The notes beneath the pieces are model-generated. The model searched no databases, was not told the DNA's origin, and saw nothing but the letters and a program-made list of their open reading frames with translations. This document shows, piece after piece, positions 1 to 64,000 of a stretch of DNA of 64,000 nt. Both the position numbers and the translations under genes were made by a program. The stretch is taken from the NCBI RefSeq assembly GCF_002234675.1, contig NC_019875.2, positions 22,996,299-23,060,298 of the forward strand. The letters are read 5' to 3'. Each line of letters opens with the position of its first letter. Position 1 is the first letter of the stretch. The stretch comes from Oryzias latipes (lineage: Eukaryota > Chordata > Actinopteri > Beloniformes > Adrianichthyidae).

Positions 1-963
1 TGAAGTCAGACCCCCCTCTGCGATCATCTGCCTCAAACCCCCTGTCAGGCCTATACGGTTTGTTTTGGAAGAATGAACCTGCAGCGCACAATAGATATAT
101 TACAAACAGCACATTCACATTTTTCTGTGTATTCTTTTGAGTATAAGTCGCGTTTTTGCATAGTTTGGTCAGGGGTGCGATTTACGTCATTTTCCCACTA
201 ACGACCGCTAGAGGGCACTGTAAGAGTCAGTATGCTACTGACAGCAACGCAGAGGAAGCAAGGTCCAAAACAAGCATGGAGGATAAATCTGATTGCTTTC
301 ATCCTGAACTTTATGATATATTTGTTATTTGCCTCGAAACAAAATTATTCTTGTTTTATTTTCTCCTTTCTTGGACTATTACAGGACAGAAAGTCAATCA
401 AACTGGGTTACAAATAGATGGAAGTACCGCTGAAAGTGCCGTCATTCAGATGCAGCTCCTGCAGTACAGAAGATAAAGATCGCGTAAAAAAAAGACTGAA
501 TAATCTCATGAACCCAGTCATGGAGACGTGATTACAGATGCTTTTGTACAGCTCTTTAAAATAAATAAACCTGATCTTTCAACATCATCCGGGTCTACCA
601 TCCATTGTAAATGCGATATACAGTCAGTGCTTTTACGTAGTGATGAGGCTAAAAAGTATATTAACATATTATTAACAATTAGCTAGTTTATTAACACCAA
701 TTTGACACGTGTTAAAAAGAAACAGCGGACGCAGAATTGACCCGTGAATCGCGTTTGGTGTGAATACAGTTGTACGCCAGGCTTGGTGGATTTATTCAGA
801 AGTGTTTGACTTTCTTCCAAAAGTATGACTTTTACTCCTGAGCGACTTATATATGTTCTCTTTTTGTCTTCTTTATCCTGTATTTTTCGACTGCTGCGAT
901 TAATAATCCGGTGTGACTCATACTCCGGAAAGTACGTGCATCTCATTATTTGTTTTGTTTTAC
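1..963. other. Intron of slc25a24 (no exon seen)
   Basis: After the donor at 962-963, no exon encoding the next carrier segment is visible before the window edge. ORFs here are short and carry no recognisable domain. Confidence 0.6.
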
Positions 964-3104
964 CTGCATGAAGACTTTTAGCCGGTCCAGTGGGGCCGTA
1001 CCGGTGCGAGAGACCGCCCCCGCAGAAGCACCCGCGACGAGCTGCTTCCACCAGACATCTGAGCTCTTCTCTTCCTCTGTAAACTCATCCGGGATGGCAA
1101 GGCTGTCGCCGATGTCCAGTACCTAAGATTACATTAGCATCTTGATTAACATGGATCCAATGGAGTCCTGAACGCTTATCTCTGTCTGTTACCAGAACAT
1201 GAGTTCCATTGCATTTTTACTATGCAAAACACACATCAAGCAATGATTAGGCTAACCAAACATGGTAACCTTGTGGTTGTGGCTTAATTAAAAAAAGAAA
1301 AGAAAAAAGACTTCCGTTTTCTCTTTCCTGTGACGTCTTTGTCAGCCTCCTACTGCAAAATGTGCTTAACCTTGAACATGGAGTTTCTCAGAAACATTGA
1401 GATCACAAGTTGCAACTGTTACAGTTCCACAAAAAGTCGGACTCCCATTTGGCCAAACATGAAAGAATACATGGAAGCAAAATCAATGAGCTGACTGAGC
1501 TCGGGTCCCGCATGCTTTGGCTGTTGGAGATAAAAATATCCACTGTTTTCCCAAAAGCATGGAAGTGCTTCTGAGAGACATGATACAGGGATTATGACCC
1601 TGGCCGGATTTGGCCTGCACTCACTGTTCTGACACACCTCCCAGGTTTTTATGGTAAGATGTAGCCTTTAGTATAACGGCCATGCAAATAACAAGGCAGC
1701 CAGTTACAGTTTTACCAAGAATAAGGAGCTGGACACAGAGGAAAATGACAAAATAAGGCGTCAAACAGTGACCTCGTTAACTTGGTTCTTTTAAACTGTG
1801 AGAGCAACAGTGGACTCCACACAAAATCTATATTATCTAACACCAGAAGAGTTCGCTGCATTCCCCTGCAGCTGCCTGTGAGTGTGGGCAGAAAAATGTG
1901 TCCAGCGTAGTGTTTCTCTGTGAGCCATACCGAGGAATGTTTCCAATAGCGAAAGATCTCTTCTAGGTTGTGGGCTGGACACAGTAGGAAGTGTTCTCGC
2001 CACTCGTTCCAGTCAATCATCATGGTCCCGTCGATGTCCATACTAAGGAAGCACATACAGGTTATGGATTATAATCCATGCTTGCAGCATATGCATAAAT
2101 AAAGAGGCCAAACCTGTGCAAGATTTTCCGGGCATCCTCTTTGCTGAGATTTATGCCGAGCTCTGCAAGCGACTGCTGGATCTCGGAGGCATCGATGCGC
2201 CCTGTCGCAGAAAACAAACAAACACTGAAATGCAACCAAACCAAGTTGTGCAGCATGGCGTGTGTTCATTGCTGTTGTGACATGCGTGCGCACTATTGCT
2301 TCACTCATCTCCCACCATCGTTGTTTCTGTCCAGACTCTTGAAAGTCAGCCAAAGCTTCATCTCGTGCTCTTTCAGGTATTTGGTGAACTCGTTGAAGTC
2401 CAAACAGCCGTCCTTGTTCTGGTCACCGGATGACACGATCTCCTGCAGAATGGAGACAAGTAAAGTCAAATCAGGAAGAAGAGCTCACCATACTCCAGCT
2501 CTGGTTCTCCTTATTTTATTCAAAAAAAAAAAAAACAATCCAAGTAAAAAGAGAAAACAGCCAAAACAGAATAGCTGCCTCTTCCTTTTTTATCCCCAAG
2601 TAAACAAAGTCAGATACTTTAACAGGCAACTATTAAACAGAGATTAAAGACATTTTACAGCCACACTATTTAGAGACTCTATTACTATATATAGAAATTT
2701 AGATTGTAAAGCCTAATCCATCCTTCTATTGCTTAAGTTTGAACTCCTTGTTTCATAAAGAAATTTAAAAAAAAAATATCAGTTCCTCTTTTTTTCAATG
2801 TTTGGAACTTTTACGGACAGCTCAAACAGGAAACAGGTTTGTTGTGGATGGATTTGCAAAGCGGAGGGCCGGGCGTGATGGAGCGCGTGCAGGCGGGCAG
2901 GGTCATGTTCTCCCCCGGCCTTACCTGTGCCGCTCCGTGCCGGAATATCCCCATCGCCTTGAGGCCCTCCCGCAGCTCGGCCACGTCCACCTTCCCATCT
3001 TTGTTGGTGTCGAGCCGGTCAAACAGTGTCTGGTATGACTGGTGACTGTTGGCATCCCAGCACCGGGCACTTGATAGTAAAGACGTCCGTAACGTCTGAT
3101 ACAT
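964..3104 (-). CDS. slc25a24: Mitochondrial Ca2+-dependent ATP-Mg/phosphate carrier SCaMC-1, N-terminal exons (partial)
   Basis: The product is an inner mitochondrial membrane carrier that exchanges ATP-Mg for phosphate and is switched on by cytosolic Ca2+ through N-terminal EF-hands. Five coding exons join in phase: 2925-3104, 2316-2442, 2114-2201, 1931-2042 and 964-1122. The start is [12 protein letters not shown] at 3104. Calcium loops are visible as [36 protein letters not shown] and a fourth, weaker [12 protein letters not shown]. They are followed by the linker [19 protein letters not shown] and the first carrier signature, [12 protein letters not shown], which fits P-x-D-x-x-K. The remaining carrier repeats lie left of position 1; the last intron exceeds 960 bp. 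SLC25A23 and SLC25A25 are close paralogues. The DIGDSL linker and the FAM102B-PRPF38B-FNDC7 neighbourhood favour SLC25A24. Confidence 0.9.
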
Positions 3105-3430
3105 TGCAGAGCCAATGTGGAGGAAGCGGTCAGAACAGCCGTCCTGCAGAGGTTAATCTGATTATTAATCCATATTGAGGATCATTCGTTAATCCAATGC
3201 ATAATCCACACGCGAACTCAGCGTTGACAATGACAAAAAGGCTTTCCGAGTGGCGTTTTCTGCAGGCAGCCCCTGAGCAGAGGAGAAGCCGCAGCGCTCC
3301 TGAGGAACTGCAGTATTCGAGGGCGGAGCTACGGGAGCGACGTAGCAACGCCGATGTTCATTATACACCGAACAGTGGGAAAGAAATGGCACAGAGGCAG
3401 CAACGTGCACGCGCTCGAAGAACAAATTAC
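3105..3430 (-). promoter_or_regulatory. slc25a24 5' UTR and putative promoter
   Basis: This stretch lies directly upstream of the slc25a24 start codon. It is locally richer in CpG than its surroundings, with a GC-box-like CCGCCC on the minus strand near 3330. No clear TATA box is placed. The transcription start cannot be fixed from sequence alone. Confidence 0.4.
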
Positions 3431-3959
3431 AGAAAAGAGCCTACCTTTAATGCCTTCTCTTTTCATGTTTGAATTTGAGACTCAGAGTAACATAAAAACG
3501 TAATCTTCTTATCTGGAAGGACGTGTCAGCACCGAGAAGCACTGAGCTCGGCATTTCCTGCAATACAGTACCACCATTCAACAACAGAGGGCGACATTTC
3601 ACAACACGAAAAATACAAAGTGAGAGGAGGTGGTTTATTATGATTAGGCCAAGAATTTATCAGTATGGCTTTATTAGGTCTATAATACTTTATAAAGGTT
3701 TATGGCAAGTCCTATAATTACAGAATTTTATCTCCGAACATTGAGCTGAGGGTAACAAATGGTTATATGACTCACCCAAGGACACATGTGGACTGGGAAG
3801 GTTGGGAAACTCAATCTGGTAAATGAGTAGCGATTACCATCATGGACTGGACAAGGCAATACCAGAAGGGCTCAAGTCTTGCATCCAGGAAATGTCTATT
3901 ATTACCATAGGGGGGTGAAAATAATATTCAGGTATAAGGATATATTTAAAAATCAACTC

Positions 3960-4260
3960 CTATAATCTTTTGTGGGCGGGACTGTTGGTGCGGAGTAGGT
4001 CTGCTCTTACTTCCCATCTTCCCTTTGTTCTCCTGATAGGTTATAGCCCCTCATAACACCAAGCTAGCACTACTGGTGCAACAAAAATGGCGAGTAATAT
4101 TGGAGCTATCCAGCTGTACATTTTGTCTTCAAGTGAATGCATCAGAATGGAGCAGAGCAGAGATCTTGTGGACCACCGACCATAGCACATACACCACAGC
4201 TACAGGCTTTTTCCATCTGCATTGTTTCGTCCACCCCTGATTCACATCAAATCATGACGG
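3960..4260. repeat. Dispersed interspersed repeat, copy 1
   Basis: It shares blocks with copies near 21190-21670 and 23500-23790: a GTGGGCGGGACTGTTGG-like block, GTGCAACAAAAATGGC followed by AG and AATATT, and a GAATGCATCAGAA block. The copies are diverged. The class (SINE or DNA element) is not determined. Confidence 0.5.
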
Positions 4261-4489
4261 ACAATTGTGGAAATATGGAAATGTTTTATTTATAGTATAT
4301 ATTTCAAATTAAGGAAATTGTCAACTTTCCTTGTTCCTGATTGCCTGCTATGAACACTCCAGCTGCAGATGTTGAATGTTTAAAACACTGAAGAATGAAA
4401 CTGCTTGTTTGCTTCCCATACTCAGTTATTAAAAGTCTATTAATGCAATAATTAATTAGCTCACTGTCTTTTTAAACTTTTTCAATTTA

Positions 4490-4990
4490 ATATTGTTTAT
4501 ATAGCCCAATATTACACCAATAGTCTTCTCAATGGGCTTCATACCGATAATTGTATAAGAAAATGAAATCAGTCATAAAATACAATAGCCTATTGCTACA
4601 AAAGACTAAACTACACTGGGCATCCCTGCCCTTAGACCCTCCTTCTCAGTATGGAAAACCTCTAAAAAAAACAAAAAAAAAAATGATTCCAGGAAAAAAA
4701 GAAGAAACCTCAGTGATGTCCACATGAAGGAATCTTACTCCACAACTACATGTTTGAATAGTGTAGCAGATGGGCTTCATCCAGACGGAGTTGGGGGATG
4801 GCTGGGGGCGCGAGACGAGCCAGAGACGTGACACATTGCCAGGTACAGGTTCACCGTCAACCCAACTGGAATATGGAATCACTTCTGCTCCCCCAGAGGG
4901 GAGTGGGAAAGAAACACAATGCATGAATCGCATTGCACCAAACAGAGGGATGGAGAAATGAAGGATTAATAAATGATCAAGAATACAGGA
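4490..4990 (-). repeat. Retroposon fragment (tail reads TTGGGCTATATAAA on the minus strand)
   Basis: It contains blocks that also occur, in opposite orientation, at 16750-16975: an AGAAGGAGGGTCTAA-type block, GCAGGGAT and TTGGGCTATATAAA. On the minus strand it reads toward the A/T-rich tail, as expected for a non-LTR retroposon or SINE tail. The family is not named. Confidence 0.45.
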
Positions 4991-6429
4991 GAGAAGGAGA
5001 AGTAGATCAGAATAGAGGACCCCAGTGGACCATAGCTTCCCAGCTTCTAACTTCTAGCAGCCTACTAGCAACCAGATGTTATTAAACTTGATTTAAACAT
5101 GTTAATAGTAAGTTGCGTGTACTATGGTAGTCATAGTGCATGCAGTCTGTAACTACCGGAACGCATTTTAAGTCTTGCTAAGTCAGAAGTACACCATAAG
5201 TTCTTTAGTGTTGTCGTTTTGTTAGTACTATTGAGTGATCTATCTTTAAATAACAACATTAATTGCTTTATATTGTTGTTTTCTTTTGCAAGGGCAGCTC
5301 TGGACTATAGTTTGAAACCTGTGTTATGTGTTCTCAAAGCTGCTCACAGTCCTTTTGTGATTTTTTTTGACAGTTTACTGTGCGAACAAGAAATCAACCA
5401 GAGTTGGAACATTTGATGTTACACTTGTGGTAATATACGTGGTGTTATTTAAAAACTAAAGTAGAGTTGAACATTGGCTGTCAATAAAGTTTCAACAGAA
5501 TGAGAGTCCTGTCTGCTTATTGTAGAGACTTGCTTATCGCATTTCACTAAACAAACCGGTTTTACCTCAGTTTATACATGACACCAATGTAGAATAAATC
5601 ATTACAAATCTTGTCAAAAGTAAACAGTGTGTTGCTGCAGGACTATTCTGAAAGGTATGTTTTAGAAGTGAAAGGAAGTGAAAAAGTTACATGATCAGAT
5701 ATGATATGATTCAGCATGATCAGATTAGTATAAAAAAATAACACTATCTGTGATCCTGCACAGTAAAAAGAAGCTGAGAACCAAAAGATCCCCATGTATG
5801 GCATTTGAAATTTGTAATTAAATTATTTTAAATGATCACGCAATAATTTCGAATTTGTTTTCCACGTTAACTTCTCGTTCCTTAATGTGTGTTGTTTTTG
5901 ACCTGTAATGAATGGGTTGATGTCTCATAAACATGAATGGTGTCACAGGTTTGCCTCCAGAGTTGCAGTTTTTATACAGTATTGTTTGTGTAAATTCTCA
6001 AGATATCCGGTAAAGGTGCCTCTTCCGCTCCATAGTCGGTTTTATCAGATGTATTTAGTTTATTTAAAACCCATTTGACATTTTTTTCAAAGGGTTTCAA
6101 ATAAACTTTAACTTACTCATAACCATTCAATAAGGTTTAGGATATGGTGACAACCTGGTGATATCAACAGGCTCAATGAGTTATATCGCTAGAGGAGACA
6201 TCACGAGATTCCTCATGGGAGGACAGCACCGCCATCTTGGTGAGGTCAAGTCACTGACATGCATGATGCTGCAGGCCTATTATCAACATGCGGCATGATA
6301 TACGTATAATTTGCTGTTGACATAAATGTAAACTTTATTTTGTTAAAGCTATATACAGTGTACTAGGACTAGGCTATTATAGTCATTTAGATTTATACAT
6401 TTCTTACTCAGTGACTGAACTTTTCTTGC

Positions 6430-6645
6430 AGGTTTCCAATGGATTCAGACTTAAGGAAAAAGCGGGCCTAAGCATAAAAAGAGTTAACCCAGATTGATCA
6501 CTGTAGTACCAACTAGCAATACAGTCTGGCTATGCTCAAAACATTTTGTGGAAACAGATTTTGATAAGACTGGCCAGACTGTTTGCTTGAAACCCGGCAA
6601 CATACCATCTGTGTTACACCAAATTGATCACTCACATGAATCAGT
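6430..6645 (+). pseudogene. THAP zinc-finger domain fragment, decayed
   Basis: After an acceptor-like TTCTTGCAG, the plus strand reads FPMDSDLRKK, then (another frame) IKRVNPD, then (another frame) [14 protein letters not shown] and LKPGNIPSV. This is the usual order of a THAP domain: the FP..xx..R core, W.CS.HF with the C-x-x-H metal ligands, then the L+xxAVP-type end. Stop codons and at least two frame changes break it. It could derive from a host THAP gene or a P-element-like transposase; no downstream transposase exon was recognised. Confidence 0.55.
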
Positions 6646-6922
6646 AAATCTAGTGTTTTTCTTATGGAGTCCTAGACTTATTGTTGACTTATTATTGATT
6701 TATTATTATTATTATTAATTGACTTATTGTTGATGTAGTATTATTTATTATTATTAATTATTATTATTGACTTTTTATTTACTTATTGTTGGGCTTTTCT
6801 AAATAATTTAAATTACATGTCAAACGGGCGTAAAACTTCTAAATGTTTAGAAATTATTATATTTTTCATTAAAGTTTGAGCTTTTAAAGCTGACTATTTC
6901 TCTTCTTTAACAACAACGAATG

Positions 6923-7067
<145 letters not shown>

Positions 7068-7827
7068 TTAGGCTTCCCAAGCGGGCATGTCTCCTCTAGA
7101 GGTATAAGTCATTGAACAGGCCACCCTTCAAGAACTGCAGAGGATCTGTTGGCGTAAGATATTGAATTCATTTCTGATAAGAATGTGGTTATAATTCTAA
7201 GAACAAAGGAGGGTGAAAGGCCTACATTTTTGGTCTTATTTTTATCAAATCCCATAAGGATTTGGGTTAAAAACTTCAGCCGTTTTGACCTGCTCGAGGA
7301 ATAATTTCAGTAAGTGTATATTCAAGCAAATATGTCTTCTTGTATCTTGGAGCCAAAGAAACAAAACAGGCCTTTTTAAAGCATATTGTACTCTGCTTTA
7401 CATCGCTCACTTTTCGATTACTTACACCAGGTCTAGGAAGAAAATGCTGCAGATTGTTTTTATTATTGCCCTAAGGGTTCTTATAGAGTACGTATCCCAG
7501 AAGTGAAAGTGTCAAGTTTTTGACTCATGATGTATCCACATCTCAAGCTTACATTCCCTCAAATGTATACAGTATTGCACTGTTGTTGGTAAACACATTT
7601 GTGAGGGTCTTTTAATTTATTTGATGCTATTTAAAGCTTGGAGAGGATTTCTGTTTTCTAATGAGTGCATGGACTTCACTATTATGTATTTTTTTAACAT
7701 TTTCTTTAAGTTTGATCGTTCTATGTCTTCATTCTATCCCTATGAACATATGAACATGGACCTGTTGAGATTTAAACAATCAAATTATTGCTCAGAATTT
7801 TGCTGAATATGTTTTCTAGTTTGCAAA

Positions 7828-14784
<6,957 letters not shown>

Positions 14785-17500
14785 GCTTTAGGAAAAACGG
14801 GTCTGACAGCAATGACCCAAATTTTCTTAAGTGAAGGGGCCAAAAAGAGTGAGAGGTGGATATGCCCTGAAGCTTCACTCCTTTTTAACTCAAGGAGGTA
14901 TTTTTCTTTTACGTAATGCCTTCTCATATGACCCTGAGCATATGTTGACCGTGACACCCCCCTTGTGTCCAAAACGTTGAATGCCACTTTAATGTAGCGT
15001 GTTACAGACTGTTCAATCCCTTTTATTAGACCTCAGCTAATCCGTTAACTCACTGGATTCATGTGTTGCACTCTATTTGTAGTTAGTTTTTTATTTTTAA
15101 GTATTCAAAGGTATCTCAATTCTGTATATGTTAAATTTTTTTCACTTAATATAATAAGCTATGTTAAATGTTCTGACTAAAACTTGTCTACTTTGAATAT
15201 TTTTTGTTGTTTCACTGAAATAAGTTGTTGAAAGTGTCAAACATAATTTAAAGATGTCTGGTTTTTTTAATGCAAACTTTGTTTTTTCAAAGCAGTTTGC
15301 CTTTGGACTGGGTTTGAAAGAAAGGATTGATCAATATTATATCCATCTTTCCTCAGAAATTCAATTTATTGAATGAAAAATGAAAAAGTGTGTTCAGATA
15401 GTTTTTAATGTAACATTAATTCATTCATAATTTTACCCAAAAAAAGTATCACTTTCGTCCAGTTTATATCACTAGCTGTATAAAAAAATCAGTACCAAAA
15501 AGGGTTTTCGTGTACATTTCTTTTCATAAATCAAAAACTGAATTGAATCAAAACTTGTATAATAAAATCTATTGGATTTTGTTTTTGATGTCTGATGTCC
15601 TGCCATTACTGAGAAATCTATGAGTCAAATATTGACACATTTAAAAAATGTTTTTATATCATTAAGAAATGGCTCAGTAATGCTCAGAATTTTCAACACT
15701 GTTTTATGCAAGCTCATTCCAAATATATATATGTTTCTGTTCCCTTGTTGTTACCATTGAAGCCTGGGTTTTACACCATAAACACGTCCCTCTTGCTGCT
15801 GATATATTTCTCCTGGTTTGTGTGTTTATGTCTGTATATGCAGATGGATGTGTTTTTCTAAACTGGAAAGCATTGTGTTTCATTTTACATCTGATTGTCT
15901 TAAGAAAGGCAACATGTAACACAGAAGAAGTAAATGTAGTTGTGACTAATTCTTTTTATATAAAACACATGTTTTGCTGGATTTTGCACTTTTATTATTG
16001 CATATGGTTAAAGTTAGCATAATAACATTTAAAGACCCTAAAGAATTATTAGTTGACACAAATGCAGATTTTCACAGTTTCAAGCAATTCAAGTCTCTAA
16101 AGTGTGAACATGTGCTTTTATTTTTGTAATTAAATTCAATAAAAAGCAGCTGGTCTCCTCTTTTCTGTGGACCATCGCATCAAACTGTTTCTTCAATGAA
16201 GGGCGTCGTGTCAACCCTGTCTCATTCTGTGTGTCACTATAAGCTGGAGTTTGTGTGTTGTCCAAATCCAGACTTTGAGAGCTGCTTCTTTTCCAGATAA
16301 CCCTCCCTGATCTAAGTAACCAGCAGCAGGTTTCACAGAAAAACAAGCTGCATTATGACAGGATTTATGCAGTGGATCTTTCTTGTGAAACAAATCATTC
16401 AAACTGAGATGGTATCATGGCTATTTTTATTAATCTATAACTTCATTTTGAAAGAAAAACATGCAAAATAATATTTGAAAAATGTTTTTTTTAAAGCGTG
16501 TAACCCTATTATTCTTTCTAAATATTAATTTGTTGATGTGCACAGATAGTCTTAGTAAGTTTTTGGTTTTGAAATGTCCAAGACCTTTATTATTATATTT
16601 ATTTTCCAATAAAAAAGCTTAATTTTTTACTGAGAATTTTTTCTCAGAATAATTAGGTGTTGTAAAATGCAGATTGTGTTTTTCTTAAGTCTATTAATTT
16701 AAGCAGATACAAGAATAATGTCAGTACTTTATTTAATGTTAATAAAATTAATAAACTTTCTAGAGTTTTTTGGGAGTTTTTCCTAACCGAGAAGGAGGGT
16801 CTAATGGCAGGGATCCCCAATTTAGCTTAGTCTGTTTAGTTTAGCCATTAAATGTTGAATTGTGTGACTGCATGTTCTTTGTGATTTCATGTTTACTAGA
16901 AAGCCCAATGAGACAACCATTGTATTAATATTGGGCTGTATAAATAAATAAAATTGAATCGAATTGAAAGTAAACCAAATCTGACGTAAATTGATTTGTA
17001 GTTACAATGAAAGAAAAATACCCTTTTGGTTTTTTAAAAGTCACAGATATGCTCAAATACGTTTCCTAATTTTCTTTAAGCAAATCAATTGATAGTATAA
17101 TTTTAAAGAAAACATTTTTACAACATTTATTGACACAATTTGTAATATATTTAAATACCAAAAACTTGGTTTCAATCAACAATTGGGCTAATAAAGAAGT
17201 ACTTTTAATACTGTTTTTTTAATATATATTTTTAATAAGTTCAAAAATTGTTTTCATACATCAACTTATATGATTGCTATGCTTGTTAGAATATTTTGGA
17301 AACAACAAAGTATTGTTAGTATTGCTAGTAATAGAAATAGAAATTTATGGAAATTGTTTAAGAGAACCATTATTGTTATTATTATTTTCTATTATCATCG
17401 GTTCTATTATAATTACGAAAGTTATTTTTTTCCCCCCTTTTAATTACGGTTTTCAGACCGAAACGTTTACATTGACGTTTAAATAATTGATTTAAATCGA
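14785..17500. other. fam102b 3' UTR and intergenic stretch
   Basis: The fam102b stop codon is at 14782-14784. Possible polyadenylation signals AATAAA occur at 15561-15566 and near 16138, so the UTR may exceed 0.7 kb. No HENMT1-like coding exon was found here, although HENMT1 sits in this position in human. A retroposon tail lies at 16750-16975; the rest is plain AT-rich DNA. Confidence 0.5.
16750..16975 (+). repeat. Retroposon tail, second copy
   Basis: It reads GAGAAGGAGGGTCTAATGGC, then TATTGGGCTGTATAAATAAA and ends in an ATTGAATCGAATTGAA tail. These blocks match 4490-4990 in opposite orientation. The short tandem 3' tail is typical of a non-LTR retroposon or SINE. Confidence 0.5.
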
Positions 17501-17504
17501 TTTA

Positions 17505-17797
17505 TGCATCGGAAGTGAAACCCCTTGGGGTTCGAAGGCGCGCGCCCTCCTTGTCTGAATGGGCGGAGACAAGTTTAACCGGAAAACAAAGTTCATCACT
17601 ACACCACTTCAACCTCGCACTAGCATTGTAGCTAAAACGGCGGCGGGAAGTTCTTGTCAGCAATTTAACCAAAAATACAAAGATAATTACCAAACGGAAT
17701 CTATCTAGACCGATTTTTAGCTAGCTATTCTTGATGGCTCTGTAGTCGGACGTAGAGTGACAGTAACCTGAGCTTCGCTGTGTGGGATTCGGCTAAC
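17505..17797 (+). promoter_or_regulatory. prpf38b putative promoter and 5' UTR
   Basis: A canonical ETS/GABP site, CGGAAGTG, is at 17510-17517, and a second CCGGAA lies near 17579-17584. There is a CpG-rich patch (GGCGCGCGCCC near 17538), a GGGCGG box near 17561, and a GGCGGCGGGAAG motif about 150 bp before the start codon. This is the usual set of elements for a housekeeping splicing-factor promoter. Confidence 0.5.
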
Positions 17798-20700
17798 ATG
17801 GCTAACGTCGGAAACCAACTACCAACACAGGCCGTTAGCAAGCCTCCATCGGGGAAACATGGAAACGTACTGCCCCTATGGGGTAACGAAAAAACAATGA
17901 ACCTCAACCCAATGATTCTCACTAATGTCCTATCGTCGCCGTATTTCAAAGTTCAGCTTTATGAACTCAAAACCTACCATGAAGTTGTGGATGAAATCTA
18001 TTTCAAGGTAACGGTCGGCAGCCTTTGCTATGCTAATCCGCATGCTAGTTAGATAACCGCGTCCGGTCCAGTCAATCTTTCTTCAGCGCGGTTGCGGCAC
18101 ACTCACTGCATATCATTTACATGGAAAGAAGAGCCAGATTTTGCTTGGTGCGGAGGGGATGCCGCTTATTTTACGCAATTAGATCGATATGTATTAGATC
18201 GAATGCTAATAAACCAGTTATCGTAGTTCAAACAACAGAGGCAACTGCACTTTCAGGTTGGATAACAAAAGCTTAGCTTGTTCATCGACGGTACAATTGA
18301 ATAAGTCGCAAAAGTTGAATTGTTATGATTTACCGTGAACTAACACATGCAATAATAACGATTGTTATAATTTGGAATGTTTAGTCTTCAGTTTCTTGTT
18401 TTATAATAATGTTGGAGCCTGTTGTTGATCTGGTTTCTCTGGGTTCACAGGTGACTCATATTGAGCCCTGGGAAAAAGGCAGCAGAAAGACCGCAGGTCA
18501 GACTGGAATGTGCGGAGGGGTAAGTGAGAAGTACGTTCTTTTTATATTCCCCCTCATTTCCTCAACCTGACATCTCCTGAAATAAGGGATGCCGCAAAAA
18601 ACGCTTGGTATGATTCAAGTTAGGTTATCCTTTTAGTGTGTGAAGTCTGTGCAAAGCAGCCATATTGAAATTTCAAAGTAAAATGCATTGCTTTGATTTG
18701 TGTTGCTTTTTGTACTTTTGGAAGGTGCGTGGTGTTGGGACTGGAGGAATTGTGTCTACTGCTTTCTGTCTGCTGTACAAACTGTTTACTCTAAAGCTGA
18801 CTCGAAAACAGCTGATGGGGCTGATCACTCACACCGACTCTCCATACATTAGAGCACTTGGATTCATGTACATAAGGTACGAGACAAAGTTCATTACCAG
18901 AGTCCCACGTTTTCTCATTTAGAAACTTATTGTTAAGACAATATATGCCATAACACCTAATTATTCTGCTCTTTTGTAGACATTTTCTAAAGAAACTAGG
19001 TACAAAAAAGCTTCAAAAGTGTGCTAAATACACAACTTCTGACTATTGGCCTTCGAGAGGACAATAGTGATTCTAAATTAAGCCAGTGTGGAAACAATCT
19101 ATTATTCTCTCATAAATTGCTTATGCTTTGCAGGTTGTTAATGAAGGACAGTTCAATCTAAATAATTTGTTTTAGAACAGTTTGATTTATCCCTGCTGTT
19201 CTCTGTGAAGGAAATCAGGATTTCGTAAAGCTGAATGAATGCTTTTGCATAATATTAGCTTCAGTTGAGCTTTATTCAAACTTTAACATTTAAAAAATTA
19301 GCACAAACTTTATTTTTGTTGTTTTTGAACATACAAACTGCTCAAAATGTTACAAAAGACTAGGATTATTGTCTTTCATCTGAGATAGTTATAGATTAGA
19401 ATCCACATGAATGATTTACAGTGGTAAGAAAATCATAGTGGCAAAAATCAACCAAAAAAAATTGAAATTTTAGGTCAACTTAGACTCCTTGAAGCTAACT
19501 TGTGCTTTTTGTTTCAGATACACTCAACCCCCAACAGATTTATTAGATTGGTACGATGGTTTCCTGGATGATGAGGAGGTATGTCATCGCGGGTAATAAT
19601 TTCATATTTTTTTCCCTCCTTTTTATTCAATAACTGCTAATTCAAACGCAGCACCTCAAACACAACCTCGTTGCTCCCCCTTGTGATGCTCATAGCTGAT
19701 TTTTCACCTTTGCTTTCATTTGGCTTAATTGTTCCCCAGTTTTTGTCCTCTGAGCCTGAGTAGTTAGGTAACTTGTCACTGCTCCATGCTGATTTTTCTC
19801 AGGGTAAGTACCATATATGATGCCAAATGAATCACACAATGTTATAATAAGGCATGCCCTGTTTTTTTGTTTTTAAACAAACTCTTCTCAGGACTTGTTG
19901 CACAAAACAAAATTTTGTATTAAGGCAAATTTAAATATTGATATTAAATTTGATCAAAAATGCTAAGAATTGGATGCATCTGTTCCATTAAATCTGGTCT
20001 CCGGCTGTGCAACCAGGCCTCATATGATGTTCTCTTGTACTTTGAAATTCTGAAAGCTTGCCAAACTGGTTAATTCCCCTGTTTTTTTCTTTAGATGCCC
20101 ATTGTGCAGCAGGTGAATTGGATATTGTATCTCAGCACTGTTGGTTTGCGTGAGTGCAAAGTAGCTGTTCTCTACCATATAAATTTGATATCTCTTTATT
20201 TGGGAGGGCACTTACCCACATAGTCCAATCTGTGCTTACACTGTGGGCAGCCTTATGCTTCTTCTTTCAAACTCAACATGGTTTTAGAAACTAAAGAAAG
20301 AAGACAATTATTTTCTTGTATCTCTTATGCAATGTCTTACCATCCCTTTTCACAAATTTTGGTTTTTGAAAGGAAAAGTGAGCTTAACTTGTTTAAAAAA
20401 AAAGAGGATGATGTGAATAAGGGGGATTTGCTTTGCTTCAGCTGCTCAAACTCAGTAATGGCAGACTAGAGAGATTAGAGAAGGTAAACAATTTGTGACA
20501 TTTTTACTTTAATTATTTGGCAGAAATTAAGCTATAATTATTTTGTTGATATGAAATATTAAGCAAGATGAACAGAGGTGAAGGTTCAGTACTTGGTCAT
20601 CACAAATAATTTTTGATGTGAAGCAAAAATTACAAATAAAGTCTTACATCTACTTCCGTTTCATCTAAAACTAATGGAGTTTATTTCCATTTCTTCTCGT

Positions 20701-22569
20701 TTCTCTGTAGGATCTTGACGTGAAAGCTGGAGGAGGCTGTGTAATGACCATTGGAGAGATGCTGCGATCCTTTCTAACAAAACTGGAGTGGTTTTCCACG
20801 TTGTTTCCACGGATCCCTGTGCCCGTGCAGAAAATGATCGACCAGAACCTTAAGGCACGGCCCCGTAAGGTGGCTCCAAAAGACCCACAGGAAGAGGAGC
20901 CGCTCGCTGAGACAGGGAGGCAAGGAGAGAGACGCCACTCCAGGTACATGCTTTGAGTCCAGAACTTTTCCACAAATATGTGTTTTTCTTTTTCTTTAAA
21001 GATCCTGAAATCACATGACCAGAGGCTGCATCATGTTGGTCCTTTGATCTGTGGGGAAGATTTGGTCAGAGGATCTCATGGTCACAGCTGTACATGTTTA
21101 TTATTAACTTAAGGTCATTACAGATATAATATTTGCTTTTGCATCTCCCATCATTCTTGTAATTAAATCCAAAGTCATAATAAAAAGGCACTCTGGTCAT
21201 CTTTTGAGCCATTTTTAGCCCAAATCAAAACACGCAGGTCCTTTTCTAGGACGAAGTTTCTGCAGAGTGGCAGTAAGCCTGCCCTCATTTCTCATCATCC
21301 CTTTGTTTACATGCTCTCCTGCTAGCTTAACACATTACCGGTGCAACAAAAATGGCTAGCAATATTTCCTGATTTCAAGCCCTACATTTTTGAGCCAGAT
21401 GCCAGCGCAGAGGAATAAAGCAAAGACGCATTTGAATGCATCAGAACGTACCAGACCAGGGAGCTTGTAGCCCTCAGTGTATTTTCTATATGACAAAAAA
21501 AGCTCTTTCAAATGGCTGCTTCTGCTTCACGTAGATTTGTATAAATAAAGACTTAAATGCAATTTGAATCTTAATTTTCTGTATACATGTCTTCCATATA
21601 ATCAGTAAAATTCCACAAGAACATGTCAAACTCCAAAAACACGATGGTCATTGGTGTGGGTGTTTAAAGTTCACAATGTTTAGATAAATTGACGTATTGA
21701 AAGGCTGATAGGATCCATTGACCATGTGCCAAAAAATATTGGGTTAAAAAAATTATGTTTTGATTTTCAAATGTAAATTATTTTGTGAATAATGCACTTT
21801 TTTGTGTAAAATGTACATTAAATATAAAGAATTGTAACGAACGCTTAATGATTGTAAAGTCTTGTGGTTTCTTTGTGTGATTTTGACTTTGCTTGATGAG
21901 CCGTTTGTCTTTGGCAGGACACCCAGGCGGACACCAAGCCCCAGAAGGTCACCGAAACGGTCAAGGAGCAGGAGTCACCATCGGGAGAGGGATCGCCATG
22001 GCCCCAGCTACGACCGCGAGCTGGAGAGAGAACGGGACCGCCAGAGGAAGGAGAGGGAGGGCAAGGACCGGGACAGAGGAGAGCGGGAACGGCGACGATC
22101 TCGTAGCGCAGAAAGAAACCAAGACAGGCGAGAGCGTAAAAGAAGTCACAGCAGCAGTAGGGACAGGCGGAGCGAACGCAGAGATAAAGAAAGGGATGGA
22201 GGAGACGACAGGAGCAGGAAAAAGGAGCGAGATCACCATAAGGACCGGGGCGCTGACAGGGAGAGGTCCAGGGATAGAAGGAGCAGGGGAGAGGCGGATG
22301 AACGAAGGCATAAAGACGATAGGGACCGACACAGGGAGGAGAAGAAGAGTAAACGACCAAGCCGCAGTCGAAGCAGAGACAGGAAACACAAAGAGGACAA
22401 AAGCAGGAAACGGGAGCGCAGCCACAGCAAAGAGAAGGACAGAGAGCGAGACGGGGAGGCGCGTTCACACAAACGTAGTCGTAGCAAAGAGAGGAGCCAT
22501 CATCAGCGAGAGTCGAACAACGACCACGCGAAACACGGCGATCGCAGAAGGAGCCAGAGCGCAGAGTAA
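17798..22569 (+). CDS. prpf38b: Pre-mRNA-splicing factor 38B, complete, 6 coding exons
   Basis: Exons are 17798-18007, 18451-18519, 18725-18876, 19518-19578, 20711-20943 and 21918-22569. Phases match and give 458 aa. The PRP38 domain covers about residues 30-215, with LPLWGNEKTMNLNPMIL, YFKVQLYELKTYHEVVDEIY, GVGTGGIVSTAFCLLYKLF, SPYIRALGFMYIRY and IPVPVQKMIDQNL. The last exon is a 216-residue RS/RE/RD-rich tail (about 243-458) starting RTPRRTPSPRRSPKRSRSRS. PRP38-type proteins act in the spliceosomal B complex in the nucleus. The upstream GTG-led frame at 17780 is ignored: the ATG at 17798 begins the conserved MANVGNQ. Intron 4 holds a candidate poison exon. The final exon's acceptor is TTTGGCAG. 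Confidence 0.96.
20095..20149 (+). other. Candidate frameshifting poison exon in prpf38b intron 4
   Basis: A strong acceptor (CCCCTGTTTTTTTCTTTAG) precedes a 55-nt open segment that ends at a consensus donor (GC then GTGAGT). Exon 4 ends in phase 0 and 55 is not a multiple of 3, so inclusion shifts the frame and gives an immediate TGA at the start of exon 5. This is inferred from splice signals alone. Confidence 0.3.
21190..21670. repeat. Dispersed interspersed repeat, copy 2 (prpf38b intron 5)
   Basis: It shares GTGCAACAAAAATGGC and GAATGCATCAGAA blocks with copy 1, and CCACAAGAACATGT followed by CAAA with copy 3 (where CAAA is TAAA). It lies inside the 974-bp intron before the RS exon. Confidence 0.5.
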
Positions 22570-23175
22570 ATGTGGCCTCACGGCAACACGACTTCCGTGT
22601 TTCCCCCTTAGTTCTATGCCGCTGTCCGGTCAGTCATGTGCTAAAGAGCAGAGGCATTCGAGCGTCGGAAACCAGAGATCGCTGTCTTCTGCAAGTGTAA
22701 CATTTGTTTTTTTCTGCTGTTTGCTCCTCCAGAGCAGTGTTGGTCCTCACTCGAAATCTGTAAAGCGACTAAAAAGGTTTTTAATTTTCTATGGTTGTTT
22801 TTGAGCAGAGAAGACCTGAGCTTGTAAATAACATTTTGAGGTGGTCTGCACACATTTAGCAGAGTTAAACTCAACGTTTTGACCCTACAACGTAAGCATA
22901 TACATTTTGCATAACTTGTATAGAAAAACCTGTTGTTTTTTTTTGGCTCCATAAAAGCAATACCAAGATTTTTAAAGATTTAAAATATTTCAGAGCGCAG
23001 TACACAAATTATGATTTCAAGATTGGGCCCAAAATGGTGTGCAGACAGTCAGAATGTTTTGGTCTTCTGATGGGAAGTCTGGAAAGTCGTTTTTACCACA
23101 CAGTCATCCCTGCTTGTGTTGTGAATGAGTTGCTCTGTTGCATTTTTGTTTTCTAATAAACACTTTTATAAGTGA
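22570..23175 (+). other. prpf38b 3' UTR with poly(A) signal
   Basis: This follows the TAA stop at 22567-22569. AATAAA is at 23155-23160, followed by a GT-rich stretch (GACACTTGTGTTGC), a good cleavage/polyadenylation context. The gene is convergent with the fndc7-like gene, whose stop codon is at 23972, leaving about 0.8 kb between them. Confidence 0.6.
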
Positions 23176-23499
23176 CACTTGTGTTGCAACTTTGAATGGA
23201 AATGTAGTTTTTGTTCAACAAACATAAATTTAATGCATGACAGCTTTATTAGAATGTAAAATAAAAACACTTCATATTAAAGATAATTACAGTAAATATG
23301 ATCATATTTATTCACTTCCTAGTCTAATGTTAATGTTATGGGCTAATTTACTGTTAAGAGAAGTCGGAAACAAATCTAGTGAACTTATCCAGAAAATGGT
23401 GATAAAATATTTTATTAAAAGCATTAGAACTTAGAGACCTACTCAGATCATCTTTACATCTGTTTAAAAGCCATTCCCAGTGGTCCTATGATTATGCAG

Positions 23500-23790
23500 T
23501 TGGAAAAAAAAACTGGTTCATTAGAAATTCCTGTCTAAATTGTGGGTGGGACCGTTGGCGCATAGAAACCCCGCCCCCTTCCTCTCCCCAGTAATGAGAC
23601 AAATGTGCTTTTTTTTTTCTTAGATCATTTTTACGTCTGCTCCTAAATCATAATGATTAGAATGAAGGAATGACTCAGAAATACAATTTTAGGAATAATT
23701 TTCTTTATATAGGTCCTCCATCATCAGAAGAATGCCACAAGAACATGTTAAAAACACCAAGAACACATTAGAGTGGCTCTTTAAGCTGAA
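23500..23790. repeat. Dispersed interspersed repeat, copy 3
   Basis: It starts with a GTGGGTGGGACCGTTGG block like copy 1 and contains CCACAAGAACATGTTAAA like copy 2. It fills most of the gap between the convergent prpf38b and fndc7-like genes. Confidence 0.5.
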
Positions 23791-23971
23791 ATCAAAGGCT
23801 TGCAGTGTAAAGGTTGAATCAAATGTAGCCTTAAATCACAAAATCAAACCTCTAAAGATTTGCAGAAAAAGCACAAGTTATTTAAACTTTTGAGATCTTG
23901 ACATACTATAAAGATAAGCTAATATTACATTTAATTAGAATATTTCAGTTTTGTTAACAGAAGCCTTTTAT

Positions 23972-26900
23972 TTACTGCAAGGCCTGATTTGTTTGTGTGC
24001 AGACAGGCTCTGACTGTGGTCCATTTGCAGCTGTCACAGAGAAGCAGTAGGTGATGTTGGGGCTCAGGCTGGTGACACTTATGCTCTCTCCGTATACGGT
24101 CAGCGTCTGACTGTCGGAGCTGCCTTGTTTGGTGATCAGCAGGCTGTAATGTGAAGCATTCTCCACTGAAGACCACTGGAGCCAAATGGCTGTTGGCGTG
24201 ACCTGTGTTACCTCCAGCAGAGGAGCTGAGGCTCTTCCTGATGCAGGAAAGATGAGTGAGTTTATGGACATTAGCTGATATTTGTCACAAACAATTTAAC
24301 GACAAAAAAAGCAAATTCAATATTTTATAAACTCACCATCTGTGGACAATTGCGCCCCGAGGTCTCTCCTCCTGCGTTGCAGTACCACTAAAAAGTGAAA
24401 AAGCTCATCTTAGTTGGTGTAGAAGTTTTTAAAAAGTGCACATAAAAACAAAACTTCAGTTCCTACCATTGGGGACGCTTGCTGCTTGGCTTTCTCCTGC
24501 TGCGTTGCTCGCAGTGATCACCAGATTATTGGAAATTAGATTGAACAAAGAGCAGGATAGCGTGGTAGTGTTGCAAAGCTGGACCCTTGGCTTTACACTG
24601 TTGTCATAAAGAGTGTAGGTGGTGGCAAACACGGTCCTATTCCATGACACCTTGGCAAATGAGCTGTTACCGCTGAACACTATTCCTGTCGGTGGACAGG
24701 GAGCTGTGGGACAGACAGAAATTAAAATGAGTTTGTAAACAACTGCCTCTGTCAAATGCCTCCTTCACTTTATAGTACAAAATGCAACCACAAAGGGTGC
24801 ACAGTCCAATGCTCCGATTTGCTGGTCCAAGTCCAGGTAAAATGCAGAGGGTTGTGTCAGGATGGGCATCTGATATAAACCAAAGCCAAGTCAATCTTAC
24901 ATAGGTAGGATGTGAACCAGAGAAGTGGTATTTAGCAAAAGAGTGTCAGCAAGGATGAATAGAACAGAAGAATAGGACAAAACTTTGTGAATCTCTAGTA
25001 GGGAAATTCAATTGCTTCCAACAATAAGAGCTAAATAAATTAGTTGATAAAATTATACAAATAAAACAAATACAAGTAAGAGAATACTAGATAATAAACC
25101 AGAAAAAGTGAGACCGGGGGCAGAGCCGAAGACATTGAAGTTTCCTTTTGAAATGATGAGGATGGACAAGACCATGACTGAATCTATTAGCTCAGTTTAG
25201 ATGTTTTGGAGATAAATGCAGGGAAGCAGATTGAGATTTGGACAAGTTGAGAAGTGGGACAGTGATTATGTTTGTAAAAGGATCCTGAGGTTGGAGCAAC
25301 CAGGAAAGATGACCAGACAAAGACAAAAAAGGAGGTTCATGAAGCTGTTTGGTGTGAGCAAGGTTGTAAAGAAAAGGGTTGGATGGAGGGCTTTAGTTCA
25401 CTCTGGTGCCCCCTAAAGGGAGCATACAAAAAAACAACAGCATACATGCAGCAAGATTTCACCGATTTATAAGAACTACCTCAATATCTGCACCAGTATC
25501 TGTAAAGTCTTGGCCTCTCTATATCACCTACCTGTTGTTCCATTGAGGGGTGCAGACATGCCACTTGTTCCTGCAGAGTTCCTACTTTGCAGCATGGCAG
25601 TGTAGGATGAACTGCAGGGGAGAGGAATCTCAAAGAGATTTGTACTCGACCAGTAGGATGAGAGTTGAAACAGGTTTGACCTGTCATCTCCTTGCAGACT
25701 TCCCGTCAAAGTCAACAGGTACTCAATGTCTCCACAGGTGACATGCGTCCAGCTGAAGTGCAACAATTGCACTTCCATCTCCATTGGCAGCACCCGCACC
25801 TTGAGGCCATCGGGGGGACAAGGAGCTAAAGGACAAATTAGGAGGGGTGGAATTATTTAAGAAGAAACATTTAAAAGTTTTTCTGGAAGAAATAGATGCT
25901 TTAATACCTCCTCCAAACTGCACCAGGTCACTGAGGGAGCTGTTGCATGTCCCATCAGAGGCTTGGACAGAGAAATTGTATGACACGCCACATTTAAGAT
26001 TATCAATGGTACAGGTTGGGTTTGTGTTGTGACAATAAATGTTGTCTCCACTTCCAGCTTGTACGGTGCCAAAATAGTTTTCTGAATTTTTACTGGGAAT
26101 CCATGTTAGCAATGCAGAGCGACTGCTACAGTTGTAGGAAACTGAGACGTTATTTGGCTGGCAAGGACCTGAACAGAAAGGAAAATGAGGCAATATCAAT
26201 TTAACTAAGGTCATCGCTGTCAATGTGTCTTGATTGTTGTGGCTCTAATAAATACCTGTGCTCAGGGTTACATTTTGACTGGCCTTACTGGAGCAGTTCT
26301 CTTGACTTGCAGTCACAGAAACTGTGTACTGCTCATCACAGTGGAGCTCCGTGAGGCTGAAGCTGGTGGAGGAGGTGTTGTAAATATGCTTGTGACCATC
26401 CACAGCCGTCGCTACCACTTGGTAAAATTCAGCAACAGGAGAATAAGTCCAGGATATCACAGCACTGTGAGTTTCACAGGAAGCATCTACCGTTACATTT
26501 TTGGGAGGACAGGGCTCTGAAAAAGAAAGTTTTAATTAAACTTGGAAAAATGCTTTAGTATTTTATCTAATATAGTTAGTCATTTGTTATACTACACTCT
26601 GATTAAAAGTATTGTCAAATGTTATAAGACTTCTCCCAAAATGCAAGAGGATTTTGATTTTTTTCTTCCACTTTTTCAACAGTCATAATTTATTAATTTG
26701 CCCCTAAACTAACTTCGAACCTTGATTTCCTTAAGGGGAAAACTTATATTTAGACCAGGCAGTGCATACAGTTTATTCTTTGGAGGTACAGAAACTCAGA
26801 TGTAAAGCTGTTCATTGCCCATCTCTGCAAAGGAAATGGCTTTTTGAACAAAACTCATGATAAAGGTAGATTTTCAATAAAGTCACTTCCTAAATCCTTC

Positions 26901-29900
26901 TGTATACATATCTCTGCATGGATCAAATCAAAAGAGGATTTCAGGTAATCAAGGCTTCCCTCAAGATTTATAGCGGTGGGGAAACCAGGTTTGTAATGAA
27001 TGACAGGTTCTTGAACCAACACAAAATTAAACATTAGTGTCTTTTTGCCAGGTCATCATTGTAAATGAGAATTTGTTCTCAAGTGATCCACCTGGTAAAA
27101 TAAAGGGTAACTAAAAAGAATCAAAACTAAAGTCAGGGTAGAGATATTAGTCTTTAAAGAGCAGGATATGGCGTTTTTAGGCCAAAATTCCATATCAATT
27201 GAAAGAAAGCCGAAAAAAATTTTCACTTCTCTTGTTGATTCTTAAATGAAGAAATATATGTATCATCAGTTTTCCAATTTAAAACCCCAACGCACTTTTA
27301 TTGCTCTGCTATTTTTAGCACTTAACATAAAAATTTATAGGACTTCTACTATGACAAGGTCACACTTTTGTAGCAATACAATTATTTCCTTTTAAAATAT
27401 GAGAAATGTTCATCATTATTTACAGCTAACCTGTCATGGCTTAGGTAGATTTACTATTTTTTTTTCAAAACTATTTTTAGCATTTTTTAAATAAACGTAC
27501 CCATGCTAATTTTGTATGGAGGACTTCTCAGACTGCTGCAGCGGTTTGAAGATGCTGCGACTATGATGGTGTACTGAAGGTCACACTTTGCCCCAGACAG
27601 GTAGCAGCTGTTGCTAGTGCTGTTGCAGGTCAGAAAAGTGTGGTCACTCGCTTCCGCTGTGGCGATATATGCGGAGGTTCCCCCACTTCCCTTCAGATCC
27701 CACACCACCAGGATGGAGGAGTTGTGGCAATGAGCGAAAGCGGTGATTGCAGAGAGCAAACAGGGGGCTGATGGAGTATAGATTACATGAACTTCACTCA
27801 GCTGCACGAATAAACATTTCAAAGCTAGACTGTAGATTGGAAATACCTGTTTCCAAGCTATAAGAAGCACTTGGTTGACTGTCACACCAGCTGTTTGCAG
27901 CTGTGACTGTGAAGCTGAAAGATACACCACAGGCCAGGTCCTTCACCTCACATCTAGTGTCTGTGATAGAAGTGCAGTTGGTTGTAGAGATCCCTGAACC
28001 CACAGCTGACACTGTGTAGTTGCTCGCTCCAAGAGCAGAATCCCACGAAATCCAGGCAGAGTTTGATACACAGTCAAGGTAACCATTTACTCCTTTGGGT
28101 TGGCAGGGAGCTAAAAAAATAGGCATCAGAGTTGCTGGTAAGATGGAGGGATTTCTGCAAATACCAATGCATTTAGAAAGAAAACTGGCTCAGACCTGTC
28201 TGGATGCTTGAAGTTTGATGGGGCTGACTGAGGCAATTGCCTCTCACAGAGGTGACTTGGATGGTAAATGTTTCTCCACATGTAACATTGCTGATGGAGC
28301 ATGCAGTAGTTGTGGTGTTGCACAATTTAATGGTTCCATTCAAAGAAGTTAATGAAACCAAAAAGTGGTCAGCATCTCTGATGGCATCCCAGGAAACGGT
28401 CATGTTGTTTGACAGACATGTCATCTGGGCACTCACATTCCCAGGTGGGCAGGGGCCTGAAAACACGAAAAATATAGAATTAATCAAATGTAAGGAGTGT
28501 AGGTATCCTGTCAGGTAAAGTCACATCTCTCACCTGAGCTGAACGCCACAGGACTGCTGGGAATACTAGAGCAGTTATCATCCATAGCAACCACCTGAAC
28601 CGTGTAGAGGCTGCCACATGCAAGGCTGAGGCGACAGGTGAGACCAGATGTCTGACAGCTGTCATTAAGGTGACTGCTGATCGCGGTCACTGAGTACTGC
28701 ACAGCACCACGACTGGCAGACCAGGACACCACGGCAGAGTTGTTGGGGCAATCCAGAAACACAGAGACATTCGTGGGACTACAAGGCACTGAAAAAAGTG
28801 TAGAAATGTACAAAGGTAAGGCTAAAAACCATACTAACATTTCTTCCAAGCTCCATTTCACAAGTTTTGTTATTAAACAGCATAGCCACTAAAAGCATCC
28901 ACTTCTAACTATTCATTCTCCCAGCTTCCCTTTTAATTTGCTCACCTGACTTCACATTTGTGGTTTGACTGGAAGTGACATTACACTGTTTGTTGGAAGC
29001 TGTGACGGACACAGAGTAGTTTTGTCCACACGTCACTGCAGGAACACTGCATGAGCTGTTTTCGGTTGTGCACACTTCTGAAACGCCGGTCTCTGTTTTC
29101 ACAGTGGCGGAGTAATGCTCTGAGCCATTGCTTGGCTGCCATGTTACATTGACAGAGTTGGATTGGCAAGCCTGTGATGCAACAACTCCTGTAGGTATGC
29201 ATGGCCCTGGAAACAAAATCCCAGTTTGATTAAAACTTTGAAAAATGTTTTGCTGATTATAAAGGTAATGTTTAAACAGCACGCACAGGTCAGCACAGAG
29301 GCAGGTGCGTTGTAGTTTCCGGCACAGTGTTGGTTTTGGGGTGTGACTCTCAGACTGTAGTTTTGTCCACATATGAGCTCAGAGAAGAGAGCTGTGGTTG
29401 TGTTGGTGTGGAGACTAACTGATTGATCTCCCCCCTCGGCTGATACTGTGTACGAATAAGTCCCATTGGGAGAGTTCCAGTTCAAAGCAACAACTTTTGT
29501 TCCACAGTTAACGGTTGCATCCATATTTTGCGGTGCACAGGGGTCTGTGTGGAGACAGAAAGGTTGAGTGACATTTAAAATAATTCAAATTCTTTCATTG
29601 TCATATGATTCCCGTCATATAATTCTCAAAATCTCTCATAATCCCCAAACCTTTCGTACCTGTGTAAATGATGGAGCTGTTGCTCGGCAGGCTGCTGCAG
29701 TTGACGGCCTTTGCTCTCACTACAACAGTGTACTCCTTCCCACAGTGCAGGTCGTCCCAGGTGCAGGAGGTGGTATTGGTGAGACACTGGTGGGTGTGAC
29801 CATCGAGACCAGTTGCCACGGCAACATAGGATTCAGCACCATCGCTTTGCGTCCAGCTGACAGAGCCCTGATTAAACTTGCACTGCACTTGGGTTGTCAC

Positions 29901-32900
29901 ATTTGAGGGGATGCATGGGCCTGTGAGGAGATGATGAGAACACAAAAGGTTGAAACAAAGATTTCAACTCAATGTAATGTGATAAGAAGGGGAAAAGAAT
30001 AGCTACCTGTTTTGAAGAAGGCAGGACTGCTGGGGATGCTGTCACACACGCTGCCCTGTCCTTGAACGGTGACGTTGAACTCTTGTCCACACGGTAAAGG
30101 GGCATGCAGAAAGCTTTGTGTCAGGTTGTGGGTCTTCACATACCCACGATTCCCTGCAGTCCTGACCAGGTAATTCACAGCACCATCTGTTTGATTCCAG
30201 GAGATCTGGACCTCATCGCTTTGACAGGGAACCTGAACGGAAGGTATTTTTGGCTGGCAAGGCCCTGGAAAGGAAAGAAAGATATCAAAGAAAAAGTACA
30301 TTTTGAGAGATTTGTTCCTAGCAGCATCAGGTTAACAGGAAGAACACGAATTACCTGACATAAGAGAGATGGCGGAGCTGTCCGAGCTGTTGTACTGCAG
30401 TCCCAGAGCCTTGACCCAGACACTGTAGACAGTCCCACACATCAGGCCCGAAATGCTGCATGAGGTGGCATTGGAGCTAACACAGGAGATTTGGTGTCCA
30501 CTTTTATTGTCCACATAAGCAACATAACCAAGAGCAAAGCCAGTCTGCTGCCAGGACACTGTGGCAGCGAGAGTTTCACATTTGAAACTGGCTTGAACGT
30601 TTGTAGGGGGGCAGAGCTCTGAAAAAAAAAAAAAAAATAAAAAAAAAAAAATGCATGTGAGCTTCTTCAGACAGAAAACAAAGTCAGAAGATATGAAACC
30701 AGTTTGAGACACACCTGTCATGAGCTGGTAGGGCTCTGAGGTAACTGTGTTGTTGCAGGTAGGATCTGCCACCATCACGGTGATGTTGTAGCTCTGACTG
30801 CACTTCAGACCCACCAGGGAGCACTGGGTGTTTGTAGAGTTGCAGGTGACTGTCGGGTCTTGGTTGTTGACGGCAGCGACAGAGAATGAGCTTCCACCTT
30901 TTGCTCCGGCCCACGTTACCTGAGCAGTGCTCATGTTATATAGGACGGAGAGATTCACGGGTGCACAAGGCTCTGAAGAAAGACAGGTGAAGAGCAGCTC
31001 ATAATTGTCTGTCAAGCACCATAAGCTAGTTTGTTCAAAAATACAAAAGCTCGTGCATACCAGTGATGAGGTATCCTGCCATTAGAGTAGTTTGGTTACA
31101 AGTATCTCCAAGAGCCTTCACAGTGAGGTTGTATTTCTCTCCGCACTGCAGGGAGCTCAGCTGGCAGCTGGTGCTGTTGGTGGTGCAGCTTTTAACGTGG
31201 CCCGATGAAGTTGCTAACACGGCTACATAGTTGGAAGCTCCAGAGCTGGATTGCCAGGATGCTGTTGCTGTGTGGGCCACACAGTTCATGTTGGCCTTGA
31301 CATTGCCAAGCTCACAAGGTGCTGATGGATTTGAAAGAAACAGCAGAAGATTGAGGGATAACATTTGATTTATAGACGTCAGTTTAAAATAAAGTTACTA
31401 TACTAAAGATATTGTAAAAAGTTATTTCCAATCACATCACAAGGACAGCTTGTATCGCACATTTTGTAAGCCTTACACTTCGCTTAAGACATAGACTTAA
31501 GAAAAAAGACTGTTCTTTGTGATATGATTTGTTTTTAATCTTGTTTTTTGTAACTATCCCCTGGGCAACATTGGTGCAATGGTAGGGTGGTTCACCTTCA
31601 ATCAGAAGATTGCAGTTTGATTTCCGCCTTTCCTACCCTTGGGCAAGACACTGAACCCCACCTTTCCTCTGGTGGAAGGTTGGCACTGGGGTTTGGCAGT
31701 AAATGGGTGTGTTTGGGTGAATGGGTGAATGTGACTGTGACATTGGGCCTTCGAGGAAGGTAGAAAAGTGCTATACAAGTACGTGCCATTTATCCTCTTA
31801 AAATCAGTAGCTGTTGGCACTACGTATGACTGATTTTTACCTGTTGTAAGAGAAACAACAGAACTGTCCGAGCTGTTGTACTGCTCTCCCAGAGCCTTGA
31901 CCCAAACGCTGTAGACATTTCCACACATCAGTCCTGAAAGGTTGCAGGAAGTGGTGTTTGCACTAAAACAGGAGGTGCTGTGTCCATTTTTGTTGTCTGC
32001 ATAGGCAACGTATCCCACAGAAAGGTGACTCTGCTGCCAGGACACGGTGGCAATGAGTTTTTCACATTCCAAACTGGCTTGAACATTTGTAGGTGGGCAT
32101 GGTTCTGAAAAAGACACATGTAAACATGAGGAGAGGCTTGTGTGTGCACATCTTTTCCTGACGCAGTAACAAACCTGTCAGCAGGTGTGTCGTTTCTGAG
32201 GGCAGACTACTGCAGGCCTGATTATGTGCTGTAACCGTCACGTTGTACATCCGACTGCACTGCAGGCCGCCCAGGTGGCAGCTGCTGTTACTGCCGCCAC
32301 AGGTCACTGGGGCAACCGAGTCTGTCACAGCCTGAACTGTGTAGGAACTGGCCCCGGCTGCAGCGCTCCACGTCACCCAGGCAGCACTCGCGTTGTAGTG
32401 AGTAGAAATATTCATGGGAATGCAGGGCTCTGGAGGCAGAGGCAGGTCATCAGCTGTGCTCAGGTACAACTCCATATTAGGAACAGAAGATTCAGTCACC
32501 TGCAGTGAGGAATGTAGGAGCACTGGCAGGACCAGGGCAACCAGCGTTGATCGCCTCCACAACAACAGAGTACTTCTGCCCACAAACGAGGTCATCAAGG
32601 TTACAGGAGGATCCCATGCTGCTGCAGGAGGAGTTGTGTCCATCAGGGGAGGTTGCCTGGACATTGTTGGCTGTGAATACAGCTGTGGTCACAGTTCTCC
32701 AACTGACCACAGCATTGCGGGTCGTACAGTTCAGCTCTGCTGACAAATTGGTTGGAGGACACGGAGCTGAAATGGAAAGGAAAATTTAAAGGCACGAATT
32801 AAAGGATTTACCATCTAAGACTTAGTTCTTAACTTTGATGTATTTTTCATCAGAGTTTGTAGTCTGTGCACCAGTTTTTTGCCCATGACACTAAAACCCA

Positions 32901-35900
32901 ATGTAAGCTGATTTAAACTACAAAATGATGTGCAGTTGTGCGGAAGTATTTCCTAATCACACTGACTTTTAAAGTTCATTGTTTACAGTTTTAGATATAA
33001 AGTATTTATGAATATTTTTAAAAAGTTATGTTTTAAAAAAAAATATTCTAGGTAAAATAACAAAACATGTTATGAAAACTGAAAGTTGCAAAAGTCAGGG
33101 AGACACATTTTAATGAAACTTAGCAGTTGGTTTTCCTTCCATGTGTAAAAATGTGTTTTATTTTATGTTGTAACTTGAGAGTCCTCATGTTTTCGGTTCT
33201 TAAGTCCTAACAAAACACATTATTTGTTGTTTTGTGACATTTTCTGTAACGCGATTGTGATTCTGCACAAAAACCAATGTTTATTAAAAGCATTGCCATG
33301 AAAAAAAAATGAAACTCTTTACCGGTGTAGCTTATGATGGGAGTGCTCACATCACTCCTGCAAACATTGCTGTGTCCCATCACAGTGAAGGAGTAGAGCT
33401 GACTGCAGCTTAAATCCAGGAAGGAGCAGCTGCTGTTGCTGGATTCACAGGTGGAGTTCACACCTGAGGCAGAGGTGGCTTTCACAGTGTAGTTCTGAGC
33501 TGTGCTGTTGTCGTGCCACTTCACTGTCATGCAGTTGGAGCTACAGTTCTGCTCAACGGTTGTATTTATTGGTGCACATGGATCTGCAAGTGGATTAGAA
33601 GACAATTGATCCAGAATAGATCCACACATTACAGTGTGTATGAATGTGGAAGAGCTTCACTCACATGACTGAATCTTATAGTCAGAGCCAGCAATAACTT
33701 GGCATTTGATTGAGGAGGAGGTGACGGCCACCTCATAGATCTTGCCACACAGGAGATCGTGGATGGAGCAGGAATTTGTTGTGGAGTTGCAGGAGACTCT
33801 GTGTCCATCTGAGCTGATGGCCCAGGCGGTGTAGTCATCTGAGCCGTTAGTGTGAGTCCAGTTCACGTTAATAATGTGGGATTCACAATCTAACTTTGCC
33901 ACAATGCCTTCTGGCAAACATGGAGCTGCAGAGAACAGGTAGTTTATTTAAAGCAAACATCCTGGACTCTTATTTTTGTTTTCAAATAATATTATATTAT
34001 GCCTATGGCTCTTTTTTGTAGCAAGTGCATAAAACCAGTTTTATTTTAAATAAAAATATATCTTTGATGAAAAAACTGAATGTTAGGTTAGCTGTGCCTT
34101 ACCAGACTCAAAGAACATTACAGTGCTTTTGTTGGTGTTACAGCTCTCTGTTGAGGCTACCATCGTGGCATGGTATGTGTTTCCACAGGGCAGTTTCACC
34201 AAGCAGGAGGTGGTGTTGGAGGAGCAGGATGCCGTGTGGCCGTTCGCTCCTTTCACCTCGACTGTGTATAAACTTGCTCCACTGCTTTCAGCCCAGGAGA
34301 AGTTGGCATTGTTTGTCCCACAGTCCACATTTACGGTTAGGTTTGAGGGCTGACACGGAACTGAGGGAAACAGCAGAACGGTAACCTCACATGTGCTGCT
34401 GGTTGAATCCTCAATTTTTTGCTAGCGGAGAAGATTAAAAACGATCCTACCTGTGCTTAGTACAATGGGTGGGCTGAAGCTGCTTTGGCAATTCCCATCT
34501 TGAACTGCTAGGCTGAAAGCATATCTTTCTCCACAGGCCAGGTTAGATAGAGAAAGATAAATGTTGGGCGTGGTGTAGTCTACAGGTAGGGCTACACCGC
34601 CAATATTTTCCACCCTTATGACATAGGAAGGTGCTGCCACTGAACTCCACATGAGGTCCACTCTGCTGGTGTTGCAGTTGACGTGGGCAGTCAGGTTGGC
34701 ATGTGGACACAAAGCTGGGAAAGGTCAAGAGGTAAAGATCTTTAGAAAGCGTGCTTCTGATTTGATGTGATGTGCACCACAGCATTTTGGTGCAGATACA
34801 TCCCAGACCAGAGATGACCAAAAATAAATAAATAAAAGAAAATCTAGAAATGGTTGGACAACAAACTAGATGTGCTACCATATGTGCATAGCCTCTGGGA
34901 TTTTTTTCCTTTCGTTTATTGATTATTTACTATGTATGTGAACTAGACTAAGCAATTATTTTTTAACAATTTCAGAGAGGCTAATTGTCTTATGGCATTT
35001 CTTTTAAAAAAGCAGCATCACCAATTCCGAAGCATTTTAAACAGTAAATACCAAGCTTTCACTTAATTCTGTTTAAAAAAAAAAGCACAGTAAAAAGGAG
35101 AGTTTTCAGACTATAGAATTTCTGCATCCTGTCATTGTTCAATGCACTCACCTGCTCTCAGCTGCACCGGGGAACTTGGTTCGCTCCAGCAACTCCCATT
35201 CCCACTTACAACCGTGACAGAATATGTTTCTCCACAGTGAAGATCAGTGAAATTGCACGAGTTTGAATAGTTTGAGCTACAAGTATGAGTATGTCCATCT
35301 GCTGCTGTGGCTGTCGCAATGTACGCTTCAGCCCAAGTAGCAGTTGACCATGAGATGGTTCTGGGCTCGCAAGTCGCCAGCACAGTGACGTTACTTGGAG
35401 GACAAACACCTGAAGAGAAAACAAAACAATGAAGGTTTCATATCTGAGAAAAAATGTAAGTTACTTCAAACACTAAAAAGAACTTAAATTTTCCTCCACC
35501 TGCTCTAAATCTGTGAGGTAGACTCTGGGATCCCGTGCACGTCTGTGTGTACGCTGTGACTTCTACGCTGTAGGTTTCCCCACACTTAATGTCTGTCACT
35601 TCACAGCTGCTGGTGTTGGTGTGGCAGCTGTGGATGTCGCCTCCCAGGCTTTTTGCTGTCACATTGTACCCCAAGGCATTAGGACGCCCCACCCATGTTA
35701 TCAGTGCTGAATGATTGGAGCACAGGACTGTGGCGCTCACATTCTCTGGAGGGCAGGGGGCTGGGGAGGGAAAACAATGAAAACAGAGGCATTTGGAAAT
35801 CAGGCTTGACATTTTATTTACATCTTTTTTTAACCAAAAATTCAGAAGCACTGTAAAAATGCACAAGCTGATGATCAAATCAACCCACTGATATCAGCTT

Positions 35901-38900
35901 GTAAAAGAACAAATATGAATGGTAATTATTACAGCATAGAAAACTTAGAAAAAACTTTGTTAATCTAGAAGGAAGACCCTGGATTTGACAACAGATTAAT
36001 GTATACTAATTTTGGACCCATGATAACTCAACTACAGAGTATGAAGCTTTCATTCATCAACATCATAACCATATCTGTAACTTGTTTCCACTGTGACAAG
36101 GACACTAATTTTGATCCAAAACCCCCTATAAATACCTAGTTAAAGGTATATGCAATCTATCTTTGTTATCTGATACCATTACTACTTATGGATTTGATAA
36201 ATGATCTGCACTTGGATTGGTAAAGTATAAAAAACTCTAATTATTAGTTATGAAATGGTATATGGAATTAAAAATAGACAGTAAAGCTTTAAAGGGATGA
36301 TATGCTTCTTTCCAGTCTGTTTTAAGCAATTAACTAAATTGACAAATTTAACCTTAACATTTATTGGATTAACCGTGTTATGTATTGTATGTCAAAGTGC
36401 AAATATATCCAATTATGATTAAGAGTCAATTAAACAGCATCCAGGGGCTGCCATTAAAATTCCAATCAAATCCCTTTAAATCTTATTGAGGATTAGATAT
36501 GATTAGATTAAATAGGCCTTTATTTTTTCCTCATTAGGGAAATTCAGTGTTGCAAATATAGCTCACAGGTTCAACACATAAAGAAAAGAGAAAACAAAAA
36601 GGCAAAGAAAAAAAAGGTACAAAGTAAGCTTATGCTAGTTGTGTTTTTTCTAGAGATGTCATAACACCTCATTTACCTGTTTGAAGGGGTTCGCTGACAC
36701 TAATGCTGCTGTTGCACTCTGATCCCTGACTTTGCACAGTCAGATTTAAATCCAAGCCGCATGGAAGGCTTTGGAACACACAGCTGGCATTGCTCGTGAG
36801 GCAGCTGTCCTTGTATCCGGCTCCAACCAGCTGAGCAAGGAAGGTGAGCTTTTCAACTGGGTTGGAAAGGCTGAATACTGCAGTGTTGGTGCCACAGTTG
36901 TACTGCCTTGATATGACAGCTGGAGGACATGGAGCTAAACAGAGGAAAAATACAGGATGCATCACTTAAGTCTGCTTGGGTGAAGTTACGTACTGGATTT
37001 CCCAGTGGCTCTCACTGGTGGTGATGTTGGTGCTCGGGCCGGGAGCGCTGTCACACTGCTGTCCTTGGGCTGTGACCTTGGCCACGTAGGTCTCACTACA
37101 TGAGAGATTTGTAAGGGTGCATGAGGTTGTGGTGGTGGTGCTACAGGAAACCTGGTGCCCTTTAGTGGATTTTGCCTTCACTATGTAACCCATGGCGTCA
37201 GACACTGAAGCCCAGGACACCAGAGAGGAACTGTTGCCACAGATCAGAGTGCTACTCTGGATGGTAGGAGAACATGGAGCTGGAGGGGAGACAGTTAAGG
37301 AACAAAAATGAGTGGTGATGCAACAGAAGATTGCTTTTCCGGTTTTATTTTCATTTTACCTGTTTTAACTGTCTGTGAAGGGCTCGGGGGTCCGCTGAAG
37401 GTGTCAGAAGACACTTTGATGGAGACGTTGTAAGAGTGTCCACACTGAAGGCCACTAAGAAGACAGCTGGCGTTGTTGGTATGGCAGGTGACTGGAGGGA
37501 TGTTACCATCCATTGGCGCAGCGGTGACACTGTAGTTGAGCTGCGAGAAAGAAGCGTTCCAGCTCACCAGGAGCTCATTGGTCTCACATTTCAGGTCTGT
37601 GGTGAAATTCCAAGTAGAGCATGGCACTGACAGAAACAGATAAGTGGGAGAATGTGTTAAAGGAGCATTTAAGTTTGGGTCTTTTTTTAACAGGATTCAT
37701 AGAAAACATTGCCAAACCTCAAACCAGAGCTGAGAATAAAATAACTTTTTTTAATGGATATTTTTTATCTTTAATTATATGTTCTCTGTATACACTTGTG
37801 CCAGAGCATTGCTGGGAAGAAAATAGCCTTTAGGCATTGCTGAGTATGGTGGAAAGCAGCTTTTAAATATTCAGATAAAGTCCATTCTAACAATGGCCAC
37901 ACCTGCTTTGTTCTCCTTCTATTAAAAAAATTGTTTTCTATTTTTGAACAAAAAATTTCTAAGTTAGTCATACAGCTTTATCACAGTTATTTGATTTACA
38001 AAAGTTGCTTTATTTTTAAAGAGTCTGGCCCTCCTATGTGATGCAATAAATTATAACCAGAAATGCTGAACAGATGGGATTTTTAAAAGCTTTACATTTT
38101 TTGATCCATTAAAAAAATCAAAATTTAATTTAAAATGTATAAAAAAGTTTGAAATAGTTTTCTGCTTTTTGTACCTTGATTTTGCACAAAGGGAGCGCTG
38201 TAGTTACTAGCACATGTCCCATCCGTGGCAGATACCCGAATGTAATAGTCCTGGCCGCAGACCAGGTCACTGAGCGTGCAGTTGGAGGTGAAGCTGCTGC
38301 AAGTGATGCTGTGACTGTGGCTCGTGGCTTTTACATTGTAGCCGGCGGCGTTGGCACCAGGGCTCCAGGTCACATGAGCTGTTCCGTTGATCAGCTGGCT
38401 GGTCACGTTGGAGGGAGGGCACGGCTCTAAAGAGAGAGGACAGAAGCAGCCACTGGTTGTTTTGAGAGTTTCATAATATATTATTTAGGTTTTGCATTAG
38501 TCTCTAAGTCAAGTCAATAGTTTGTCACCTGTGTGCAGGGAGACAGGGCTGCTGTCTTGACTGAAACAGTTGTCATTTGCTCCTGAAACATGTATATAGT
38601 ACGTCTCCCCACACTGAAGCCCAGACAGACTGCATGAGGTTTGATTAGTTGTGCACTCAGACTTGTGACCTCTGTGGCTCACAGCCACAGCCGTATACTG
38701 TTTGGCGTTTATTCCAGTGGCGGCCCATGACACAGGAACAGGATCTGGAGCACAGGTGTGCATGGCTGAGACGTTGGTGGGAGGACATGGTGCTGAAGAG
38801 AAATAACATGTGAGCGGGGAGATGAAGAAGAGCTGCATAAACTTTAAAGTTGAAAGACACCTCACATGTTAACGCCGTGACCTCTGAACTCGGTGGGCTT

Positions 38901-41900
38901 AAGCACGACCCATTAAAAGAGGAAACGGTCACATTGTAGCGGCTTCCACACCTCAACCCCCTCAAAGTACAGTGGGAGTCTGTGGAGTTACAGTACAAAG
39001 GCTGGCCTGTTCCTCCAGAGATGATGGCAGAGTATTCCTCTGCAGGAGATGAACTGCTCCAGGTGATGGTCAGTTCCTCGGTGCTGCAGTTCACACTAAC
39101 CTTCACATCCTCTGGAGCACAAGGGACTGAAATATGAGAAGACAATGCGAAATTATGACATTTCCTTTAGGTTTAAATGAAGAGTTCTGACTTTAACCTT
39201 CTCTGCAGTTTCTAAATAAGTCAAGATATTTTTTCCATTTTTTCTGAATTTTATCACAGGATTTTGAGACTAAACATAATTATTTTATACTTTTTGGAAT
39301 TAAAAACCTTTTCCTACTTTAGAATACCTTAGAACTTTAAAGAGTAAACTGATATTTTATATACAAAATAATCTAATTCGGTCTTTAATTTCAGAATTTT
39401 ATGATTTAAATTTTTGTCTGGACATTTATTCCGGTTAAACTCAACATTCAGTGAACAAACACTTTTAGACTTCATGTCTCATTTTATTCTCAGAACGCTG
39501 GCGTTATCTGTAAAGTCTTTTATCTAAAAATAGTTTTTCGTTGGTTTTTAAACCAAAAAAACCCCACTATATTTTGTTATTTTTTGTTCAGTTTTACATT
39601 TTTTTCCTGAGTTTTATCTTGAAATTTTGTCATTTCTTTTAAGTAATTCAATTTTCTTTAAGACAAAAACTTTAACTCTGGAACATTGACTCACTGAAAG
39701 GGAACAATTCACTTTCTAATAGTTTGGGCATTGATGCCACCATTCCGTATTTATTTACAGATTTCTGTCTTTAAACCAATTTGTTTTTCGAATTTTAACT
39801 GTTTTTCTTTTAGAATATTGTATTTTCATTAGAATATTGTATTTTCATAAGAATTGTCAGTTGATCCTGAGAAAACCTTAATTTTTCTTCCTATTTTTTT
39901 AACCTCCCGGGTAGCAATGATTGTACTTGCAGTACCTGAGTCCATGCTAACAGGTGTTGATGTGGATGAGCAGTTTCCATTGGTGTAGGTCACGGTAACG
40001 TTTAGCTTTTTTCCACAGGGCAAAGGGCTGATGCTGCAGTTGAATCTGTCGCTGGTGCAGGTGAGCTTGGCTCCGCTCCCGTCCTCTATCATTGCTGAGT
40101 AATGGCCATAGTTTTGGTTGTTCTGCCAATTCACCACAGCATGATTGGTATCACATTCTGCGAAAGCTTCAACGTTGGCTGGAGCACAGGGTCCTGAAGA
40201 AGGAGCACATTTTAAAGTGTATTTTTTTGGGACTTTTATTAAACGTTTACAAATATTTCTGTTTTGTGGCACAGTACCTGTTGTAAACGCGACCTCCTGG
40301 CTTTGTGTGCTGTTGCAATAAAAATTATTTCCACTAACGCTGGCTGTATAATTTTGCCCACATTTTAATCCACTGATTGAGCAGCTGGTTCCCAGTGAGA
40401 AGCACTCATGCGGGTTTCCATTTGCATCTTGAGCAGTGGCATAATAGAAAATAGCTCCATTGCTTGCCAGCCAGTTGACTGTTGCAGAATCTGGGCTGCA
40501 CGTTTTTGATACCTCGACATTGGAGGGGACACATGGATCTGCAGAGAGGAGGGGAAAACATCACGTGTCAGAACGACAGTGCTACACCATCTTCTGTTAA
40601 TCTCACTGGGATTTTCATCCATACTAGTCTGAGCAGCTGGTCCCAACACATTGCCAGTGGAGCAGTTGTCATTGGAGGCAACAATCCACACGCTGAGAAA
40701 CTCGCCACACGGTACACCGGTAATTTCACAGCTATTGTTTGGGGAGGAGCATTTGTACAGTTCCCCGTTGTTCCCCATGGCTTCCACGTTGTAGAAAAGA
40801 GCTCCTGCAGACGGCTCCCAGGTTGTGATGAGTTTTCCAGTGTCACAGTGAGCAGCTGTCCTGACGTTTGTTGGCTCACAGGGAGCTGCAAGAAGAAAAC
40901 AAATATTCTCTTTCTGAAATTGTTATCCATTAAGTGAAATGACTCAAAATCCAAATCCAGAGGAAGTTCATGCTTCGAAATGAAGACATTCTACTCACAG
41001 GACTGCATGACCTTTGGCATGCTGGGTTGACTGCTGCACTCATAGCTCACTGCAAGGACTGTGTATGTGTAACGCTGACCACAGCCAATGTTGGTGAAGA
41101 AACAAGTGCTGTCCAGGGTCCTGCACAGGATCGCTTTGCCTTTGCTGTCCACAGCCGTCGCCTCGTAGTAGATGGTGTTGTTGGTGGGCTGCCAGCTGAG
41201 TACGATCATGTCAGACAAGCACACATGTTCTGTTTGAGGGTTAGCCGGAGCACAGGGCACTGAAGGATGAGAGGAAGATGGGACATTAAAAGACAGTCAC
41301 TGTAGCAGGACATGCTCATTTATGGTTAAATGGAAAAAAAAAACTCATTTGCACTTTTTTTTCTTTTTTTGGTCTACGTGACATGCTTTATTTCTTCTGA
41401 AACTTTCATAAGATGTGTGTCTCTTTTACAATTTCTTGGGATATTTCCCCTTCTCAAAAGACTGAACAGGCCTTCAGGCTGGTATTGGATGACAGGTTTC
41501 ATTGACTAATCAGAGGGCGTATTGTACAGTTTAGAACATAGGACACCTTGGGAAGAACATAAAGATCTTTCATTAAATGTTAGCGCTGCCATAAAGCAGA
41601 TGCATGCGTGACACAGTAAGATGTAAAAGGAGACGCTCAGTTAATGTATGTGCAAACGAGTGATGAAAAGTAAACAAAAGGGCAAAGAGGACTGATGTTC
41701 TCCTTTTCGGGTGTGCGGAGCTCTCACCGGTCTCAAAGATGGCCGAGGTGTTGGAGGTGCTTTCACAGCTGCCAGAAATGGCCGTGACTCGGACCTGGTA
41801 CCGCTCTCCACATGTGAGCATGCTGATCTGACAGCTGGTGGAAGCTGATGTGCAGTTCAAGGAGGCCCCTGTGCCATCAACAGCTGTGGCCCTGTACAAG

Positions 41901-44900
41901 CTGGCCCCAAACACCCCATCCCAAGAAACTGTGACAGACCCATTTGTGCAGTTGTAGGCTGTAGAGGTTGTAGTTACTGCGTTGATGGCTGAGAAAGAGG
42001 TTAAATAGGAGTAAAAGAAGGTGTTAATAATCTTTCTAAGGACCGAAGGCTAAGACACAGGGGAGTTAACCAATATAATCTGTTGATTGTACCATAAATT
42101 ATGAATTATTTTTGCTGAATAAAATATGAATGTATGCAGAAATTATTCACATGCAGATACATTTGATTCACGACCTAAATATAGCAGTAAAATCTTAGTA
42201 CAAATATCCTTAACATCTAAAATTTGAATATCTTGCATCAAAACGTTCTTACTTTGAATTAAAATGTTCTTTTTGTATAAAACATAAAACCATCGTCTTA
42301 GAACATCACATCTTTTGCCAACTGTGTTTTTAACAACCAACATGTTTACTAGTAAGTTGGAAAAAAAAGTCTACAACCAATGAGAAAAATTGGCAAAATC
42401 TTTGAATCTTTCTCTTTCTCCTGTGTAACTTTGTTGCTTTAATTTGATTAGAGCCAAATTCTATGAAGGTGGAGAAGGGAGTACCGTATGTATTACTCCA
42501 CTTTTTATGAGTCTTTAAAGTCACCTGGAATGCTATAAGAATGGGAACTAATTATCTAACTTCATTATCTTTATTACTGTGTGAATGGTGAGAAACATTG
42601 ACAGTATTTTATTTTTTTTAACATATAAAAAATTCCCAGCATGTTCTTAATTACACTGTAGCATCAAAACATTCAGTTCTTGCACAAAATTCATGCTTGT
42701 GTCTTTGGTTTGCTGATTTATTTTTAATGTTTTTTAAAAGCTTTGAATCCTTCAAGATCATAGTTTGTCAGAAAATTTGGATACTTGGGCCAGAAAAAAA
42801 TCAAAGGAAGACACAGTTACCAAAATTGAATAATTCACATTCTAGTGACACGCTTTGAGAAGCTAGGATTTTTTCATTGTTTTGCTGCATTTTATTTAAC
42901 TTTTCAGTCATAAATTTGACTCATTTTATTGACGTCTGTGCTCATTTTTTAGCTAACTTGGCAGTTAATGGATAGGAGGGTTTTTTCTGGGGGTTTTTTA
43001 ACCAGTTTTTTGGCTTGATGTACTTCTTTAGCGAATTTTGTTTTTAAAACTGAGCGCAAAGTTTTTGATATTTTAAAAAAAATATATCTATTTTTTAGCT
43101 TGAACGTGCTTTAGCAACTTCATAAACCAACTTAGGGTGTTAAGATTCACAAATGCATTTTTACTTGTTGATTTATAAAATAAGTTTTGTACTATATGTT
43201 TATCTTATTATTATTTATTTTCATAAACATGACTCTTATTTCTGCTTTGAAACAATAAGACTTTACCCTTCAGAGATGATTCAGTTAACAAAATTTTGAA
43301 CTATTATTTGTTCATGTGACCATCTTTACCCTGTTTTTTCTGATTTCATTGTACAGATCATGTTTCCTTTCATAGACAATGGGTGAAATGAAATGAACTT
43401 TACTGATACTCACAGGAGGTAGTGTATGTAACAATAGATGGCTCTCCAGGCACTAAGAAGATGTTGTATGATGATACTTCCACTGTGAACGTGGAGCAGG
43501 GCTTCAGACTTGTGAATTCTGTAGATGTGGACGAGATATTTTTGATGGCCGGGCTGTTGGGGTTGTTGGCGTCTCTCACAGTCACTAGGTACTGTAAGAC
43601 TTTGTCCACGGGGTTCCACTGAACTTGAACAGAACTGGCTGTCTTCGTGGTCACTGTCAAACCCAGAGGTGGCTGCACCACTTTCAGCAGAAAATATAAC
43701 TGTTAATTACTCACTTCTAAAAAGATCCAGAGTGATCTGTGTAAATTGATTTTGGAGAACTTACATGTTACAATGGTCCTTATGGTACTTTTGGCACCTC
43801 TTCCTGCACTGTTTTCAGCGTAAATATAACTGGCATAACGAGTCGCAGGGGACAGACCAGACACTTGTCCACTTAAAGATGTGAAAGTCCAATTAGAGCT
43901 CTTTAGAGGATCGCTGTTCAACTCTTCCACAACTAAGATATATCTGTCTGCTCCGATCACTTGAGACCACTCAAACTGCAAAGATGAGCTGTTAGTTGCT
44001 CTGGAAAATGTGATTTGAGACGTTCCAGGAACTGTGGGGATGTGAGACAAGATGTTCCACGTTATTGCTCAACTTCATCATTCAAAAAATTATGCAACGG
44101 GTTTATGAAGAGTCCCTTTTCTTACCAGTTTTTGCCGTCACAGTAACTGTACACGCAGGATTATACAGAATCTGATAAACTTTTAACGTAACCTCATATA
44201 CAGTTCCAGGTCTTAAACCTTGCACCACCCTTTCCGTGCTGGGCGACGTCTGCATTAGCATCACAGGGGCAATAGTGGTAGAGTTCACAACCCTCAAGTC
44301 TAGGACATAAACAGTCGCACCAGGGTAGCTGCTCCATTTGATTTGGAGTGTGGATGCAGAAGGAGAGGTCACCGAATCTATTTGGCATCCTGAAAAATTG
44401 AGAAAATTGTACAAAATCCAAGGATTTTTTAAATAATCAGAGGGTCATAAAGTACTAATTGGTTTCTTTTGCTTTTATTTAAGGTAAAACAGATTGTTAG
44501 TGAAAAGCGATATTCCCACAGGTCATTGAAAGTCTCTGAAGACTTTAGATATAACTTTACACAAGTCTCCTTAAACCTCTTTTTATAACCTATATGAACA
44601 GAATAATTTTATACATAAAAAATACATTTTATGTGTAAACTGACAAAAAAAGTTGGACAATAATGTTTTTAAGGCTTTTGAACTTTGACAATATTTTTAT
44701 ATGTTTTAGATGTTTGCTTTTAATTTTTTTTTCATTTGAAATAAAAAAAAGTCACATATAAATTAAAAGCTGTTGGATTCAAAGTAAAACTCCAAAGACC
44801 TTAATTGATGTAAATAAAATAACAGCAATGATGGTGCTGTTTTTTACAATTTGTTTCTTATAGGTAATACACATACTTTAAAATTAGTATTCTTTTTTCA

Positions 44901-45085
44901 ACAGAATATGAAAACATTTATGATAAAATGCACACTCACCTGAAGCCATGCCATTATACCTCTAAAAACAGAAGGTAAATTCGTTAGAGACAAAATTATT
45001 TGAAAAAATATTAAGTCAACTATACAATGTATCTAAATACCTGTATCACAGAAAATAAAGCAACTGTTGAAAAGAAAATCCACAT
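23972..45085 (-). CDS. Giant secreted FNDC7-like protein with 39 fibronectin type III domains, 42 coding exons
   Basis: Exons in transcript order: 45041-45085, 44940-44961, then FN3 exons 44126-44389, 43765-44031, 43414-43680, 41728-41988, 40999-41259, 40625-40885, 40278-40538, 39936-40193, 38866-39126, 38529-38792, 38175-38426, 37360-37626, 37016-37279, 36677-36934, 35500-35760, 35152-35409, 34451-34714, 34103-34360, 33665-33925, 33323-33583, 32500-32766, 32175-32429, 31841-32104, 31061-31321, 30715-30972, 30355-30618, 30007-30264, 29660-29920, 29287-29544, 28946-29206, 28534-28788, 28196-28456, 27847-28110, 27501-27767, 26256-26516, 25908-26168, 25532-25825, 24467-24703, a linker exon 24337-24387, and the last FN3 exon 23972-24237. 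They total 10320 nt, an open frame of 3439 aa. The signal peptide is MWIFFSTVALFSVIQ. FN3 exons are phase 1-1 and 237-294 nt long, except the last. There is no membrane segment, and N-x-S/T sites are very frequent. FNDC7 homology rests on domain style and synteny; mammalian FNDC7 is far shorter (about 730 aa). Function is unknown. Exon joins are predicted, not observed. Confidence 0.88.
24337..24387 (-). other. Polybasic linker exon (furin-like site) of the giant protein
   Basis: This 51-nt phase 1-1 exon encodes VVLQRRRRDLGAQLSTDG across its junctions. RRRR followed by D fits the proprotein convertase consensus R-x-K/R-R. Cleavage would release the last FN3 domain (about 90 aa). The smaller fndc7 gene has a related exon (RQRRSVK). 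Processing itself is inference. Confidence 0.5.
24790..25410 (+). repeat. LINE reverse-transcriptase 3' fragment and retroposon tail in intron
   Basis: Plus-strand reading around 25140-25400 gives MRMDKTMTE, RLRFGQVEKWDSDYV, KRILRLEQPGK and KRRFMKLFGV. These resemble the C-terminal end of fish RTE/jockey-like LINE polymerases. Upstream, near 24850, is a GGTTGTGTCAGGATGGGCATC block common in fish retroposons. It is broken by stops and lies between FN3 exons 37 and 38. Confidence 0.55.
26517..27500. other. Larger introns of the giant fndc7-like gene: nothing recognised
   Basis: The intron at 26517-27500 and those at 32767-33322, 34715-35151, 35761-36676, 37627-38174, 39127-39935, 41989-43413 and 44390-44939 were read on both strands. 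They are AT-rich with poly-A/T tracts; I saw no extra FN3 exon, RNA gene or intact transposon in them. Confidence 0.5.
30355..32766 (-). repeat. Tandem duplication of a three-exon FN3 block (domains 21-23 and 24-26)
   Basis: Domain 23 (31841-32104) and domain 26 (30355-30618) are strikingly alike: PPTNVQAS, TVSWQQ, SGLMCG, VYSVWVKALG and QYNSSDSS occur in both. Domains 22 and 25 share the same loss of C2 (THYNAS versus VLYNMS). The spacing of the paired exons is similar (1486 and 1460 bp), so a three-exon segment was most likely copied as a unit. A SINE sits only in the intron before domain 24 (31565-31800). Confidence 0.75.
31565..31800 (+). repeat. tRNA-derived SINE
   Basis: It contains an A-box-like TGGTGCAATGG, a B-box-like GTTTGATTTCC, the fish SINE body (GGGCAAGACACTGAACCCC, GTGAATGGGTGAATGTGACT) and an end reading AAAAGTGCTATACAAGTACG then CCATTTA. 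It is inserted in the intron between FN3 domain exons 23 and 24 of the giant gene. Confidence 0.75.
43414..44389 (-). other. FN3 domains 1-3 of the giant protein (cysteine-poor N-terminal part)
   Basis: The three exons 44126-44389, 43765-44031 and 43414-43680 encode ordinary FN3 domains (for example LQIKWSSYPGATVYVLDL and LQFEWSQVIGADRYILVVEE). They lack the six-cysteine pattern of the following array. Domain 3 has a single cysteine in the EF-loop position (SLKPCSTFTVEV). They resemble the first domains of the smaller neighbouring fndc7. Confidence 0.8.
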
Positions 45086-45587
45086 CTTATCTACAATCAG
45101 TGTCAGTCTTGCAGAAAGGTACAACCACTGATGGTTCTGTTCTCCTCTGGGATCAGAACAACCTGAGCACTGTAGATTAACATTGTGATAACCAATCAGC
45201 AGGTCCCAAATGAGGACAGGTAGATGCCTGTGGGCTACCTGTCATCATGAGAAGGGAGCTAAGTACAGTATGGTGCTCTGTAGGTGGAAGTGGGAGCACA
45301 GCCACACCTGTTGGTTTCAGATGATCCTTTTGTTTCTTAAAAAAATATGTTCACATCATATGTAACCATAAACAACACATATGTACCAATAAAAAAACTA
45401 GTTAAAAAATACAAAATACACAGTTTAGATGTTGAGTTGTGTCCCTTATAAAAGCAAGAATCTTCATATGTAAGGAAACTTGATCTTTTTTGTGAATTTG
45501 AGGTGAGTATAGTCAGGTCACCATGATATGTTCTTCCTGGACTGATGTAATATTACTTGAAAATGCTTTGTTTGATGCTTCAGATCA

Positions 45588-45800
45588 TTAACCCTTGTGC
45601 TATCTTAGATGACCCCACCCTTACATTGACGTATTCTCCCTATCATGACAAAGGTGGATAAAGGTGGAAAGATTTCATGTAATCCATGGACACCAGTGAA
45701 GATCACAAATCATTGAAGAAAAAAGGTTCAGCGCACTGTCTTGTGGGTCTTGATGATCCAACTCCCAATGTCAAAGTGCCTAGGAGAGCACAAGGGTTAA
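45588..45800. mobile_element. TTAA-flanked MITE (piggyBac-like), intact copy
   Basis: 213 bp with TTAA at both ends and terminal inverted repeats TTAACCCTTGTGCT / AGCACAAGGGTTAA. It has no coding capacity. A closely related copy is at 55512-55724. It lies about 0.5 kb upstream of the giant gene's start codon. Confidence 0.85.
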
Positions 45801-46099
45801 AAAGAATGACTTTTAGTGACATCCTTCTCTGGTTACACATCCATAAGGAATCTCCCTTCATCCACAAGAGACATAAAAGATAGAAAATCACAACTGTGAA
45901 AAAGTTATTTAAACTCAAAACTATTCTTATTCGCTTTAAACGTCTTAAAGCTAGCAGATAATATAAATGAATAATCTTGTTATAGTCTCCACAAACCGTG
46001 ATAATATTACCACCATGCCTTATTTATGCAGCAAGGCTGTTGTGGAAAAATGCTGTGATTTTTCTTCACAGTAAATCTCACAGAAGCGCATGTTTTAAA

Positions 46100-46690
46100 T
46101 GTCAGATTGTTTTGCTGTATTAACTTACTGTAAAGCTTTGCATTTGCTTGCTCTGCATGCCGCTTGGACTGCCAATACTTGTCAGCTGCCTCAGCGGTCC
46201 CACTAGAAGGCCGGACTCTACAGGACTTAAGCTTGACAGCATCCCTTGTTTCCAGCAACCACCAGTGGGTTCATGGATTGATGGTCCAACAGCTGCCTCA
46301 CTTACTACAATGGCTGTGTAGATCACATGGACTCAATGATTCCAGACTCCCTCTATATCTGGTAAAAGATCTCCTGGACGTGGGAATTGTAGCCTCTTCT
46401 GAGTACCAGAGTTTCCCAGCACACTCCAAATTTGCATTTGGGAGTTTATCTGGCTTCCCTTCTCCCGGCCAAATCACAACCAGGTGGTGGTCTGTTGAAA
46501 GCGGACACTCAAGTGTCCAAAACACACTGTCAAAGGTCAAATGACAGCTAAATTCTTGATCGTTAACTTCCTGTCTGGGTTTCCTGGTGCCACGCCCACT
46601 GATAGACACCCATCTGCTTGGAGATGATGTTTTGCTATGAACAATTTATGACTGTTGCAAAAGTTAAAAATATGATTGGGGAGGTTGTTC
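46100..46690 (-). repeat. LINE fragment, 3' part, interrupted by a hAT element
   Basis: Minus-strand frames read GTAEAADKYWQSKRHAE, IYTAIVVSEAAVG and ECAGKLWYSEEAT. These correspond to the region between endonuclease and reverse transcriptase of a fish non-LTR retrotransposon. It is broken by stops. The endonuclease part continues on the other side of the hAT insertion at 47569-47765. Confidence 0.55.
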
Positions 46691-46698
46691 TTCTAGAT

Positions 46699-47560
46699 CA
46701 GTGTTTTTCAACCAGTATGCCGCGGCACACTAGTGCGCCGTGGGAAATTGCCCTCATTCACTGATCTAAAAACATTTTCCATCTCCAGGAAATCAGCTCT
46801 TTGTTCATCCAAACAGGCCCTGATAAAACACTGAGTAGTTAGGAATATAAAAGATCTTAAAATTACTTTTTCTTTGTGTTTATTTAATTCTATTAAAGAC
46901 ATTTTGATAAGAATGACGGTGCCGCGATTTAGCTGCAGCTATAACTGTGTAAGGAAAAGTCCTGCCCCTTTAACTGTCTCCGCCAATCATTCTTGAAGGC
47001 TTAATCACATGTCATCAGTCTGACCAATCAGAAGTGCTTAAAGTCTTCACTTCCTTGTTCTTAATTCTGCTGATAAAGTCGCTCAGTTCTAACATAAATA
47101 CCAGCTAAAGCTCGTCTTTAGCGGTCTAGCTTTCCCCAGAGTCCGGTGTTAGACCGTGGACCAAGTGAACAACACAATGAAGCTCAGAGACGCAAGTCTT
47201 TCTGCCCTTTTTCTGCAGTTTTCACACTACATCTCCCATGATCTCCCACATCTCCCACAGCACACAATGAGTCATCCTTGTGAAACGTCTTGAAACCACA
47301 ACAAACAAACAGTTTCTAAATTTTTCTAATTTAACTTTTATTTCATCTCTTAGAAAAAAACAGCCTCAACTTCCTGCTTTTTCTGCCACAATTATCACAA
47401 AAATCCACGTGAGATTGCGGCGGGGGGGTGGGGTGGGGTGGCTGTCGATCAATACAGACCATGAATTTCTGCTTTTTTTTTTTTTTTCGGATGCTGTTGT
47501 GCCGCGGGATTTTTGTGAAGGTTAAAGTGTGCCGTGGCTCAAAAAGGTTGAAAAACACTG
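46699..47560. mobile_element. Non-autonomous hAT element with perfect 8-bp target-site duplication
   Basis: 862 bp. Terminal inverted repeats are CAGTGTTTTTCAACC / GGTTGAAAAACACTG. It is flanked on both sides by TTCTAGAT (46691-46698 and 47561-47568). It has subterminal GTGCCG repeats, a G-rich stretch near 47420-47440 and no transposase frame. Confidence 0.9.
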
Positions 47561-47568
47561 TTCTAGAT

Positions 47569-47765
47569 CACATCCTTTCAGGTATCACTGTCATTGCCCA
47601 CATCTGTATGGAAGTCTCCCAGTAGAACAATGGAGTCACCAGTTGGAGTTTTACATCGCAGTCCTCTCAAAGTCTCTAAGAAAGCCAGAAGTACTTTGTA
47701 CTGCTATTCAGTCGAAACCATCCCAAGGGATGTGACCCTCCTGTTCCCAATATAAATATTAATTG
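47569..47765 (-). repeat. LINE endonuclease fragment
   Basis: Minus strand reads CKTP/CKVPTGDSIVLLGDF then VGNDSDT, the GDFN-like catalytic motif region of APE-type LINE endonucleases. It is the continuation of the fragment at 46100-46690, separated by the hAT insertion. Confidence 0.6.
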
Positions 47766-50450
47766 AGGGTCCAAAAAAATGAATTGTCACGCCCAATTTG
47801 TTTTCGTTAAACTCTACTGGGACAATGAAACCTCAATAAATCAGCCCAAAAGAATCAGGGAGCTAAAAAAAATTAAAAACCCTGGAGTTTAAACCAAAAA
47901 TACATAAGACTTGAGACGTGGGATAGAGCTGTGTGTTGGTTGAGTTCAGATAAGGATGATGCCTCTGACAGCAGGAGGACCAGACAATGTTTGAATTTGA
48001 CAACTCACAAGTGATCGTTGAGGTATAGTAAAGACGTACAAAGAGAGTTTTTAAGAGTTTGTGATCTGAAAACACTGTTGAGTTCTTCCACCTTGCTCTG
48101 ATATTCACAAGAGGAAAAATATTGGTTCTGAGATAAAGGGCAGATTGATATAAGACAAAGTGCATCACATAAAATGCTAGAAAAAACTATTTTAATAGCA
48201 TTTAAAAATACATTTAAAATGCTGTTATAAGCAATACAGAGCGATTTTTTTTTACTTTAAAGGAGTTTGTCATAACTAAAGAAACCACAGAAAAAGTTGT
48301 TTTTTATCCATGTACTCCATTCTCCGCCCTCCGTCTAAACAGAATGTGTGGTAACTAAACAATACATGCATGGGTTGCTTCAATAAAATGAGAGTTTCTA
48401 CAGTCAGTAGCTCACAACGTAAACTACAGTTACTTGAAGGCTGCAAACTATTTGAAACTTGACAACCTTGTCAAAACCTTGTTTTTAGACATTCAAGGTG
48501 ATTTACCAGGTTTTAAGTTGTTTGAACTTATCTTTACTTTACACCTTTCCAAGTGTTTCTCAAAATCACCAGTTGACAATACTGTGACTCATATAGAGCT
48601 AAAAAAAATATTATTATTAAAATGAGTCAAAATCATTTTGCTCCGTGCTCTTTGCGATAGAAAACTTGGATTACACTTTCAAATTTCAAATTTTGGTTAT
48701 TTTGATTTGTTTTCTGCATTTATTGAGATGGGCCAACTAAGATTCTTCTCTAGTTCATATTTTTTTTACCAAATAAATAATTTCCATTCATTACACTAGT
48801 TTTTTTGCCACTGTGATCACACATTAAAACTAAAAAATGATAACCGTTTGCTTAGAACTAGCTAAAAAATATAGTATACCAATCGATTTTAAGTCATTCA
48901 ATCTAACATATTTAGGGTTATTTTTCCCTTTTTGAATGCTTGTGTGGAACTCCTTGTTTCTAAATTCTTTGTTAAATAAAAAAAGACTTGTTCTAGTTAT
49001 TTTCTCCTTAAGATCAGAGTTCTTTTAGTTTTTTTAGGCCACCTCTTTTGTGTGTGTGTGCGTCAGTTATGCAGAGTCAGTGTTTAATAACAGCTCTGCT
49101 GGTGGATTCTCCTTCATTTCAGGAGGTTTATGTTAATGTTCTGTCTGCCCCACAAGACCCACAAAAGGAATCACATTACACACGTTTGGATGCCAAAACA
49201 TTGTTTTATTGTTCTCATCAGTAAGTGAGAGTTCGCATGTCCAGTAAAAGGTTGACAATTATTCCAGTCACAGGATCAGATGCATCATCCACACGATCTG
49301 TGGTTCATGACTCAAGGCAGGCGAGGTGGAAACCTGTTATTTCACTTTCAGAATGATCCTCTCAATTGCAGGGTGACTACCAGTACCTATGACTGAGGAG
49401 GTTGTACGTTTTTATTTAGATTATTGAAAATCTTTTGCTCCTTACAGTTTTAAACTTAAATGTTCATTTCTGTCATTTAATATAAAAAAAATTAAAACTC
49501 TAGATCTTCCTATTTTTTAGAAAAGGTTCTCAGTACTTGAGGTTTGATGTGATCTATCCGTCACATTACCCATAAAATAGAGTTACAATTATTTGTCTTA
49601 CAGGATTGATCAGGGTTTAATTAGATCATTTTAAAACATTATTTATGTCATGACATCCTCAGTTGTTTATTTTAATTGGATGTTTCCTGTATTGTAGAGC
49701 CTCAAGATAAGATCAGCTATGAATTGGCATTTCATGAACAAACTGAAGTGAGTGGAATAATTTTATTACAACCCAGAGCCATCTATTGATGTAATTCTGC
49801 TGTCAGACCAGACATGGCTTCCAATCACTGCTCTGTATTGTATGGCTTGGATTTATTCCTTTTCCTATTTATTGATTCTTCTTATGTTGGACAATAGGGA
49901 GATTTCTAGATCATTTGTTGAGAATTAAGCATGGCAAATCCTTGGTCCTCATCAATGGGCTGGTCTGGAGTCCCTGGGTGGGCAAAGGGAAACAATCAGT
50001 TGCTTTATTGGAGATATGTTTTTCTGAAAATTAAAATCTGCAAAGGTGTTTTTTTTCTTTGTGTGAGAGCTACTAAATCTGCTCTCACAGTTACTCCTCG
50101 AAAACACAAAAATCTCATGTTTCCTCCGCAGATGTTCTTTTTTCCCCTCAGTCACGTTCCCTTTCATCCTTCTTCCCGTTTTCGGGTCTCAGAGGTAAAC
50201 ACTTGAATTAGCCTTAATGTGCTTCTATTCTCTCTCTGTTGTTCCCTTCACTCTCATTGTTCATCCCTATACAGTCAGATTATTACTTCTTCATGATACT
50301 TGTCACGAGATAACCTTTTACTCATGAAGTGATAACAATGACTGTGTCCAGAAAAGAAACTTTAATCCATGTTTTGGTAGCAAACAAGAAACAAAACATG
50401 TTAGACAATGTGTAAAACATCAAAATTGAAAGGCAAAAGACCTACCAGTA

Positions 50451-53400
50451 TTATTTCACGCTTCGTCTTTGGCGAGAAATCACTTTAAAGAAAAGGGAAA
50501 AAAAAGTCAATTTTCCTGCAGTTAGTGCTAAAAGTAGAGATTTTATCAAGTAGTTTTTAGGGGTGTAACGATTCTTTAAATTATTCGATTCATATCATAA
50601 CTTGTGGTTGCCAATAGGATTCATAGTCGATATTGAATAATTTCGAACAACCCACTGAATGATTCACGGACCTAAAATCGATCCAGTACCTCTTTAGCCA
50701 AAATTCAACAGTGTGACCAACACCAATTGTGCTTCAATCCAAAGGGTATGATCAATTTGTCATTTTTCAATTATTTTTTAATGGTATGGGTCGATTTAGC
50801 TACGGGTAACAACATTCCTCACACAGATTGATCTGGTTGGATCACAGGAATATAAATTGATTCACTAATTACGTTGATTAATCGCCACACCCCTAATAGT
50901 CCAGTTATGTTCCTTATAAAAAAAGTTTTTGTTATGAATCCAAGAAAAGGAAGAGTTATGGGATTTTATTGTAAGAACGGATACTTACCCATGCCTGCGT
51001 TGCTTCCTGGACAGGGAACTGAAAGAAAGAAAAATAAATATTAATATTTGTGCATCATCTAAATATCCTGGACCACTGATGACCCACCTGAGTATGTTCT
51101 GGGCTGACAGAAGGTAACTTTGAGCCCTGACTGCCCCACTGGTGCTACAACAACCGTGTAGACATCCCCACATGTTTCCTCCTGGATATCACAGTAGGTG
51201 TTCCCTGCAGCGGCGATGCAGGTGTAGTTGGCTCCGGTCCCGTACAGCTCCACTGTGTGGTTTTGGCTCTGCAGACCCACAGATCGCCAGTAAACCCTGA
51301 GTGAATAGTTAGTCCGGCGATAGAGTTTGACACCTGTTGGACAGCATGCACCTGCAACAAAGCAAAGTTGAGTGTTTAACTAAATGTTTACATTAGTTTT
51401 GTATCATCAACATGTGATTTGTCTCCTCATCCCAGGGCTAAATTGTTCTCACTGGAAGAAAAACCACGATAGTTGCACTGTGATGTGTGCCCTGTGCTGC
51501 TGATGGCTTCCAGGTAGACACTGTAGTTGGTGCCACAGGTGATGCATCCCATCAGGCAGTGTGTGTCCAGAGTGTGGCATTTTGCGTGCCCACGTTGGGA
51601 GGTCAGTGTGGTGACGTAGGAGCGAGCTCCACCGCCAGGTGACCAGGTGACATTGGTCATTGCCTGCGTGACCTGACTCACATTCACAGAGTCTGGACAG
51701 CAGGGACCTTTGGACGGGAAAAACATGGAAAAGGTTTAGCTGCGACATTACAGAAAAAATGTCTTAAACTACACATTTGTACCTGTTTCCAGAGTTTTGC
51801 TAAACCCAGGCAGACTTCCCCCAGCTGCTGAGGTGGCCACAGCTGTGACCTCATAGGTTGTGCCACAGGGCAGCTGTGTGAGCTCACAGGAGTTATTCTT
51901 TGACTGGCATGACCCTCTGTTGTAGCGCCCAGTGGCGGTGATAGTATAGCTTGTATTGGGGAAGTTTGGGGTGGTGTAGAGGACTCTGTATGTGGAGTTG
52001 CCAGTTTGTGTCATGTTCAGAATCTCCGGAGAGCAGGGAGCTGCCAGATGGGACAAAATAAGTGATGTGTGACAAAGTTTAGTTTTGTTTTATGTATCAA
52101 AGTTACCAAAAAAAAATGCCTCTACAGTACTAATACCTGTCTCGTGCACGTTTGGGGCACAGGTACTGTTACATCCTCGTAACTCACTGCACGGGGTCAC
52201 AGTCACTGAATAAGCAGTGTTGCATCTCAGATCTGAGAGCGCGCACACCGGTGACGTGTCGTTACAGTGGATAATATCACTAGTCTCTGCTGCTGTGGTC
52301 TCATACAGCTCCGCCCCTTTGACAGGTGACCACGTGATCTCCAGGGTCTCCGTGGAAACCAGCTGCACCAGCACATCCTGAGGGCAGCAGGGTACTGGGA
52401 TGGAAAGAGTCAAGGCGGGAAATTTCAGTGAATGAAAAGATTAACACATCAGAAAGTAAACTGATTATTTTAGATATATCTCATCTCGATCCAAAATCTT
52501 ACTTGTGGTGTAGTTACGAACGTGCGCTAAAAGGCTGGGGCCTGCTTTGTTGTAGGGGAACACGCTGGTCAGGTAGGTGTAGCCGCACATGCAGGAGAAC
52601 TGGCAGGTGGTGTCCGTAGTGTTGCATAAATTCTCGGTCCCATCATCTCTCTTAATGAAGGTCACGTAGAATTCCACCAACGGCACCTCCTCCCACATGA
52701 CATAGCAGTCACCTGCTGTGGGCTCCTCCACCCAAATGTTCTCAGGGGGGCATGGGTCTGCCAAGGGAAAACAGTTTTAAATGGAGCACACAGAAATCTA
52801 GGAAATTTGTAATGGTAAAAACATAGTATAGTAGTAAATAACATAGTAAAACATATGTATAAGCACACAAGTGAACCAATACAAAAAGTTAAAAGATGGC
52901 TTGTTCAGCCAGCCAAAAAAAGTATTATAAAAACCTAACAAAGCTGACACAAAAAGTATGCCATTGAAGTAAATCAAAAAGTAAAGACAAAGAATTGTCT
53001 CTATATTAAGCTCAAAAGTTTGACATAAAAAGTATGCAATTATGGATAGTTTAAAATCTAAACTAAACTAAGTTGGCTGCATATGGAAAAAAAAAGAAGC
53101 AGTAAAGTGGCTTCTGCAAACAGTAGCCAAAATTTTGTTGTTTGTTTGTTTGTGTTTTTCCTTTGGTCACTTCACAGATAAAATTTAACAGCCGCAGTTT
53201 GTACAAAAAAAAGGAAGAAAAAAGATGAAAAATAAAATTTCATCATCATTTTGAGTGAGAATTCAAGTTATTTGTGAGATTAAACAGAAAAAGAAGAGAT
53301 CATCTGCCATTAGGGACATTGAGGGTGGATCAGGATGCAGCATAAATGTTTGTAGCCACCTGAAAAAAAAATAAAACTCCTAAACTTAATTGACTGAAGT

Positions 53401-56400
53401 CATTTTGCACAATTTCTAAATGTCCTGCCATAACCCATAAGAATCCAGGCACATTTTTTGTTAATAATAAAGTTATGTGTATGGGTTAAAGACAGAGGGA
53501 CACCAATGAAAGAAAACCCTTGCAATGTGGAATATTTCTGCACAAATAACTTGAAAGTAAAAAGTATGTTTTTGAATGAAAAAAATAATTTCCAAATGTC
53601 TTTCTTCACTGGATTTAAATAAAAAGTGCAGTGGGGCGGACTAAAAAAAAAAAAGTTGGCCAAACATATTAATATGGATTTGAAATGTAAAAATGTGAAA
53701 AGCGTGTGGTTGAGTGTTCCAAACCCACATGTAATGTAGTTGACTGATTGCGAGGGACTGCTGATTCCAGCTTCGTTGGAGGCTGTGACATAGACAGAAC
53801 GGTTCTGCCCACACTCTGCAAGCAGGATGTAACAGTTGGTGTTTCCTGTAGAACAGTTTTGGCCCGAAGTGGTCCAGGCTGTGTAGTTTTTAGCCCCCTG
53901 TACTGACACCCAATAGATCGCAATCCCCGGAGCACGTCCCTGAGTCACCTGGATGTCAATCACATCTGGACTTGAAGGGCCTGGAGAAGAAACCAGAGGA
54001 CTATCAACAGGAAAGTTGTATGACGGTAGGAGCTAAACTTGACTGGTGCTTACGTGTGATCTGGCAGACAGTCTTGTCGTCACCGATACGACCCTCAGCA
54101 TCCCAAGCCATGCTCTTGATACAGTAGGAGGTTCCCGACTGAAGGTTGTCGAAAGTGACCTCAGTGTTGGTGGTGTTCAGTTTGTTGCGGACGTAGGAGC
54201 CTTCTCGGATGATGACCAACGTATAAAGTACAGCATGCTCCACTGGAGCCCAGACAGCAAGAATGGTCTCATTGGTGGGCGAGGATGTGTTCAGTTTAGG
54301 CGCCATGACAACTACAAAAAAATGACAATCAGTGATTAATTGAAATTGGAATGCAACCAAATACAGCATAAGATCTTTTTGTGTTTTGTTTTGTGCTTTG
54401 TAACAAAAGAAAGAATGTTTTGCCTCTGATCATATTCCATCGACTCTTTCTCCAAGGCTATAACCTAATTCTCATGGTTTTCTTTTTCAAGTTATTAAAA
54501 TGGCGCAGTATAGATACAGTCGGATACAATTTCCATCTTGGCTTTACCACAACAGCGGGGAAAATCAGATAGAATAGGGGGTGAAATCATAAGCTGCAGC
54601 TGGAATAAAAAACTATTGTTGACAGCAACAACAAAAGGGTTTCGCTCCATTTTTAGTTCACTGATCTCTATCCGGGTAAACCAGTAATGTTTGTTGTCGG
54701 ACAAGGAAATACTTCTGAGAGGTCATTATAAAATAATAATGGATTAGATTCTATCTGGGCTATTCCAGACACTCAAAGCGCTTACAATGTGTCCATTATT
54801 CATTCACTCCTCATGTATACTTGGTGATGGTAGATGCGTGGCTGCCAGTTCGCGCCTACGGTCCCTCTGACCATCACCGGGACATTCATACACATTCACA
54901 CACTGGAGCCAGGGACGCTGAAGTGTCTTGCCCAAGGACACAACAACAGTTGACTGGAGGAAGCAGGGATCAAACCGCCAACCCTTCCATCATTGGACAA
55001 CCTGCTTAACCTCTCAAACCACTGCAACCCAATTGTGTTGTGTGAATGTTATCAGCAGTAGTATACTATTTTCTTATTGATAGACCCCATAAAAGAGTGT
55101 AGATGAGGTCAGATTGCATTGCTGCATATCAAATGTTTACCTGTTCTGGCCTCAGTGGGATATGAAGGTTGACTCCTTCCCCCGGAGTTGACGGACATGA
55201 CACTCAAAATGTAATCTGTATATGGCTGGAGCTGCACCACAGTGCTTGGGGATGAGGTCACATTGGTCTCGGAGAAGAAGTTCCCTGTTTTTGACTCTGC
55301 CCTCAGGATGTAGCCGGTCGCCCCCGGGACCTCTGCGAACTCGACGGTGATGCTGTCGCTGAGTTTGGAGTAGGTCTGCAGAATGCTGGGCACATCAGGG
55401 GCTGGGGAGGGCATGCACAGGAGAAAGATTATGAAGTTGTGCTACAACAATGAGAACAAAAGTCACAATTTTGAATTAAAACTGTCTTAAATTGCAAACA
55501 AATGTTCAGTTTTAACCCTTATGCTATCTTAGATGACCCCGCCTTTACATTGACGTGTTCTCCCTACCATGACAAAGGGGGATAAAGTTGGAAAGATTTC
55601 ATGTAATCCATGGACACCAGTGAAGAACACAAATCATTGAAGAAAAAAGGTTCAGCGCACTGTCTAGTGGGTCTAGATGACCCAACTCCCAATGTTAAAG
55701 TGCCTACGATAGCACCAGGGCTACAAACAAAACTTTTAAATTGCAATTGAAAACATGAAATGTTGCTTTCAAAATCATTTTCCTGGCTTTCAAAGTACAT
55801 TTTTGCGTTTGTGACACAACTGATGCGTTGCGTCGCGCCTTGCTTTCTCTCTATCTTTGATTTGTTAAATGCTTATGAAACCTGACCACAGAGAATCCAT
55901 GAAGCATTATGGTCTGTTCTCCAGGCAACACAATCCCTGCCAACCCAAAGGGTAGAGTTACAAAAATCCCGCTGCTATTGGCTGTTACTTTGAACGTCAC
56001 ATATGCTGTGGGCTGATTTCAACATTGTTTGCTAGATCTAATGAATGAAACAAGTATTTGTTATGCTTTGCTGTCCAGCTTTTAATTTGTGATTTCAAAT
56101 GTTCCAAAAGCTTATGGCCCACTGATTCTTCATATTTTGTCTCCAAATTCCCCACAGTTAATCGCTCGGCTTCATCTAATCGCCTCAATTAAAACCTACA
56201 TGAAAATAGTGGGTTAGAGAAAAATTATATACAGAACTAAAACAGTAAAAAAATTGGGTTTAGTGAGAAAAAGTTAAAATGTTTAAATTTGAGAGAAGGA
56301 ACTATGTTTTGTTAGATTTTTCTATGTAAGATTTCTAAAAATGCTGATAAATCAATAATCAGATTACTCAAAATAGTCACTTTTATTCCATTCCTAAATG

Positions 56401-57430
56401 CTTGACACCAACTCACAATGCAGCATTTCTGCTCTAAATTTGTGGCTTGGGATTTCTGACCTGTTGTCTCCTCCGTCTCTGCACTGCTGAGGACATTGAG
56501 GGCATTGTCCATGGCCTCTAACTGCATGGTGTAGACCGTGTTTGGTGTCAGGGAGTTAACGGAGCCCATCACTGTGTTGCCGCTAAACTGAGCAAAGACG
56601 GGCTGCTCCGGAGAGTTCTTGGGAGTTGCTGTGATCTTGTAAGAGCTGGCACCGGTGTGGCCGCTCCATTGCACCGTCATACTCTTTGACGTCACGGTGA
56701 ACACTGACAAGGAGATGTCTGAGGGGAAAATGTGTTTATTTAAGTCTTTAGAGCTCACTTATGGTGTTAGAAATACTTCAAATAAAAAGCAGTCCTGCAG
56801 GGTTAATATGTGGACTCAATATGTTTATTAACAATCTTATTTTTATTACATTTTTTATATGATAAAGTAAAAATTTGAATATGAATCTTGAGTCAAATCT
56901 TAGAAAAATTCCATAATTTACCCTTTTGAGCAGCACATATCTGAAAATTAGAAACAACAGAGCAAGTTAATGACAGAAACTAGGAAACATCATAATGACA
57001 GTTGACAGATCATTCTTTTTTTTTTCAAGATAATGTCGTTGCTCTGAAGGCAGCAAGCTGTTGTGGTATTTCATATTATATCCTGAAAGCAAATTATGCC
57101 CTGTATCATGTTCTGCAAGCACGAGAGGCAGCCGGCTGCACATTACCTTCACTCAACACAGATTTCAAGCTCACTCTGTGCAGGTATTTCTTTCAGGTCA
57201 CAATGAATTTGTCTATTGAGCTAAGGCTAAGCCTGCCACACGCACACATTGGAAACACTGCAAAGACTGAATTCTTTTGTTTAAAAAATTTAGACCTGGA
57301 CTGACTGTTTTCTATCTACATATTTCGAATGTATGACAAAAGAAGAAATGTTCTTACTGATTTGGTAAAATATTATGAAATAAAAACAACTTACCCCTGT
57401 AAATGTGAATAAAAGCCAAAGTTTATACAT
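50451..57430 (-). CDS. fndc7: FNDC7 protein, nine FN3 domains, 13 coding exons
   Basis: Exons in transcript order: 57395-57430, 56922-56940, 56461-56718, 55141-55401, 54054-54311, 53729-53980, 52503-52757, 52137-52394, 51783-52040, 51453-51707, 51088-51351, 50989-51018 and 50451-50482. They sum to 2436 nt, an open frame of 811 aa. The signal peptide spans three exons (MYKLWLLFTFTG then ICAAQKG), the same layout as the giant neighbour. Domains 1-2 have no cysteine. Domains 4-9 keep C3/C4 and C5, and domains 5-9 keep C1; canonical C2 and C6 are mostly missing. The last exon encodes VISRQRRSVK and stops, leaving a furin-like RQRR only three residues from the end. Its size matches mammalian FNDC7 better than the giant gene does, so it is the likelier orthologue. 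A secreted or extracellular location is inferred; function is unknown. Confidence 0.85.
50558..50895. mobile_element. hAT-type MITE in the last intron of fndc7
   Basis: The left end reads TAGGGGTGTAACGATTC and the right end ATCGCCACACCCCTA. These are imperfect inverted ends of the kind seen in fish hAT MITEs, with several internal ATCGAT-like motifs. No clear 8-bp duplication was found, so the boundaries are approximate. Confidence 0.55.
52758..53728. other. fndc7 intron with no recognised content
   Basis: This 971-bp intron between FN3 exons 4 and 5 of the smaller fndc7 is AT-rich. No exon, repeat family or RNA gene was recognised. Confidence 0.5.
54765..55022 (-). repeat. tRNA-derived SINE (fndc7 intron)
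   Basis: On the minus strand it starts with a tRNA-like part (GTGGTTTGAGAGGTTAAGC, GGTTTGATCCC), then CTTGGGCAAGACACTTCAGC and GTGTGAATGTGTATGAATG. It ends near AAGCGCTTTGAGTGTCTGGA, the usual order for fish tRNA SINEs. It lies between FN3 exons 2 and 3. Confidence 0.7.
55512..55724. mobile_element. TTAA-flanked MITE, second copy with decayed right end
   Basis: It is about 90% identical by eye to 45588-45800 in the same orientation and starts at TTAA (55512). The right terminus is mutated (AGCACCAGGGCTAC). It lies in the intron between FN3 exons 1 and 2 of fndc7. Confidence 0.8.
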
Positions 57431-58300
57431 CTTAAGGTGAACAGTCCCCAATTCTTTGCTGTGAGGTTATTTCTCAGAGTGACTTCCTGCATAAATCAAT
57501 TTTTTCTTTGCCGTTTCCTCTTTTTCTGTCCTTAGCTGAGACGACAGGTGCTTTATTGTTTCAGCAGATGCCAAAGAGCCCAAAGGCTGTAACTCCACCC
57601 CTCAGGGGTGTTTGGGCCACCTATCAGAGCCAGCGATGGAAGCTCACCTCGGTTAGATGAAGATGCTGATTAGGACTGTTAATGTTACACCGTTCTTGCT
57701 TTGTTTTGCTGTCTGCTCAATTAAATGTGGCAACAGTGTCCTGAATGTGGAGCTGAAGTCCTTTGTGTTGAACAATAAAACAACTCTGTTGTCCCAGCTG
57801 AAATTCAAGGATCTCACAGACAAAGACAAAACTTGATGAAAGTGATAACCTATTTTTTTATTTGTCTTATTTAAAGAAAAGGAAATATAATTTCTGGACA
57901 TTCACAAACATTTCCTGGGGGTGGATCTTTTCATAGATGAGACTAGTTTTTTGCCAAAATCTGATCAACATCTATTCAAAACTATGTAATAAAAAAATAT
58001 TGTATTATAATTCAAATTGGAGGCCAGTAAAATTGCCCATTTTGAACAAAACTTATGCAAAAATATTTTTTCTCACTAAAATGATTTATACACAATTATA
58101 AATACATTATAATTGTGCTGTTCTCTTTTAAAAAAAATCTCAGTGACTTACAGGGTTATTTAGTGACATGGTATGTACAACATCTAAAGCTGACCCTAGA
58201 GCTACTGCTCAGTAAGAAATTAAACAATAAAAGGACTTTGTTCCTATAAAATCCATTATTTATTTGTTTATGTACTTGTTGGTTTTTATTTATTTTTTCC

Positions 58301-58413
58301 TTAACCCCTTGACGCCTGTTGATGCAAACATGCTTCAAACCACTTCAGCTCCAAAATTACCTTAATTTAGCATCTACTTGAAAGAAAAAACAATTCAGGC
58401 ATCAAGGGGTTAA
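58301..58413. mobile_element. 113-bp TTAA MITE
   Basis: The ends are TTAACCCCTTGACGCCTG and CAGGCATCAAGGGGTTAA, near-perfect 18-bp inverted repeats (one mismatch) including the TTAA target. It has no coding capacity and is different from the CCCTTGTGC family at 45588. Confidence 0.8.
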
Positions 58414-58641
58414 TTTTTTTTTTTATGTGTGACTTATCAGGAAAAAGAAAATATATATAAAAAAAAGTGAAATTAAGTAATGCATTAACATGTATTGCTA
58501 TGAAAGTATCAATTGTGACAACACAACGCAAAAAGGGTTTCAAAAGAGAGCAACATCCCTCAGACTCCCACTTTAAAAGGCAAACTTTTCACCGCAACTA
58601 AACATTACAAATTAAACTGTGGAGAATAAAACTAATATATG

Positions 58642-58644
<3 letters not shown>

Positions 58645-58707
<63 letters not shown>

Positions 58708-58739
58708 TGTATATATATACTGTATATATATCTATACAT

Positions 58740-58777
<38 letters not shown>
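58645..58777. repeat. (AT)n microsatellite, interrupted
   Basis: A TA/AT run with short ACTGTA and CTATACATCCA interruptions, followed by a short (GT)n. The YIYIY-type ORF across it is an artefact. Confidence 0.95.
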
Positions 58778-58780
<3 letters not shown>

Positions 58781-58857
58781 TTTTTGTTAGTTATGTGTGT
58801 GTGTGTGTAAAATATTTTTTTGTACATTCATTCATTTTTAGAAATCCCCTCTAATTG

Positions 58858-58915
58858 GGTGAAGGTGGAGTGCACCCAGGACAGGTTGCCAGTGTATTGC
58901 AGAGCCACATTTCAT
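58858..58915. repeat. Short LINE-tail fragment
   Basis: GTGAAGGTGGAGTGCACCCAGGACAGGTTGCCAGTGTATTGCAGAGCCACA-type text is a widespread fish LINE 3' region. A related fragment on the opposite strand lies at about 62680-62760 in an AKNA-gene intron. Only the motif order supports this. Confidence 0.4.
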
Positions 58916-59224
58916 TTGTACACTCATTTGGTAAATTTTGTTTTTGCTTTATTTTCTTTTTCATGACAACCGTGAATAATAGGGGGGGATGCAGTTATTT
59001 TTTAAACTGTTATAATCTTATTAGGATTACATTTGTGCATCAATAGTTGCAAGTTTTTTTGTGGATCTGGCAAAACTCTTGCTTTTCCCAATTTTCTATT
59101 TTTTGTCACATTGTTGTAAAGATACTTAAGACCCCATATTTTATTCCTGAATTTGAAAAAAGTCAGAAGTTCTTGGTGATTCTACTCCTTAAATGACCAC
59201 TAGCGGCTGGTGGTAGAAAGATGC

Positions 59225-59478
59225 AATTTTAGAGACTTGTTGTTTCCCTTTTGGCTTTTCCCATCAGGGGTCGCCACAGTGAACGAGTCGCACGGTAAAC
59301 TTGGCAATGTTTTACGCTGGATGCCCTTCCTGACACAACCCTCTCAAAGCAACTGGGCTTGGGCACAGACCGGCACAGAAGTAGAGAAGGGAACAGGGAA
59401 CAGCCCAGAGTTGAACCCTGGTTTCACGGACGGAAGGCGCCGCAAACCAGAATGAGCTAAACCGGCTCCCATGCAATT
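59225..59478 (-). repeat. tRNA-derived SINE
   Basis: Minus strand: GGGAGCCGGTTTAGCTCATT (A-box region) and GGGTTCAACTCTGGG (B-box region), followed by a body that includes the reverse of TTTTACGCTGGATGCCCTTC and GGGGTCGCCACAGTG. This block is very common in fish genomes. Confidence 0.7.
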
Positions 59479-60903
59479 TCAGAGACTACCAAGGTAAAAA
59501 CGTAACCAAAAAAGAAAAAAAATGACGCACATTCTGGTCTCAAATAGGTTTCTTTGTTAAGTTTATTTATTTATTCTTTTTATTTTTTATTTTTTTAAAC
59601 AGAGGTTTTGACTTTATACTCATTGAAAAATTCAGGAATAATTGGGGCGTGCCTTTTGCAAAGGCAGGTGGGTGGACACACATGTGGATTTAACAAAACT
59701 TTCACATTACTTTGACATTCTTCATACAACACAGCAGATTCACTCCAGGCGTCATTCCTGTGAATCAAAATAGTTCTTGTACATTTTATGTTAAAAAATT
59801 TAAAGTGAGATTAAGTTTTGTCAAAATGATCCTTTAAATTTAGTCATAAAATTGATGACATTGATTTATTATTTATATTCGGTGGGACCAAACTCAGACT
59901 GCAAACATCAGGAGGTCTCATTCATCATCTTCTTTTTGTAGCATGAGTTTGATGGTCTTTTCTTCACACAGGCTTCAGTCAAACACATCAAACGGAACAA
60001 ACCTAGAGGTGAAAAATGGAGCAGCTGCAGCACACAGGTCAGGAAAGTTATTTAGGCTGCTCCACTTCTAGAACAACAGAGAAACTCAACACTACACAGC
60101 AGAGAGCTATACACAGGCCGCCACCAGCAAGGCGCGGCCCTGACAGGAACAAGGCGACAAAAACTCAGTAAGAAGACACTGTCAGTGGCATCTATATCTC
60201 AGCAGAGATGAGCAGGGGAGCTTTTTAACAAGGAACGATAGAAAAGAGACAAAAACCAGTGGTCGTTCAAACTAAATAGAGGGAGGGTTTTTTCTGGAAC
60301 ACAATATCTGTTAAGTAGATGCAGGTGAAACAAAAAGGTACATAAAGGTTTGTACCTAACATATAGCACTATTAAAATATCTCTGGTAACACTTTTTAAT
60401 AAGGGTCCCTTTCTTAATGTAAGTCAAGCATGAATTAACTTACACCTACAACCTAGATATATTTTATCTTTTAAAAAAATACAATTTTTACTGCTGAAAG
60501 TTGGCCTTGATTGAAGAGACAGCAGAAACTGATTAGTTGACACACCAGTAACTCATTTCAATTGTCAGTACAAAATATTTATTTAGTAACTGTTTTACAC
60601 GCTGGTTAGAAAAACAACAACAAATATATTAATTTTAAATAGATGTAAATAGGAAAAGAGACATAAATAAATTTTTGGATTACTTACAGATAAAGAACAT
60701 GTTGCATCTTTAAAAGAAATCGCATCACAATCAGGTATTGAACTTCAAAAAAGCAGGACCCTGATCTTGTGTACCTTTTTTTTTAAAATAGTTTGTGTTT
60801 AAAAAATGTTAGTAATAGAACATTTAACACAAAGCACTAAAAGTATTGTTTCACATGACATATGTACACAATGTATTTTTCAGGGTACAGCAGCTCGAAC
60901 ATG

Positions 60904-63502
60904 TTAGAATTCCAGGTGAGTCCTGCCCCCTAGTGGCTGCATGTTGTGAAGTTTCCTATTCTGCTGAGCCTTGACTAAGTCAGCAGACAGTTGTCGAGCC
61001 ATCCGGTCTGCAGTCCTCTTCATGCTGCGAGCGACCTCAATAGCCTGATCCAGTGTCCTGTTCATGTCCACCTCCTGAAAAACATCATCAAAACTTTTCT
61101 AGAGAGAAAAACAACATCTAAGACAGGTGATGTGTCACAGTGGAAGAGCTCGAACCTTTTTTCCTTTGCATCTGCTTGTCTTGGAGGTTCCTCTTGAGGA
61201 CAGTGACACCGGAGACAATGTCTGCTGGAAGAACATGTTGCTGGGCAGAAGTGCAGTGTCTGACTGGGTGGAGCGCTTTCTATGAAGAGGCACAGACTGA
61301 AGCTGTGGCTCCCACACTTTATAGCTGGTTTAATGGAACAGGAAACATTATAAATGCAATGAGACAGCTTTATATAAAGCCATATATTTAAGGGCAACAG
61401 TGTTTGTGTGGAGCAGGAGGGAGTGGCTCACCTGGCTGGCAGGCTGCTGGTTGAGCCGTAGTGAACCTGAAGGAGAGGCTTCTTGAGAGTGGAAGCTGAA
61501 CGAAAAGACCACCTCTCTTTGGAGCCAAACCTCCTGGTGGCTGCTGGGTAAAAATGAGATTATTAACAACACCCTAAGCACAACAAGTGCAGAGTCATTC
61601 AGAAAAACGGTCAACAATGATGATGGGCAGCTTTTCATTTTTATATTAATCTCTTTAACTGAGTTAAAGTAATACTTTTACTGGCATCATTTGCCATTAT
61701 TTTCTCTGAACCAAAACAAAAGACTAGTTTACATCACTAGTGCAACACATTCTGTTGAGTTTCCCCACCTTTAGGTCTTTGCTGATCATTGTCTTGAAAC
61801 AATAATTCATCTTCTCTCTGAAAAGTTGAATTTTCCGCCCTCCCTGCAGGAGGATGATACAGATTTCTGTTTTTGGTTTGGACAGAATACTCTGATGCTT
61901 CAAAATCAAAACAAATAGTTCTATATATTTTCCGGTGAATAGGTATCTGACCTCTTCTGGAGTGCTTACTGAGATGAAACTCTGACGTGGAACAAACGTG
62001 TCTCTCAGCTCTCTTGCTCCCCCCTGGTGAATCGTGCATTTGCAGCAGGAGATCGGAGGAGTTTGGGCGGACAGAGCCTTTAAGCAACATGCAAGAGTAG
62101 ATCCACAAACACATGTTCAACAGGTTTGTTTTGTTACTTTTTTGTGATCTTTTAAGGTTGTGTACTTGTGCTTTTTCTGGGGTCCATGTCTGAAGAGATC
62201 CAGTCCTCTGTCCTCAGCAGACTGCTGCTGAGTTCACTCAAAGTTCTTCTGGAGGTTCTGATCATGAAGGTTTAGGGAAATTACAGCTATTATGGCAACA
62301 AATATGTTGAATAAATTTAAGGTTTGTATGCGTTTTAAATAATTATTCAACTCTATAAAGGTCTCATTTTAAGATTTCTGGTCATTTTCTTTGATCAAAA
62401 TACAGGGTTTCTACCTGCTTGACCCTGCTGCTTGATGGGACTTGATTTTACTTCTGTGCTCCTGATGTTCTTGCCCATACTTTGAGGTGAGATAGTCCAT
62501 CTTTTTGGCTAAGTGTGGCAGCTGGACCAAGCCCTCCTCAAGGTCCTTCTTCAGCCGTGACACCTCTGACTGCAAGGCCAGGATAGCTTCACTGTTCACA
62601 CACAGGAACATACACAGATGTTTGTGTGTTGTAAGTGTAAAAAGAAGCACATGTAACAAATCTATTTATTTTTATATTCCACCTTCGCTCATCAGTAGCT
62701 GGGACAGGCTATGGTAACCCCGTGACCCCAAAATTGATACATTGGGTTAGGAAAATGGATGATGGGTTTCTCTGTTAAACGTGACCTCTGACCTGTTGCA
62801 TGAGCAGGATGGCAGTGGGCTGCCCCGGTCTCCAGGATCCATGGTGGTCCGGGGTGTAGGCTCAGATTTGTGGTGGGGTAGCTGGAAATGACCTTGCAGT
62901 TTCAGTGAAGATTCCTTGGTAGTGCTCTCCCCCCAAAGCTCCTCTGCTCCACAGTGCTGCGTTTGGACACATTGGTGGGGGGTGGCCCTCCGACCACTTG
63001 TCTGGTAGTGGATGGCTGTTGGAGGGTTGTAACCAGAACCTTCACTGTCTGAGCCACTCGTAACCTCACTATGGAAAAAAGCACTTGGTAAAAACAGAAC
63101 TAAATATGTCACTTTTTATTTGTGATCACATGGCGAGAAAAGCTTGGATCATGTTTTGTTTTTACCTCCCTGTTAGCAGATTTAATTCCCCAGAAGCTGA
63201 CTGAGTCAAATAGGAGCTACCAAATCCACTGTCTGTCTCAGGGCTTATGATCCTCTGCATCTGAAAGCACAAAACTGAACTTTGACAGCAATAAAAAAAC
63301 TGCAGGGGACAAATGTCTGCAGGTTGCGGGGCGCAGAACATTGAGCTTTCATCTGCAGCTGACCTGTGAAACACATGAGATGGGTGGTGAGGGTCCTGAG
63401 AGGCCATGGTTGTCTGAGTCTCCGAGAGCAACAGAGGAAAAAGAGACCTCCACTGCCAGACTCAGACTGTCCCGCTGATCCCTGACCGGGCTCAGATCAC
63501 TG
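60904..63502 (-). CDS. aknad1: AKNA-family protein (AKNA-domain containing), 3' ten exons, partial
   Basis: Exons in transcript order: 63364-about 63502, 63166-63260, 62793-63068, 62415-62591, 62166-62248, 61952-62077, 61769-61843, 61432-61540, 61156-61324 and 60904-61074. All checked phases match. Visible landmarks are ISPETDSGFGSSYL, the AKNA-domain start EAILALQSEVSRLKKDLEE, EDWISSDMDP, LQVHYGSTSSLPAS, RKRSTQSDTALLPSN and a basic helical C-terminus (DQAIEVARSMKRTADRMARQ, NMQPLGG). AKNA is a centrosomal microtubule-organising protein also described as an AT-hook factor. AKNAD1 is its 1p13.3 relative, and the flanking genes favour aknad1, but the protein alone does not exclude akna. The 5' exons lie past the right edge. 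Confidence 0.75.
62678..62762 (-). repeat. LINE-tail fragment in AKNA-gene intron
   Basis: Minus strand reads CATTTTCCTAACCC, GGGGTCACGGGGTTACC and AGCCTGTCCCAGCTACTGA then GCGAAGGTGG. This is the same widespread fish LINE-tail text whose continuation is seen at 58858-58915. Confidence 0.45.
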
Positions 63503-63589
63503 CTGCAGCAACAAGAAATGTACATGTGATGGAAGGAAAAATGATGAGAAGAAGGATGTAAAGCAGCTGCACATAAAAAAATAAAAACA

Positions 63590-64000
63590 TTAGGGATAGG
63601 CCCATATAATTTCTTTAGGCCGATACCGATAATCGATATTTTCCCGGCAACTGTGGCTGATAGCCGATATTTGCAGATACAGATACTTATGTGTCTCTAC
63701 AGTAACACAAAGTTTAGATTTCCTTTTCGTTTCTTTATTAGAAATGCACAAATAAGTATCACTTTAAAACTTTTCATATAAATATATTTGTAAGCATTCA
63801 GACCTTACATTGCATATTAGACATAACTGTAAACCGTAAGCTCTCCATTGCCAGAGAACATGTATCCCTATCAAGAATAACATTTACCTGAAAACAGACA
63901 ATTACTGACTATGACTGTAAACATTAGGAACAAGTATACATTTTAAAATTAAATGTTTCTGAAAACAGTCAGAAGAATATTAGCAGAATTTTTTTTAATC
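63590..64000. mobile_element. Probable hAT-like MITE, one end in window
   Basis: It starts TAGGGATAGGCCCATATAAT, followed by GGCCGATACCGATAATCGAT and further GATA/CGATAT motifs, typical of one end of a widespread fish MITE. The other end is not seen, so the extent is uncertain. Confidence 0.4.

Follow-up and report, generated by a model that had tools for sequence, protein, structure and literature searches.

Cysteine patterns suggest that neighbouring FN3 domains of a large Oryzias latipes gene are joined by two disulfides each

Our analysis indicates that a large FN3 gene of Oryzias latipes probably encodes a covalently clamped rod. Judging from the sequence, adjacent domains would be joined by two disulfides, C5(N)-C1(N+1) and C2(N)-C6(N+1), and a third, C3-C4, would lie within each domain. 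The gene is predicted to give an extracellular FN3 rod in which nearly every joint between domains 4 and 36 is closed in this way.

The DNA analysed was a 64,000-nt stretch (GCF_002234675.1, NC_019875.2, 22,996,299-23,060,298, forward strand; hereafter the window). Comparisons were made within one genome among four genes, namely a large FN3 gene and fndc7 in the window and their counterparts on contig C4, the large gene adjoining fndc7 at both genomic places. An HMM search of the window found 39 FN3 domains in the large gene (23972..44389) and nine in the second gene, both on the minus strand, as are all features described below. Each of the 39 domains occupies one exon, the spliced gene contains no internal stops, and the modelled product of 3395 residues starts at domain 1, the signal peptide exon not having been located. 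Exon models with splice sites place domains 4-36 at exactly 25908-41988 with a single exon per domain, which is the span for which 33 FN3 domains had been predicted. PF00041 (Fibronectin type III domain) was matched by 27 of these 33 core domains at E <= 0.001 and other Pfam families by two, one and one core domains, while domains 37 and 38 had no Pfam match at 0.01. A strict scan for signal-peptide exons gave no candidate. A looser scan gave four candidates, two each upstream of the smaller gene and of the C4 large gene and none of them tied to a gene; for the window large gene and the C4 fndc7 it gave no candidate. The large gene product carries 123 N-glycosylation motifs in its 3395 residues, and this abundance suggests that it is a secreted protein. 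Cysteines of secreted proteins are usually oxidised, and we infer the same for those of the array. The C4 paralog of the large gene has 54 domains, 48 of them comparable to the core.

The core array (25908..41988) shows a recurring pattern of six cysteines, C1-C6, whose loop positions derive from profile alignment with fibronectin III-7 and III-10. All six are present in 22 of the 33 domains, so the original prediction that most domains carry the full set was fair. Joining the 33 window domains to the 48 of the C4 paralog gave a core alignment of 81 domains and 79 boundaries, in which C1 is present in 79 domains, C2 in 77, C3 in 73, C4 in 73, C5 in 81 and C6 in 77. Within the window gene's core, C5 is never lost and C1 is absent in domain 4 alone (41728..41988), which keeps C2-C6. 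C3 and C4 are absent together in domains 17 (34451..34714), 27 (30007-30264), 29 (29287-29544) and 35 (26256-26516), the same list that had first suggested that the two vanish only together. C2 is absent only in domains 11 (38175..38426), 22 (32175..32429) and 25 (30715..30972), each of which keeps C5; C6 is absent only in domains 12 (37360..37626), 23 (31841..32104) and 26 (30355..30618), each of which keeps C1. This reproduces the predicted match of C2 losses with C6 losses in the following domain. In the C4 paralog, C2 is absent only in domain 33 and C6 only in domain 34, among the 48 comparable domains. An apparent seventh cysteine position at exon ends (SC or TC in the raw frames) was rejected on splicing, which revealed that these frames run into introns.

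Joint loss was assessed for 70 pairings, in the same domain or one, two or three domains apart. C3 and C4 were jointly absent from the same domain in 8/8 cases across the two large genes (p 3e-11), making chance untenable as the cause; this pair also ranked first of 3741 column pairs inside domains. Joint absence of C2(N) and C6(N+1) occurred in 4/4 cases in the two genes (p 6.7e-7, assuming four independent cases), and none of the 79 core boundaries had lost C2 or C6 without its counterpart across the boundary. The third-best of the 70 pairings reached p 0.054. Of 7569 column pairs spanning a boundary, C2(N)-C6(N+1) ranked first when both large genes were included, a position reached in 0/100 random re-pairings. 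The margin is small (0.189 vs 0.173 for the next pair), and the best unrelated column pairs at offsets of two and three domains score 0.169-0.174.

Cysteines are also balanced across domain boundaries. In the six cysteine columns, 0/79 core boundaries are odd, and all fndc7 boundaries are even. These balanced clusters are best read as two inter-domain disulfides, the pairing within each four-cysteine cluster being C5(N)-C1(N+1) with C2(N)-C6(N+1) in our proposal. This strict scheme pairs 186/188 and 280/282 canonical cysteines of the large genes (window and C4, respectively) and 22/23 in each fndc7 gene; for each cysteine that it leaves over, a further one is present either at that boundary or in the tail. 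Over their full length, the large genes have just two odd boundaries, 3/4 at one end of the core and 36/37 at the other (the latter corresponding to 51/52 on C4), each with an extra, compensating cysteine. Neither boundary had been mentioned in the earlier reading of this DNA. Domain 37 (25532..25825) keeps C1 and C5, lacks C6 and has a BC-region cysteine that is absent from all core domains. The latter is a possible partner of C2 in domain 36, and boundary 36/37 fits the strict scheme only if it is counted.

The smaller gene of the window is a putative fndc7, a name carried over from the original prediction and checked by FN3 content alone. Its nine FN3 domains (51088..56718) share a common plan with the large gene, in which three leading domains without the pattern are followed by domains with C1, C3, C4 and C5. 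C5 is found from domain 4 on and C1 from domain 5 on; both had been correctly predicted to be kept. C2 and C6, thought to be mostly missing, are in fact absent from 9/9 domains. In the C4 fndc7 as in the window gene, C5 and C1 are present and C2 and C6 missing, and in both the first C5 precedes the first C1 by one domain. A ten-residue exon after domain 9 (VPCPGSNAGM, 50989..51018) contributes one cysteine 30 residues past the C5 of that domain, and the tail cysteine lies at this distance beyond the last C5 in both genes; at core boundaries the C5-C1 spacing is 30 in 70/79 cases. The tail cysteine gives C5(N)-C1(N+1) independent support. The proposed last exon (VISRQRRSVK plus stop, 50451..50482) resembles VIYRGKRSLA of the C4 copy. 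Since C5-C1 is the sole bond available at fndc7 joints, from domains 4/5 to the tail, it is probably the older of the two bonds, and C2-C6 would accompany the expanded paralog.

The strongest alternative is that complete domains form their bonds internally, C2 with C5 and C1 with C6 at opposite poles and C3 with C4 between them, C5(N)-C1(N+1) bonds being confined to places that lack C2 and C6 (fndc7 and boundaries 11/12, 22/23 and 25/26). According to PMC7140400, the 'south' loops of FN3 are AB, CD and EF. With AB and EF at a common pole, an intra-domain C2-C5 bond can be envisaged, as can C1-C6 at the opposite pole. Such an arrangement balances the boundaries equally well and keeps the contour length almost as low, at 6.5-7.2 nm per domain. 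However, it predicts joint loss of C2 and C5 or of C1 and C6 from the same domain, which was seen in 0/81 core domains, and canonical cysteines numbering 10, 6, 11 and 11 in the four genes must still pair across boundaries. C2-C5 and C1-C6 rank only 1662nd and 2157th of the 3741 intra-domain pairs, although this weighs little because C5 is invariant, and C1 nearly so, in the core. On balance we consider this arrangement unlikely.

Whether chance could account for the joint loss of C2 and C6 hinges on how many of the events were independent. In the tree, domains 22 and 25 (99/93) and domains 23 and 26 (100/94) form sister pairs, so the four cases are not independent; the C4 domain 33/34 case is probably homologous to window 22/23 and thus would not be a fresh event. 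The p value for C2(N)-C6(N+1) becomes about 3e-4 with two events and 0.013 with one, and its rank falls to 26th and 273rd, respectively; it ranks 2nd in the window gene alone and 226th in the C4 gene alone. An AU test did not reject a single origin of all four cases (p 0.66 for C2 and 0.24 for C6), and for C2 the tree in which they were held together fits better than the quick tree. There were hence at most about two independent losses, one being compatible with the tree. The original prediction had counted two, taking two of its three cases to come from one duplication; the sister pairs agree with this, and its count becomes an approximate upper bound. These results leave some room for a founder effect, in which the joint losses stem from one duplicated domain pair and C2 and C6 are not partners, a single chance event having p of about 0.013 and the copied pairs being matched by b4_33/34 on C4. 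Against this, domain 11 of the window gene (b17_11) and its C4 counterpart (b4_11) are reciprocal best matches, yet b4_11 retains C2 and b4_12 retains C6. Further, b17_12 clusters with b4_27, apart from 23, 26 and b4_34, in both trees, and fndc7, its tail and boundary 36/37 separately support balanced boundaries. We regard a founder effect as improbable.

Crossed pairing over the boundary, C2(N)-C1(N+1) with C5(N)-C6(N+1), has one boundary in its favour. Domain 3 (43414..43680) lacks C2 and has one C5-like cysteine, one alignment column after C5. At boundary 3/4 of both large genes, only this cysteine and C6 of domain 4 are on offer, and they likely pair. Therefore, the strict scheme need not always hold. 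Elsewhere, joint C2-C1 or C5-C6 loss is never seen in the core, C5 and C1 alone are present at fndc7 joints, and under crossed pairing the four genes are left with 10, 6, 11 and 11 spare canonical cysteines, all of which makes it very improbable as a general rule. The clamp as originally predicted is partly supported, namely by the intra-domain C3-C4 pair, the boundary cluster, the paired C2/C6 loss (also in the C4 paralog) and, for C5-C1, the fndc7 tail cysteine, with boundary 3/4 departing from strict pairing. Least credible is that the boundary cysteines bind metal or bond to other molecules and leave the joint open: four per boundary is a metal-site number and a few cysteines stay unpaired under every scheme, but the glycosylation motifs suggest secretion and fndc7 joints have two cysteines alone.

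If the proposed inter-domain clamp is correct, the shortest covalent route along the core is calculated to be about 6 nm per domain, vs 33 nm without disulfides. On this pairing, the protein would hardly stretch even with its domains unfolded. FN3 arrays are the textbook case of stretchable, unfoldable beads, and a bolted family would behave oppositely and be an obvious starting point for designing rigid FN3 scaffolds. Disulfide-bearing FN3 domains also occur in class I cytokine receptors, where the bonds lie within domains and no long array is formed. The large gene resembles fibronectin, tenascin and titin in having the same domain family in long tandem, but PMC7140400 describes FN3 domains, as in those proteins, as disulphide-free, whereas here each domain has up to six cysteines, balanced at the joints. 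Fibronectin and titin were the top profile matches among the best 60 of 197 matches to solved structures at E <= 1, and the cysteine set was absent from the three solved chains of these 197 that were aligned. Isopeptide-bonded pilins, in which covalent cross-links give an inextensible chain according to PMC8355295, offer a functional analogy with a different bond and different proteins; kinship is not claimed. Among the papers listed by a literature search that covered few subscription journals, none was found to describe an FN3 array with inter-domain disulfides.

Among known systems, the FNDC7 genes (fndc7, fndc7rs) also come close to the large gene, which they resemble in being its neighbour and in having three pattern-free leading domains and C1, C3, C4 and C5. 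They differ in size, with nine domains vs 39 and 54 in the large genes, which add C2 and C6. Tentatively, the FNDC7 family might constitute a new kind of FN3 protein in mechanical terms, a disulfide-tied chain with two bonds per joint in the giant fish paralogs and one in FNDC7, perhaps that of mammals included, forming a nearly inextensible extracellular cable that possibly comes from inner-ear and lateral-line supporting cells. This offers a mechanical hypothesis, open to testing, for a family that is sparse in the functional literature. Fndc7 stands eighth among the mouse cochlear supporting-cell genes tabulated in PMC5137903, with a value of 137.82, apparently a fold change, and markers of zebrafish neuromast support cells given in PMC6363392 include fndc7a and fndc7rs4.

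An HMM search identified two adjacent FN3-domain genes on the minus strand of the window. The smaller, for which we follow the original prediction in using the name fndc7, runs from 56718 to 51088 and encodes nine FN3 domains. The larger runs from 44389 to 23972 and encodes 39 (d1-d39), with one exon per domain and phase 1 at both exon ends; its spliced model, from d1 on, comprises 3395 residues and has no internal stops. Exon models of d4-d36 coincided exactly with the predicted core array (25908-41988), and 27 of these 33 core domains matched Pfam fn3 at E ≤ 0.001. Neighbors in the window were an EF-hand frame (2814-3152, minus strand), which we take to be SLC25A24-like, and an arginine/serine-rich frame without a Pfam match (21838-22569, plus strand), presumably PRPF38B-like. 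Such neighbors would, we assume, be in keeping with the surroundings of FNDC7 on human chromosome 1.

The O. latipes genome (734,051,031 bases, 25 contigs), in which the window lies on contig C17, was also searched using two single domains as queries. Among the best candidates scored, only the window locus and 18.18-18.23 Mb of a second contig, C4, gave E < 0.1. The C4 locus consists of a nine-domain fndc7 and a large gene of 54 domains. Two of the latter, d5 and d39 (about 18209966-18210549 and 18187754-18188000), are intron-split and were modeled as two exons each, whereas each modeled domain of the large gene in the window has a single exon. HMM rows 14 and 15 for C4 both come from one intron-split domain, and row 49 covers the latter part of another. 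Between d53 and d54 a further small exon may exist, which the model omits. We infer that the two loci derive from the teleost genome duplication.

The six canonical cysteines were located on the FN3 strands through a profile alignment with fibronectin III-7 and III-10. C1 precedes strand A and C6 is in the FG loop; the AB turn contains C2, the EF turn contains C5, and C3 and C4 lie between strands C′ and E. Core counts covered 81 domains, 33 from the window (d4-d36) and 48 from the C4 large gene (d4-d51). Left out were all fndc7 domains and, because most of the cysteine pattern is absent there, d1-d3 of both large genes, d37-d39 and d52-d54. Most of the 33 core domains had been predicted to carry all six cysteines, and 22/33 do. 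Recounting also returned the same domains for the two predicted loss patterns: C2 is absent in 11, 22 and 25 and C6 in 12, 23 and 26, while C3 and C4 vanish only together (17, 27, 29 and 35). C1 is absent in d4. The C4 large gene core lacks C2 in 33, C6 in 34, C3 and C4 jointly in 9, 19, 37 and 39, and C1 in 4. C5 is kept in every core domain (81/81).

Only two of the 70 cysteine pairings tested were significant, C3-C4 within a domain and C2 with C6 of the following domain, C2(N)-C6(N+1). When all column pairs were ranked by corrected mutual information, C3-C4 was first of 3741 within-domain pairs and C2(N)-C6(N+1) first of 7569 across-boundary pairs, by a small margin (0.189 vs 0.173). C2-C6 ranked between 2445 and 4744 at the remaining offsets tested, and in none of 100 random re-pairings did it enter the top ten.

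Few independent events lie behind the C2-C6 signal. As predicted, two of the three cases trace to one duplication, since 22 and 25 (99/93) and 23 and 26 (100/94) are sister pairs in the tree. Domain 34 of the C4 large gene (b4_34) groups with 23 and 26 (98/86), and window domains b17_22 and b17_23 are reciprocal best matches of b4_33 and b4_34. The 11/12 loss looks like a separate event, because b4_11, the reciprocal best match of b17_11, keeps C2 and b4_12 keeps C6. Minimum changes on both trees were three for C2 and two for C6; the trees were built on 82 columns and the branch joining b17_11 and b4_11 is weak (81/20). An AU test rejected neither a single clade of all C2 losers (p 0.66) nor one of all C6 losers (p 0.24), and holding the C2 losers together gave a higher likelihood than that of the quick tree. 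The p value for C2(N)-C6(N+1) is ~3e-4 if two events occurred and 0.013 if one did. Its rank of 7569 becomes 26th when kept to two events and 273rd when kept to one; it is 2nd in the window gene alone and 226th in the C4 gene alone.

Further evidence came from fndc7. C2 and C6 are absent from 9/9 domains in both copies; the original prediction of their absence thus stood, and its "mostly" was too weak. The predicted retention of C5 and C1 across boundaries was borne out, with C5 starting at d4 and C1 at d5 in both copies, and this onset one domain apart is the shift that inter-domain pairing requires. C5 of d9 has no following C1, and a small exon after d9 brings one cysteine (VPCPGSNAGM in the window, VTCLGTSIGT in the C4 copy) 30 residues past that C5 in both copies; C5-to-C1 spacing is 30 at 70/79 core boundaries. 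These tail exons are predicted from splice signals, with the resemblance between the two copies as support. We regard the putative tail cysteine as the best single evidence for C5(N)-C1(N+1).

Almost every joint in the core would be closed by two inter-domain disulfides, C5(N)-C1(N+1) and C2(N)-C6(N+1). Together with C3-C4, this scheme pairs 186/188 canonical cysteines in the large gene here, 280/282 in its C4 paralog and 22/23 in each fndc7, with leftovers at boundary 3/4, at 36/37 (51/52 in C4) and at the fndc7 tails. At 36/37, C6 is absent and d37 has a BC-region cysteine seen in no core domain, as does d52, after d51, in C4. Boundary 3/4 departs from strict pairing: in both large genes C1(4) and C2(3) are absent, and what remains is C6 in d4 together with, in d3, a C5-like cysteine displaced one column past C5, so the cysteine number across the joint is still even.

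Alternatively, C2-C5 and C1-C6 bonds would form inside each complete domain. PMC7140400 places the AB and EF loops at one FN3 pole, so geometry alone would permit C2-C5, and the cysteines that intra-domain pairing leaves over (10, 6, 11 and 11 in the large gene here, the C4 large gene and the two fndc7) could mostly pair as C5(N)-C1(N+1). However, partners in a bond are expected to disappear jointly, and the losses that were seen to coincide run across the boundary; moreover, fndc7 joints offer nothing except C5 and C1. On these two grounds we consider intra-domain pairing unlikely and two inter-domain bonds per joint the probable arrangement. A crossed pairing, C2(N)-C1(N+1) with C5(N)-C6(N+1), leaves just as many unpaired (10, 6, 11 and 11).

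With two inter-domain bonds, each core domain of the large genes adds 5.8-6.6 nm to the shortest covalent path, assuming 0.38 nm for a residue and 0.55 nm for a disulfide. The figure per domain is 19-20 nm for fndc7 or if only C5-C1 bonds form, and rises to about 33 nm when there are no bonds. Intra-domain and crossed pairing give 6.5-7.2 and 5.0-6.0 nm. Because these paths are similarly short, the chain, given disulfides, would be nearly inextensible whatever the exact pairing. In the literature searched, with most subscription journals outside it, no paper linked fibronectin type III to an inter-domain disulfide, nor did any among those listed by wider searches, and we rate an FN3 array with such predicted bonds as a new variation on the known tandem FN3 array.

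The 123 N-glycosylation motifs in the 3395-residue model would suit a secreted protein; a scan for signal-peptide exons located none for the large gene. Fndc7 is reported in mouse cochlear supporting cells (PMC5137903), and fndc7a and fndc7rs4 in zebrafish neuromast support cells (PMC6363392). Our guess is that the large gene product may belong to an extracellular gel or cable from such supporting cells.

Several cysteines fall outside the six columns. In both large genes d1 (44126-44389, minus strand, in the window) carries one at its beginning and another in the FG/G region, which may bond with each other in this domain that has no predecessor; the last domain also has two. In d6, d8 and d9 of both fndc7 copies (52137-52394, 51453-51707 and 51088-51351, minus strand, in the window), a second cysteine right after C1 (PCC) occurs with a late G-region cysteine, which points to an additional bond within the domain; neither cysteine is present in d5 or d7. 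Both copies carry two more cysteines in each of d5 and d6, and d3 has two extra here and none in the C4 copy. Single cysteines without an obvious partner occur in d20 here (33323-33583, minus strand), in the C4 large gene's d2 and d29 and in d8 of both fndc7, where the residue sits in a conserved LMGC. Those in d20 and LMGC could serve cross-linking between molecules.
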